Assembly (NCBI GenBank): GCA_949317995.1
Contig: OX439039.1
Coordinates: forward strand, 14,189,282 to 14,253,281
Reading direction: 5' to 3'
Origin: Acholoe squamosa
Lineage: Eukaryota; Annelida; Polychaeta; Phyllodocida; Polynoidae
Length of the DNA stretch: 64,000 nucleotides
Part shown: positions 1 through 64,000 of the stretch, piece by piece
Position numbering within the stretch: position 1 is the stretch's first letter
Layout of the letters: each line of letters begins with the position of its first letter
Notes under the pieces: generated by a model
What the model was told of the DNA's origin: nothing
The model's input: only the letters and a program-made list of their open reading frames with translations
Databases searched by the model: none
Position numbers and translations under genes: made by a program

Positions 1-1745
1 TATATGAGGACCTGTATTTTGCGGATAGGGCATCCGAAACTCAGTAACCATGATATAACTCTCGGTAATCCCTTCATTCTCCACCCCTTTCCTCTCCACA
101 CCTGGAGTAGGTATAATCAGTGATAGTGAAGGTCAACCATTGTTTTGTGTTAAGCATGCCAGTCTCACATTTAGAAAAATCAAATGTGTCTGGCAGAATT
201 CAAAATTTATCTATTCTGTTTGTTAATGTGGCGCTATGCAGACACTATACACAGGCACCACCCAGGTCACATCTACTTGTGTTGCTGACAAACCAAATCC
301 ATTACTGAGACAGTTTATAAAAGACATTTCCAGAAATGGAAATATATCGCCCTCAGCATTCAGTTTAATTATGCCTTCCACAATATGCCAGACTAGGGAA
401 GGTAACATTGAGAAATCTTGAATGCTTAAGTATGTGGTAGCTTATAATTAATCAAAGGGTAATCTCTGTTTGTAACTGTACAGACACTAGAAGCAAATAC
501 TAACAATACAGAGGGTCCTTTACTATGCCTGAATTTCATTTTGATTACATGTCAATTGATAGAAGAAGAGACTTCCTATATTCAGATACACAGAAAACAA
601 TTAAGCAGCAGAAGTATAAGGGTGTGTTTCCTGACCGAAAGTCTGCCCATTGTGTTTTATTCTATCAACTAGTATTTGTGTTAGACACATTATCTAGGCA
701 GTCTGCCTCACAGACAGATCTCACTTATTTAGCTAATAAACCACGTTCATCAGTCGCCACACCATATTCTTAGCAAAAAGCACTTTGCTGAGTCCTTCAT
801 AGAAAGATATCCGCATCACAAGCATCTGCCTTAACTACACGCCCCACATCCCTTAGGCAATTTAGCTCATGCTTTGAATGTTGAATGTGTGAAGGCTAAA
901 AAGTTAACACATCTTCATTAATGACTGTGGAAACAATAGGAGTTGTCACAGAGATAATGGAGGCTCTTGTAATGTATCCATGATGATTGGCTCCATATCA
1001 GCGGTTCTAGAGGTATGAAGCGGTGTGTAGGAATATCGAGAAGAGGTAAACTTGAAGATGGAGACCCTGTCTCAGGAAGGAGGAACCAGTAGGCTGTGCA
1101 AAGAGAAGGGAAGCTCCCAATCAGTTAGTGGTAACTGTATAGAAATTCTGGCCACTGCACTGCTGTCAAAATCTCACACTATCCCTCAGATGAGACATTA
1201 TCCGTGAAAGAAACATTTGAAGGATAATATCAAATATTGGTACTTTATCTCTCAAAGTAGTAAAGTAAGTAAGTTTTTACTGGCTTGAATTTTATACAAA
1301 AAAGGACGCTTTTCAATAAAGCCAAACAAGGTGTAGTCACAAAATGCACAGAAATGATCAAATATCACAAATACATAGGCACACATAGGTACTGAAATAT
1401 TGGTCACCAATACTCAGGTAGCGCAAAAGGGAAAAAGGGTACCTATTATTGGAGGGATAGTGACCTGACAGTCGTTCTTCTCAAAAGGGAGCATGAGGAG
1501 ATATGGAACTGTTTAAATCCAGAAAGGTCAACCAAGGATAGGGTTTTTTTTATGTCTCTTCTCATTTCCAATTATTTTATAGGTCCCCTGTCCGTGGGAT
1601 TGGTAGCAAAATACGGTTCATTTATGGGATACCATAAGTCATCAGATATACTATCTCGGTAATTTCTAATTTCTTATAATGACTGCTCCCAGGTCATTAG
1701 TCAGTAGAATCAGGTGCCAGGGCATTTTCTGCATAGCCCCAAAGA
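1..1745. other. Non-coding host DNA, no recognised feature
   Basis: No reading frame here resembles a known family and the ORFs are short (at most 82 codons). I see no RNA gene and no clear tandem repeat. The DNA is moderately AT-rich and probably contains old transposon debris, since the next stretch is a dispersed repeat. Confidence 0.5.
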
Positions 1746-1990
1746 CCCCTGGAGGGTGTTGCTCCTATGGTAAATAGAGCTGTCAGTATGTGCCCTCTTC
1801 TCAAAACAAGTCACCCTCTGCTTTACCATTCAACTTGAACTCACCACATTAGTCTGGAAAGTCACCTGCCTTGTTTAAAATAGAGAGAGCTGCACTATCA
1901 GGTACCTACTCATGTCACACACTCTATACTATACTATATTGACTGACTTTTCCGACTAGGTACCTACTTAAATCACCCTTTTCTACCACC
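1746..1990 (+). repeat. Dispersed repeat family A, copy 1
   Basis: This stretch is clearly related to 9636-9962. Shared landmarks include TCACCACATTAGTCTG, AAGTCACCTGCCTTG and TAGAGAGAGCTGCACTA. Other pieces of the same family occur at 2856-2973 and, inverted, at 61203-61392. There is no coding capacity. A non-autonomous transposon is most likely, but I could not define its ends. Confidence 0.6.
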
Positions 1991-2024
1991 ATACTAGCAT
2001 ATAGTAACCTCTGTGTTACCTATA

Positions 2025-2434
2025 GTAGACTATGCAGATATTTTTTATGTCATAGCCAAAGGTACCTTATTGGATGAACTCCAACTCTTACAAAACAAAT
2101 GCATTAAAACTTGTCTAGGTTTAAATATATTAACCTCTACTGACAGGGTTCATCATAATAGCTAACCTTTCTAAACCTGTTGACAGAAGAGAAATTTCAT
2201 GCACACAAAATGGTTAGACATGGTCTTAACCTGAGTCTGACCACTAGAAAAACCCGCTTACATGATGCTCCTGTACATTTTTGTCATAATTTAAATTGTT
2301 CAGCCTATGAAAATAGCCCTGAAGTCAGATGTGCTCAATTGTGGAATGGACTTCCAACTGACACTAGAAATATCAAAGAAGTTGGTACTTTTAAAGACAA
2401 AATGAAAATTGTTTTGATGACAACCATACCATAA
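2025..2434 (+). pseudogene. LINE (non-LTR retrotransposon) ORF2 C-terminal remnant
   Basis: Two reading frames together give the region that follows the reverse-transcriptase palm in LINE polymerases. The first (2025-2165) contains the element-typical LQLLQNKCIKTCLGL. The second (2180-2434, 84 codons) contains TRKTRLHDAP and LWNGLPTDTR, the usual C-terminal signature. The frame changes between them, so this is a 5'-truncated, decayed copy with no catalytic motif present. The clade (CR1, L2 or Jockey-like) cannot be assigned from this fragment. Confidence 0.65.
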
Positions 2435-2855
2435 ATAGATTAGCTCTCCTCAGCTATACAATGAATTCTGCCTTGAAACCCCTTTTAACATTTTTCTTTT
2501 TAAATTGACTCCAGAAGTTTGAATATTCCTGTGTATGCTGCTGTTGTAAGATCATTGCCAATGTCAAACTAAATGTCTTGTAAATCGAATCAATTTTAGC
2601 ATGTATGATGGGGGGCATAACAATATATTTGGATATGCCCCTACCCCTGAACTTATTGGTCTAAGTCAAACTTGTTATATATGTATTACAGCACTGTCAA
2701 GTCTATGAATCTGCATTTTATATTGTGTATTCAATGTGCTCACTGGGGAAATTGCTCAAATCTGTGTTGTAATACCGGTATATGTCAATGTCATCTTTGC
2801 TTTTAAACTCATATGTTCTATGACCAATAAAGTTCAATTCGTTATAAAAAATAAC

Positions 2856-2973
2856 ATGACCACTTGTGAGCAACACAAGTGAAGAGTTATCACTACATGG
2901 AAAGCCAGTTCTGCAGACAATGCACTTCTTAGCCAGCACTACCTCTTCCCATAGGATCAACACCCTCCAGAGT
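2856..2973 (+). repeat. Dispersed repeat family A, fragment
   Basis: Matches the second half of the copy at 9636-9962, with the landmarks ATGACCACTTGTGAGCAAC and CAACACCCTCCAGAG. It carries more substitutions than the other copies. Confidence 0.55.
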
Positions 2974-3027
2974 AAAGATAGATCGTTGTGATTGAACTTG
3001 TGTGACTATTCGCAGGTTTCAGTCACA

Positions 3028-3105
3028 AGCCTGCTGAATATATCCACTTCTGATGATGTCCAAACAACATAGATTAGTTGGCAATCATAATGTTGTTTTT
3101 TTTTC
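3028..3105 (+). repeat. Dispersed repeat family B, copy 1
   Basis: Related to 59520-59592. Both read ATATCCACTT, then a TGTCCAA-ACAACATAGAT block, then ATCATAATGTTGTTT or its equivalent. Non-coding. Confidence 0.5.
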
Positions 3106-3959
3106 ATTTGTTGATTGACTTACAGCCATCTTTCGTCCCACATCAATGTTGTCAGAAATATATCCTGAAAGTGGGATCTGTGCGCATTAGAGAATATATA
3201 TAGATAGCAGTTAAAAGAGAAAACTTCAACTTCTGATCCCACATAAATGCTACAATCTGGCTTACAGTTGTGTGGAATCACATGCAGGGCTTAGAATAAA
3301 AAGAAGATATCGTTTGGAATATGATGTATCAGGGCGTATAGCGAGGATTTGGAACATGCAAGGGGGTTAAAGCATACAAAGCCACAATACCAAGATACCC
3401 GTGCAAATCGCATGGACTTGACATATTTTTGGTAGCTCCGACCTCGGTATCTTGCTTACATGTTCCGCTGCTTCCTGAGGCTGTCTAATTGTTTTTATGG
3501 CAGCACAGATTTGTAGCAGTAGTAGGCCAACTTTATATCTGTGATGACTGGCTGGCGATCTTAGTATGGGGTGTTTTGAGACAGCGGCAATCATACCTGC
3601 AAATATACCCATCCCAAATGGACATAAGACATTGAATCAATTTTGAAATAACGTCAATCAGGTTGACCGATGTTCTTTCAACGTTGATTTCACGTTCTCT
3701 GCCCACTCGGTCATCAACAAACATAGCTTCACAATGTATATTATGCAGTGGCCTGGCTGTCATTCAATTTTTCATTCATAGGGGGAGAATCAATTACGTT
3801 TTAGCTGTCTGAGTCCGTTATGTCAAACAGGGCAACACGTGCATCGCCCAACAATGGCGGCATTGACCAGAGTACTGACTAGGTGGAGATCCCAGGTGTG
3901 AGTTTTTTTTTCACCGATGAGATCACCACACAAGTGAAAACTGTAGTGGAAAAAGTGGT
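3106..3959. other. Non-coding host DNA with MITE-like sequence
   Basis: No gene is recognised. Around 3640-3700 there are self-complementary stretches such as CAACGTTGATTTCACGTT, typical of small decayed inverted-repeat elements. Similar text occurs near 13360-13400. Confidence 0.35.
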
Positions 3960-3965
3960 CAGAAA

Positions 3966-4620
3966 GTGCCAAAAAAACATGACATGAGTGACGACAGCGA
4001 CCAAGATGGCTGCAATACCACTGGTCAAGGCACTGATGACAACACTGACCAAAATGGTGATGTTGACCTAGATTCTGGGGATGATCTGGATGCCTACTAC
4101 AAGAGCTTTGATGGCCAGCTAGAGGTGGGAGACCCCACAAGCAAAGATCTTGCAGAAAGATTTGTCATTATCTTCAAGAAAGCTTGTGGGCCCTCAGTTG
4201 ACTTGCATTTTATCAAAGAAAAGAGGGAATAGTTCCACAGATCGGCAAACACTGCTATAACATAGAAAGCAGACGTCTTCTCCAAACTGGTCATGAATTC
4301 ATGTGACACTAACATTATCATGACCAGGACCATGTCTGACATGACCAATCTAAGGCGGGACGTCCTAAAATTGGATCTGTCAGAAAAGGTGGGCAACCTA
4401 CTTATACATGAAAACCCACCAACACCAGTGGCTAGGGGGACATGACATCATCTCTGCTATGGAGGAACTTCAAAAGGAGGACAAAAATGTCAACAAATTC
4501 AAGACACACCACCTCAACAACTGGAGCGAGAGGTACACCCATGCAGGAAAACATGCACCCAACCAACTGAACCGGTACCTAATGAAGATACTGGGTTTGG
4601 TACATTTGTACGGGGGACAC
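3966..4620 (+). pseudogene. Decayed coding remnant of unknown, possibly retroelement, origin
   Basis: An 88-codon frame (3966-4232) encodes a strongly acidic, Asp-rich protein that stops. The same frame resumes after two stops and reads on to about 4434. A second frame (4408-4623) then continues with a helical, charged sequence. Together they look like a broken 200-residue protein. An acidic leader followed by a helical domain resembles gag-like proteins of tyrosine-recombinase retrotransposons, but no diagnostic motif is present, so this is only a suggestion. Confidence 0.3.
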
Positions 4621-4759
4621 TAAGAAACATGTCAATCAATGGTTAATATTAACCCATGACCCTTTCATCATAGAATATGTTCAAGGGGTAAAGGTAGACA
4701 TGTATGAGCCTCCAATACAAGACACAGCCCTTAGACCCTACCCAGCAAATTGTCATTAT

Positions 4760-5530
4760 CTGTCGCCATGATTGGTCATCAATGGTGACTCTTTTTTGAG
4801 TGATAACTCACTGCGTCATCTTTCGCCACTGTGTGTCAGTCTCACATGGCATGGCAATTTATCACAACAGTCACCAACATAATCTCAATCACTGGGTGAG
4901 TATGTGCCACCCCTTGTCATCCCTCACAAAGCATGGTGACTTATCACCACCATCGCCATCATGGATCTAACTCACTGCGTGAGTATGTGCCACTGCCTGT
5001 TAACTCTCACTCAGAATGGCGGCTTATCACAAGCATCACCAACATGGATCTGACTCACTGTGTGATTATGTACCACTCCCGGTCAGCTCTCACTCAGAAT
5101 GGCAGCTTATCACCACCATCGCCAACATGGATCTCACTCTCTCCGTCAATATGTGCCACTGCCTGTCAACTCTCACTCAGAATGGCGGCTTATCACAAGC
5201 ATCGCCAACACGGATCTGACTCACTGTGTGATTATGTACCACTCCCGTGCCACTGGCATCAACTATCACACAAAATGGCGACTTATCACTACCATTGCCA
5301 ACATTGGTCTCACTCAATGCGTGAATTTGTGTCACTCCATGTCAATGCTCTCTGAGGATTGCATCATCTGTCACTCACTCTCACTCAGAATGGCAACTTA
5401 TCACCACCATTGCCAGCCTTTGTCTCACTCAATGCGTGAATTTGTGTCACTCCAAGTCAATGCTCTCTGAGGATTGCATCATCTGTCACTCACTCTCACT
5501 CAGAATGGCAACTTATCACCACCATTGCCA
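4760..5530 (+). repeat. Minisatellite, about 83-bp unit
   Basis: The unit carries TCACTCAGAATGGC, CTTATCAC, CACCAACATGGATCT and a degenerate TATGTGCCACT. Copies start near 5007, 5090 and 5173 and are more diverged on both sides. The overlapping ORFs of 67-140 codons run through the repeat in several frames at once, which is expected for a tandem repeat lacking stops, so I do not call them genes. Confidence 0.8.
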
Positions 5531-5549
5531 AAGTTGTTGAGACAGCACC

Positions 5550-6195
5550 ACTGTTCAACATGTAGCCTATCTAGGACCTAAAAATCTAAAGGACCATTTG
5601 ATGAAGGCAAAGACTGATTATCACCCAAAAAGGGATGACAAATCAGAAAAGAGAAAGCAAGAAAATAAAAACTTCTGTGACAAATCAAACTGTGAAGATT
5701 GTAAACTGATAAACAAATCAGGCAAAATGACTTCAACAATCACAGGAAAAACACATATTTAACCAAATGGAATGTGACATGCAGAAGCTCCAATGTGATA
5801 TACTGCCTTAGCTGTAAAAACTGTGGAAAGCAGTATGTAGGACAAACCAAGAGAGAGATCAGAGAAAGAATGGTTGAACACATAGGCAGCACTAATGGCA
5901 TACTAGGGATCAGAAGGGATGGGCAACCCATTAAATGAAGAAAAAGAAAAAATCCCTCAACAAAGAAGAAAATAAATCACAATGAGGTACCCAACCACTT
6001 CTGCAAATGTGGTAACACGGGTCAAGGTCACCGGGGACAGAAACATATGGAATTCCATATATTAGACTTTGTGAAGAGACACCCACTCAGCCAAAGAGCA
6101 AATGAATTGAGACTCCTGATTGAATACAATTGGATTCATAAAATCAAGAGCCAGACACCACTAGGTTTGAATACTATGGATAATAGATATGGGTA
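5550..6195 (+). pseudogene. Penelope-like element C-terminus with GIY-YIG endonuclease
   Basis: The frames read a NLKDHLMKAK segment, a Cys-containing linker (FCDKSNCEDCKL) and then a GIY-YIG-type nuclease core with NVIYCLSCKNCGKQYVGQTK and REIRERMVEHIGS. The end reads WIHKIKSQTPLGLNTMD, the usual terminus of Penelope-like polymerases. Frame changes near 5760 and 5935 show decay. The reverse-transcriptase domain is missing upstream, where the 83-bp minisatellite begins instead. A second copy lies at 54895-58850 on the other strand. Confidence 0.75.
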
Positions 6196-6499
6196 GAGAG
6201 ATACCTACAAACCCAGAGCCTCGTCGAAAATTTTTTTTGGGAACCAGCGTAGCCTGGTACCAAAACTTTTTCACAAAAATAACTTGATTATTTACCTGTA
6301 CTACATTCTCTCACACCCACACTACTCAGAGGACCCAGGATATATGCCTACTATCACAGTTAGCACCCTAACGCACCACCACAGGTAGCCTGCAGCACAG
6401 ACAGTGCATTGCAGTAGGGTACCCCATACTGGAATCAAACCCAGCCAACATTGGATCAAACCATTATTGGAATGTACAAAGCTACCTACTTTATTGCAC

Positions 6500-6523
6500 C
6501 TGATGAAACCGAAAGGTCGAAAC
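6500..6523 (+). ncRNA. Hammerhead-ribozyme-like core of the Penelope element
   Basis: CTGATGA (6500-6506) is followed by a short ACC/GGT stem with a GAAA loop and then CGAAAC, the conserved hammerhead core arrangement. A CTC/GAG pairing after the core leads to a possible GTA cleavage triplet near 6552, but stem I does not pair, so this copy is probably inactive. Penelope-like elements are known to carry hammerheads in their terminal repeats. The position, about 300 bp past the ORF and in the same orientation, fits. Confidence 0.45.
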
Positions 6524-6887
6524 TCACAAGACTGTAGCATCATAAAAGTGAGAGTAAATCCCTATAAAAGACTCTAGAATGAGGATTTTAAGTAGTGTTC
6601 TTTGTTCAGAAAAATATCTAAAGAAGTGGCCACCCCCACAAAAAGTGGACCATTCCAAAGGAAGTTCCACTCCACTGGTTCCAATCAGTGCAGGGTGGCA
6701 TAGTCTTTAATAACAAAGTACATACTGGGACAAGATCAATCACTCTCCCCTGGGGTCTATAAATACAGGTAAACACCTGAGTGGGTCCTCAGTCTTGTGC
6801 AGTAGTGCCGTAAGTACACAAAGCCACGTCACCCCCCATACAGTTATCATAAGCATATATTAATGAGCGATGTAGTCTACATTCAAC

Positions 6888-7830
6888 CTAATTATTGTCA
6901 CGGTCAGGAACTTTGGTCAAATCCTCCACCCCTGTAATACGTGTCTTGAACTTGTGTTTGTTTTCAGACGGCTGGATAACTTGATGGATGGTCACCGAGA
7001 GATTGTTCCAAAGAGTGACTCCTCTATACAAGGGCACATTATTATAACCAAAGTTTCGTGCACGAAAAATCTTAAATTGTATTTTGGCCTCAGAGCATAG
7101 TCCTGGTGTGCGCACTTCAAGGTCCAGCCACTCCGGTCTCTTTGACAGCTTATACAAGTAGTTTAGAAGTAATTCCTGGCGACTTCCATTTAGCTTAGGA
7201 ATGTCAGAAACTGCATACATCTCATCTTCAGACATCTGTTTACCTCTATAACATATTTTCAAACCCCTTTTTTGGAGTCTATCCAATTTTTTGTAAGAGT
7301 CCATCATTTGCTCCCTCATAGGCAAAGCAAGCATAATCAAAGACAGATAAAATAATCGCTTTGTACACAGTTATAGCAACATTTTCAGTTAGTCTGCTGC
7401 GGAACTTACTAAACCTAAATAGCCTATGATGTACTTTGTTACTCAAATCCTTTAAGGCTGGGGCTAAACTGAGAGCGCTATCAAGTTTCAAACCTAGGTA
7501 ACAGTAATTGTCTAGCACTTCAAGCTCCTTGTTACATAGTTGTAGAGTGATACCTTTTTATTTGCGCAGCTTACTGATCGAGCCATACCACACAACCTTC
7601 GATTTATCAGATTTGACTGTCAGAAGCTTGTTAATAAACCAAGACTCTAGACGATTCAATGCTGTTTGTAGCCTCTCTCTTATTAGATCTACCTTATTAT
7701 TGGAACAGTATATTACTAAATCATCAGCATATAAATAATGCTGGCAATCCCCCAGCATATTGCTGACATCATTTATATACATAATGATTAATAGCGGCCC
7801 GAGTACAGAAGCTTGAGGGACACCATATTA
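6888..7830 (-). pseudogene. LINE reverse-transcriptase fragment
   Basis: Read on the minus strand, the fragment starts near 7830 with a degenerate GVPQxSVLGPLL motif and YINDVSNML. It continues with the RT palm YADDLVIY (around 7735), then a thumb-like region (frame 7279-7518) and the C-terminal region (frame 6888-7340) with LWNNLS. At least two frame changes separate the pieces and the endonuclease and RT N-terminus are missing, so this is a 5'-truncated dead copy. The C-terminal sequence differs from the one at 2025-2434, so it is a different subfamily. Confidence 0.8.
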
Positions 7831-7835
7831 TACAG

Positions 7836-8388
7836 GATATATATCAGTGTATACAGGATATATATCAGTGTATGTATCTAATAAACTTGGTATACAGAGA
7901 GACAGAGAGAGTATGCATACGGTGGCCTATGTGCACAGAAGGAGGATACATGAACTTAGGGTGTATCCCTGAATAGAAACCTATTATGTTGATACACCTC
8001 TTGAGCATCCTGCAGTAACAAGCCAAATCAAGGTAGATTCTCACGGATATGTACACGGTATGGTTGTTAGCATACTTAACCTGTGATAGAGGGTAATTAA
8101 ACTGTTGAGACATACCCTTACAAGTGGATAAGTGGTTTGTTATGTTCATGACATGACATGTGCAAAAAGAGATAATTAAGTATAACATGTCATTTGGAAG
8201 AGGTCCTGTGAGTTATATGATGTTATTACACGATTTCTGTGATTCTGAGTGCTTTTCCTGGATATTCCCATGCACATAGCTGTCGATATTGCATGGCATG
8301 ATGCATGCATCATGACTTTTGTAAGGTGTGCGGTTATCCAAGGATAACAGGCACCCAGTGTCATTATCCATGGATAACATGCACACCT
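7836..8388. other. Non-coding host DNA with short tandem and palindromic pieces
   Basis: A 26-bp direct duplication (ATACAGGATATATATCAGTG) occurs at 7850-7880. Around 8330-8400 the text CCATGGATAACA/CCAAGGATAACA repeats. No gene is seen. Confidence 0.4.
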
Positions 8389-8510
8389 TACATGTCATAT
8401 GTTACATGTAAAAACCTACAAAATTTTCATTGCCAGGGTAGGGATCAAACCTGCACTCTACTGATCCCAAATCCAACTCCCTAAGCAGTGCGCCACAGGG
8501 ACTGACGAGA
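8389..8510 (-). repeat. tRNA-derived SINE, family C, copy 1
   Basis: On the minus strand there is an A-box-like GTGGCGCACTGC, then a B-box-like GCAGGTTTGATCCC about 35 nt on, then a tail that reads to ACATGTAACATATGACATG. The tail and B-box region match the copy at 9119-9240, so these are two members of one SINE family rather than a working tRNA gene; the acceptor arms do not pair. Confidence 0.6.
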
Positions 8511-8689
8511 AATGCTTGGTTAGAACCAGGTCTCTATAAGTCATTGATATGATACAAAGCCCGGGGAGGTCACTCACATATAACTACTATACATTCAAAT
8601 TGTGAAATTCCCTTGCAGTCTGGGTTGTGACCCCCCCCCCAGCTTTGTCGCTACTGGCGGGACGCGTTCAAACCAAACCAAGTCAATCC

Positions 8690-8900
8690 GGGCACCGAGG
8701 TGTATGTACCGTTGGTCTAGTGGGTAGCGCATTGCACTCAGCTTGTAGAGGTAGGCTGGATGAGTCCCTGTCCATGCAAACTTTTTTTTTTCGCGTTGAG
8801 ACCAAACCAATGGCTGCCGGGCACCGAGGTGTAGTGTGTGTACACACACTATGGCAGGCTTCGAGTCCCAGGGAAGGGGAACAATTTTTGTTTTCAACTT
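8690..8900 (+). repeat. Second tRNA-like SINE family, two partial tandem copies
   Basis: The text CCGGGCACCGAGGTGTA occurs twice (about 8687 and 8817). The first copy continues with the A-box-like GGTCTAGTGGGTAGCGC and a degenerate B box. The second keeps a good B box (GGCTTCGAGTCCC) but has lost the A box. Short T-runs follow. This is a head-to-tail pair of decayed tRNA-derived SINEs. Confidence 0.55.
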
Positions 8901-8937
8901 GAATTTATTGATTATCTTTTGATATTGTTTAATAAAA

Positions 8938-9035
8938 TAAGTAGTTAATGGATAATTCATGACTTGTGTGTGTTAGCAAAGGATAATTACACTCGGGCTA
9001 CTAACACACACACATCATGAATTATCCATTAATTA
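8938..9035. repeat. Long imperfect palindrome
   Basis: The left arm begins TTAATGGATAATTCATGA and runs into TGTGTGTGTTAG. The right arm begins CTAACACACACACATCATGA and ends ATTATCCATTAATTAC. Arms of about 35 bp surround a spacer of about 25 bp. It may be a small foldback element. Confidence 0.7.
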
Positions 9036-9118
9036 CTTGTTCAATATTGCATGCACCATGTGAGCAAATTTTAGGTGGATATCAGGCACTTTTTCGGGTG
9101 GATATCAGCATGATTTGG

Positions 9119-9240
9119 GACATGTCATATGCCACATGTTAAAACCAATAAGAATTTTATTGCCTGAGGTGGACTCGAACCTGCAAAGGCTGGATCTGAA
9201 TACCAGCGTGCTGCCAATGAGGCCGCAGCACCAGACGTTC
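9119..9240 (-). repeat. tRNA-derived SINE, family C, copy 2
   Basis: On the minus strand a TTGGCAGCACGCTGG A-box-like segment, a TATTCAGATCCAG anticodon-arm-like segment and GCAGGTTCGAGTCC (a good B box) are followed by a tail with GGTTTTAACATGTGGCATATG. The last part matches copy 1. The acceptor arm does not pair properly. Confidence 0.6.
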
Positions 9241-9635
9241 ATAGCAGCAGTAGAGGTTGGTAAAAGGGTGCATCCACTGCGACGGATGGACCATCCATCT
9301 CCCTTCATTCGTATTTTTCTCCATAGAAATCAATGATAAATGATACGGACGAAACCGACAGATGGTCCATCCGTCGGCAGTGGAGGCACCCCTTTAGGAG
9401 AATACCACAGTGGCCAGAGCTGCCTGTCCCATAGCCGCAGGCAGCCGTGAAAAAGCACCATGTTTAGCAAACCTGACGTAGTCCCCCGTAGCTCATTTGA
9501 CACAGATGTACCAGTGCTGTAGGTATGTTTCATATGTACTTTGTATAGGTGACGAAGTGGTTGCTAAACCTTGCTAGGGCTGGACGCGTTCACACTACCA
9601 CCAAGCCCTGTGGTCTGGTCCATGAGCTGTGATTA

Positions 9636-9962
9636 TGTGCCCTCTTTTCTAAACAGGTCGTGCACTGCTTCACCTAAGTACTTGCACTCACCACATTAGT
9701 CTGAAAAGTCACCTGCCTTGTTTAAAATAGAGAGAGCTGCACTACCAGGTACCTACTCATGTCACCCGCTCTATAGTTTATTATACTGACTGACTTTTCC
9801 CAACTAGGTACCTACTCGAATCCCCCTTTTTTAGCATCGTACTTGAATGACCACTTGTGAGCAACAAAAGGGACAAGTTATAGCTACATGAAAAGAAAGG
9901 ACTGGAAACAAGGGCATTTTAGTCAGCTCTTCCTTTTACTATAGGAGCAACACCCTCCAGCT
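9636..9962 (+). repeat. Dispersed repeat family A, most complete copy
   Basis: Contains in order the landmarks of all the other copies: TGTGCCCTCTT, TCACCACATTAGTCTG, GGTACCTACTC, GACCACTTGTGAGCAAC and GCAACACCCTCCAG. No ORF is present. It probably approaches the full length of a non-autonomous element. Confidence 0.65.
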
Positions 9963-10059
9963 TTGTCATGTGCGAAAGCTGGGTTTACCTGTTGGGTTCA
10001 TGGACTTTTAGCTGGGACCACCACACCAAGGACTTTCACGAAAGTTCTAAAACCTGCAT

Positions 10060-10257
10060 TTGCAGAACTGCTTTGGCTACATAGATGACATTTTCATTAT
10101 GGTGGAAACGGCACAGCAATGTGGTGAAACCATAGCTAAACTACAAAGTCTATTAGTAAAATTAGGGTTCAAAATTAACCCCAACAAAATTGTAGTTACA
10201 CCAACCACACAACTATTGAAACTGGCATGGTCAGTGAAAATCAATTCAACATAAAAC
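10060..10257 (+). pseudogene. Reverse-transcriptase palm remnant, DIRS/LTR type
   Basis: A 64-codon frame begins with the palm motif YIDDIFI and continues with KLQSLLVKLGFKINPNK and VVTPTTQ. This order (YxDD, helix, LGFxINxxKS-like, TPTQ-like) is the RT of DIRS and Ty3-type retrotransposons rather than LINEs. Everything else of the element is missing. Confidence 0.55.
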
Positions 10258-11478
10258 AATGGCAGGTCTACACTCTCACTGTTTATACCTACTTTTCGGG
10301 TGTGGAGAGAAAGGGGTGGGGAATGAGGAGAATAACGAGAGATAAGAATGCTGAAAACTTTTCTCCCAGTGTGGTTTATGGGACTACTGCTTAAAAATCT
10401 TTTAAAAGCATTGCTAACCTTTTCTACATGGTGATTTACATATTGTTATTATCAGACTGAACTAGAAATAAAGAGTAGGGCAGGTGATGGAAGGCTTTGG
10501 GGCACTCAGTGATAATTGGAGCGATTCAGTGTCCTGATTTACTAAGGGAGTGATCATTTTTTAACAACAGAGGGGGAGGGGGTTGGCGGGTTGGTGATTT
10601 TTTAATTTTGGGGTTAAGAGTGTCAGATGCCATTGGGATGTTTCAGATATTTATTAAGAAATAAATTAATTATCAATTATAGTTTTGGGATTATGGACAA
10701 CTTCTAGGATCTAACATCATATAAAGCGCCTATATGACTAATATAGAAGTGTCAGTATCTCACCATGATTTTGATAATGGGACTATTAGAACCCTAGGAC
10801 AGGCTGTTCCTTATTGGATTATTTGACCAAATGGGATGGAACTTCAAATGAATGATGCTCAGAATTGCATGCTAAAATGAGGGATGGCATGGGCTCACAT
10901 TGAAAGGAATGAAAAGTGGGAACAGAAGGCAAGGACACAAGGTATATAGTATTGAAGAGAAAATAAGATGCAACAAAAAAACAAGATGAGCAATCCACGT
11001 AAACCTACTGCATATTATTTGTATAAAATACAATATATACTTCGGTTTGTCTCTATTTCATATGCTTGAGCCCATCATTTTCTATATTCTAAAATACAAA
11101 AGAAAATATCAATGGGATGATAACAGTATCTTAGCCTTGTCAATCTTGTGAGGGGAACCCATTACCCTTTTCTATAATATAAATTGTTTGTTAGAAACAC
11201 ATTTCATTGATTCGTATTATACATAGTTTTATTGGAATCACAGGAGGCCAAGGATACTGGGGTGTTTTATGAGAGGATGTGTCTGCTATGTGGCACACCA
11301 CAGGTGTCAACTAATGGACATAATATGTTGGTCTTTGCTTTGAACATTCCTCTTTTCACTGCCATCTAAATGCTAGTTCTCTTTTGTATTAATGTGCAAA
11401 GACGGCATCCTCAGAACATATTTACATTCATTTGGAGATAGAAGGCATAGCAACAACCCTTAAGGGCCCAGCGATATA
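10258..11478. other. Non-coding host DNA, no recognised feature
   Basis: There is no ORF of interest, no tandem repeat and no RNA gene that I can see. Confidence 0.4.
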
Positions 11479-11582
11479 CAGGGCTTCCCTAGCCCACTTA
11501 AAAGGGTCTATATCTCATCTTTCCTATCCCCTCGGATGTGTGTGGTGCACATATGTGCAGGCACTGACACATTCCTCTTGTG
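11479..11582 (+). repeat. Dispersed repeat family D, copy 1
   Basis: Nearly identical, in inverse orientation, to 61745-61850. Shared text includes TTCCCTAGCCCACTTAAAAG, GGTCTATATCTC and GTGTGTGGTGCACATATG. The high identity across 50 kb suggests recent spread. Confidence 0.7.
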
Positions 11583-11667
11583 AAATTGTGTAATGTAGTT
11601 CTCGCCATGAATATGACCTTAGCTGTCGAAATGGCGTTAAACATCTATTACTCACTCACTTACCCAG

Positions 11668-12400
11668 CGATATACACACGAATTCCTCCGGTGTATAAGA
11701 CCCACTATACGCCCGAGGATGATACACGGGATGCAACATGAGGATTATATGGGATGCAACATGAGGATGATACACGGGACACAACACGAAGATGATACAC
11801 AATATGCAACATGAGCATAATACACGGGATGCAACACGAGGATGATACACGGGATTGGCTACCCCCTGGGATACACTGTACAATAATACTAGTAATATTA
11901 AACAGTGATAATGGTTTTTGCTTAGTGATTTGTTCAAAACGAATTTCTTGTTTGTCGCAAGCAGTTTGTTGTAATGGAATTTGACTTATATGTCTTTACT
12001 GTGAGATTATACCACCTTATGGCAGTCTTACAATGTGGGAGGAATAAGGTACCTCCCTCCTTTCACTGTTGGTATTTATACATATTGACAATGCCATGGT
12101 CATTGGTGGTTCAATTAACCTCACTGTCCCCTAATCATATAGCCAAGTCAAATCTACAGTGACGTCCACAATAAATCTAGACTTGCATGCATGCAGACTG
12201 CGGCCTCCTATGCTAGCTGTACTCTTCTTGGTATTGTCCTTGAGTGCCCATGTACTGCCCTCAGGTGTCCCGTGTATTCCCCTTGGCTGTCCCGTGTATC
12301 ATCCTCTTGCCGTCCCGTGTATTGCCCTTGGGTGTCCCGTGTATCATCCTCGGTCGTATAGAGGTTCTAATATGCCCGAGGAACTCGTGCAGATATCATC
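11668..12400. mobile_element. Foldback-type DNA element with tandem-repeat arms
   Basis: The left arm starts ACGAATTCCTCCGG and holds repeated GAGGATGATACACGGGA units (11712-11860). The right arm is its inverse, ending CCGAGGAACTCGT with CCCGTGTATCATCCTC units (12283-12356). The unique middle (11880-12230) has no gene. ORFs in the arms only read through the repeats. No target duplication is evident. Confidence 0.65.
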
Positions 12401-13848
12401 GTCCTTAAGTTGAACTCTTTGTTGATAAATAGTGAGTACATCTTTATTATAAGGTAAACTTTTGTCTTATCTCAAAAACTAATATGAATTCATAGTTTTT
12501 ACCTTATATATCCAGTAACTACACTTCTCCAGTCTGAAGTTCTTTGTGTTAAAGTTGAGTCCCCTTTTCTAACGATCATGACTTGAGTTTTGGAAAGTAT
12601 TTTTTCACACTCTGTGAGGAATGAGCATGCCGCAGGTAACAAAATGAGGGTTTTTTTTACGTCTAATTAATGTAATTTCGAAGTTGATAAAACCTTCAGA
12701 GATTGTTCAGCTTAACTCCATTTCATGGACTCAAACCAGCATTGAATAGACGTTTAAAACCTGATTTAACCCAAGAATCTTCATGAAAATATGCATTCAA
12801 ATGATATTGAATTAATATTGAAATTACCTTATCTTACTGGTGTCTGCCATTGCTATGGACCATAAAGCAGGGAACATTTTCATTCTTTTATGGATATTTT
12901 TCATTTACCTAGATATATCAAAACATGTGATCTTAATGACAAGGTTAATACAACTATCGTAGTATCATTATTATGATTCAAGCCAGACAGATACCTCCTG
13001 TACCAAGCAAGTCCCATTACAACATTTCTTGCCACCTAGTGCGACATCTTGGAAGATAATGTTGAATTAATGTTTTTTTCTGACCAGTTAAATCAACATT
13101 GTCCACATTCCACATTCAGAACGTTATTCAAAGGTCATCTGGAATTTTTTTTGTTGTACATCCTTTTAACATTAAACTAACAGCAATGAAATAACATTTT
13201 TTTTAAATAACTTGAATAACTGAATTATGGTGTTATATATTAAGAAAAGATGTATTTAAACTATTGACTTGAATGTAATACAAATACAGGCAACTCTTCA
13301 TGCCTACTCATTTTCAGTATAAATAAAAGAATTTCAATCAATCAATCAATTAATCAGTAACCTCAAATCAACTTTGAAATAATGTTTTTCAACAGGATTA
13401 ATGTTACTATAACTAACCACCAATGAACGTTAATCAATACTAATATGGAATGCATCAACTTTTCTCTATCTGTCATACACTGCAAAAAATGTGTTTAGAT
13501 CCTAAACAGAACTCTAAACATAATCTTGTCCCGTTTTTGTGAACACAATTTCTCCCTAAACAGATTCATGTCCACTTTCTGACAGGGATCAATACACTTT
13601 AGTTTACAAGGACAGCTATATTGTCCAAGTATTTTATCTATACTGTATTGGACCCAGAGAACACTAGTGTCAGGGCCTTATTGTCAAATACTACAGAGAG
13701 ACAGGTAGAATTTTTGTTTTTTGTATTCTTATAATTCACAAAATGGATGTCCAAGCACAAGCTGCTTCCCTGTGGTGCACTATTATATATGCCATATAGT
13801 TTAATTGCACTACCCTTTATTGCTGACACACTGCCCATGCTGTCTCAG
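12401..13848. other. Host DNA with LINE tail and transposon-end remnants
   Basis: No gene. At 13312-13352 a TATAAATAAAAGAATTTCAA sequence followed by (TCAA)n is a typical LINE 3' tail. From 13484, CACTGCAAAAAATGTG followed by TTTAGATCCTAAAC resembles a terminal inverted repeat; a possible partner, inverted, lies at about 15085-15112. Confidence 0.4.
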
Positions 13849-14922
13849 GTAGCAAAACATATGTGGCCCCAGTGTGGCTTACAGTGGGTGCCTAGTGTGG
13901 GCCAAAAAGGGCTGCCTGACGGGCACCCAATGGGTTTGTCCTCAGCAAAGTGTCTGGGCCACACTGGGCTAGCCAATTTGGGCACAGATCCGGTTTAAAG
14001 TGGGCTCATGAATTTGGGCTCAGGTTGAGTTCAACATGGGTTTCTGATGTGGCCCAAATCGGGCTGGCCAATTCGACCATATTTCTTTTAATGCAAATTC
14101 CAAAGAATTTGATTAGGCCTAATTAATTTTTGAACATGACTCTCCCCCACCTTACCAAGTATACCAATACCCAGTGGTACTCATCTATTCTATTGCACTG
14201 GTGATTGCATCAAAATAGTACATATATCAGCTTGCACTCAATAAGCCAAGAAATGCCACTTTGAATCTAGTGACATCTTGGCCATCTTCAGTGCCTCTCT
14301 TCATAAATGCAACATGTAGGGGCATAGATCAGAGCTTTTAAGCTTATAGTGTCTGTAGGTAGCATGCTTGATACTTATATTACATTCACTGCAATAGGAA
14401 TGGTACAGTCACTTTATAAAATACTGGGATGACCTTGATTTGCATATATCTTAAAGGGAATATCTAAGCATTTCCAAACTATGATAAAGTCTTAACATTG
14501 TTACTCGATGTCTAATTTAGTAGTATACTTCAGTTGTTCTATATTTGAGAAAATCAATTCTGTATGGGTAATAAATGTGTATGTGAGATAGCTGGGGCAT
14601 CTGGTGTCAAATCCCAAAAGCCAAAGGTGAGTTTAACCTATTTAAACCCACTCTCAGCCCAGATTGGGTAACTTGCCTTAAAATTGATGTTTACCTATTT
14701 TGGGTAGCCCTTTTTTAGCCCAACCTGTGCCCAATGTGGTTGCCCATTTCAAAACTGATCTGTGCCTAAATTAGGGAACCCAATGTGGTCCACACCTTTG
14801 GCTGAGGACAAAAACCACTGGAAGCCCAATGGGCTTAAGTCGGTTTGGCCGTTTAGGGCTGCCCGCTGTGGCCCGGACTGGAAACCTGAGCCCATCTACC
14901 GAATTCTGCTTGCTACATTGGC
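13849..14922. mobile_element. Non-autonomous DNA element with G-rich terminal repeats
   Basis: The left end (GGTAGCAAAACATATGTGG, then GGGCC-rich text to GTTTGTCCTCAGC) is an imperfect inverse of the right end (GGCTGAGGACAAAAACC to TTGCTACATT). Both ends contain degenerate sub-repeats built on GGCCCA and TGGGC. The 0.55-kb middle lacks coding capacity. It may sit inside an older element whose ends are at about 13484 and 15112. No convincing target duplication is visible. Confidence 0.5.
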
Positions 14923-15112
14923 GTATTGTGTGAAACTGTGATTTAGGAGAGTACTGCAACATATTGTAACCCAGCAGTAACAGATGATTTACAACTGTGT
15001 AAAGATGTTTATTTTAAATTCAAAGGTTTAAATTCCAAACACAAGGTTATCCAAACACCTGTTGAATTAAAATGTTTAGTATTTAAACATGTTTAAAATC
15101 TAAACACCACAA

Positions 15113-18100
15113 CTGACTATTGGTTAATAAACATTAATCATTGGTTATAATTCCTCCATGTGTAGAGGGGAAGGTGAGAGGGGAAATGAAGAGAATAAGG
15201 AGATATCATGAATGATAAAGAACTCTGAGAGGGACTAGTAAAGAATAAGAATTTAGGTTGAAAAATCTCAATGCAGCGTTTTAAGGGAGATGAATGGCTG
15301 TTATCATGACATATTGCTTTTGTAGATATGTCATGCTACATCTTGATCAATCTTATATGATATCCTTTAGTCCTATCATTCTGGCTCACAACATCGCTTC
15401 ACTGATTTTGGCACATATCTCTGATAGCCTGATACATTTCACTATGTCTCCTGCACTTTAAGGAGAATGTCAATTTGCAATTCAAGGGAAGCTGATTCCG
15501 ACTCGAAATGTATCTTTTTTATTGTGATTAAACAGAATTCTCAATTTTTCTTCATCACATCATACTCTGTTTACTTTCATTTTATGAATATAAGTAGTGA
15601 TTGATGGAATCATTAGCACCGACCAAATGGGCAGTGTGTATGCTACTCAACCTATCCTGTGAAAAACAGCACTAACCCAACCTTCATAAGAAAACGGACT
15701 GATGCAACAGATGCTAAAATAAGCAGATAAGCCTTAGGCATATAATGATATTTTATGGGTATTTTTTTATTGGGGAAAATGGGTGTACCATCTTCCTGGA
15801 TGTAGAAAGGGGAAGTAAAATATTGTAGTTTGACACTCAATTTGATAAGCTACTTGTATTGGCTTTAGATGAACATTGCCTGCATGTGTGATATATCATA
15901 CAGACATCTTCTACATGGATATAAAGGTACATATGGATAAAGGTTTAGACAGACAGGAGAAAGAAGGGTGATTGTTCCTTAATAGCTGCTGTTAGTAGCT
16001 TCATATCGTCATGCATGGAGAAGATACTAACATGCAAAACTGGCCAATTGTATACATGATACTGCTGCATGAAGAAGGATAGACTGTAGAGCCATGTGGA
16101 AAACAATACAGTATGTCTAACACTCAAACTGCGCAATGCCAATACCTGAGTGGTATCAGTTGTGTTTAGATAACACTAAATTGGTGTGATTATACTTTGA
16201 CATTATTATTGAAAAAGGCGGGTGGATTTATGGAGTATGTTCACTCACCTAAATCAATGCACTCCATATACATGTCACCTGCCCATGGTACAACAGTAGG
16301 AGTATTTATAGTTCTCATATAGGCTGTCACTGCTTATACTTGAGTGAGGATGAATGACATTAGTGGCACCTTACACTAATCTGGGTCAACCTCACACATT
16401 GAGTTATAGATTAAATTACCCACATGCATGTCCCACTCTGAGCAAGTGCTAGACAAGAGCTAGGTCACGAAGGGGTCTCTCAATCAAACAACTAGCGTCT
16501 GAGCAGTTGTTTGATTGACAGTTTCACCCTAGCTGATGCCAATTTGCTCGGTTCATTCAGGTCCACCTGGGATCCCACGATGCAGATTTCCGCAAATTCC
16601 TGGCAAAAGGAAGCTTGCCTGATATGACATGTCTACACCAAAAATAACGGTATCAGTAAAGTAATAAGGAATGGATTAAACCTTCTGGGTCCTTCAAAAA
16701 GAGATCTAATTATCCTTGGTCAGAAGAGCATTCTGTTATTTTATATTATAACAGGCATTGTCTAGTAGGAGTCAGAAGGACCTAAGAATAACAGAGAGAA
16801 GATATGTCTGCTGTGTCTTGTAGCATAGGGATATACCCAAGGGAATCAATCTGTTAGTCTGACCCTTAATGATTCCTCTTTTTACACTCATCTGGATGCA
16901 GGTTCTTCTCTGTATTAACACACAAAAAGAACAACCTTAACATTTATATAATGCAGAATGCCAAAAAGAAATAGCTACAGCTGGATATGAATTAAGAGTT
17001 AAGAGGTGTAGTGTTGGAGGTGGAGGTACAATGACGATATAGTACTTAAAAGTCACTTTTTGTCAACTCTGGTGTCCATAAAATCTAGCATTGTGAATAC
17101 TATATGATGTGATGCCAATCATATAGTGACAGTTCTCCTTCCCCTCAACGTTTGAGCATTTTAAGTGTAGCATGCATATACCTTCAATTAACAAAACCTT
17201 TAAGAGTTTTAGTTCCATATATATGTTTATGTCATGGCAGATACGATCGTTACTATAGAACAGTACTGTACAGGCCGTATTTAATGGGGGGATGGAATAC
17301 AATATGCCCGTATTCAATGGCTGATGGTCATGTGACCTGCTGCAATAAAATCAGCTAAATATCGTTGAATTTCCCTATCTAAAACCTTTCAAAGCTGTGT
17401 AGCCATGACATAAATGCAAATGTCCACTTCCATATAGTATTTTTGCATCATATTCCACGAAGCCATTATACTCCATGGGCATGGACATTTGCTTATATAT
17501 GTCTTTCCAGAGACATAAAAAGATTGTCCTTTACTTCATCCATTACACCCTGACCTTACACACTATGTGTGTGTGAGAAGTCAACTTTATGACTGGTAAA
17601 CAAATCATGAATAAGTGAGGTCTTTGGATAAAAGTGTATGAAATTGCCAGTCATACCCATACTTCGGATTGAATTGTCACTAGAACCTAGTGTTTTGCAC
17701 TTTCTTAGAAATTGATGGATGTTGTTTCATAGTTAACACTCTTATGATAAACCTAACTTCTCCATTCCGAAATCTCCAGTACTAATGAAAGTTCCTCTTT
17801 ACCGAATCATGCATCTGTATTGCCTTAATTAACTCTAGCTACCTCAGAACTTCTATTTGCAGCATCTGTCCCTACTCCTGACACATATAACTCCTCAACG
17901 CTGGGCTCATTATTCAACCTATCTTCTTTTTAACATTCCTACAAACTAATTGATATTTCAACAAGTGTGGATGCATTACAAGAGCCTCCCTTCTGTCAGT
18001 GGTAGGTCCTATTGTCTACCCAATCATCAATATAAAAGACTGATTTTTAGTGAGCAGAAAAGTTAGTATTCAAGACTTGCGCTAAATGTCTGGAAGTGAT

Positions 18101-18356
18101 ATCAGCAGTGTAGTGAAAGCAAATAATTTATGACAGGTATTGGTTTCTACATAGAGTATAGGTAGTGTGTATGGTTAATAAGCAAAATAGCCATATGCTG
18201 CCTCTCTAGGAACCTGTTTACCATCTTTGTTACTACAGGAAATAAAAGGGAATAGAACAGATGATCATTAGTTCAAGGTTTCTTGTTTATTGTCTCTGTA
18301 CTATTAGGGTTTAACATGAATCATAGTTAAGGAGACAGCACATGGATTTTGACAAG
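15113..18356. other. Non-coding host DNA
   Basis: No ORF above 84 codons and none with a recognisable domain. A perfect 14-bp hairpin (TCAATCAAACAACT at 16480-16493, its inverse at 16505-16518) is the only structured spot that I noticed. Confidence 0.4.
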
Positions 18357-18738
18357 TGCTGGTGTGGAGAGCAGCTGAAGATATGAGACTTGGATCTGGG
18401 TAATTTGCTAGTGCTGATTCCGAATCTGATCTGTTTATCTTCATAACTAGGATGGAACCAGGTCAAATTAAAGGTTAAAGGTCACAAAGCAATTGCAATG
18501 TGTCCTTATCAATTTAGGATACACACAAATGGGGAATCCACTGTGAACTCAGGACCTCTAGTATTAATGAATGGAACAAAGCCCTCTGTCTGTTCTATAT
18601 TAAAGACCAGATCGTGACCTCTGGCCTTTGATTTGACCTTGGTCCGACCTAGATGTGAAGATACGCAGCTCAGATTCACAATCAGCGCAACAAATTACCC
18701 TGATCAAACTGCCATATCTTGTGCTGCTCTCCACACCA
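18357..18738. mobile_element. MITE with about 135-bp terminal inverted repeats
   Basis: Left end GCTGGTGTGGAGAGCAGC (18357 onward) and right end GCTGCTCTCCACACCAG (to 18738) are inverted. The similarity continues inward through GAAGATATG/ACAAGATATG, GGGTAATTTG and AGGTCAAATTAAAGG on the left and their inverses on the right. The loop is about 100 bp. No coding capacity. Confidence 0.75.
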
Positions 18739-19908
18739 GGAAAAAGTTAAATAACAACATTTGAGCTGTCTGGTCCCCCAGATATCATCCATCCATCAGG
18801 TAATTAATCAGATAATCGATGAGAACATATGAGAGTTCTTTTTGTTTTCTTTGTATCTACCATAATATATGTAAGAGTCAAACTGTACAAGTATACATAA
18901 ATATGCCCTTCTCTTAGGGTGGAGTAGATTGATTTTGAATGGCATCCAGCATTTAATGATTATGATACATCTTCAATAATAATGAAGTATCAGTCAGTGA
19001 AATGTGTCATGGAAACAACAGTAATAGGACCTGGCATTGACTGTAAGGAGGCTTTTGTATATTGTACACAGTCGTTAGCTCCACAGGAGCCGCATAACGA
19101 GAATATCGAGAAATTTGTACTGAACTGTGAAATGAACCTTCGGAAAGAGACATTTAGAGTTAATGGGGGAAATACCATGCCATGATTCATTCAGTGAAGA
19201 GGACTCAATCATACAGAAGAGTAAAAGCTCTAAAATGGAAGGAATCAGTAAAGGGTAACAGATTTAGTATTAGAGATATGTATGTTATCATAAAATGGGG
19301 TTTATTAGTGCAGATTTAGCAGCAAAGGCAGCACTACAGGCAAATATCATCATCAGCATAATGATTCTAGCCGCAGTCTAGATTATAAGTGTTGAGTTTT
19401 GAAAAGTGTTAACTGGCCAACAAATATATCACGACAGTTAGTTATCAGCCACAATATTGTACAACCATAGTCAATTAATGGTAATACACATGGTAGAGGT
19501 ATAAATCGGGAAGAGTGGCTATGCCTGGTGTTAAAGGGATAGGTTCGTGGGGGCATTGGTGGCTACTCTGAACGTACCAATATGACGCAACAGATGTCTC
19601 TCCTTCCTATAGGCAGAGCCATAGTTAAAGTGGCAGGGGAGGGTGTCAGAGCCAACTGCTGTTTTGCACTTGTGGTCATGGATGAATAGAGGCAGAGAGG
19701 CCTGACCCATTTCAGCAATACATGTACACGCAACACACTCTGGACCTATACAGTGTTGGTATGAGACTCTGAATGTCACCATACAGCTAATAACAGTAAC
19801 AATGTTGCTTGGAATTATCCGGCTCCAGCCACCAAGACTCGTACCTAGAGCCATATAATGACACTAGTAAGCACCAGCATGACACTGAAATTGTCACTCT
19901 TCAAGTAG
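18739..19908. other. Non-coding host DNA
   Basis: Opposed overlapping ORFs (18982-19185 plus, 18990-19190 minus) and a 107-codon minus frame (19531-19854) occur, but none matches a family I recognise and both strands of the first are open together. I see no gene. Confidence 0.35.
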
Positions 19909-22821
19909 CCCAGTGGGCACACCTCCACTTACTAAACAGTTAGTAGTCACTGCTCTGCACTGATTGCACTAACTACTAGCTGGCTAATTTCATGCTAAAT
20001 GTTAGACTAGGCAGTGCTTACTCGCTGGTGGCAGTGTTTATTAGCTACTTTTGCTTCATTGCAAAATAAGCCCTTACTAGTAGTTTATATGCACCACTTA
20101 ATAGGCAGTGCAGGAAATCTACTAGTAAGGGGTTAAAATGCAGCCTCTAGTAGCTGGCTAATCATTTGCTAAATGTTATGCTAGGCAGCCCTGCAAAATA
20201 AGCCCTTATTAGTAGTTTATAATGTAATGCTTACTAACCAGTGCAGAATAGCTACGAGTAAGAGGTGCAAACACAGCTCCTAATAGCTGGCTAATTATCT
20301 GCTAAATGTTATACTAGGCAGTCCTGCAAAATAAGCCCTTACTAGTAGTTTATTTTGCAATACTTATTTATCAGTGCAGAATAGTAAGTGGCGTAAATGC
20401 AGCTCCTAGGCAGCCCTGCAAAGTAACCCCTTCCTAGCAGATAGCTTATAATGCAGTGCTTAGTAGCCACTGCAGAAAAGGCCACGAATAAGAGCTTTGC
20501 AATCATCACTTTGACATCTGCTTCTTGGCAGTCAATGCAACACTGTTGGTCTGAATATGAAGTAATCTTCAGTAGAACAAAGAAATGGTGTCTATATATA
20601 AATTGACTTTAAATCTATCTTGTTACACAGTCTATCCGGTAATTTATTTTGTAGCAATCAATTTGTGTGCTAGCTTATGCCATTTTATGACTTAGAATAG
20701 ATCTCAATGATATTTTCATTATCAGAAATATGATTTAGATTACCCTTAAGGTTATAAAGCTGAGAGAATGTATACTACTGCCACCTAGTGACACTTAATA
20801 TTTGATGCCAAGAAACAGCTAGTAAGCCTTTAGTATACACCAGCTAGTAAGCAATGCGTAAACTGCCCTTAATAACCAGTGCTTCTGCAGCTCTACAGTT
20901 GCAGCTGCTAGTAAACACTGCTCTGTACCTTTTACTAGTCAATGCCAATACAGTCCTATTAAATCATGTGAAGCAACAGCTAGTAAGCCTTTACTATGCA
21001 CCTGCTACTAAGCTACTCTTAGTAGCCAGTGCTAAGTGCTGTTGCTGCATTACAAACGGAATCAGTGCCATTGTCCTTCCTATACAGGAGCTTATATTAG
21101 CATACAATTTAACCTGTTTTAGGACAAACCTACTTAGGCATAGCACAATATGCTAGCATTACTGAAGAATAATCTCAACAATGTCAGAAGATGACAAATC
21201 AAGTGGTGTACACCAGTCCTGAATATCACTTTTTCACCATATGCAAGTTCCCATTATTCAATAAATAAATCCAAGGTATTTTGGGATTGTATATTCAAAA
21301 TATTTAAAAAATCTTGACAAATATTAGTAAACCCTTGAAAAGGTTTATCTAGTAGCACAATCCCATTTATAACAAGAATACATAATATTTCAAGGGAGTA
21401 TCAGTGCATTGAGGCATCTTTGGTATAATATCCTATACCCACCTATATTGTTTAATCTAACTTAGGCTTGCCACAGTTGACTGTAAGATGTGTCCCGTGT
21501 GTTATGTACATGTATGTAGGTCAACCACTGACCTCCATAGCTAAAGTATCTTTCACAATGCTATGTGTTGGTGCAGCAGGGTGTGACCAGGAGGTGTGAA
21601 CTGCAAGGTGTGAGCAGTGTGTAGTAGTAAAGCAGGTGTTACTCCACTTCATTTGTCATTTTGTGAAACTATTCAAAATTGAAGTTTTGTTATCATCTTG
21701 TGCTATACCTACGTAGGATCACAGGGATATTTTTCTTTTTGTTTTAAGACAATTTAGAGTGAATTTCAATACATGATTATTACCTTGTATAGACAGTTCA
21801 AATTGAACCAACTAGTAATCACTGCTATGTTACACTTAATAAACACTGCAAATTAAACACTTGAGAAACATCTCATAAACTGCTAAGATACAGCCTTTAA
21901 TAAGTAATTGGTTAGCAGTGCTTTCTATGTGGTGCATCTGTAGCCCTGTGCATGCAGTGGCTAGTAACCGCTGCCATGATCCAGCTGGTAAACACTGCAA
22001 GTTAAGCCATTATTAACCGATGCTGGACAACAGCTTGTAAACTACTGATATGCAACTTTTAATAAGTGATTGGTTAGCAGTGCTTTCTAAGTGGTGTATC
22101 TGTAGCCCTGCACATGCAGTGGCTAGTAACCGCTGCCATGATCCAGCTGGTAAACACTGCAAGTTAAGCCATTATTAACCGATGCTGGACAACAGCTAGT
22201 AAACTACTGATATGCAACTTTTAATAAGTGATGGGTTAGCAGTGCTTTCTAAGTGGTGTATCTGCAGCCTGCACTTGCAACGGCTAATAATCACTGCTAT
22301 ATTCCAGTTAGTAAACACTGCAAATTAAGCCTTTACTAAGTGATGCTAAACAACAGCCAGTAAACTACTAATATGCAGTGCTTAGTAAGTGACACATTTG
22401 CAGTGCTTAGTAAATGATTCAGCTGCAGCCCTGCACTTGCAACAACTAGTACCCACTGCTATGTTCCATTTAGTCAACACTGCAAGTTAAGCCCTTATTA
22501 AGCAATGCTGAACAGTAGCTAATAAACTACTAATATGCAGCCCTTGATAAGAGATGCTAAATCAACATTTACTAAGCAGTGCTACTGCAGTGCTGCAATT
22601 GCATCTACTAATAAACGTCGCTAAGCTACACTTAATAATAGTTGATGTTGCAGCACTGTACATGCAACACTTATTAATAACTTAATAAGTACTACTGTGA
22701 AATTTGGCAAAATGTTGATCCTAACCAGGAAGTTGCATGAGTGGCTAGTAAACATTGCAATGAAACTAGTCATTCATGCAATGTTTATTAGCTAGTGCAG
22801 ACTTGTACTGTGCCCACTGGG
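19909..22821. mobile_element. 2.9-kb TIR element filled with TAGTAA-rich repeats
   Basis: The ends are CCCAGTGGGCACA (19909-19921) and its perfect inverse TGTGCCCACTGGG (22809-22821). The interior is almost wholly diverged tandem repeats of about 160 bp with the recurring words GCTAGTAA, CAGTGCT, AAGCCCTTA and CTGCAAG. The two best-kept units start near 21955 and 22118 and are almost identical for more than 120 bp. About 300 bp near 20530-20850 is not repetitive. TAGTAA supplies stop codons throughout, so no protein is possible. It is a non-autonomous DNA transposon whose family I cannot name. Confidence 0.6.
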
Positions 22822-23048
22822 AGGGTAAAGTGACCATGAGTCGTCCACCTGGGTCATCTTACCACCTACTAGTCAGGCTAGGATCTTTGTAATAGTAGGA
22901 AAACTTGCAGGGGTCATCTAAAATTGGATATAAATAATACCCAGATGTCTTACTCTTTCCATCCAGCAATGTTACAACTTTCATACCCATAGTCATGGAG
23001 CTCTTTGAGCACCCATTATTCAATAGATGTGAATTTTCTTTCATCAGT
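22822..23048. other. Short host spacer before the Polinton
   Basis: No gene. It includes ACCATGAGTCGTCCAC at about 22833, a relative of the GGTACCTTGAGTCGGCC repeat found on the other side of the Polinton. Confidence 0.4.
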
Positions 23049-23054
23049 ACCATG
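23049..23054. repeat. Left 6-bp target site duplication of the Polinton
   Basis: ACCATG directly precedes the element's first base and is repeated at 53127-53132. Six-base duplications are the rule for Polinton/Maverick integration. Confidence 0.9.
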
Positions 23055-23361
23055 AGTAGTATAATAGATGGTCTTTTCTGAATATTATCCAGAAAAGACC
23101 ATCATATTTGGATTATCCAGAGAAGACCTCCTATTTTTAGATTATTTATAAAAGAGGTCGTTTATAGATATATTTAATTTATCTATAAAAGAGGTCGTTT
23201 ATAGATATATTTAATTTATCTATAAAAGAGGTCGTTTATAGATATATTTAATTTATTTATAAAAGAGGTCGTTTATAGATATATTTAAATTATCTATAAA
23301 AGAGGTCGTTTATAGATATATTTAATTTATCTATAAAAGAGGTCGTTTATAGATATATTTA
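23055..23361 (+). repeat. Left terminal inverted repeat
   Basis: The outer 90 bp match the right end base for base in nearly all positions. Inside follow about six copies of a 36-bp unit with ATAAAAGAGGTCGTTTATAG and ATATATTTA. A perfect 14-bp hairpin (23067-23080 with 23090-23103, 9-nt loop) lies 12 bp from the tip. The words AAGACC and GAGGTC recur. Confidence 0.9.
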
Positions 23362-23620
23362 GAATCCAGAAAAGACCTGTATTTTTGAGAAAATGTAGAT
23401 TGCAAGTGAAACGAGAAGTCATAATATTTTTATTTTTTCTTTATTGTTCTTTTTGAGACATATCATATAGTCAGACAATCCAACAGATAATCCAATTTAT
23501 TCCTTTATCGTTTATGAACAGAGAGGCGGAGAATGAGTTACAATAACAATGAATAACATAATTGGAATCTTCATGAATAATGTGATTCATTGAACCAATA
23601 CCATAGTAAATTTTCGTCAC
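23362..23620. other. AT-rich spacer between left TIR and first gene
   Basis: Lies downstream of the last minus-strand gene, so a transcription end is expected here. No further feature is seen. Confidence 0.4.
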
Positions 23621-24277
23621 CTAGTTCTTTGTTAGAATCAACTTTAAGAATTCCTCTAAAGACATTAATTCATTTTCGGAGGGGTCGATTTCATGAGAAC
23701 CTTTTTCATCGGTTGGTTCTTCTTCCGCCGAATAAAATTCTTGTTCTTCAGACGACGTTTCATCAGCTAAATGAGATTGTTCTATATCTGATTCTTCAGA
23801 CGAGTCACTTTCTCCAGAATCACTTTCTTCATAGTCGTTTTTTTCTTTCAATGAAGCAGATATCTTTTTGCCTGATCCAAAACCTTGATCATTTCTTTCG
23901 GTTTTATCAGGTGTATATACTTCTTCTAGCTCAGGGATGAGAATTTTTTCTAATATTATTTGAGCTATTTGATCTCCATGTTTTATTTCGAAGACCTCAT
24001 TTCCAAAATTAAACAGCAAAACACCAATTTTTCCCCTGTAGTCTTCTTCTATTACCCCTGCTCCTACATCGATGAAATGATTAAGAGCAAGTCCTGATTT
24101 TGGTGCTATGCGACCATAGCATCCTGCAGGTATGCAAAGTATTATATCAGTTTGTACCAATTTTTTTTCTTTAGCAGGAATAATATAATCATAAGCACTA
24201 TATAAATCAAACCCTGCAGATTTTTTTGTGGATCTGGTTGGCTTCAATGCTTTTGTTGATGCTTTAACATAATGCAT
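23621..24277 (-). CDS. dut: dUTPase with acidic C-terminal tail
   Basis: Trimeric dUTPase fold, hydrolysing dUTP to dUMP so that uracil is kept out of viral DNA. The five motifs are in order in the 218-aa protein: AGFDLYSA (21-28), GRIAPKSGLA (55-64), GVIEEDYRG (74-82), GDQIAQIILEKI (101-112) and QGFGSG (131-136). In motif 3 the residue normally Asp (GVIDxDYRG) is Glu, which may lower activity. The last 80 residues form a Ser/Asp/Glu-rich, presumably disordered tail not found in ordinary dUTPases. It is the last gene of the minus-strand series, 195 bp from the frameshifted paralogue. No TGAGA promoter motif lies close upstream. Confidence 0.93.
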   Translation of the reverse strand: MHYVKASTKALKPTRSTKKSAGFDLYSAYDYIIPAKEKKLVQTDIILCIPAGCYGRIAPKSGLALNHFIDVGAGVIEEDYRGKIGVLLFNFGNEVFEIKHGDQIAQIILEKILIPELEEVYTPDKTERNDQGFGSGKKISASLKEKNDYEESDSGESDSSEESDIEQSHLADETSSEEQEFYSAEEEPTDEKGSHEIDPSENELMSLEEFLKLILTKN

Positions 24278-24471
24278 AATAGGTTGGAGAATAGGTGAGG
24301 CAGGCAGTAAAGCAGATTTTTTTCATGTTGTTACTAACAGTGTATTTGGTTTGTCTTTTACAAGAGTAATATAGAAAGAATCTTGACAACGCGCCATTTT
24401 GCTGAACGTTATTTCAGTTGTTTTGTTGTTTAATATAACGCTATTCACAGAGATGTTTTCTTTGTTTTAGT

Positions 24472-24952
24472 TCATTTAAGACGGTCTTTGCTGTAATATT
24501 TAAGATTTTCATTGTAAATTTCTTCATATATTTTGCTGTAAGCTAATTGAGAGATTTTTTCACCTTTTTCAGTGTTTTCAAGCTTAGAACGTTCTTCTAA
24601 TTTTATAGGATAAAATTTTTTGTAAAACAAGTCGTGCAACAGCATCACCACTTTTTATTTTTAGGTCTTCTTCTCCGAAGTTAAATAAAACAATGGTAAT
24701 ATACCCTCTGTAATCTTCGTCTATTATTTTTTGGTTGATTAACACAAAGTTATGTTTTCTTGATTTGCATAGAGGTAAAATTATACCATAATAACCTTTA
24801 GGGATAGCAAGTTTAACTTCTGTTGTAATTGTACATGCTGTATTATTAGGAACAGTATGGTCATATGAACTGTACATTTGAATCCCTATGTTATTTTCCT
24901 CTTCAGTAGGAGAGAAGGAACCTGCTATTTTACTGTATTTTAGAACAGACAT
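24472..24952 (-). pseudogene. Second dUTPase-like gene, frameshifted and lacking active-site motifs
   Basis: The first frame (24952-24584, 122 codons) has the dUTPase fold signatures IGIQMYSSYD, a well-kept IIDEDYRGYITIVLFNFG and GDAVARLVLQKI. The motif 2 segment lacks the SGLA core, so the phosphate-binding Ser is missing. The frame ends at a stop at 24584, but a shifted frame opens at about 24604 and runs to a TGA at 24472, adding about 45 charged residues. The shift falls at an AAAA run. Motif 5 is absent in either frame. It is a duplicated dUTPase that had probably become non-catalytic before it was broken. In motif 3 it keeps the Asp that its neighbour has replaced. Confidence 0.75.
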
Positions 24953-25092
24953 TTTCGTTCAGTTTTATATGACATGATGTGATGCCTATTATTATTATTC
25001 TCAAGTAAGTAAATAACCAAACAAACAAAATGAAATAATTTTTTATATGATTTTATTTTGATTGTCACATGTGTAAAGACAGTTTTTCATTT

Positions 25093-25698
25093 TCAGTTTG
25101 TTCCTGTTCTTTTATCGAATTCAAGGAATATCATGTTTAGCACATCATTTCTTTTCATGTCGTATACTGCTTTCATCAGTTGATGAGTAGCACTGTACTT
25201 AGATCTTTGCCACATTTTTAAGACATTGAAGGTTAATTGAGCTATGTCTTGTTCGGGCTGGGACGATATTGTTCTTCTTTCGTCAGACGTGATATGTAGA
25301 TATGTAGCTATGTCCTTCCAGTCTCTTGACATTTTTTCACTCAATAAGCTGAAATACATTTGCACGGAGGTCGATTCCACGTCATACTCTTCTAGTTTTT
25401 TTTCTTTGAAGAAATTTTCAGTTAATTCCACCAAGTCTATTCTGTGGTTTTCCTTTAAACTTTTCATCAGTTCTTCTGTTCATAAGTAGTAAGGAACTTC
25501 TCTCCACCATTTATTCAGCATCTCTATGCCCATAGCAGTTGGAGTTTTTGTCTTGTTCATGCTTTCAAGTTTAGCATGAGGGATGCCAAGATATACTCCT
25601 AAGGTCATCCATTGACGTGCTAACGATACAGAGATTTTTTGAAGAAAGATATCTGAATATCCTAAATCATCTTGAAAGTAATAAGTAGGTAAAGGCAT
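25093..25698 (-). pseudogene. Tandem death-domain protein interrupted by an in-frame TGA
   Basis: Two death-fold modules lie one after the other. The first (ATG at 25698) has the helix 2-5 pattern LARQWMTLGVYLGIP and MLNKWWRE. A TGA at 25482-25480 then ends the 72-codon frame. The second frame (ATG 25467, 124 aa) is in exactly the same phase (77 codons on). Its first 20 residues look like the missing sixth helix of module 1, followed by a complete module 2 (LSEKMSRDWKDIATYL, LKMWQR, a final helix with KAVYDM). So one gene of about 200 codons appears split by a nonsense codon; readthrough cannot be excluded. Death domains assemble apoptotic and innate-immune complexes such as FADD, MyD88 or IRAK types. 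A viral copy would be expected to interfere with such assembly, but no target can be deduced. Confidence 0.72.
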
Positions 25699-25883
25699 TT
25701 TTTACCTTCAAAGGATTAGAGTGACAATCAAAAGTAGGAAAAGAAATAAATCAAAAATACATAAACCAATGATTTAAATAACACATGTACTTCCTCAACA
25801 ATATGTACTTATGAAGAACTTTAGATGCTCTTAACATGAGGCTTATATTTTATCTCAAGGAAGTAAAATTAAGTTCCAGACTG

Positions 25884-26099
25884 TTACAAAAAAGGTATAT
25901 CGGGTAAATGTATACTAAGCATAAATAGACATAATGACATAGAAGAAAAGAAAACAGGATAAAAGATTATAGTAGTTATTAATCCATATATGAAATAGTA
26001 TATAACGCTCATGAATCCATATGTAGTACAAAACAAAAGAAACAAAAACAAAAAAAAATTATATATTTTAAGACTATCAATATTTTTCTTTTTAATCAT
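25884..26099 (-). CDS. Small membrane protein, function unknown
   Basis: A 71-aa protein starting 7 bp after the upstream gene stops. After a Lys-rich start (MIKKKN) it is strongly hydrophobic, with two or three likely membrane segments (about residues 13-33, 35-50 and 52-66). No family is recognised. Tight spacing with the preceding gene supports reality; AT-rich DNA can give such frames by chance. A virion or host-membrane role is possible. Confidence 0.5.
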   Translation of the reverse strand: MIKKKNIDSLKIYNFFLFLFLLFCTTYGFMSVIYYFIYGLITTIIFYPVFFSSMSLCLFMLSIHLPDIPFL

Positions 26100-26106
26100 T
26101 TTTTTT

Positions 26107-26754
26107 TTATTTAGATAAGTTGCAAGACAAAATATCTTTCCACGAAGACAGATATTCTTTCACTTTTTCTTTATCTTCTTCAGTATATCTTTCTAAGTAT
26201 ATTGGATTTATGTCCAAAAAATTGGTGATAGAAAGATCTCCGTCTAAAATACCATGAACATTTATTTCTTCTGGCTTCAGATCTCGTTCTGCATGACAAG
26301 CTAACATGTCTATCACACTTTCAATTAAAGCATATTTTCTCATATTTCCTTCTCTGTAATATTCAGGATGATGATCATTGTTTTCATAGTGATGAAATAA
26401 AGCATTTTCCCAAGTTGTTTTTTCTTGAGAATTTTTTGGTCCATTTTTAGTATGGAACTTAAAGGTGTAACCTATGGCTTCTCTCATTGAAAACTTAGAT
26501 AAGTCATGCACCATTATTCGTTCTGTTAAACACATTTTATCTTTTTTGTCAAATACGTTTTCTAAAAGGTAAAAAGTGAAACATATCATTTGTCTATGCC
26601 TTAAAACCTGTTCGAAATGTTGCAAGAGAAGTTTCAAGAAAGAATTGTTGCAAGTTATTTTTTCTTTTTTAGATTTTATGTATTTAATGGCTATATCGTC
26701 TTCCCAGTTTGTGTGTTTCAACAGTTTTTTTATTTTAAAAGTGTACTTTCCCAT
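26107..26754 (-). CDS. DUF5662-like protein (HD-like metal-binding motifs)
   Basis: The 215-aa protein carries HDLSKFS (83-89), HHYENNDHHPEYY (121-133) and ESVIDMLACH (145-154). These blocks, an HDxSKFS followed by a HHYxxNxHHPEY box, are those of the DUF5662 family known from phages and large DNA viruses. The family has no established reaction; the His/Asp pattern suggests a metal centre similar to HD phosphohydrolases. All key residues are present. The stop lies 7 bp before the next gene, implying one transcription unit with the membrane protein. Confidence 0.75.
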   Translation of the reverse strand: MGKYTFKIKKLLKHTNWEDDIAIKYIKSKKEKITCNNSFLKLLLQHFEQVLRHRQMICFTFYLLENVFDKKDKMCLTERIMVHDLSKFSMREAIGYTFKFHTKNGPKNSQEKTTWENALFHHYENNDHHPEYYREGNMRKYALIESVIDMLACHAERDLKPEEINVHGILDGDLSITNFLDINPIYLERYTEEDKEKVKEYLSSWKDILSCNLSK

Positions 26755-26755
26755 A

Positions 26756-27004
26756 TCAGCGTAGTGTTCTGCTCATGAAGCCAGACAAAAGTTTCTCTTG
26801 TTTTTCTGTGATTCGTTGCACAAGAATATTATTTTTGTTTCCTAAAGATTTTATTATTTCTTGATTCTTTTTTCTCTCTGCTCTAAGAATGCGAAATTGG
26901 TTTTGTTGCCTTTTTCTTGTTTCTTCAAGGGTTTCTATCTTATGTATGCAATCAGGACACACCCCGTCTTCTAGCGAAGGCTTCCAATCAGAATAACTGT
27001 TCAT
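26756..27004 (-). CDS. Small coiled-coil protein with CxxC pair
   Basis: The frame is open from 27031, but that first codon is GTG; the first ATG is at 27004, giving 82 aa. It has CPDC near residue 16 followed by a long charged helix rich in Glu, Arg, Lys and Gln that should form a coiled coil. A TGAGATAA element (27051-27058 on the minus strand) is about 50 bp before this ATG, which supports the choice. The gene ends 1 bp before the DUF5662-like ATG. No family is recognised. Confidence 0.6.
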   Translation of the reverse strand: MNSYSDWKPSLEDGVCPDCIHKIETLEETRKRQQNQFRILRAERKKNQEIIKSLGNKNNILVQRITEKQEKLLSGFMSRTLR

Positions 27005-27074
27005 GTTACTTTGACGCAGATCAATGTTCACATAAAGTATGTTTGTTCACTTATCTCATCTATGTTTTTATTTC

Positions 27075-27524
27075 TTAATCACTTTCATGTTTTTTTTCTG
27101 AATTTAAATGAAAAGCTTCGTTTGGCTTATTCCTATAAGTCTCCATTAAAACATCAGAAGGCATAGAATCTGGCACATCACAAGTTTCGCCGTCTGCTAC
27201 AATTTTACTGCCTTCTTCTGAGTCATCACCGTCGGCTACTGTACGACCATACGGATAAGAACCTCTCCTGATGTTATATATTCTCTCTGCTTTAGCTAAG
27301 TTGTATGCCTTCCTGTGAGCCATTAAATTCATATTTTCATTTCGTGCTTCTCTTAATTGTAAAGTAAGATGGAGATTATTTTTTTCTTCCTCTTTTATGA
27401 TATTAATGTGTTCACGTCTTTCTTCTTCTAACAGAGATATATAAGTGCCTTGATGTAAGCATATTTTTTCAAGTATTTCATTGCGCTTTACTTCAAAAAT
27501 CATATTGTTCCCTTTTGTATCCAT
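27075..27524 (-). CDS. Coiled-coil protein of unknown function
   Basis: 149 aa. Residues about 28-85 are a charged helix with heptad-like spacing (EEERREHINIIKEEEKNN), the rest acidic and probably disordered. No family is recognised. A GTGAGACC version of the shared upstream motif lies 50 bp before the ATG and a second copy (CCTGAGATAC) about 90 bp before. Its place between capsid-region genes suggests a structural or assembly accessory; this is inference only. Confidence 0.65.
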   Translation of the reverse strand: MDTKGNNMIFEVKRNEILEKICLHQGTYISLLEEERREHINIIKEEEKNNLHLTLQLREARNENMNLMAHRKAYNLAKAERIYNIRRGSYPYGRTVADGDDSEEGSKIVADGETCDVPDSMPSDVLMETYRNKPNEAFHLNSEKKHESD

Positions 27525-27600
27525 GATTAAGACTTGAGAAATAATCTTAATTTATATATTTTTTTTAGGTCTCACACGAGAAAGATGTTCATTCTTATAA

Positions 27601-28077
27601 TTATTTGAGTATCTCAGGATCTTTTGTTTCTTCAGTGAATACATTTGAGTCGGGCAAATGTTCTTGATTTGCAATAGTAGTTAGTAATTGATTATTTTTT
27701 TCGTACATTATGTTATCAATATCTCGGTTTTCATTTATTTGAGTAGATTTTAAGTCATGGTTAGAAACAGAAGATCCTATGACAGGATATGTCCATGTTT
27801 TTCTGTGATTTACATTAGTTACAAAACAAGACAGGAAAGTTTGAGTTTTTTCATTGTTATGATAAATATTTCCGCTTTCTGTACAAGACAAAAATATTTC
27901 ATCTCCTTTCTGTAAAGAAGGGGAGATAGATTGTTTACGCGTTTCTAAGATAATGACTACGATGCTTAAAATAAGAGTAAAAACTATTCCTCCTGCTCCT
28001 ACTTTCCCGTTTGAAATCAAATTATTTATTTTGCTTAAACTTTTCATGCTTCGTTCTTTTGTTTCATGTTCGCTCAT
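27601..28077 (-). CDS. Single-pass membrane protein, function unknown
   Basis: 158 aa. A hydrophilic N-terminus of about 25 residues is followed by one membrane segment (about 27-46, with GGIVFTLILSIVVIIL) and a polar domain of 110 residues containing three Cys. There is no signal peptide, so a signal-anchor topology is likely. No TGAGA motif is seen upstream. Membrane proteins are common in this part of Polintons, but the role is not known. Confidence 0.65.
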   Translation of the reverse strand: MSEHETKERSMKSLSKINNLISNGKVGAGGIVFTLILSIVVIILETRKQSISPSLQKGDEIFLSCTESGNIYHNNEKTQTFLSCFVTNVNHRKTWTYPVIGSSVSNHDLKSTQINENRDIDNIMYEKNNQLLTTIANQEHLPDSNVFTEETKDPEILK

Positions 28078-28164
28078 TTTTTTAAAAAAAATATCTTTTT
28101 ATGATGATCAGTTCCAACAAATCGGCAAATAATTTCCAAGACAAGATGAAAAAGAAATAATACA

Positions 28165-28537
28165 TTAATCTTTTTTTCTTTTTTGTGTTGCTCTTAGAAA
28201 ATTATTTTTTGTAGAACAAATTTGTTTGTTACAAAACAAGGATTTCTTTTTGCTTTGATTATTTTGTTTTTTCTTTAAAAAGTATTGTTTTACTTTACTG
28301 TCATTCCAATCAGGATCTGAAGTGAAGCTAGATATAACTTGTTGCATTGTCTTATTCTCAGCTCGTTTTTCTAAAAAGAACAAGCAATATAAACCACAAG
28401 TTGTTGTCGGTGTTGACTACATAACCTGTAGGAAATGATTTCACTGCAGGTATAGTGTCAGCTGAATAAACACCATAATTTCCTCCTTTTTTTCTTTTAA
28501 TTTTCTGCAAGAAAAAATTTATTTCCGCTCCATTCAT
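28165..28537 (-). pseudogene. Adenain-type cysteine protease with internal deletion
   Basis: The frame from ATG 28537 gives the protease N-terminus, with GVYSADTIP and a strand ending VVNTD. Near 28400 another frame takes over and reads the catalytic-Cys segment, CGLYCLFFLEKRA (Cys codon 28398-28396), and the family's C-terminal helix to a stop at 28165. The two parts meet within about 15 bp, whereas the family normally has roughly 80-100 residues between them, including the catalytic His and acidic residue. So the middle was deleted, also changing the frame. The repeated ACAAC text at the junction suggests a microhomology deletion. An intact enzyme would mature virion proteins. A TGAGATTAG motif lies 59 bp before the ATG. 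Confidence 0.82.
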
Positions 28538-28546
28538 TTTAAGGAA

Positions 28547-29899
28547 TTATGCTGTTTCAGATTTTGCTCTTAATACATTGCTAGAATCTAATCTCAGGAG
28601 TTCATGATGTTCTAAATATACGATAGCTGCTACTCCATGGGTTAATTCTTCTTCTAGTTTTATGACAAATCCTAAAGAACCATTTTCTGAATATTCGAAT
28701 GTGCCTGACGTTATTCCGTTTTTAGATATGTCAAAACAGTAAAGACAATGTCCTTTTTTGAATTCGTCGAAAGAAATATCTATCGTATCGTCTCTGAAAA
28801 TTGAACCTGTAGACCGTATAAGAGCTAGGTAGGCCATATTGTATAAATCATTAGGGTAATCTAATTCATAGTGATAAAAAGGAGTTCCACCGTCGTTCAC
28901 TTTCAGTTCTATTTCCTTAGCTTTGAAGTGCTCAAATTGAAACGGATTACGATTATGACTTCCTGTAAAGGCATCTAAATGAACTAACCCTATGATGACT
29001 CTTTTTGGAAGAGGAGTGTTGTTCACTATATGAGAGGCTTGCAAAATAGATTTCTGAGGACCAAAAGTGACGTATTTCATGTCTATTTTGTTCACAGGAT
29101 AATCCCAATACGGAGTAACCATTCTAGCATCCATTATTTTTTTATGGAATTTTTCAGACACTCTTATTCTTTTTATGAATAAATGTATGCCCTGTATGTC
29201 TATTATGTATTTTTGTGTTCCTAATTTAGACATCAAACAAAAGTCTTCGTCTGCTCTATCAAATTCTATAGTAAGAGGCAGATCTCCAGGTAACACTTTG
29301 ACCTGAGCAAAAAGGTCATTATGAATTCGTCCTATGACTTCAAATAATTTCCCGTTTTTAGTTTTGTTATAACGTGCTTTCACTCCAGAATTATGATCGT
29401 CGCTGTTAACATTTGTTACTTTGTTGAAATCTTTATCGTCTTTGTAATACATAGCCAAAGCTCCCAAGTGTTTAGCAGTGGTTGGATCATAACTTAAAAT
29501 ATATTCCAGAATAGATCTATATCCGTGCAAATCATTGCTGTCTGATATTCGTATTCCTGCTATAGAAAGTTTCACATTTTTAAACATAGTAGAAGCAAAA
29601 TAATTCACTGGAAAAACTTTAGCTTTATCGTTTATTGTCCCATCGTTAGCTGGAGCATCTGGATTTTGTTTGTCAGCTTTTAATATTTTGCCAGACACTC
29701 GAATAAAACTGTCGTGCAAAGAAATGAAATCTGTATGTTTAGATTTTAAAGTGAATTGAACTGTAGTGCTGTTAGGAGAAGCAGTGGGCTCAACTTTTTC
29801 ATAATAAGTTTTAACTCTACTTATATCTGTTGGAGGAACATGAGTAAAATCAAATTCCGAGGCTACACAAAAACAAGGATCTTCGTCTAACAATGACAT
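28547..29899 (-). CDS. Major capsid protein, F54H12.2-like
   Basis: About 450 aa from MSLLDEDPCF (ATG 29899); the frame is open to an ATG at 29926, but the family begins near the later Met. The N-terminal pattern FDFTHVPPT, with YEKVEP, FTLKSKHTDFISLHDSFIRV and later ISDSNDLHGYRSILEYIL, is that of the F54H12.2-like proteins annotated in many invertebrate genomes. These are double-jelly-roll-type capsid proteins of Polinton-like viruses. No stop or frameshift is present. The gene is followed 9 bp on by the protease remnant. A CTGAGATTA motif lies 66 bp upstream of the chosen ATG. The assignment rests on pattern recognition, not a structural comparison. Confidence 0.8.
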   Translation of the reverse strand: MSLLDEDPCFCVASEFDFTHVPPTDISRVKTYYEKVEPTASPNSTTVQFTLKSKHTDFISLHDSFIRVSGKILKADKQNPDAPANDGTINDKAKVFPVNYFASTMFKNVKLSIAGIRISDSNDLHGYRSILEYILSYDPTTAKHLGALAMYYKDDKDFNKVTNVNSDDHNSGVKARYNKTKNGKLFEVIGRIHNDLFAQVKVLPGDLPLTIEFDRADEDFCLMSKLGTQKYIIDIQGIHLFIKRIRVSEKFHKKIMDARMVTPYWDYPVNKIDMKYVTFGPQKSILQASHIVNNTPLPKRVIIGLVHLDAFTGSHNRNPFQFEHFKAKEIELKVNDGGTPFYHYELDYPNDLYNMAYLALIRSTGSIFRDDTIDISFDEFKKGHCLYCFDISKNGITSGTFEYSENGSLGFVIKLEEELTHGVAAIVYLEHHELLRLDSSNVLRAKSETA

Positions 29900-29977
29900 T
29901 TTTTTAAGGTGATGAACAAACTTCAAAAATATTTGTTTGTTTTTCTCTTCTTTTCAGTAATCTCAGGTTATTTTATG

Positions 29978-30418
29978 TTAACCAAAGATATCTTTTTTGA
30001 AATTTCTTCTAAATCTATTTCTTTTTTTATTTGTGATCGTTTTATTAACTTTTCTTTTCTTGGTTACATGTGAAATAACTTCTTTGCCTAAATCAGACAA
30101 AGTTTCTTGAGCTTCTCTTTTTAAAGCTCGTTTAAAGTTTTCACCTTTCATGACATTTTTTGCTACTTTAATTCCTCCTGTTAAGGCTCTTTTTCCTATT
30201 CCTTTTGCAGCTGATGCCACAACAGGTTTCACCAAAGGAATAACTGTCTTAAACAATCCTTTTAAAATACCACCTAGCCCATAACCTTTTTGATTTCTGC
30301 TTCCTACGAAGGGGGTTAAAGAATAGTATCCTTTTCCATACTGTACATCATAAGGATAAGATCGCTTAGTTAAAAAATGTTTATAATATATATCTTCAGG
30401 TGAATCGTTAGAATACAT
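29978..30418 (-). CDS. pVI/pX-like amphipathic virion protein
   Basis: 146 aa. A short polar start is followed by a Gly-rich turn and an amphipathic stretch (GLGGILKGLFKTVIPLVKP, about 47-65), then alternating Ala/Gly/Lys helices and a very basic C-terminus (KKRNRFRRNFKK). Adenovirus pVI and pX and the matching Polinton proteins have this layout: they sit under the capsid and can disturb membranes. The motif TGAGATAAA lies 38 bp before the ATG, with a second GAGATAAA 14 bp further. Its position just before the capsid gene fits the Polinton order. Confidence 0.7.
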   Translation of the reverse strand: MYSNDSPEDIYYKHFLTKRSYPYDVQYGKGYYSLTPFVGSRNQKGYGLGGILKGLFKTVIPLVKPVVASAAKGIGKRALTGGIKVAKNVMKGENFKRALKREAQETLSDLGKEVISHVTKKRKVNKTITNKKRNRFRRNFKKDIFG

Positions 30419-30469
30419 TTTGATGTATTTTTATTTATTTTTTTTGATTTATCTCAAAACAATTTATCT

Positions 30470-31498
30470 CTACCAGTCAGATGCCCATTCCTTAGAAGAA
30501 TATCTTGGGTTTTTTTTGGTTCTTCTTCCAGATCGAGTAGAATAAGGTGACAGCTTTCCTGACAAATTTTTGTTTGTTTTAATTTTCCCGAAGACGTCTT
30601 CTTGTGGGCTTGGGTAAGATATTTTTACGTCTCTTTCTTTGCTGGGTTGCTTTTCTTCGAAAGGGAGAGGAGGGATATTTTTTATTGGAGTTTTCACTAT
30701 GCCTCCGCTGGCTTCTCCTATTTTGTCTTCTTCATTTTCAGAAAGATAGTCGGTGTCGTTATTTTTATCTTCAGTATCTTCTGTAGTTGTTTTTTTCAGA
30801 AGGGGCTTTTCTTTTTCTTGAAGAAGAGTTTCATCCAAATTGCCGTCTTCAGAAAATTCATCGTCTGTAGCATCTGTAGAATAATTGCTTTCATTTCTTT
30901 GTTTGTCTTCCATGTTTTGATCTTCTAAAGGATATTTTTTTATGATATAAGGACGATTGTTTTTTTTAGTTATTTTTGGCTTATTTAAAAACCACGATTT
31001 AGGAATATGATTAGATATATTAACCCAAAGTTCTTCTGTTCCTATAGGTTCTGTTTTTATGCTTGCATTTGAAAAGAATTTCATGATGCTTATCACATTA
31101 GAATTTCTGATTAGTTTACCTCTGATGATAATTTCACCATGTTCATTCCATAGATAGTTCAGTTCTATCATTTTTTTGAGAATTTCTTTTATGTAAGGAA
31201 TTTGTGCTTGTCTTATGTTGGATAAGATCTCAAGTATTGATATACCTGGTATTATTTCTTGTTTTTTTTCTGTAGGAGCAGAATACATGAAAGCCGAGTC
31301 TTTAGCTATATTTTGATTTGTGCTTAATATCTTATACGGTTTCACGTTATACATTCTTTGCGCTAATAATTCTTGTTGCCTTTCGAGAGCAGGATTTTTT
31401 TCTTGGTCAGTGTTTTTTTCATTAGCATGATTTTTTGCTGAAGATAATTTTTTGTAAGTTGCTAAAGGTATAACTATACTTTTTTTGAAGCTAGCCAT
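30470..31498 (-). CDS. Conserved Polinton protein of unknown function
   Basis: 342 aa from MASFKKSIVIPLATYKKL (ATG 31498; an upstream in-frame ATG at 31516 gives six extra residues overlapping the previous stop). A helical region (about 95-115), then a compact segment with WNEHGEIIIRGKLIRNSNVI (about 140-160), resembles a hypothetical protein that recurs in metazoan Polinton-like elements. The second half is acidic and Ser/Lys-rich. The end reads TRSGRRTKKNPRY. No TGAGA motif precedes it closely; it starts 5 bp after the previous stop. A minor virion or scaffolding role is a guess. Confidence 0.65.
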   Translation of the reverse strand: MASFKKSIVIPLATYKKLSSAKNHANEKNTDQEKNPALERQQELLAQRMYNVKPYKILSTNQNIAKDSAFMYSAPTEKKQEIIPGISILEILSNIRQAQIPYIKEILKKMIELNYLWNEHGEIIIRGKLIRNSNVISIMKFFSNASIKTEPIGTEELWVNISNHIPKSWFLNKPKITKKNNRPYIIKKYPLEDQNMEDKQRNESNYSTDATDDEFSEDGNLDETLLQEKEKPLLKKTTTEDTEDKNNDTDYLSENEEDKIGEASGGIVKTPIKNIPPLPFEEKQPSKERDVKISYPSPQEDVFGKIKTNKNLSGKLSPYSTRSGRRTKKNPRYSSKEWASDW

Positions 31499-31502
31499 AA
31501 TA

Positions 31503-31973
31503 TTAATTTTTTGCACCTGCCAATCCTCCTATTAAGGACACTGCTAAAGGGAGGAGAAGAGAGAGAAATCCACCTTTTTGTTTTAAAACTGCTTTCCTTT
31601 TTTTGTTATTCACACGTCTATTAATAAGATATCTTAAAGTGTTCTTGTATTTTTTTAACTTTGAATAAGACACTGAATTTAATTTAATGTTTCCTGTAAG
31701 AACATTAAAAATGCACTGACATATAGAATCTAAATCTTCTTTATCTGCATATTCTATTAACAAATCTCTTTTTCTTTTGTTTTTTGTGTTTCCTAACATT
31801 GTCAAAAAAGCTAATCTTTTGACTGATCTGATGTTTGCTGCTTTCTTCTTGATTTTTCTTTTTGGTCGTTTGTAGCTAGTTCTTTTTTTTCTTTTTGCTA
31901 CAATTGATTTCTTTTTTATTGTTTTTTTGCCTTTTCTTTTAGAAACAGGCATTTTTTTCTTTAACGGTGGCAT
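31503..31973 (-). CDS. Basic core-like protein with hydrophobic tail
   Basis: 156 aa. The first 50 residues are almost half Lys/Arg (KRKGKKTIKKKS), expected for DNA binding. A middle helical segment (ICQCIFNVLTGNIKL) and an LKKYKNTLRYLINRRV block follow. The C-terminus is QKGGFLSLLLPLAVSLIGGL, a hydrophobic or amphipathic tail. The same arrangement recurs in invertebrate Polinton-like elements, where its function is unknown; DNA condensation in the virion, like adenovirus core proteins, is plausible. A GTGAGATT motif lies 61 bp upstream. Confidence 0.7.
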   Translation of the reverse strand: MPPLKKKMPVSKRKGKKTIKKKSIVAKRKKRTSYKRPKRKIKKKAANIRSVKRLAFLTMLGNTKNKRKRDLLIEYADKEDLDSICQCIFNVLTGNIKLNSVSYSKLKKYKNTLRYLINRRVNNKKRKAVLKQKGGFLSLLLPLAVSLIGGLAGAKN

Positions 31974-32076
31974 TCTTATAAATCAACTTTCACACAAAAA
32001 CTTTTATTTTTTTCATATATTTTATTCAATCTCACGAACTTTATGTTGGTTCATACATGTATAATTGTTTTCTGTT

Positions 32077-32739
32077 TTATGTTTTGTTAGGTATATACAC
32101 CTCTTGTCCTATGTCAAATATGTTGCTCCTAAATCTGTATTCTTGAGGAGTTTTTTGATGACCATCTATTAAAAGATAGGAATGTGGTTTCCTAGTTGCT
32201 TCATTGAAAATATTAACGAAAGTTTTATAATTTTTAGGCAACAGTTTTCTCCCTAATGTTAGAGGGACAGTTTGATCTAAAGGTGAATTAAAAATAACTA
32301 AATACGTCGCATTTCTATTAACAGTTTGCCTTTCTTTTCCTTCAGAATAATAATTTTGTGAAATATATATAACATTTATCGATTCATGATGACATGTTTG
32401 AGTGAAAAGTTTTCCTATTTCAGGATTATTTCCACATTCTTTCATTAAATCATCTAAAATAACAAGTCCATTAAGGTCAGGTTTTATATATTTATCAAAA
32501 GAAGAAGGAATACCGTTCAAAAATGTTATGCTTTTCCCCTCCATGAAGTCTTTTTTAGCAGGAGGGGTTTGACCATAACACCATATGACATAGTCTATTT
32601 TTTTTTCTATTATTCGCTCATTATTTTTTAAAAGATCATACACAAAAGTAGTTTTTCCACTGTTGCTTGGTCCTGCTATGATCATAGAAAATGGAATTCT
32701 AATACATGCATTGAAAACAGGGAATTCTATGTCTTCCAT
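32077..32739 (-). CDS. DNA-packaging ATPase (A32/FtsK-HerA type)
   Basis: 220 aa. Walker A is AGPSNSGKTTF (about 22-32) and Walker B is GLVILDDL (about 90-97). A following block with SINVIYISQNYY contains the sensor Gln expected in the A32-like clade. The C-terminus (PHSYLLIDGHQKTP) is typical of the Polinton and giant-virus enzymes. It drives genome entry into the preformed capsid. The frame is complete. It starts 3 bp after the integrase stop, so the two are likely cotranscribed. Confidence 0.92.
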   Translation of the reverse strand: MEDIEFPVFNACIRIPFSMIIAGPSNSGKTTFVYDLLKNNERIIEKKIDYVIWCYGQTPPAKKDFMEGKSITFLNGIPSSFDKYIKPDLNGLVILDDLMKECGNNPEIGKLFTQTCHHESINVIYISQNYYSEGKERQTVNRNATYLVIFNSPLDQTVPLTLGRKLLPKNYKTFVNIFNEATRKPHSYLLIDGHQKTPQEYRFRSNIFDIGQEVYIPNKT

Positions 32740-32742
32740 TTT

Positions 32743-33687
32743 TTATTTTCCTTTTATTTTGTTTAATTCTTCTTTATAAAAACTACCACTCAATATTTCA
32801 TTATTTTTGTCTGTTAACACATAAGTAGCAGGCCACGTTCTAAGAACATATGCTATTTGAAAAATTTCTTCTTTCCAATGAGAAGAATACCCTCTTCTGA
32901 AAGCAGTCTTATATTTACTTATTCGTACTTTATCTCCTACTTTAAAAGGCAGTTTAATTTTTTTGCTGTACAAATATTTTCCGTATTGCTTTAACCATAT
33001 TTTTTTTTCGTTTGATTTGGTTACTTCAGAAGGACTTATTCCTAATGTTCTATGTTTACTATGATTATAACTTTTAACTAAATCCTGTAGAACGTCTATA
33101 TATCTCAGACTCTTTTTGAAAGAAAGATATTTATATATTTTGTCTTGTATGGTACGATTGAATCTTTCTACTATAGCACATTTAGTGTCTTGAGAAGTAC
33201 TGAAAAATTTTATTTCATTTTCTTTTAAAAAATTTTGAAAAACACCTTTAAATTCGCTTCCTTCATCTAATTGTATTAAGTTGGGCTTAACATTGCTTTT
33301 TAACAAAATTTTTTTGAAGCCGTCTAGAGTGACATATGCAGTTTTGTTCACTAAAGGTTCAACATAAGCATAACGTGAAAAACAATCTATACAGGCTAAT
33401 AAATATTTTATTCCATTGTTTTGATCTTTAAGGTTAAAAATACTTATTAAATCAATTTGCCATTGATCGTTTATGCCTTTCACTATTGTTTTTCTTCGAA
33501 GAAATTTATATATTATTTTCTTATGTGAAGTATAAGTTCTAGTGTTACGGAGAAAATTTAGCACGTCCTTTCTCGTTATATTTTCATCTATTTTTTTAGC
33601 TGCTTCATATAATTTTTTCACAGAAGAAAAAGATGAAGGATGAGAAGGAGTGAAATAAATTTTTTTCAAAATATTTTCTTTGTCCAT
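32743..33687 (-). CDS. Retroviral-type (DDE) integrase
   Basis: About 314 aa from MDKENILKKIYF (ATG 33687; open to an upstream ATG at 33714). The rve core carries the acidic triad in WQIDLISI, IQLDEGSEF and an AIVERFNRT box with the Glu. The second motif has Leu-Asp in place of the more usual Thr-Asp. An N-terminal helical domain precedes the core. After it come SKHRTLGISPSE and an SH3-like or chromodomain-like C-terminal part (PFKVGDKVRISKYK, WPATYVL). It would insert the element with the 6-bp target duplication seen at its borders. No disabling change is seen. TGAGATGG lies 45 bp before the chosen ATG. Confidence 0.93.
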   Translation of the reverse strand: MDKENILKKIYFTPSHPSSFSSVKKLYEAAKKIDENITRKDVLNFLRNTRTYTSHKKIIYKFLRRKTIVKGINDQWQIDLISIFNLKDQNNGIKYLLACIDCFSRYAYVEPLVNKTAYVTLDGFKKILLKSNVKPNLIQLDEGSEFKGVFQNFLKENEIKFFSTSQDTKCAIVERFNRTIQDKIYKYLSFKKSLRYIDVLQDLVKSYNHSKHRTLGISPSEVTKSNEKKIWLKQYGKYLYSKKIKLPFKVGDKVRISKYKTAFRRGYSSHWKEEIFQIAYVLRTWPATYVLTDKNNEILSGSFYKEELNKIKGK

Positions 33688-33714
33688 GTTTGAAAAATAT
33701 TTGCTTATGAACAT

Positions 33715-34190
33715 GAAAATAGAACCATCTCAGAGTAGTAGGTGATATAATTTTTAATGAATGAACGACATCTTTTGCAACAGCATTCAGACAAAACATT
33801 TTTCACAACATTTTTAAATAAATGAATGACACAACTTTTTTCGTGCACGCGAAACAAAATGGAAATCCGATACGCGTCCATTCCAAGAAAAAAAAGGTAG
33901 AGACATATTTTATCCCCTTATGAGTTGAGCAAGAGCACAAATTTCTCTTTCGAGATGTACTTTTTGCTGACACATAGGTTTTAAAATATATGTACCATAA
34001 AAAACTTGGCATTAGCGCAAGTTCCTCCATTGAGGTGTACTTTCTGCCAATGCATAAATTCACAGAATGGGGCATATTAGCACAGATTTTAACCCATTTT
34101 TACGCGTGAAAAAAGTCATTAAATGCAATGCAAGTTTCCGGATTTCCGTGAAAAAATGAAACAAAAAAATCTTTTTGCCTTATAAAAGAA
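33715..34190. other. Intergenic gap with a degenerate direct repeat
   Basis: Two related blocks (about 33930-33970 and 34012-34055) share AGCACAAATTTCTC/AGCGCAAGTTCCTC-type text followed by GAGATGTACTTT or GAGGTGTACTTT and TGCTGACACATA or TGCCAATGCATA. A 90-codon frame covers them, but I see no protein signal. It is the widest gap in the gene-dense part, so regulatory or terminator functions are possible. Confidence 0.4.
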
Positions 34191-34193
34191 ACA

Positions 34194-34787
34194 TTATTCT
34201 ATAGCATAGATATTAGTGTATATAGGAATAAACCCATCAGGTATTCTAGTTTGGTTTGTGTTAGTTCCTGTAGTTTTTTGTGCATGTTTTCTTACGTTTC
34301 CGGTTTTCTTCAACACAGTTTTACCTTTAGTGGAACAAATAGTTTTCTGTTTTTTTCCTTTCTTGACTTCTTTTTCTTCTTTCTCACTTTCTTCATCTTC
34401 TGTCATGCTAGTCCCTGCTTTTCTTTTATTTCTTTTTTTGCTTCGATTTTCATTTTCGTCTTCAGGCAAAGGAGAGGCTGTCAGGTTGTCTTTTCCTTCT
34501 GATTCTTCGGAGCTAGAGTTTTCTGTGTCGCTGATTTTTTCGTCGATAATTAGCTTCAATTTATTTTGAGCAGACTTAGCTTTATTCCTCATTTTTTCTT
34601 TGAGATATTGTGTATGGCATGAATTACATCTCAAATGATTTTCGTCAGCAGAAAAATAATGGAGAGAATGAAAAGGTTTATGACACCTTATGCATTCTTG
34701 AACCATGCTTTTTTGACATTTTTCACAATATTTTTTATCTTGAACTATTCTCCCTTTTCTTCCACAATATTCACACTTAACAGGCAT
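34194..34787 (-). CDS. Double zinc-ribbon protein with acidic/basic tail
   Basis: 197 aa from MPVKCEYCG (ATG 34787). The frame is open to 34901, but that would overlap the previous gene and place the TGAGATGA motif (85 bp upstream) inside the coding region. Two four-Cys sites are visible: C5-x2-C8 with C21-x2-C24, then C32-x2-C35 with C54-x2-C57. The rest is low-complexity, first Ser/Glu-rich, then Lys-rich with nuclear-localisation-like KKRNKRK and KKGKKQK. A nucleic-acid or transcription role is likely. I do not recognise a named family. Confidence 0.7.
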   Translation of the reverse strand: MPVKCEYCGRKGRIVQDKKYCEKCQKSMVQECIRCHKPFHSLHYFSADENHLRCNSCHTQYLKEKMRNKAKSAQNKLKLIIDEKISDTENSSSEESEGKDNLTASPLPEDENENRSKKRNKRKAGTSMTEDEESEKEEKEVKKGKKQKTICSTKGKTVLKKTGNVRKHAQKTTGTNTNQTRIPDGFIPIYTNIYAIE

Positions 34788-34881
34788 TTTATGTATATTT
34801 TTATCTAATTCAAAACAAAGATACTTTGACCGTAGATATCTTGTAATCTTTTTTGCTGTAGCTCTCATCTCACTAAGGTTT

Positions 34882-35202
34882 TCAATCGCTGTCACTGTCA
34901 CTAGAGGCTATGTTATCGTCGCTGCTGCTGTCGCTATGAGACTTTGATTTTTCTTTCTTTTTCTTAGTGTTCTTAGTCTTTCCAGGCTTTTCTTCTTCAC
35001 TCATTTTTTTAATTTTATCTATTTTTTTATCTATTTTATTCCTTAGTTCAAAGAGTAAATCATATTCTTCTTTAAGGAGAGAAATACTTTTGTCTTTTAC
35101 CATATCATGAAAATGTAAGTATATTTTTCCTTTGAATTTATTTATGTCTATTCTTTTCCTTTTGCCAAAAGCTAAAGTAGGATATTTAGATGATTTACTC
35201 AT
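34882..35202 (-). CDS. PC4-like ssDNA-binding/transcription cofactor
   Basis: 106 aa. Residues about 10-60 match the PC4/Sub1 fold: FGKRKRIDINKFKGKIYLH (beta strands), then KDKSISLLKEEYDLLFEL (strand and helix). The remainder is a charged, Ser/Asp-rich tail; in cellular PC4 the acidic Ser-rich part lies at the N-terminus instead. PC4 binds single-stranded and melted DNA and supports transcription or replication. Located just downstream of polymerase B, it may be a replication partner. TGTGAGATAAAG lies 48 bp before the ATG. Confidence 0.75.
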   Translation of the reverse strand: MSKSSKYPTLAFGKRKRIDINKFKGKIYLHFHDMVKDKSISLLKEEYDLLFELRNKIDKKIDKIKKMSEEEKPGKTKNTKKKKEKSKSHSDSSSDDNIASSDSDSD

Positions 35203-35225
35203 TTTGTTTGTTTGCAGATAGTTTG

Positions 35226-38200
35226 CTATTGTATTTTTGTCTTTATCTCACAAACTTTTCTTCTTTTTGAATGAATATCTTCAAATGGAATTTCTTTCAT
35301 TTTTCTTTTTAAAGGGGGAATCTTATAATGACCATATGCGTAAGATTTAATTCCTCCTCTTCTCAAATATCTTTTATCTTCAAAAGGAGAAAGAGATATC
35401 TTTCTTTGAGACATAGTGTACACTTTGTGTTTTATGCTTCTTATGTTATCGAATTCTGCTTCTTTTATTCTATTTTGGACTAAGGTAAGCTTAAAGTCGT
35501 TGTGCCTTATAGTTTCTATGCTACTTTTTTTGACTCCCTTTATTTTTTTCTCTTCTTCCCCCTTCTCAAACAAAATTGAATACATTTTTGGCCTGAGAGC
35601 TATAAATTCTTTTATTTTTTTCCCTCCTGCTTCATCTTTAAATTTACCTAAGACCTTTTTGTTCGTTTCATCATACAAAAAATGATCTTTAGGTAAATTA
35701 GAAAAATCAAAAAAATTATTTAGATCTTTTATTTTTTTAAGATAATTTGTATCTTTTATGTAATACACTAAAGAATCTGTGTCTGTATATAACAGTTGAA
35801 TATGTACGTCTTTGAATTTAGGCAACATGATATTATAATGGAAATTAAACATCCATAGTTTAGATAACTCTAAAACAGAAAACCCAATGTAGATCGGTTT
35901 GTCTAGTAAAAGTTTTTCTTTGCTGCTTTGTATTCCTACAAAGTCCTTTTGAAATATATGAAGAGATTTAAAAGTAGGTTTTTTTATAAGATTTTCACTT
36001 TCTTTAGGGTCTGAAGTTAATTTCATGTTAGTTCTTTTCTTGACATTTTCCATTGTTTTACCAAATGCTGCATTATTTAATAACTTAAAGAATTCTTTTT
36101 CGAAAGCAGAGGTAGCCAAAGTTCGTTCTCTGTTATTGAACAAAATGTAAGATTTCATCCAATCTTTCTGATGAAAGCTTAAAACACGATGAATTTTATT
36201 TATTTAATGCAAGGTATAATTTTAAATTACGATAATGCACTACATAATTTTTTTTGTCTTTTAAATTGCATATAAGCTTTTTTCCTCCTTTTTTGTAGGA
36301 CGTTTCAGTTTTTTTCAATATTTCTTTTGCATACGGAGATAATTCTTGTTCTTCTATTTCTATTTTTTGTGGAGCTAGAGGAAAATCGTTGTGCATGTCA
36401 TGAAGACAGTCAGGGTAAGTTAAACTTACCTCCAGTATGTATCCTGTTTCATTATGATCTGAAATGCTTTCTATGTTTAGTTTTTGAATTTGATTTTGGG
36501 TTAGCCATTTGAAATTTGAGTGAGGCAAAAAATCTGCTAAACATTTGCCGTAAAGGTTATTGCAGTCTATGTAAAAGATGATTTCGTCGAAAGAATTAGC
36601 TTTCGCATACCTATGAGAAACATTAGTAATGCCACCTCTTATACCGCCTTCTATAAAATTATATATTTCGATGTCAGAAAGCAACTCTAGTTCAACTTCT
36701 GTATGTTTCAACATAGCTTGATAACTCAAACTAGGTGCCGTTAGAAAATGAGCAGGGTCTAAACCGTAATAACTTAAGGCCTTTTCTCTGAAAGATTCAA
36801 AAACGTCACATAAAAGCAAAACGTCTATTTTCAAGTAGGCTTTCAAATAATCTTTTATGTTTCTACATTTTAATGCTTTAAACATATGAATAGCATGACA
36901 GTAATCGTCCTCAGTTATATTTTTTTTGGTTAAAGTAGAATAAAATTTGTCTATAGGCGGCAATTTTTTTTCTTTCAAAACAGACCAAGAATCAATGTAA
37001 TCATAGCACATGACACCTTTTCTTATCATATAAGGAATCATTTTTTTGTTTGAAGTATGTTTTTTTGTTTGAACGAAATCTTTTAAACCTTTCTCTTGCA
37101 AAAGTTCAGCTAATTTTGAAAGGGACGTAGGTAAAAATTGGAAGGAATCTATAATTCTAAAATTTTCGAAACTTAAAGTAAGAAATTTTTCAGATGATTT
37201 AGCAATCACAGATATGGTTCTCTGGTTTATATATTTATATAATTTTTGGATAAGAAAATGAGTGTCATAATTCATGCTGTTGTGAATTATAATTGGTATT
37301 TTTAAATTGTCCATCCTAAGACTAGTGTAAGTAAGATTACATCTATTGCAAGCATAATTTAAATCTCTTCCTTTTCCTTCTTGTCCTATGTGAGCATGAT
37401 CTAAAACTTTTCTTATACCTTTTTCGGTGAAAGATATCCCACATATGTAACAATTTTTTTGCTTCACTATATGTGAAATATCGTCAGAAGACAAAGACAA
37501 AGGTTTTCTCTTATGATCTAAAATATACGAAATTTCAGCTCTTTTTTTATATAAGTAAGAAACAAATTTTTCTATCACATTTTTTCCTACGTATATAACA
37601 GGATCTTGACTGTATTTTTCATATTTAGAAATTAATATAGCTCCAAAAGCATTTAATTTGTGTTCTTTTGAGCAACACGATTTCCCTTTGTATATTTTGC
37701 TTATAGTGCGATTATAACATTCAAAATCTGCATATATCACAAAAGGACTTTTAACTTTAAATTTATGGTCAACGAATTTCAAGAAAGTCCCTTTCGGTGG
37801 AGTAGAATAACCCTGACCACTGTATACGTTAGTTTTGCAATTGTTGTTAACATGCATTTCATATTTTTTTTTTGAGCAAAATGATATCAAACATTTGTAA
37901 CAAAAGTACCTAGTTTTTTTCCAAAAGAATGGTCTGATAAATTTATGTAAATTTCTGATAAGATAATAGTGATCATTAAATAATAATAAATCAATATGTC
38001 TTCCTTCAGTAAGGGGAGAAGAAAGGACTGAAATATACATAGGGAAAGGCTGAAATTCTTTTTTTTCAGATACTAAAAGGCCAAAGACATTTACAGTAAG
38101 ATTATTTTTCTTTTCGAACTTTGGAATTTCACTCAATTTCACAGGAAAAGAAAGAAAAGAAAGGTTTAATTTTTCTAAAAAAATATCGTACGACTTAGCC

Positions 38201-38733
38201 AAGTTTGCATTGTGAGGAATTTTATGTAATCCTGCTAAAACAGAGTATATGAAGCATTTTTTGCCGCTTCCTTTTATATTAAGAACTGATTTTTTTCTTT
38301 GAATAATGCTTTCTTTCCCTTTTTTCTCACCTCCAAAAGGATTATATTTAAAAACAGAGAGGCGTAACACTTTTATTTCTCTTAAAAACCATCCTGACCC
38401 CATGTGCAAAAAAGCATCGAAAAAACCTAATATCACAGAAAAGGAATTTCTTATTAATTCCTCTACGTTATGAGAATCAAAGTTTACTTGAACAGGACTT
38501 TGGAACCATGGTTGAATTTCAAAATATTCATTGTTTTCTAGATTATATTTTCCTAACACTGTGCATAACGATAATTGAAATTTAACCCCCCCTTCTTTTT
38601 TTTTTTTCTTCAAAATTAATTTTTTAATTTTTTTGGTCTGATTAAGTAAAAATAAATCAGGATCATATTTGTGAAGAGTAGGAGTTAAATCATATTCTAC
38701 GATTAAATTTCTGAAAGCTTTACTTTTTTTCAT
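35226..38733 (-). pseudogene. polB: Protein-primed DNA polymerase B, split by a frameshift
   Basis: The first frame (845 codons, 38733-36196) has an N-terminal part with KCFIYSVLAGLH, a Cys/His finger (about 277-299), exonuclease motifs YADFE (334-338), HNSMNYD (484-490) and YLKIDVLLLCD (633-643), and polymerase motif A IDCNNLYG (722-729). An endonuclease VII-like CxxC...CNRC insert lies at 428-465. It ends at a stop in a TAAATAAATAAA tract. The following codons in another frame lead without gap into the second frame (310 codons from 36158) with motif B KLLNNAAFGKTMEN and motif C YTDTDS. Total length (about 1,165 codons) is normal for Polintons. So one gene has been disabled by a small indel in a slippage-prone tract, or the assembly has an error there. 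It overlaps the upstream gene by 14 bp. Confidence 0.93.
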
Positions 38734-39676
38734 TTCTTATAGGTCTAAAATGAAGAACTAAAAAAACTGTTCCATATTCAAATTGAACCAACTTTCCCAC
38801 ATCGTCACATATAGTTATTTCGATTTCTTGTATTTCACTTTTTTTTACCTTTTTATAGTACGGAGAGACAAAAACTTCCTTTATATCGTCTCCGAATTTT
38901 TCACTGCAACGAATAGTTCTCAATAAAGGAATTTGAAGATCGCCTACAATTTCATTTGCAACTATATCAGTATAAATATAAATATTAGAAGAAACGTGAT
39001 GCAAATTAGGAACACCTCCCGCATGAAAATATTTATAATGTTTGTATCTTAAAGTAGTGCTCATTAAAATCTGAAAATCTAATAAACTATTCAATGGAAG
39101 CCCTGAAAAAGTTATAACGTCACTGTTTTCGATCTCAGCTTCGTTGTCTATTTCTTCAGATGTATCCAATCTCAGTACATTACTTAAATATTTAGACATA
39201 AGAACTTTGTCTCCTCTCCCTACCTTTAAAATGGGTTTTAAATTTTGCAGCTCAGTTTTCACATATGGTTCTCTACTTTTTCGAAAAAATTCATCGTCAG
39301 GGTATGCGTCTATTTTTTTCAAGGCTGCATTTATGCTTTTTATTAAACTATCTAAAGAAGTATAATTTCCATATGGAATTTTTTGCACGACATATCTTTT
39401 TTTTATTTCTATTTCATCTAATGAAGTTATTTTATTCACGTCTTGCTTCAACCTGAAATCTTTTCTTTCTACTACCAAAGTCCTATTTTTTTCTGGAATT
39501 TCTGGGAAATTATACCAGGAAACTGGTATGTTTACTTCTACTAATCCCACTTCCCATTCTCCTTGTAAAATTAAAATAGAAGGTAATTTAACCCAAAATT
39601 TGCTTGTTTTGTTTTCTCGAGAGGGATGAATAGTATTAGAAGGTAAATTAATGTAAAAAGGAGAAGAAACATTCAT
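38720..39676 (-). CDS. Penton-position structural protein (candidate minor capsid)
   Basis: 318 aa from the ATG at 39676. The frame is open to 39772, but the conserved start is SPFYINLPSN right after this Met, and TGAGATAAG lies 70 bp upstream, inside the longer version. The N-terminal pattern FYINLPSN...KFWVKLPSIL...GEWEVGLVEVNIP and C-terminal FEYGTVFLVLHFRP are shared by a protein found beside the polymerase in many metazoan Polinton-like elements. Its beta-rich appearance and constant presence make it a candidate penton-like minor capsid protein; this is inference. Frame intact. Confidence 0.65.
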   Translation of the reverse strand: MNVSSPFYINLPSNTIHPSRENKTSKFWVKLPSILILQGEWEVGLVEVNIPVSWYNFPEIPEKNRTLVVERKDFRLKQDVNKITSLDEIEIKKRYVVQKIPYGNYTSLDSLIKSINAALKKIDAYPDDEFFRKSREPYVKTELQNLKPILKVGRGDKVLMSKYLSNVLRLDTSEEIDNEAEIENSDVITFSGLPLNSLLDFQILMSTTLRYKHYKYFHAGGVPNLHHVSSNIYIYTDIVANEIVGDLQIPLLRTIRCSEKFGDDIKEVFVSPYYKKVKKSEIQEIEITICDDVGKLVQFEYGTVFLVLHFRPIRNEKK

Positions 39677-39775
39677 TTTAAAAATATATCTTATTTTTAA
39701 ACAATAAAATCTTTTTTTGATAACTTTGAAAGTATTTCTTATCTCAGGGAAAAAAAACCACTGGTGGCTCATATG

Positions 39776-40660
39776 AACAGGATATTTTCTGTTAACTGAA
39801 GACCTCTAGTGAGCATTCCTAAAATTATCTTAAACTATACCATATTTAGCACTCTATAGACCTGTAGAGGCTAGGACTGACATTACTTTACTAGATCAGC
39901 GAAGACCTCTAGTGAGAGTCACTAAAACTATGTGCATGGTTTTACACTGAAGACTTCTGGTGGCTGATATAAATTATGTGCATGGTTTTACACTGAAGAC
40001 CTCTGGTGGCTGATATAAATTATGTGCATGGTTTTACACTGAAGACCTCTGGTGGCTTATAGAAGGCATTTTCTACTTACTGAAGATCTCTAGTGAGCAT
40101 TCCTAAAACTATCTTAAACTATACCATATTTAGCACTCTATAGACCTCTAGAGGCTAGGACTGACATTACTTTACTAGATCAGCGGAGACTTCTAGTGTG
40201 AGTCACTAAAACTATGTGCATGGTTTTACACTGAAGACCTCTGGTGGCTGATATAAATTATGTGCATGGTTTTACACTGAAGACCTCTGGTGGCTTATAG
40301 AAGGCATTTTCTGCTTACTGAAGACCTCTAGTGAGCATTCCTAAAACTATCTTAAACTATACCATATTTAGCACTCTATAGACCTCTAGAGGCTAGGACT
40401 GACATTACTTTACTAAATCAGCGGAGACCTCTAGTGTGAGTCACTAAAACTATGTGCATGGTTTTACACTGAAGACCTCTGGTGACTAATATAAACAAGG
40501 CATTTTCTGCTTACTGAAGACCTCTAGTGAGCATTTCTAAAACTATCTTAAACTATATGATACTTAGCACACTGAAGACCTCTAGAGGCTATGACTAATA
40601 TTTCTTTACTAGATTAGCGAAAAGCTACTTTTCTCAGAGACTTTTTGTAAGCTACTGCTG
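39776..40660. repeat. Internal complex tandem repeat with GAAGACCTCT motifs
   Basis: Four units start at about 39799, 40081, 40319 and 40515 with GAAGACCTCTAGTGAGCAT (second: GAAGATCTCTAG). Each contains ACTATACCATATTTAGC, GACCTCTAGAGGCTAGGAC and a variable number of a 46-bp sub-repeat with GAAGACCTCTGGTGGCT and ATGTGCATGGTTTTACAC. The word AAGACCTC also occurs in the TIRs. No ORF is present. It separates the RING gene from the structural/replication block. Confidence 0.85.
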
Positions 40661-40725
40661 TATATGTTATAAAATATTTCATTTTTAAAATGTAACATAA
40701 GACAAAAATATTTGTTTCAAACTTT

Positions 40726-41310
40726 TTATTTCTTATCAAATAAACAAACTTTTGGTTTTTTTTTTTGATTTAACAAGGAAGTGTCAGATGATTTTCTCAT
40801 TAACCATAACAAACATTCATGACCAACCCGTGGTTTTTCATGTACCCATTCAATGGAACAGTAAGGACATTTTATTGTTTCAGTCCTATGATACAAATTT
40901 GATTTTTGAATAAAATCATCAAAACATTTTTGATGTACTGGCTTATTGCAACAAATCATATAAGCAATGTTTCTAGTTTTTGTAGAAATAATCATTTCAG
41001 TGTTGCATAATTTACAAAGCATGTATTCTAGTGACATTTTATGCAATCTTTGTCTTGTTTTATTTCTCAATTCTTTTGTTATTTCTGATAAAACATATTC
41101 ACTAGGATCTAAAGTGTCATCATGTTTTCTTTTTTTAGGTTTCATTAATGTTTCTACATGATAAATATATGGGATTTCGAGTAAGTCACAAGCAAAATCC
41201 ATCATAGTAAAATAAAAATGTTGATAAGGCATTAATATGCAACACATTTTAAGGACTCGCGGTAAAAGCATAATATTTGATAAAACTAAATTGCCTATTT
41301 CATCCTGCAA
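40726..41310 (-). CDS. RING-type zinc-finger protein
   Basis: 194 aa. The C-terminal half holds C99-x2-C102, C120-C121, PVH126-x2-C129 and C148-PY-C151, a RING or RING-CH-like cross-brace pattern. A KRKHDD basic stretch lies at about 59-65. The N-terminal 55 residues are hydrophobic with three Cys. RING proteins are usually E3 ubiquitin ligases; in DNA viruses they often counter host defence or regulate transcription. No substrate can be inferred. The start could be upstream by splicing, since no TGAGA motif is near. Confidence 0.65.
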   Translation of the reverse strand: MQDEIGNLVLSNIMLLPRVLKMCCILMPYQHFYFTMMDFACDLLEIPYIYHVETLMKPKKRKHDDTLDPSEYVLSEITKELRNKTRQRLHKMSLEYMLCKLCNTEMIISTKTRNIAYMICCNKPVHQKCFDDFIQKSNLYHRTETIKCPYCSIEWVHEKPRVGHECLLWLMRKSSDTSLLNQKKKPKVCLFDKK

Positions 41311-41351
41311 ATAAAAAGACAGGAAATAATCAGCGAAATATACAAGCGCCT

Positions 41352-41552
41352 CTACTTTGATTTTTTTAACCGTGGCAAAGAATCAAAATAAGACAAAGCC
41401 GAAATAATTTGTTCAGCTTCCTTGACTGACATATAAGGCTGGGAAGGAAAACTGACATCTATTATATCCTTTTCGTTGTCTTTGAAATGTATTCTACCTT
41501 CGAAATAAGAAATTCTAGTTTTTAATAGTTCATAATTAATTTTTATGATCAT
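41352..41552 (-). CDS. Small hypothetical protein
   Basis: 66 aa, with an amphipathic helix-like VKEAEQIISALSYFDSL and a basic end. No family is recognised. It is the first ORF of the minus-strand series. CCTGAGTTTG, a near match to the shared upstream motif, lies about 50 bp before the ATG, which favours a real gene. It and the RING frame differ in phase and are 41 bp apart. Confidence 0.45.
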   Translation of the reverse strand: MIIKINYELLKTRISYFEGRIHFKDNEKDIIDVSFPSQPYMSVKEAEQIISALSYFDSLPRLKKSK

Positions 41553-43141
41553 TTTTTTCCAAATCTTTTATCTAAAATTCAAATAATTTACTTTCACAAA
41601 CTCAGGTTATCCTCTCTTAACTCGTAAATAGAGCAAAATGTAATATTCGGACAATATCTTTGTCCTTTGTGGTTGTTTTTTGTCAACAACCCAAACCTTA
41701 GGACATCTTAAAAATTGATCTTTTATTGTGATTATTATGTCAACAAACCACAACTTAGATATGGATCCCTGTGCGATTATTTTTGTTATGGATCCCTTGT
41801 TGCGATTATTTTCGTCAACAAATCACAACCAACACAAATGCAACATTAGGACATCTTAGATATATGAGTCCCTTGTTGTGATTATTTCTGTTGACAAACC
41901 AAACAATCAAAATAATTTGATATTAGTCCCTTTGTTGTAATTATTTTGTAGACAAACCACAACTGACACATATGTAATATCAGGACAACTTAAATATTAG
42001 TCCCTTCTAAATCCAACTTTGTGTTTAATCTCAAAAACATTTCTGAGAGTTCTAAATTCAGAATAACTCAGTAGAGGTCACAGTCAAGTTTCTAAAGCTA
42101 ACAGAAAACTTTAGACAATTGAAACTTTCATAAAGTTATAAGAAAGCTATTCTAAGACCACTAAATCCCAACTGACACAACAATTTTCAGTGATATTGAA
42201 AGCCTACCTAGCCTAAACTGATATAAATATCAAAATCTGACTGAGTACTTACCCTTAGAGACTATCACACTATTAAATCCAAAATAACGCAATATCCAAT
42301 AAAAATGTTTCCATAGGCAGAGCCTTTTCTACAAAGGTGGGAGAAATGTTTATTGAGACCAATAAAGCTTAAGAAACTTAAACAATAAATACCTATCCTA
42401 AGTTAACAAAAATGTTTGACTGAGTATTTACTTTTAGAAACTCTCAAACTAGTAAATAAAACTGGCAAGATGCTATGAAAGCCTACCTAGCCTAAACTGA
42501 TATAAATATTAAAGTCTGAATGAGTATTAGTTCTTAGAGACTCTCACTATTAAATCCAAAATAACACAATATCCAATGAAAATGTTTCTGCAGGCAGAGC
42601 CTTTTTTTACAAAGGTGAGAGAAAAGTTTTCTGAGACCATTGATGTCAAAGAAACTCAAGCAATAAATACCTAGCCTAAGCTGACAGAAATGTCCAACTG
42701 AGAATTTACTCTCAGACTAGTAAATTCAAAATAATGCAATATGTTATGAAAACCTCTCTAAAGTCAGGGGGAAACTGATAGCTCATCACAGCAATTGCAG
42801 GTGGGACCATAACCAATCTGTCCCTTTGCACCAGCATTATGTTTTGTGTTGGTTATGCTAGGAATCGAACCCAGTTACCTTCAAGGGCTGTGATTGGCTG
42901 TCAAAATTCGGTGTGCAGAAATCTTTCTGAAGCTAGGACAAATCAATTTTAAAAGTATAGAAACTTCAATGAACGCATGAAAATTCTTTTCTGAAACTGC
43001 TGAATTAAAACTAACACAGCAAAATTTAATTCCATACAAACCATCCCTAGCCTCAGCTTGAGAAAATAGCTAAGTCTAACGCTGTATTTGTTCTCAGAGA
43101 GTTTTTAATTCAGAATAACTAAGAAACTCTCAGACGTGTAA
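41553..43141. other. Right arm, AT-rich module repeats, part 1
   Basis: No gene. At 41650-42000 degenerate units with GTTGTGATTATTT and CAACAAACCACAAC repeat about every 100 bp. From 42050 to 42770 another module (TAGCCTAAACTGA, AATAAATACC, TCTCAGACTAGTAAA) occurs twice, related to copies at 46230-46740, 47520-48240 and 48660-49200. A GGTTCGATTCC-like B box lies on the minus strand near 42868. Confidence 0.6.
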
Positions 43142-44640
43142 ATTCAAAGCCAAAGCAAAGGATAAACGAGAGTTTTACCTGTTCTGCCTTCAACCAAAAA
43201 TAGCCATAGGCTGGCTACAGCCAATCTGCTCAGCACAGTACAGGGGCGTACCTCTGGTAGCCCAAGCAGTGCACTGTCCAGAATAGTCTACCTCCTCCAG
43301 TACAGTGGCGTATCACCATGAAAGCCAAAGCAGTGGAGAAACTAGAGAGTTAGTTTTACTTGTTCCGCCTTCGACCAAAATAGCCATAGGCTGGCTACAG
43401 CCAATCTGCTCAGCACAGTACAGGGGCGTACCTCTGGTAGCCCAAGCAGTGCACTGTCCAGAATAGTCTACCTCCTCCAGTACAGTGGCGTATCACCATG
43501 AAAGCCAAAGCAGTGGAGAAACTAGAGAGTTAGTTTTACTTGTTCCGCCTTCGACCAAAATAGCCATAGGCTGGCTACAGCCAATCTGCTCAGCACAGTA
43601 CAGGGGCGTACCTCTGGTAGCCCAAGCAGTGCACTGTCCAGAATAGTCTACCTCCTCCAGTACAGTGGCGTATCACCATGAAAGCCAAAGCAGTGGAGAA
43701 ACTAGAGAGTTAGTTTTACTTGTTCAGCCTTCGACCAAAATAGCCATGGGCTGGCTACAGCCAATCTGCTCAGCACAGTACAGGGGCGTACCTCTGGTAG
43801 CCCAAGCAGTGCACTGTCCAGAATAGTCTACCTCCTCCAGTACAGTGGCGTATCACCATGAAAGCCAAAGCAGTGGAGAAACTAGAGAGTTAGTTTTACC
43901 TGTTCCGCCTTCGACCAAAATAGCCATGGGCTGGCTACAGCCAATCTGCTCAGCACAGTACAGGGGCGTACCTCTGGTAGCCCAAGCAGTGCACTGTCCA
44001 GAATAGTCTACCTCCTCCAGTACAGTGGCGTATCACCATGAAAGCCAAAGCAGTGGAGAAACTAGAGAGTTAGTTTTACCTGTTCTGCCTTCGACCAAAA
44101 TAGCCATAGGCTGGCTACAGCCAATCTGCTCAGCACAGTACAGGGGCGTACCTCTGGTAGCCCAAGCAGTGCACTGTCCAGAATAGTCTACCTGCTCCAG
44201 TACAGTGGCGTATCACCATGAAAGCCAAAGCAGTGGAGAAACTAGAGAGTTAGTTTTACTTGTTTCGCCTTCGACCAAAATAGCCATAGGCTGGCTACAG
44301 CCAATCTGCTCAGCACAGTACAGGAGCGTACCTCTGGTAGCCCAAGCAGTGCACTGTCCAGAATAGTCTACCTCCTCCAGTACAGTGGCGTATCACCATG
44401 AAAGCCAAAGCAGTGGAGAAACTAGAGAGTTAGTTTTACTTGTTCCGCCTTCGACCAAAATAGCCATGGGCTGGCTACAGCCAATCTGCTCAGCACAGTA
44501 CAGGGGCGTACCTCTGGTAGCCCAAGCAGTGCACTGTCCAGAATAGTCTACCTCCTCCAGTACAGTGGCGTATCACCATGAAAGCCAAAGCAGTGGAGAA
44601 ACTAGAGAGATAGTTTTACCTGTTCTGCCTTCAACCAAAA
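43142..44640. repeat. 180-bp satellite array 1
   Basis: Exactly 180-bp periodicity: about eight full units in register at 43201, 43381, 43561 and so on to 44461. The unit contains GGCTGGCTACAGCCAATCTG, GCGTACCTCTGGTAGCCC, CAGTGCACTGTCCAGAATAG and GAGAAACTAGAGAGTTAG. Units differ by only a few bases, showing recent homogenisation. A diverged last unit then leads into a unique segment repeated after each array. Confidence 0.97.
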
Positions 44641-44889
44641 TAGCCATGAGTGGCTACAGTCCATCTGCTCAGCACAGTACAGGAGGGTACCTCTGGTAGC
44701 CCAAGCAAAGCACTTTCCAGAAAAGTGACTTCAGCTTCAATGGCGTTATCCTGCTGACAAAAGATTTTATGTATTATCACACAATGCTCTGATTCATTAT
44801 TATACACTATTCCTGTTTTAATCCAATCCCTCAATGACTAATCATATCAAACTCATAAGCTATTCAACTTTCCCATATTTCAGAGCCTC
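44641..44889. repeat. Array terminator segment, copy 1
   Basis: A truncated satellite unit (GAGTGGCTACAGTCCATCTG) followed by non-satellite DNA (CTGCTGACAAAAGATTTTATG through TATTCAACTTTCCCATATTT). The same segment follows arrays 2 and 3 (45979-46240 and 47272-47530) almost unchanged. A 67-codon frame is preserved in all three only because the DNA is nearly identical. Confidence 0.85.
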
Positions 44890-45978
44890 CCATCGCCTTC
44901 GACCAAAATAGCCATAGGCTGGCTACAGCCAATCTGCTCAGCACAGTACAGGGGCGTACCTCTGGTAGCCCAAGCAGTGCACTGTCCAGAATAGTCTACC
45001 TCCTCCAGTACAGTGGCGTATCACCATGAAAGCCAAAGCAGTGGAGAAACTAGAGAGTTAGTTTTACCTGTTCCGCCTTCGACCAAAATAGCCATAGGCT
45101 GGCTACAGCCAATCTGCTCAGCACAGTACAGGGGCGTACCTCTGGTAGCCCAAGCAGTGCACTGTCCAGAATAGTCTACCTCCTCCAGTACAGTGGCGTA
45201 TCACCATGAAAGCCAAAGCAGTGGAGAAACTAGAGAGTTAGTTTTACTTGTTCCGCCTTCGACCAAAATAGCCATAGGCTGGCTACAGCCAATCTGCTCA
45301 GCACAGTACAGGGGCGTACCTCTGGTAGCCCAAGCAGTGCACTGTCCAGAATAGTCTACCTCCTCCAGTACAGTGGCGTATCACCATGAAAGCCAAAGCA
45401 GTGGAGAAACTAGAGAGTTAGTTTTACTTGTTCCGCCTTCGACCAAAATAGCCATGGGCTGGCTACAGCCAATCTGCTCAGCACAGTACAGGGGCGTACC
45501 TCTGGTAGCCCAAGCAGTGCACTGTCCAGAATAGTCTACCTCCTCCAGTACAGTGGCGTATCACCATGAAAGCCAAAGCAGTGGAGAAACTAGAGAGTTA
45601 GTTTTACTTGTTCCGCCTTCGACCAAAATAGCCATAGGCTGGCTACAGCCAATCTGCTCAGCACAGTACAGGGGCGTACCTCTGGTAGCCCAAGCAGTGC
45701 ACTGTCCAGAATAGTCTACCTCCTCCAGTACAGTGGCGTATCACCATGAAAGCCAAAGCAGTGGAGAAACTAGAGAGTTAGTTTTACTTGTTCCGCCTTC
45801 GACCAAAATAGCCATGGGCTGGCTACAGCCAATCTGCTCAGCACAGTACAGGGGCGTACCTCTGGTAGCCCAAGCAGTGCACTGTCCAGAATAGTCTACC
45901 TCCTCCAGTACAGTGGCGTATCACCATGAAAGCCAAAGCAGTGGAGAAACTAGAGAGATAGTTTTACCTGTTCTGCCT
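44890..45978. repeat. 180-bp satellite array 2
   Basis: Six units, same sequence and orientation as array 1, starting abruptly at CCTTCGACCAAAATAGCC after the terminator segment. It ends with the same diverged unit. Confidence 0.95.
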
Positions 45979-46741
45979 TCAACCAAAATAGCCATGAGTG
46001 GCTACAGTCCATCTGCTCAGCACAGTACAGGAGGGTACCTCTGGTAGCCCAAGCAAAGCACTTTCCAGAAAAGTGACTTCAGCTTCAATGGCGTTATCCT
46101 GCTGACAAAAGATTTTATGTATTATCACACAATGCTCTGATTCATTATTATACACTATTCCTGTTTTAATCCAATCCCTCAATGACTAATCATATCAAAC
46201 TCATAAGCTATTCAACTTTCCCATATTTCAGAGCCTCCCAGCCTCAGCTAGGAAAAACATTTAATTGCAACTCTGTATTCAATCTTAGAAACATTTTTGA
46301 AAGTTCTAAATTCAAAATAACTTAGTTGAGACCTTTGCTTCAGAAGGCCTTTCTTAGACTGCTAAATCCTAAACTAACACAACAATATTCAATAATATTA
46401 AGAGCCAACCTAGTCTAAGCTTATAGATGTAACAAAGTCCCGCTGAGTACTTACCCTTAGAAACTTTGACATGATAGCACAGTATCCAATGAACACATTT
46501 CTATACTCAGAGGCATTTCTGTAAATGTGGCAGAAACCTAGCCTATGCTGAGAAAAATGCCCAATTGAGCATTTAGTATCGGAAACTTTCAAACTATTAA
46601 ATTCAAAGTAGCAAACATTTTCTGAAACTATCAAATCTGAAGAAAGTCATACAATAAATATCCAGCCTAAGCTTACAAAAATGCTCAACTGATTATTTAC
46701 TCTCAAAACCTCTCAGGGCACTTAAATTAAAATAAAACAAT
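45979..46741. repeat. Terminator segment and AT-rich module, copy 2
   Basis: This 760-bp stretch (diverged satellite unit, terminator segment, then a module with CAGCCTCAGCTAGGAAAAAC, CTTTCTTAGACTGCTAAATC and AACATTTTCTGAAACTATC) is repeated at 47272-48030 with few changes. No ORF beyond 74 codons. Confidence 0.85.
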
Positions 46742-47271
46742 ATGGCATGGGCTGGCTATAGCCAATCTGCTCAGCACAGTACAGGGGCGTACCTCTGGTA
46801 GCCCAAGCAGTGCACTGTCCAGAATAGTCTACCTCCTCCAGTACAGTGGCGTATCACCATGAAAGCCAAAGCAGTGGAGAAACTAGAGAGTTAGTTTTAC
46901 CTGTTCCGCCTTCAACCAAAATAGCCATAGGCTGGCTACAGCCAATCTGCTCAGCACAGTACAGGGGCGTACCTCTGGTAGCCCAAGCAGTGCACTGTCC
47001 AGAATAGTCTACCTCCTCCAGTACAGTGGCGTATCACCATGAAAGCCAAAGCAGTGGAGAAACTAGAGAGTTAGTTTTACTTGTTCCGCCTTCGACCAAA
47101 ATAGCCATGGGCTGGCTACAGCCAATCTGCTCAGCACAGTACAGGAGCGTACCTCTGGTAGCCCAAGCAGTGCACTGTCCAGAATAGTCTACCTCCTCCA
47201 GTACAGTGGCGTATCACCATGAAAGCCAAAGCAGTGGAGAAACTAGAGAGTTAGTTTTACCTGTTCTGCCT
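46742..47271. repeat. 180-bp satellite array 3
   Basis: Three units, the first entered at CATGGGCTGGCTATAGCC. The three arrays (8, 6 and 3 units) each followed by the same terminator suggest segmental duplication plus unequal exchange. Confidence 0.95.
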
Positions 47272-49280
47272 TCAACCAAAATAGCCATGAGTGGCTACAG
47301 TCCATCTGCTCAGCACAGTACAGGAGGGTACCTCTGGTAGCCCAAGCAAAGCACTTTCCAGAAAAGTGACTTCAGCTTCAATGGCGTTATCCTGCTGACA
47401 AAAGACTTTATGTATTATCACACAATGCTCTGATTCATTATTATACACTATTCCTGTTTTAATCCAATCCCTCAATGACTAATCATATCAAACTCATAAG
47501 CTATTCAACTTTCCCATATTTCAGAGCCTCCCAGCCTCAGCTAGGAAAAACATTTAATTGCAACTCTGTATTCAATCTTAGAAACATTTTTGAAAGTTCT
47601 AAATTCAAAATAACTTAGTTGAGACCTTTGCTTCAGAAGGCCTTTCTTAGACTGCTAAATCCTAAACTAACACAACAATATTCAATAATATTAAGAGCCA
47701 ACCTAGTCTAAGCTTATAGATGTAACAAAGTCCCACTGAGTACTTACCCTTAGAAACTTTGACATGATAGCACAGTATCCAATGAACACCTTTCTATTCT
47801 CAGAGGCATTTCTGTAAATGTGGCAGAAACCTAGCCTATGCTAAGAAAAATGCCCAATTGAGCATTTAGTATCGGAAACTTTCAAACTGTTAAATTCAAA
47901 GTAGCAAACATTTTCTGAAACTATCAAATCTGAAGAAAGTCATACAATAAATATCCAGCCTAAGCTTACAAAAATGCCCAACTGATTATTTACTCTCAAA
48001 ACCTCTCAGGGCACTTAAATTAAAATAAAACAATATGGCATGAAAACTTCTCTAAGGCGAGAGAAATTTCTACAAAGGTGACAGAAACATTTTCTTAGAT
48101 CATCAAATCCATGAAAAACTTAAGCAATAAATACCTAGCCTAAGCTTTCATAAATGTTCATGGAGTCCAACAGTTTAAAATCCAAAGTATCCAGACAGAA
48201 AACTTTCTAAGTCCAGCTTTGCATTTAACTCCAAGCCTCAAGCCTACAGTTAAGTCTAACTGAGAAAACCTTTCTAAGATATAAATTGTCCAAACAGAAA
48301 CACTTCTAAAACTTCCTAAGTCAAAATATAGAAACAACTTTACCTTGCTGAAGTTTCCCTCTAGTGGTCAGGGTGAGACTGAGAGCCTGCGCCTTATATA
48401 GCTCTACTCAAAGTTCTAAAAATGAATTTTCACGAAATAAACATAATATGCTGTGGAGGACCAATGGCTGAGCAGAAGAGGTGGGACTCCTACCAAGAAA
48501 GACCAATCAAATTTCAGTCCAAAAATTTATAATCTAAAATCTTTCTCAGCATATTCAAAGTAAATAAGTATCATAAAATAAATAGAAACTTTTCAAAGCA
48601 GAGAGAAAAGCTCTCTGAGATTCAAAGTATCCAAACAAAAGCCTTTCTAAAACTTTCTAAGTCCAGCTCTGCATTTACACTTTTCTACACCCAGAGGCAT
48701 TTTTGTAAAGGTGGCAGAAACCTAGCCTATGTTGAGAAAAATTTCCAAGTGAGCATTAACTATCGGAAACTTTCAAACTATTAAATTCAAAGTAGCAAAC
48801 ATTTTCTGAAACTATTAAATCTGAAGAAAGTCATACAATAAATACCCAGCCTAAGCTTACAAAAATGTCCAACTGATTATTTACTCTCAAAATCTCTCAG
48901 GGCACTTAAATTAAAATAAAACAATATGCCATGAAAACTTCTCTAAGGCGAGAGAAATGTCTACAAAGGTGACAGAAACATTTTCTTAGACCATCAAATC
49001 CATGAAAAACTTAAGCAATAAATACCTAGCCTAAGCTTTCATAAATGTTCATGGAGTCCAACAGTTTAAAATCCAAAGTATCCAGACAGAAAACTTTCTA
49101 AGTCCAGCTCTGCATTTACCTCCAAGCCCCAAGCCTACAGCTAAGTCTAACAGTTTGCTTTTACCTAACTTAATACCTATGCCTCAAACCTACAGCTAAG
49201 TCTAACAGAGAAAACTCCTCTGAGATCTAAAGCACCAAAAGCTTTTATCTATCAGAACATAGAAACAGACTCACTTTGCA
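47272..49280. repeat. Right arm, duplicated AT-rich modules
   Basis: 47272-48030 repeats 45979-46740. 48660-49200 repeats 47800-48240 (CTATCAAATC, AATAAATACCTAGCC, TTCATAAATGTTCATGGAG, AACTTTCTAAGTCCAGCT). No coding potential. The region reads like a series of old duplications of one 300-450 bp unit. Confidence 0.75.
48344..48402 (-). promoter_or_regulatory. Candidate promoter-leader-splice donor module 1
   Basis: On the minus strand TATATAAGGC (48400-48391) is followed after about 55 nt by CAGCAAG/GTAAAG, a consensus splice donor (GT at 48343-48342). It is related to the module at 49274-49336. The direction is that of the element's genes. No transcript evidence is available. Confidence 0.35.
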
Positions 49281-49336
49281 AATGCTGCTCCCAAGTGCCT
49301 AATGCCCAAGTGCTCAGTGTCCATGTACCTTTTATA
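49274..49336 (-). promoter_or_regulatory. Candidate promoter-leader-splice donor module 2
   Basis: On the minus strand TATAAAAGG (from 49336) is followed by a leader and GCAAA/GTGAGT (GT at 49275-49274), and then TGTTTCTATGTT, like the TGTTTCTATATT after module 1. A further TATATAAGG lies at about 49390-49400 in a tandem copy of the same block. Confidence 0.35.
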
Positions 49337-49439
49337 GGTCCAAAAGAGGAGGAGCCATATAATCTATGCAGAAGAGGCGGTGTCCATGTACCTTATATAG
49401 ACCCAAAAGAGGAGGAGCCATGTAAGCTATGCAGAATAG

Positions 49440-50966
49440 GCGGGACTCCTTAGTACCCTTAACATAATATATGCATTACATCATGGAATTTTCCTGAAGC
49501 ACACTTCCATCTGGTGAGATTCATAGGAACCATCCTGCAGCTCTCTGCACCTTTCAATGTAGCTTGTCTCTTTGAATGCTATAATAAAAAACTCGTGTGA
49601 GCAACTCATGAAACCAAAGCATACAGTGTACCATTATGCTACTCATCTTCCATCTGGTGGGATTCATAGGAACAATCCTGCAGCTCTCTGCACCTTTCCA
49701 TAATACTTGTCTCTATAAGTATCATAATAAAAAACTCATGTGAGTTACTCATGAAAACAAAGCATACAGTGTATGCTATAACACTGTATAGTAATTTTTT
49801 ATTACTATATTATAACTACGCAGTTCCTTTCAGCAATGGAATTTTCAATTACAAACTGCGCAATTTCTTTTCAGCTAGCTCATAGAGGGATAGGAAACAT
49901 TGTTTTTGTTCCAAAATTTTCACTTTAGACCTTTATTCCATGCATCACAGTAGAATAGTCCCTATAGCTCTCTGTGCTGGATCATTGCTGAAGGGTTCCT
50001 ACTCCACCCATCATCCCTGCTATATAAGCTATAGATGGCTACCATCTCCAATCTGTAATAATGTGTGCATGTATGTATTGTTAGAGTCTTTTAAAGTATC
50101 TCTACCTCTGTGTTATCCTATGTGCAAGACAGCATTGTTAGAGATATACAAACCTGTATGTGTGTCTATGTATCTCTGCTAGTCCTGTGTATTACTACTA
50201 CTACATAGCCCTGCTCACACCAGTAACCTAGTTACACACGAGTGGCAGAGCTAGTGTTTACAGTAACAAAGTGAGTCCTCTGGCTGCAGCTGTCTGTGTT
50301 TCCCATTAGTACCAGGAGTATCCATACAGGAGGAGGAGGGACCTACCATGAAACCTCTGTCCTATCTATGATACTGCCCTCTTTGTAGGCATTATTAAAA
50401 AACTGTTATGAGTTACTCATGAGTTGCAATGCAGCTTATAGTGAGAAAAACGAGTTTAAACAAAATGCAGTCTTGGACTGCTTCTCACTTTGTCTATGGA
50501 CCAATCAATGCAATTTCTTCTTGTACATGTTTAAGGGTATTAGACACACAATTCGTTTAATGTAATTGTGTGTCTATATCAAGCTTTTCTAGGAGAAAAG
50601 TTGAGTTTAGCTCCATTCACGTTTTGCATGATTCTGAGTTTGTTTACCAACCGATTTTCAAGCTGATTTTTTCTTCTTAAAGGACAACTCGGGGGCTACA
50701 TTTTATTTTATATAGTCCAGCATCTATCTCTAGTCCTTGTATGTTAAAATGACTAAAACGGCAAAATACAAGTATCAAAATGCACTGCATTAATAGATTG
50801 AAGTAAATTTCAGTCCAAAAATTTATAATCTAAAATTTGTCTCAGCAAATTCAAAGTAATTAAGTATCATAAAAGAAAAAGAAACTTTCCAAAGCAGAGA
50901 GAAAACCTCTCTGAGATCCAAAGTATCCAAACAGAAGCCTTTCTAAAACTTTCTAAGTCCAGCTCT
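49440..50966. other. Right arm, partly duplicated non-coding DNA
   Basis: A 90-bp block with TTCATAGGAAC, CATCCTGCAGCTCTCTGCAC and ACTCATG occurs twice (about 49505-49620 and 49650-49760). AP-1-like GAGTTACTCATGA occurs near 49750 and 50410. CTATATAAGC at about 50019 on the plus strand is a possible TATA box. No protein-like frame is present. Confidence 0.45.
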
Positions 50967-51190
50967 GCATCAACATAATATATTCTCTTCCTTATAAGGC
51001 GTAAAAAGTAAGACGTAGAAAACCATATACGGCATAACATATCAACATAATATATTCTCTTCCTTATAAGGCGTAAAAAGTAAGATGTAGAAAACCATAT
51101 ACGGCATAACATATCAACATAATATATTCTCTTCCTTATAAGGCGTAAAAAGTAAGACGTAGAAAACCATATACGGCATAACATATGCAG
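50967..51190. repeat. 72-bp tandem repeat, three copies
   Basis: The unit runs from ATCAACATAATATATTCTC through CCTTATAAGGCGTAAAAAG to ACGGCATAACAT and is repeated three times with single-base differences. A 123-codon minus frame crosses all three units and is an effect of the repeat. Confidence 0.9.
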
Positions 51191-51394
51191 AACGTAACTC
51201 ATGCTGCTCCTCTCCTTCTCACACAAACATACTAACACACATACACAGCAGGCTTGGAACCGTGTGACTCAGTGACATAGCCACCATGGAGCTACTATTT
51301 ACAGTGCACCTTTTTACCACAGATAAAAAGTCAGGTTAAAAAATAACTACGCAGTGCCTTATTCTAACCTAACTGCGCAATAAGAATAAGATTT

Positions 51395-51660
51395 TCCCAC
51401 CCTGTTTTTGTCAAGTATATTAGCATAATACATGCATTCTTACTGCGTAGTTCCTGTTTTTGTAAGGCATATTAACATAATACATGTATTTACACTGCGT
51501 ATTTCCTGTTTTTGTCAGGTATATTAGCATAATACATGCATTCTTACTGCGTAGTTCCTGTTTTTGTCAGGCATATTAACATAATACATGTATTTACACT
51601 GCGTAGTTCCTATTTTTATAAGCTATATTAACATAATACATGTATTGTCTTTGCGTAGTA
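51395..51660. repeat. About 62-bp tandem repeat, four to five copies
   Basis: The unit contains ACTGCGTAGTTCCTGTTTTT, a GTCAGG or GTAAGG step, and ATATTAACATAATACATG. Copies begin at about 51390, 51450, 51513, 51577 and 51640 and diverge slightly. Confidence 0.8.
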
Positions 51661-52753
51661 GATGGACATTTTACTTAAGACGTAAAAGCTAACTGGTTTC
51701 ATCCAGATAACAAGTGGTCTAGTAAAAACACAGCTAGCTCGTTTTTAGCTCTACACAGTAAAAACTGGATAGTCTATCCCTTATGGTTGCAGGCTAAACA
51801 ATGACGGTTACAATGTATCAAATCAAACGGACTAGCAAATCATATTTGAATGCTAATACATAAACAGCAAACTATAGCTAGCCTTTTACAGTGAGCAGCT
51901 AAAACTCTGTATAAGCTGCTCACTGCAACTATATAGCGAGCACTTCATTTTGATATGTGTATGGCCACAACCCATATCTAAAAAGTCAAGAGAGTAACTC
52001 ATGCCGCTCCTCTCCTTCTCACACAAACATACTAACACCCCTACACAGCCAACATAGAAAGCTAGATGAGAAACATAAATGGGACCGTTATGTCAAATAC
52101 TCATGTATAGGTCAGGCTCTGTATGTAAGCCTGTTCCATGCATAGGTCTGGGTGAAAAGGTTCTCAATGTTATATAAACCGATCAACCTTGAGTAAAAGC
52201 TCTACCCATCTCTCTCTTAGGCTTTACCTGACTCTCTTAGTCTTCGCAGGTCTCCCTCTCAAGCTTTGCCCTTAGGGGAAACAGCCTCCTCAGTGTGTAT
52301 CAATATTTAATATAATTCACATTTTAGATTGTAACATGTACTTTTCCCTTTTGCCCATGGCTTTATTATAAGCTGCTCGCTATAGTTGCTCTAAACACTT
52401 CATTTTAAAACAGAGCATTGTGATAACACTATAATTACATAGTGAGCAGCTTAAATCCCTTCTGCTCATAACTTTATTATAAGCTGCTCACTGTGATGGG
52501 ATTGTGATTGCACTTCATTTTAGAGCAGAGCATCATGATGATACTGGTACTGCATGTCATCCCATCTGGAGGGACATATAAGAACTATCTTAAATCCCTT
52601 TTGCCTATCATTTAAGAGCAAAGCATCATGATGACACTGCTGCTACACGTCCTCCCATCTGGAGGGATCTATAAGAACTATAACTACATAGATAGCTCTC
52701 CCATCTGGAGGCATTTAAAAGAACTAATTAAAAGCACAAGGAGATGTTAATCT

Positions 52754-52756
<3 letters not shown>
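51661..52756. other. Right arm, last non-coding stretch before the TIR
   Basis: A 48-bp block (GTAACTCATG, CGCTCCTCTCCTTCTCAC) at 51993-52041 repeats 51193-51241. Between 52370 and 52740 CCCATCTGGAGG and TTATAAGCTGCTCACT recur three to four times each. No gene. Confidence 0.5.
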
Positions 52757-52788
<32 letters not shown>

Positions 52789-52795
52789 AAATATA
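52757..52795. repeat. TA dinucleotide run beside the right TIR
   Basis: A (TA)n run of about 13 dinucleotides followed by GTATAAATATATATATC. It marks the inner end of the right TIR. Confidence 0.9.
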
Positions 52796-53126
52796 TATAT
52801 CTATAAACGATCTCTTTTATAGATATATTTATAGATGACCTCTTTTATAAATAATCTAAATATATCTATAAACAACCTCTTTTATAAATAATCTAAATAT
52901 ATCTATAAACGACCTCTTTTATAGATAAATTAAATATATCTATAAACGACCTCTTTTATGAATAATCTAAATATATCTATAAACGACCTCTTTTATAGAT
53001 AAATTAAATATATCTATAAACGACCTCTTTTATAAATAATCTAAAAATAGGAGGTCTTCTCTGGATAATCCAAATATGATGGTCTTTTCTGGATAATATT
53101 CAGAAAAGACCATCTATTATACTACT
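52796..53126 (-). repeat. Right terminal inverted repeat
   Basis: Inverse of the left TIR. It has the same 36-bp units (AAACGACCTCTTTTATAG), the same subterminal AGGTCTTCTCTGG, the same hairpin (53078-53114) and the tip CTATTATACTACT. Unit number and order differ slightly from the left end. Confidence 0.9.
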
Positions 53127-53132
53127 ACCATG
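53127..53132. repeat. Right 6-bp target site duplication
   Basis: ACCATG immediately follows the last element base (53126), the same as 23049-23054. Confidence 0.9.
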
Positions 53133-54894
53133 AGTCGGCCACTGTGGTACCTTGAGTCAGCAACATCATAAAATGACTCAACTAATTCATAGTAAAGAGT
53201 GTGCTTTTAAAGCAAAACAAGGACAACATTTATTCCCAGCTGAGAGATCTTGGTCAGAGTGTTTCTGGAATGATTTTACTAACTATAATGCTAATTAATA
53301 CAATTCCTTGGATAAACATAAATTATAGCAAACTTATCCTCATTTATCAACTGTCCGTCATTGCAAAGTGGCTGTCAATCTATCAGAGGACCTCTCTACC
53401 TAATTGGTAGAATATAGTTGATTTTGTTGAAAGATAATGGATAGTGCTAGATTCACTTTCCCAAAGATGGAAAGATAGCAGGTGCTACAGCTCAACATAT
53501 TGTAGCAGTGTAAATAACTTCATTCATTTCATTTTGGACCAAAAAGCAATAGTGGCCGACTCAAGGTACTTGTATAGTGGCCGACTCAAGGTACATGTAT
53601 AGCTCAAAGACACCTTGGGTCAGTCTTATCATACCGCAAGTCAACTTCTATACAGCAGATTGTTGACTTTTGTACTGAACACTATAAAAGGAATAATTTC
53701 AAGTTAAATGATGTTTGACAGAGTATGAATGCAATGCCTTTTTCCAATTTTAGTTAGGTTTAACTCTGTTACTTGTTCAATATCACATTATCACTCATCT
53801 ATCATTTTGTTGCTGGAAAATCATCGGAAACCTATATCTGACTTCAAGAATAATTCACAAACTCTAGTGTCATCTAGAGTCCCTGGAAGGTCCTGGACTT
53901 ATATTCCAAAATATGCTAAGATAGCTTATAGCATATCTTGCCATATAGCACCAGTGCAAATAGCTTAGAATCCACTAATATATTCATTAACACATTCATT
54001 TTGGGCCCAAATCCAAGCAAAATGGCCGACTCAAGGTACCTGGACGACTCAAGGTCACTCTACCCTATATGTTTCAGATTAGAAATATACAATGTATGCT
54101 TGAAGAGTGAGTAGTATTTCCAGTTCCTGCCTACTCATGGGCACGCGCGGTTTCCGGTTCCATTTTGTAGCGGAAGAGGAAAGGGGGTAGTAAGTAAGAG
54201 CTTGGGAAGGGTTCCCCTGGTGTGTGCATGGGGACCAAATTATTTAGTCCACAGTCTCCTTTGTCCACCCAGAAATCCAATATATTTTTACCAAATCAAG
54301 CCTGTTTTGGTCATTTTGGACCAAAATATGACAACACTAGGCCACAAGTTATATGTTTGAGCTGTTAGGAAAAGTCCCCAGTCTGCTTTCCCCACACAAA
54401 CACAGATGGGTCTTGTGGATTGTGACCAGGCTGGAAGTAACTCATGCAAAGTGACCACGAAGAATTAACTCCAGTAGCTCCAATTCATTCTTTAAGTAGT
54501 GGAAGGTACCTTTTTACTGATTGGATGGGTACTTCCATTCAATCTTACCTGCTCTATGACTGGCTAGGTCCTTCTCTGCAGGCCAAACCGCTGAGAGAGC
54601 CCTTCAATGATTGGTTCATTGGGGGTCCCCTGGTGGGACATTCTGTTAATACTATACACCCCCTAGGGTGGGTATCACAGGTGGGCTGTTAGACTTAGAT
54701 GAACCGTGACTGGTGCATTCCAATCAAAGGTGTTCACCCCTCCAGTTGTTCCACCTCCCCTATATTGCCCCTTGTGGGAGGCACCTGTGGTGGTGCTCCC
54801 CTCTGTGGTGTGATCACTGAACCGTGCTAGGGTTCCCTGATATGCCCCAAGGTGCCTCCACTTATGATTGACTATATCATAGTGGTGGTGTGCG
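53133..54894. other. Host DNA with GGCCGACTCAAGGTAC repeats
   Basis: No gene. TGGCCGACTCAAGGTAC occurs at about 53551, 53576 and 54022 and, inverted and degenerate, directly at the insertion site (AGTCGGCCACTG at 53133). So the Polinton went into a member of this short repeat family. From 54440 to 54700 an 82-codon frame has no recognisable domain. Confidence 0.45.
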
Positions 54895-54919
54895 GTTTCG
54901 AACCTACTGTTCTCTTCAG
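54895..54919 (-). ncRNA. Hammerhead-ribozyme-like core of the second Penelope element
   Basis: On the minus strand CTGAAGA is followed by a GAAC/GTTC stem with an AGTAG loop and then GAAAC. Compared with the canonical CTGATGA only the freely variable U7 position differs. It lies about 285 bp past the Penelope ORF end, the same relation as at 6500-6523. I could not identify stems I and III with confidence. Confidence 0.45.
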
Positions 54920-55194
54920 GCCTACTTGCGAGTAGCCCCCCTGCCGGGGGTATTTTAGTCGGTCTGTGTCAGTGCTATATGTTTTTTGAAAAATCAAAAA
55001 AAGTGTGTTTTAGCTAGACTCCATAGTACTACCAAGTGCAAGTATTAAATAAGAAGGAGTGCAGTTAATTGTGCGAGGAGGCTTGCTTGGTCACACTAGA
55101 AAACTTGCTGTTTTGTAATTTTTGTCTTGCCCTAAGGAGGGTATAGAAAAAAAAATGATGAGGCAGTAAGGTGTGGCTCAGCCATATCGACTAT

Positions 55195-55460
55195 CCGTAG
55201 TGTTCAGCCCCCAGGGGGATTTGGTCTTGAGTCTGTGGATCCAATTGTATTTGATCTTCAGTCCCAGCTTCTTGCCTCTGCCACTCCTTGGGTGACAGTG
55301 CATGAAGTCAACGATATGTACACTCACATCCTTCTCCCCATTGTGGTCACATTTATTAAAATGGACCAGTATGTCATTTTTCCATTTCTTACGTCGGATA
55401 TACCCCAGGTGTTCTCCAATGGTTTATGCACTGACCTTAGGGTTTGTCCGACGTATTAGA
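55195..55460 (-). pseudogene. Penelope-like element, GIY-YIG C-terminal part
   Basis: The minus strand encodes YVGQTLRSVHK, HIVDFMHCHP and the terminal WIHRLKTKSPWGLNTTD, in two to three frames. The upstream half of the GIY-YIG motif (IYCIQCT) is at about 57245-57265, beyond the inserted TIR element, so the nuclease domain is cut by that insertion. Confidence 0.8.
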
Positions 55461-55473
55461 TATTACATCTGAT

Positions 55474-57235
55474 GGTCAAAAATCATAGAAACAGAGCATA
55501 TCCTATTTTTGGCACTTCCGTTGGCCCCTGTACTTAGAATTTTGATTTTTTTCTTGTTTTTTTTTTTTTTTGCTAATATCATCGGGCTCAATGAGTTCTT
55601 GATGTTACATATAGGTTTTTGGAGTGGGAAATTTATGTTTTAGCCTCCAGGGCCTCAAAATAGGCCAAAATTGACCCTAAATGAGTAGAAAAATCCCCAA
55701 AATATATATACAATATTTTTTCTCAGGAAATGGTACCAAATATGTGTGTTTCCATTTATGTTACATATATTTGGTGGTTGGGCATTGTATCAGAGCGAAA
55801 CATCCCCCACCTGGCCTGACTTCTTGTATAGTATGGGAGTATTTGAAGTTTGGTGAAGGTGTGTGTCTTGGCGAGTGATTCAGCCTTATACCCCCCTCCC
55901 TTAAAAAATCAGAGAGGTCAATGGGTTCAAAAAATGCCTTTAGAGTAAGGTTATATCTAATGTGTGTGAGGAAATGGGAGGGATCCATTGATAAACATGG
56001 GAATGAGAGGCCCATACCTCATCTCAGCAAGACATTCTAGGGAAGACAATTTCGGGAAGACAGATTATAAAATGATTTTTCCTCCTCCTGTTCAGGGTTT
56101 GAATATTTAACTCTTCTAAACATGTCATTAATTTTCCCCTGTCACAGACCTAAGTGACCAATGTGTAAAATAGTTACTTACTGCCCATCCTCTGCAACAG
56201 CAGAGCTTGGAAGGATATTTTTGTCTGGGCGAGATAGTGTCTTGGCGAGTGATTTTTGAGTAATATGCCAAGTTTAGGGCTTGATTTTTTAAATAAATAG
56301 TTATCATATCATCACAAAAGTCTCAGATCCGGACCATTTTGACCTCTAGATTATGAAGATTAAGTTTTTATTATTGGCAGAGGTGTCCTTATTGTCATAA
56401 AATCCATGTACATTTGATAAATGATCATCACAATTCCATTCCCATTTCTGTCTTACCAAGGAAATGAATGATTTTGACCCTGCTGTATACAGTTGGTATA
56501 TTTAACTATTCTAAATATGTCAGTAATTTTCCCCTATCACATACCTAAGTAAACAATGTGTAAAACAGTTACTTATTGCCCATCCTCTGCAACACCAGAG
56601 CATGTAAGGAGATTTTTGTCTGGGCGAGATAGTGTCTTGGCGAGTGATTTCTGAGAATCATGCCATGTTCAACTGGAATTCTTAGGTATACAAAGATTTT
56701 TCCCCCATTAAAGGTATATACCATCTAAATGTAGATGTCTTGGGCATTCTCCTCCATGTGATTGATAGTTCCTACCTCTCTCTCTCACACACTTTTAGGA
56801 AGAATGACAGATAATGAACATTTCTTCCCTCAATTTTACTGAAAATCCAAGTGTCAGTCCTGGAGGGAAATGCCCCATTGCCAAAGAAAAATCACAGAAT
56901 ATCTTGTCATAACTCACTAAAACCAACATTTAGACCCAGTTGTACAAGAATGATAACATAAAAGACCATTATTAATATATAAAAACACATATGGGAGGCC
57001 TTAAGGGTATTTAACCCCAATTATCACTCGCCAAGACACTGTTTCTAGGATATGTACTTTTGGGTGTTGCCATAGCAACCGTTTTCATATTCAACTAATA
57101 AAATATCATGTGGAGGTAGTCCAACACCGATATACTATCCACAAAAAAAATCATTGAGACACTCCTAGGTTTGGTCTCAGACCCCCCACCCCACCTCCAA
57201 GGGGGGGATATGCTCTGTTTCTATGACTTTCGACC
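55474..57235. mobile_element. 1.76-kb TIR element nested in the Penelope element
   Basis: The left end GGTCAAAAATCATAGAAACA (then GAGCATATCC) is inverted at the right (GGATATGCTCTGTTTCTATG, then ACTTTCGACC). Inside, TGTCTTGGCGAGTGATT occurs three times (about 55866, 56240 and 56633) and once inverted (about 57026), each in a larger diverged repeat. No ORF codes for a transposase, so it is non-autonomous. A 2-bp TG duplication is possible. Confidence 0.75.
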
Positions 57236-58850
57236 TGGTGCATTGGATACAATAGATGGTATTGGAACTCTTACAGGTGACATTTATTTTTGTCTCAAAA
57301 CATTCAGCTGATTTCTGTTAGGTCACCTTGCCTTCCCTCCTCAGTATTTTGCAATACTTGCAATTCCTTTCCCAACAACAATTCTTTTCCTTGGTGGAAC
57401 AGATTGGGGGAGGGGCCTAGGTGTGTCATGGTATCTGAGTTTGGATTTCACCAAGTGATCTCTGAGGTTTTTGGGGTGTTTATACCCCCTTATGATTTTA
57501 CTGTTGTAGAATATTTTGGTCATTCTTGGCCTCCCCAGAATTGGTTTATTCTTCTTAATGATGTCACTGATAGGGTTGCCGTTTGGCCTAAAGGTAGTGA
57601 TCAGGTAGAGCTTTTCTTCCTCTTCCTTCTCTTTGGATTTTCTGGCTACCAGGAGTCCTTTCCTGATTTTCCATCTACCTTGGCCTTGCATTCAAGCAAT
57701 AGTGATTCTGGATAACCTTTAGCTCTAAAGGCATCCATCTTCTCCTTGGCCTGTTTTTCATAGTCAGAGTCCAGCTTACAGATCCTCCTTAATCTCAATA
57801 ATTGTGAGTATGGGAGGCTCCATTTGGTGGCAGGTGGGTGTGCTGAGGTGTAGTCCAAATATGCGTTGACATCACAGGGTTTGACATATAAATCTGTGTA
57901 TAGACTCATCTGTGTCAAATATCACTGTGGTGTCCAAAAAACAGATCTCCTCAACTGAGGAGGAGAATTTGATGGAATGGTGGCTCCTGTTTAGGTATGT
58001 CAGCAATTTTTGCAGCTCATCTTTGCCATGTGTCCACATGAAAAAGATGTCATCAATGAATCTAAGACAAACTTGAGGTTTGTTCTGGTACCCTTCCAGG
58101 AGTCTGTTCTCCAGATTCTCCATGAAGATATTGGCATTAGATGGGGCCAGTCTGGTCCCCATGGCAGTGCCACTGACCTTTAGATAGTGGTGACCATTGA
58201 ACTCTATATTGTTCTTGGTAAACACTAATCTGGTCAGATCTAACAGAGATTCATTGGTGGGTTTCACATTCTGACCTCTCACCTTGGTGACCACATCCCC
58301 TATGACATGAAGGCCTTCCTCATTGGGGATGTTAGTGTACAGTACTCAACCTTATGGATAAAGTCATTTGTGTCCTTAACATATGATTTTACCTTGGGAA
58401 CCAGGGGTTTGAGGAAATTATCCACAAAAGCTGAGATTTTCTCAGTTGCACATCCATTACCAGACACAACTGGTCTGCCTGGTGGTGGGGTTGTGCCTTT
58501 AGGGATTTTGGGTAGAAAATATATGGGAGGAGGGTTTCTTTGTCCTCAGAGGTCCTGCCATTTTTTTAGTAATTTCAGTAGCATTAATCATGCTGGTGAT
58601 TTTACTATCTACCTCAGTGTAGAGTTGGGAGGTCGGATTTTCTTATCCAATGATTCATAGACATTGGTATACAAAGCATACATGGGTCTTGTGCTGTGGG
58701 TAAGGGAGTGGTCATTTATATTTATCAACAAGGGAGGGGGGAGCAGGGTGGGTTTTCATGGATGCATGAAAATTCTCCCCATTGGCATTCAAATTCTTTT
58801 ACGCCCCTCCTTCCACTGACGATTAGGGGTGTCTGCGTGTGGTTCCAATT
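57236..58850 (-). pseudogene. Penelope-like element, reverse-transcriptase part
   Basis: On the minus strand a GNGCATEKISAFVDNFLKPL segment is followed by HYLKVSGTAMGTRLAPSNAN and the catalytic LRFIDDIFFMW (in the frame 57872-58294). Then come FLDTTV, LYVKPCDVNAYLDYTSAHPP and PYSQLLRLRRIC (57646-57918), a linker with RGYKHPKNLRDHLVKSKLRY (57341-57691), and the start of the GIY-YIG domain. At least three frame changes are present, so the copy is dead. The order is that of Penelope-like polymerases. A 3-bp-wide nested insertion point cuts it at about 57236. Confidence 0.85.
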
Positions 58851-60802
58851 GAGTCAGACAATATCAAATAGGCCTAGATACCGGTCGAGTCGGACCAGTC
58901 GGACCTGCACATTTGGGGGGAGGAGGAATCTTTACATATCTATGACACATGAGGAGCGAAAAATGTATGACTTTGACTTAATGTACCGATACCATGTAGT
59001 GGGTACAAAAACAGGGGTACCCAGTATCTGTATTGATAATGTCTGTTTCCTCATGTAAAAGCATGTTTATGTTAGCAAATCAAAGCCGGACACTGTGGTT
59101 TGGGTTTGCCAACCGAGGCAGTAATAAGCCCCCCCCCCTCCCCCGTGCCCCATAGACTGAGTATCGTCTCTGCATGGCTACCGTGCCCCGCCCCCACCTG
59201 GTAACAAATGACTCAGCCCTTATTGCTGTAATATGTTTGTCAGTTTGCACTGCCATCTAGTGTCTACAATGAAATATTGTATGTTGCACAATCTGCAGGA
59301 ACAGAAACAACCCAGGAAACAATGACAATAACTGACTACGATCGGATAACACACTCCCTGTACTGCTATATTACTGTATCATCACTCTCCCAGCCGAGGC
59401 AAGGTGAAACCGTGTCATGGTTGAGGCATAGTGGGAATTGAATATAGTGTATTCCCACTATGATTTGCTGCTTCCTTTAGGGTGGTACCCTGAGGGATTT
59501 AACCTTAGGCCACCATACTTCCAAATATATCCACTTGTAATGTCCAACTAACATAGATCAGGTGTTAGTCATGATGTTTTCTAAATTTCTTTATTGGGGC
59601 CGGCAAAAAGTGATTGAGGTGCTTCCTCATTCAGTCATGATGGAGTGCCTTCTCAGAGGAGGTACCTCTAAATTGAAGTCACCTTTGTCTGCTCTCTTTA
59701 TAACCTAGTACACCTGGGTACCTACTTATACCACTGAAATGGGGGAAGTGACCTCCAGGGAGGAAGGTTGTTACTTGGGACGTGCTGTTCACTTCTGGAC
59801 CAGGTCCTTAGGAAGCAGCTTTTGGGAAAGCAAGAGAGAAGTGCACTAGGCTACTGAAAAGTAGATTAATGTGGCTGTCTTCTTTTTTTTTTTTTTGGAA
59901 GTGCACCTCAGACAGAAGTGACTTCCAATGTTCAGGAATCAGCCACCTGGGCATGAGCCATTCTGAGAAAGAGGCAACTATGGCTGCACATACCCATCAT
60001 TAAGAAATACAACAATTCTAAATATGCATGCAGTGACCTGAGCCGTTATACAATTCATTTAAATGAAGGGAGTGGTCAGGCTGGTGGGGAGGATTCTATG
60101 AGCATCCAGCAGATAATGTTGAATGTTTTTCTCCCTACTACAAAATTAAAGGTCCAAGTGTTTCCCCCCAATGCTTATGATGGGCCATTTCAGTGCGATG
60201 GGCTAATTGCTGCTTTTTATCTACCAAATAACAGTCATTTGCAATGCTTTTTTCCAGGGCCTGTATAATCTCCTGGTGACCGATGGCCTGTAACGGATGT
60301 GTTATGTACTCTGCCTCTTGAGTTGGTAACCCGAGCATTGATTATGATTATGGCTTCTGACAATCGGTGTAACTAAGGGAAAGGAAAGCTGGCTCTTTAT
60401 CATGAGAACAGTGATGAAGTCCATCTCAGTAACCATTTCTACATGTGTCTTATCTACCTTACTTGGGGAAAATTGTCCTGGTTCCAAAAAAGAAGCACCA
60501 TAAAACATCTGTCGGAAGCCAATATGGACTTTATTGTCAATCAGAATCAGGAGCAGAATAATAAGAATACACAGTATTCAATCGGCTAAGGCTATGCCTC
60601 TATCATAAGACTCCTTCCCATGCATGTAGTTATCATGCTAATAAACCACACCAAATTCAGAAACATGCTGTTAAATCACACATCCTTCATAAAAGAATAG
60701 CTGAGTTTCGGGAGTTTACCCTTCCTGCAGAATCCCAGACTCTAACATTTAATCCTTTGGCACTTTCTGTGCAGTTTACTTATAATTTCCCCTTCCATCC
60801 AG
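58851..60802. other. Non-coding host DNA
   Basis: No gene. It contains a 12-bp-arm hairpin (CATAGTGGGAAT at 59427 and its inverse ending about 59462), repeat family B copy 2 (59520-59592) and C-rich and T-rich runs. The 3' untranslated region of the BBOX1-like gene should lie in its right part. Confidence 0.4.
59520..59592 (+). repeat. Dispersed repeat family B, copy 2
   Basis: ATATCCACTTGTAATGTCC, AACATAGATCAGGTG and TCATGATGTTTTC correspond to 3028-3105. Confidence 0.5.
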
Positions 60803-63728
60803 TTACTGGTAGAGTTTGAGTTCGGCCATGATGACCCTCCTCCTGGAGTTGAGTTCATCCCAGTCTATGTAGCCGCCCTCCAGGTGCCTCTCTCCTCCCT
60901 CCAGTAGCCTGTAACTGGTACGTCCATGCAGCACACGGTAATTGTGGAAGCACACAATGTCTCCTAAAATTAGTAAAATATTGCATTATCACAGAAATAA
61001 AACACTACTTGGAAATTCTAATCATATGAATATATTTAATCTGAAACAAAAACGGATCTCCATCAGGAAGTTTAGGAATAACTTGTCAGTAAAAGTCATA
61101 GCATTCAAAAATAAGGAGTGTGCAAGTAAGAGAATCTATTCCTGAACAGTGGAATGATTTATATCGATCTGTTATGACATGCAGAAGGCACTCATTTCCC
61201 AATTACAATCTCTGGAGGGTGTTGCTCCTATAGTAAAAGGAAGAGCTGGCTAAAAATGCCCTCATTTCCAATTCTTTCTTTTCATGTAGCTATAACCTGT
61301 CCCTTTTGTTGCCCACAAGTGGTCATTCAAGTACTGTGCTAAAAAAGGGTGATTTGAGTAGGTACCTAGTTGGGAGAAGTCAGTAAGTATAATAAATAAA
61401 TCTCATCTATTTTTCACCTTTTGATAAGGGGTTTGAGGCTATTTGGTAAATATTTGATAAATGGGGCAGTGGAGAAAAGGGTGTGTTTCCTTATGCTCCT
61501 AGTTGAGAATGGCCATCCCTATGCTTAATAAAGCCGGTATAAAATCTGGTGTAGCCTTTTCTGATATGTATTGTATACCCCTCTCTATGTAATAGGGTGC
61601 AACATATTCTGGTAATAGCTGACCCATTATATGCACAATACAGGACTTCAGCATGGACCTTTGGTGGGCTGACTGACTGACTGATTTGTGTTTTACAGCA
61701 CTTTAGCGGCACTAAGTGGCTATCCCGTGCTTCACAGGTTGATAATTTAACAGAGGAATGTGTCAGTGCCCGCGCATATGTGCACCACACACATCCTGAG
61801 GGGATAGGAAAGAGGAGATATAGACCCTTTTAAGTGGGCTAGGGAAGCCCGACCTTTGGTGGGAGGGGAAAACACTTGGTCAATTAGTTCTGGTCACAGC
61901 CCCATGGTGGCAGCACTGATTGGCATGCACCCCTGCCATACATCCAAATCAAAGTCACCACCAGTAGTGAATACAACTTTGCTTTATTGCTTCAGATGGC
62001 GCCACTGTGCTGGTGCAATCAAGACTGGATAAAATGCTGGAAGCATTTTATTTTCACACAGATATATGCTTACATTTAGCATGGTTAGAACTTACAATAT
62101 AGGTTGAGATTTCACCAGAACACTGTAGCCAGTACTGTGATGATAGACATGTAGAAAGTGGAAGATCTATTTATTTGAGATCTTGTAGCAGCTTTAACTA
62201 TAGAGTCTATTGTTCTCAACATGAAAATTAAAACCGCACACTCTCATATATATCTTGGCAAGGATTAATTGAATTGAATTAAATTTCTTTTATTTATACT
62301 CTACAAGTATAGGACCTGGTACTATCCTGCAATCATACAGTGCATTTGTAAGTTATAACCAGTGCAATGTATCAAAGAGCTATATAGGCAACAAAATTGC
62401 GATATACAAAATAAATCAAGACTGATCAGGATCTATGAGTCGTTAATAACGCTACATCATGTACGTTATGTCACTTCCATTTGCTATCCTAGACAGTGTT
62501 TTATATGATAGAGCCTCTAAAACCGTGCAGCATCAGGGAAAGGGACATTTGATGAAGAATGAGCTACCATTATTGCAATTCCAACCAATGGCTGCAGTCT
62601 CTGTGTAGGCCCCTGACCATTAGTGTCACTGAACCCAATGTTGACATTTGTCTGTATGACCACTTGTATACTAAAAGTGTCTAGATGTCATATCATGACT
62701 GGATTGTTTTATATGCTGCCTTTTTCAGTCGGCTCCTATAGTTAGTCAACAAACTGTTCCTAATATTTCCTCATGGAGGCCTTTCACAGAAATGGCAGGT
62801 TATAACCTCTTAATAACACATATATCTAGCGGCCACACAGGGCATTTTCATGCCGTGCACATGGGTCAATTCACATACCATGTGATAAGAAAAAAAATAA
62901 TTGCATAGGAGGTAAAATTGTCTTTCACATTAAATATGAACTCCATATGAAATAGTCCTTTACCTAGTGAAATGAGGTTTTTGTATGTCACTCAGCCATA
63001 GGCCAATACAGTTTGATGTATCTTTTAATTAGTTTTATCAGTGAAATCATTAAAAATGGGTAAACCTTTACTCACCAGCTTCTAGTTTATACTGTATGTG
63101 GTTGCCTGGTTCATAGGCTATATTGTTGTAAGTTTTCAATGCTGTGAACAGCCGATTGACCACATCCAGCGGCACGTGAAGAAAACTGTCACGCACCATG
63201 TTGTTAAATGAAATCTTGTTTATCCTTCCCTCATGGTCCAACCTGAACAGAGCCAGAGAAGATTGATAATACATGAGTGATGGAATGCTAACTTTGATAG
63301 AATGCAAATGGTCAGGTCAAAATCACTGTAAAAGAGGTATGTGCTATGGCTGACTTCTCTCTTTCAAATTATATTTAGAAGCCTTAATAATTACTTTTGC
63401 AAAATCATTGAATAAGCAAAAAGAGCAATGGCAGTGGGGCTAAGGCCTTAATATTTTGCCTTTAAACTATTATGGTCAGTGATGTTTGCATCAGTACGAC
63501 TGCTCTTCAAAAGCAAACTGAATTACTATACATACTAGTGTTTATCATACTATCATAGTCTATTACCATGATAGATAGGTTGAGAAAAAGATTTACACAA
63601 TTGCTAAAGTAGTACCCACCCTATGGTTGGTTGTCTCGTGACCTTGAAGAATTTGCCATAGTCTGTCCCCATATCCTGGAAGTCGACGCAGGTTGACACG
63701 AGCAGGTCATACATGTCTGGGTGCCGCT
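60803..63728 (-). CDS. BBOX1-like: Gamma-butyrobetaine dioxygenase-like gene, last three coding exons
   Basis: Exons on the minus strand: 63728-63620, 63242-63076 and 60963-60803 (stop TAA at 60805-60803). Boundaries are AG/ and /GT consensus (ATAGG/GTGGGT, GAAGCTG/GTGAGT, TTCAG/, TTTTAG/), and all phases join. Residues read RHPDMYDLLVSTCVDFQDMG, then LDHEGRINKISFNN and VPLDVVNRLFTALKTYNN, then DIVCFHNYRVLHGRTSY and YIDWDEL. This is the C-terminal half of the Fe(II)/2-oxoglutarate carnitine-pathway dioxygenases. The HGR His is the distal iron ligand and the downstream Arg binds 2-oxoglutarate. BBOX1 hydroxylates gamma-butyrobetaine to carnitine. The closely related trimethyllysine dioxygenase cannot be fully excluded. 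The 5' exons lie outside the window. Confidence 0.88.
61203..61392 (-). repeat. Dispersed repeat family A, inverted copy in the BBOX1-like intron
   Basis: CTGGAGGGTGTTGCTCCTAT, CATGTAGCTATAACCTGTCC and GGTACCTAGTTGGGAGAAG are the inverse of 9636-9962. It sits within the 2.1-kb last intron. Confidence 0.65.
61745..61850 (-). repeat. Dispersed repeat family D, inverted copy
   Basis: Inverse of 11479-11582 over about 105 bp with few mismatches. It lies in the last intron of the BBOX1-like gene. The rest of the intron (61851-63075) shows no feature except an AATTGAATTGAATT LINE-tail-like stretch at about 62266. Confidence 0.7.
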
Positions 63729-64000
63729 CTGAATATGATGGAAACAACTTTGTACCTGGATTCTGTATAAGAGGCACTGATGCTTACAGTAGATTCTTTG
63801 GCATTTTATCCCTCTAAACTAAACCAAATGCCATTAAATAAACTGTGGGGTGTTGTTTATGCTCTTTCATGATACTTACAAACAGTAATAGTTTTGATAG
63901 TCATTATAGGCTTATAAAAGGAGCTGCTTCTATAAAGGTAATAATATATTCTTTTGCATTTTACTAATGACAGATCTAGACATGAATGGCATGCCCTTAT
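63729..64000 (-). other. Intron of the BBOX1-like gene
   Basis: Sequence upstream of the 63728 acceptor. No exon is recognised before the window edge. Confidence 0.5.

What the first reader, a model, noticed from the sequence alone, without database searches (positions are those of the whole stretch)
25093..25698. Tandem death-domain protein in a Polinton, split by one in-frame TGA
Both modules show death-domain helix patterns (LARQWMTLGVYLGIP; MSRDWKDIATYL with LKMWQR). The two ATG frames are in the same phase with one TGA at 25482-25480 between them, and the residues after the stop look like the last helix of module 1. A virus-encoded double death domain would be a likely modulator of apoptotic or innate signalling in an invertebrate host. 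It is either newly inactivated or expressed by readthrough.
Basis: partly seen in the sequence, partly recalled or inferred. Interest (0 to 1): 0.85.

Follow-up and report, generated by a model that had tools for sequence, protein, structure and literature searches.

The report
Twin death-domain gene in Polintons
A virus-like mobile element in this animal genome carries a small gene made of two death domains, the modules cells use to switch on cell death and immune signals; the copy in this window is broken by one stop codon, but many sister copies are intact and the gene has been kept under selection.

Summary
Window 23055-53126 is a complete Polinton: 310-bp terminal inverted repeats, 6-bp target duplication ACCATG, PolB, integrase, A32-type ATPase, capsid-type gene. 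The two pieces at 25093-25698 belong to one gene with two death domains. The second is a clear Pfam Death match (2e-10). The first is cut by the TGA inside the domain, in the helix 4-5 loop, not between the modules. The stop is private to this copy among those examined: 7 of 7 other fetched copies read as one open 201-aa frame, as do 5 of 6 copies picked by their polymerase. Subfamilies in the same genome, down to 54% identity, keep the gene between DUF5662 and dUTPase; a more distant relative (36%) lies near a divergent capsid gene. dN/dS between subfamilies is 0.07-0.18, so the gene is under purifying selection. This copy also has a broken PolB and a broken dUTPase. Readthrough is not supported. 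The function, most likely a decoy or cap for host death-domain assemblies, is inferred, not shown.

The parts
23055..53126 (.). whole Polinton element (30,072 bp)
   Evidence: ends set by terminal inverted repeats and a 6-bp target duplication
23049..23054 (.). left target-site duplication ACCATG
53127..53132 (.). right target-site duplication ACCATG
23055..23364 (.). left terminal inverted repeat, with 37-bp tandem units
   Evidence: 294 of 310 positions match the right repeat; tandem units
52817..53126 (.). right terminal inverted repeat
25483..25698 (-). first piece of the gene: start codon and helices 1-4 of death domain 1 (72 aa)
   Evidence: Pfam Death 0.015, below cut-off; local HMM positions 4-50
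25480..25482 (-). in-frame TGA in the helix 4-5 loop of death domain 1; not found in the other copies examined
25408..25479 (-). helices 5 and 6 of death domain 1, read after the stop (approximate end)
   Evidence: HMM positions 62-79; helices at residues 2-11 and 16-25 of the model, low confidence there
25129..25359 (-). death domain 2
   Evidence: Pfam Death 2e-10; six-helix model, FADD death domain as best structural match
25093..25467 (-). ORF from the first ATG after the stop (124 aa), holds an unbroken death domain 2
23621..24277 (-). dUTPase, open
   Evidence: Pfam dUTPase 1.4e-41
24584..24952 (-). second dUTPase, frame lost near its 3' end in this copy
   Evidence: Pfam 4.1e-20; 122 aa here against 159 in 7 of 7 sister copies
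26107..26754 (-). DUF5662 protein, conserved neighbour upstream
   Evidence: Pfam 7.5e-23; synteny
28547..29926 (-). capsid-type gene (read by eye as the major capsid protein; no Pfam or PHROGs match)
   Evidence: six relatives at 31-62% identity, none named
32077..32739 (-). packaging ATPase, A32 type
   Evidence: Pfam Pox_A32 2.1e-06, above its cut-off
32743..33714 (-). retroviral-type integrase
   Evidence: Pfam rve 1.5e-10
35226..38733 (-). DNA polymerase B gene, frame broken near 36.16-36.20 kb in this copy
   Evidence: Pfam DNA_pol_B_2 1.6e-18; 3 of 3 fetched sister copies open across the place

Best explanation
The locus is an accessory gene of a Polinton lineage that encodes a ~201-residue protein of two death domains and nothing else recognisable. 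The gene is old in the lineage, kept by purifying selection, and intact in most of the sister copies examined; the copy in the window was recently inactivated by a nonsense change inside the first domain. Most likely mechanism (inferred): the twin domains dock onto the ends or surfaces of a host death-domain assembly, such as FADD-, MyD88/IRAK- or Tube/Pelle-type, and, lacking any effector domain, cap or compete with it, delaying cell death or NF-kB-type signalling while the element replicates. In plan this resembles the tandem death-effector-domain viral FLIPs (recalled), with death domains in place of DEDs. In the window copy only a death-domain-2 protein could still start, at the downstream ATG.
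For: Death-domain identity (fold). Polinton context. Stop: 0 of 7 other fetched copies. Pfam scan: 22 of the 27 rows with profile range 2-82 and 40.9-42.4 bits have an open frame of 202 aa or more; among the 19 of them that are at 40.9 bits and are not the 90%-identical place on C9, it is 17, the window being one of the two exceptions. 5 of 6 copies chosen by PolB are open. Same position between DUF5662 and dUTPase in subfamilies at ~75% and ~54% identity. dN/dS 0.07-0.18 between subfamilies. Two Death stretches in each of 5 of 5 natural ORFs scanned, and no DED, caspase, kinase or TIR match. Two further breaks in this copy that the sisters examined lack. My confidence: about 0.95 for gene, context and private inactivation, about 0.5 for the decoy mechanism.
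Confidence: 0.6

Rival explanations
1. The twin death-domain protein is an activator, not a blocker: it nucleates a pro-survival NF-kB-type complex in the infected cell, as the Kaposi virus vFLIP does through IKK (recalled).
For: Two recruitable death folds with no other domain seen; both domains are conserved.
Against: No effector or kinase-binding motif was identified; the analogy is recalled.
Confidence: 0.2
2. The protein promotes host cell death late in the cycle to release particles.
For: A death domain alone can nucleate death complexes (recalled); the element keeps an open capsid-type gene, so particles are conceivable.
Against: Elements that persist in a germline would pay for it; no timing data.
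Confidence: 0.1
3. The death fold is used only as a homotypic glue within the element's own replication or assembly complexes and has no host target.
For: Strong conservation across subfamilies fits an internal role as well.
Against: DD2 resembles animal signalling death domains by sequence, as expected of a host-derived domain.
Confidence: 0.12
4. The TGA is functional: the gene is expressed by stop-codon readthrough or TGA recoding.
For: The frame is otherwise open through the stop.
Against: The stop is absent from 7 of 7 other fetched copies and from the open copies; no Rfam family reached its threshold in the window (that a SECIS family is among them is recalled); the gene's own end is also a TGA.
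Confidence: 0.02

Closest known systems
Polinton/Maverick elements and adintoviruses
   Same: PolB, retroviral-type integrase, A32-type ATPase, capsid-type gene, TIRs, 6-bp TSD
   Different: carries a conserved tandem death-domain gene; no paper in the library held both 'Polinton' and 'death domain'
viral FLIPs (tandem DED proteins of herpes- and poxviruses; recalled)
   Same: small viral protein made of two death-fold domains and little else
   Different: the domains are Death (PF00531), not DED (PF01335); hosts and virus group differ
FADD
   Different: FADD is DED plus DD; here DD plus DD; 14-23% identical to DD2
virus-encoded proteins with a death-fold domain: iridovirus CARD protein, Marseillevirus death-domain protein
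   Same: both appear by name in the viral fold search
   Different: weak matches only (E 4.2 and 0.43); other lengths and virus groups

Membership tests
Polinton/Maverick | family B DNA polymerase | tested here: met
   DNA_pol_B_2 1.6e-18, gene broken in this copy
Polinton/Maverick | retroviral-type integrase | tested here: met
   rve 1.5e-10
Polinton/Maverick | A32-type packaging ATPase | tested here: met
   Pox_A32 2.1e-06, 27.8 bits against 22.8
Polinton/Maverick | terminal inverted repeats and 6-bp target duplication | tested here: met
   310 bp, 294 matches; ACCATG on both sides
Polinton/Maverick | double jelly-roll capsid protein | tested here: inconclusive
   no Pfam or PHROGs hit; relatives found without names; no fold made
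Polinton/Maverick | adenovirus-type protease | tested here: inconclusive
   no Pfam match among the ORFs scanned; not all ORFs were scanned
Death domain (PF00531), domain 2 | score above the family's curated cut-off | tested here: met
   41.1 against 22.6 bits
Death domain (PF00531), domain 1 | score above the family's curated cut-off | tested here: inconclusive
   window piece 15.9 bits; natural DD1 alone: 23.0 and 30.9 bits in subfamilies B and D, 16.0, 19.4 and 22.2 in A, C3 and C
Death domain, domain 2 | six-helix death fold | tested here: met
viral FLIP | two death-effector domains | tested here: not met
   Death, not DED, in 5 of 5 natural ORFs
viral FLIP | binds FADD or caspase-8, or activates IKK | not testable with these tools
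   needs binding or reporter assays
FADD | N-terminal DED plus C-terminal DD | tested here: not met
   no DED match in 5 of 5 natural ORFs
stop-codon readthrough or recoded gene | stop kept in related copies | tested here: not met
   0 of 7 other fetched copies carry it

The most novel reading that the evidence does not exclude
A whole Polinton lineage in this animal carries a tandem death-domain protein as a near-core gene: a viral 'DD-FLIP' that caps host death-domain assemblies and lets a provirus-like element survive reactivation in its host, spread through at least three amplified subfamilies of the genome and shared with a much more distant Polinton-like element.
Probability: 0.35. Interest if true: 0.8.

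Novelty: new variant of a known kind. Interest (0 to 1): 0.64.

Why it matters
Whether animal Polintons still live as viruses is an open question (recalled). A gene whose only visible domains are host-signalling modules, kept at dN/dS of about 0.1 between subfamilies, suggests recurrent contact with a host defence rather than plain transposition. It would add tandem death domains to the death folds (DED, CARD, PYD) that viruses are known, from recall, to have taken, and the same genome offers many near-identical copies and several divergent subfamilies to study.

Tried and rejected
No relatives of the death-domain piece in IMG/VR or in the protein database at E <= 0.001; a profile that also held FADD and ankyrin death domains found 546 proteins, of which the 120 listed are FADD, ankyrin and unnamed death-domain proteins. 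The capsid, ATPase and capsid-alignment scans of viral contigs found none. The prokaryote-genome scan with the integrase gave one weak hit in a bacterial MAG. BLASTP of piece 1 against piece 2 is weak; a profile comparison of DD1 with DD2 gives 95.6% probability at 20% identity. The single-sequence fold of piece 2 was poor (pLDDT 45) and was replaced by an alignment-based one. The 40-residue stretch after the stop gives no Pfam match on its own, and piece 1 gives no death domain in the PDB sequences. A codon-usage score was not decisive: the gene's frame is the best of six in piece 1 and in the stretch after the stop, but second in DD2 (0.07 against 0.11). AATAAA is too common on this strand to mark a gene end (48 in 19 kb). 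Rejected: TGA recoding or readthrough; two separate genes with a conserved stop; chance frame. Not excluded: that the window's stop is an assembly error.

Papers: 'Polinton' with 'death domain' 0 papers; 'Maverick', 'death domain', 'virus-like' 0; 'tandem death domains', 'invertebrate' 0. The adintovirus founding paper is not held. In PMC11071296 I saw three passages; 'death' does not occur in its main text. All other papers were seen as search listings only, among them two that hold 'Polinton', 'adintovir' and 'death' and 13 that hold 'Polinton', 'Maverick', 'apoptosis' and 'virus'; none of these was opened. The total copy number was not obtained, as the pattern search did not complete.

Full report
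What is there. On the minus strand, 25698-25093 is a single frame of 202 codons interrupted once, by TGA at 25482-25480. Chance is not a good account: the other five frames hold 10-23 stops and the lowest count in 20,000 shuffles is 4. The piece after the stop is a death domain by Pfam (E 2e-10, 41.1 bits, cut-off 22.6). The piece before it is a weak partial match (E 0.015, below cut-off) that ends at profile position 53 of 86. An HMM built from five PDB-derived death domains aligns piece 1 to positions 4-50 and the first residues after the TGA to positions 62-79. Nine residues and the stop codon lie between, so the register is exact and the stop sits in the loop between helices 4 and 5 of the first domain. 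Shuffled sequences reach these scores in 4 of 3000 and 5 of 3000 cases.

The element. Inverted repeats at 23055-23364 and 52817-53126 (294 of 310 positions identical) begin with the same 16 bases and are flanked by ACCATG on both sides. Between them lie PolB, an rve integrase, an A32-type ATPase, two dUTPases, a DUF5662 protein and a capsid-type gene with six relatives at 31-62% identity in the protein database, none of them named. This is a Polinton of 30,072 bp. Its right third is rich in tandem repeats; beyond 41.3 kb the only ORF of 100 aa or more inside the element is a 123-aa repetitive one.

Other copies. Forty places, the window's own included, match the 606-bp gene nearly perfectly; 40 is the number the tool scored, out of 452 first-look candidates. 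The seven other copies fetched each have one open frame of 201 residues. These were the best matches and so a biased sample. A less biased one came from the PolB probe, which listed 39 other places: 14 without a partner among the forty were picked, 6 of those could be fetched, and they gave five open frames and one frameshift. In the Pfam scan, 27 rows have the profile range and score of this subfamily and its nearest kin (2-82, 40.9-42.4 bits); 22 have an open frame of 202 residues or more and 5, the window among them, are shorter. One of the shorter ones, L049, has a gap against the window's gene and not the same stop. The window's stop is thus a private and probably recent lesion. The same copy has lost the frame of its second dUTPase (122 residues against 159 in 7 of 7 sisters), and its PolB is broken where 3 of 3 fetched sisters are open. 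Over about 3.6 kb the seven fetched sisters are 98.2-99.6% identical to each other, which points to a recent amplification, with the caveat that the closest copies were chosen.

Subfamilies. A scan of the genome with PF00531 scored 150 of 1881 candidates and revealed other repeated death-domain ORFs. By profile range I count 48 rows of one group (A, 6-82) and 54 of another (B, 4-83, about 42-43 bits); these labels were checked only in fetched loci, and two A rows have a stop inside. In 21 of 21 fetched A loci (L015-L017, L022-L039) a dUTPase lies beside the gene, and DUF5662 in 20 of 21. Longer stretches show the capsid gene in 2 of 4 A stretches and 4 of 4 B stretches, in the same order as in the window; 9 fetched loci with a death-domain hit show no gene of the window's element and may be host genes. 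A relative at C3:46030798-46031451, 36% identical in DD2, lies about 9 kb from a divergent capsid gene (21.9% identity, 3.4e-16), in the opposite orientation. That it belongs to the same element is likely but not shown; the weak integrase hit on its other side (3e-5) falls in a long ORF that reads like a retrotransposon. Of 37 distinct other places with a DD2 relative (left out: the window copy, three repeated stretches, two hits cut by the ends of L040, and L014), 34 have an open frame of 200 residues or more; L049, L034 and L021 do not.

How it most likely works. Shown: a conserved, selected two-domain gene in several Polinton subfamilies, with no visible effector. Inferred: death domains act by homotypic assembly, so a short protein with two of them and nothing else would most simply cap or compete with host assemblies, as tandem-DED viral FLIPs do (recalled). 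An activating, vFLIP-like role is the main rival. The window copy can at most make a shortened protein from the downstream ATG at 25467.

Novelty. Viral death-fold proteins are known; tandem death domains as a conserved Polinton gene were not found by three searches of the held papers, but the founding adintovirus paper was not available and several listed papers were not opened. I file it as a new variant of a known kind.

Noticed in passing
G000:C4:196296-203222 (L029, L030, L040): Two subfamily-A copies of the gene face each other about 6.5 kb apart with their dUTPase ends inward, as if two elements were inserted tail to tail.
   Followed up: no
window 43171-47367: Long arrays of a 180-bp tandem unit lie within the element's right third, repeated in blocks of ~1.3 kb at 99% identity.
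   Followed up: no
window 40726-41310: ORF with a weak RING-like match (zf-RING_2 0.028, below cut-off); could be another host-interaction gene.
   Followed up: no
window 23621-24277 and 24584-24952: Two diverged dUTPase genes side by side, a pairing also seen in subfamilies A and B.
   Followed up: partly
genome G000: 452 and 427 first-look candidates for the gene and the PolB probe (40 scored each) hint at a large, recent Polinton amplification in this genome.
   Followed up: partly
window 57872-58294: ORF that reads like a Penelope-type reverse transcriptase fragment in the flank (by eye, not tested).
   Followed up: no
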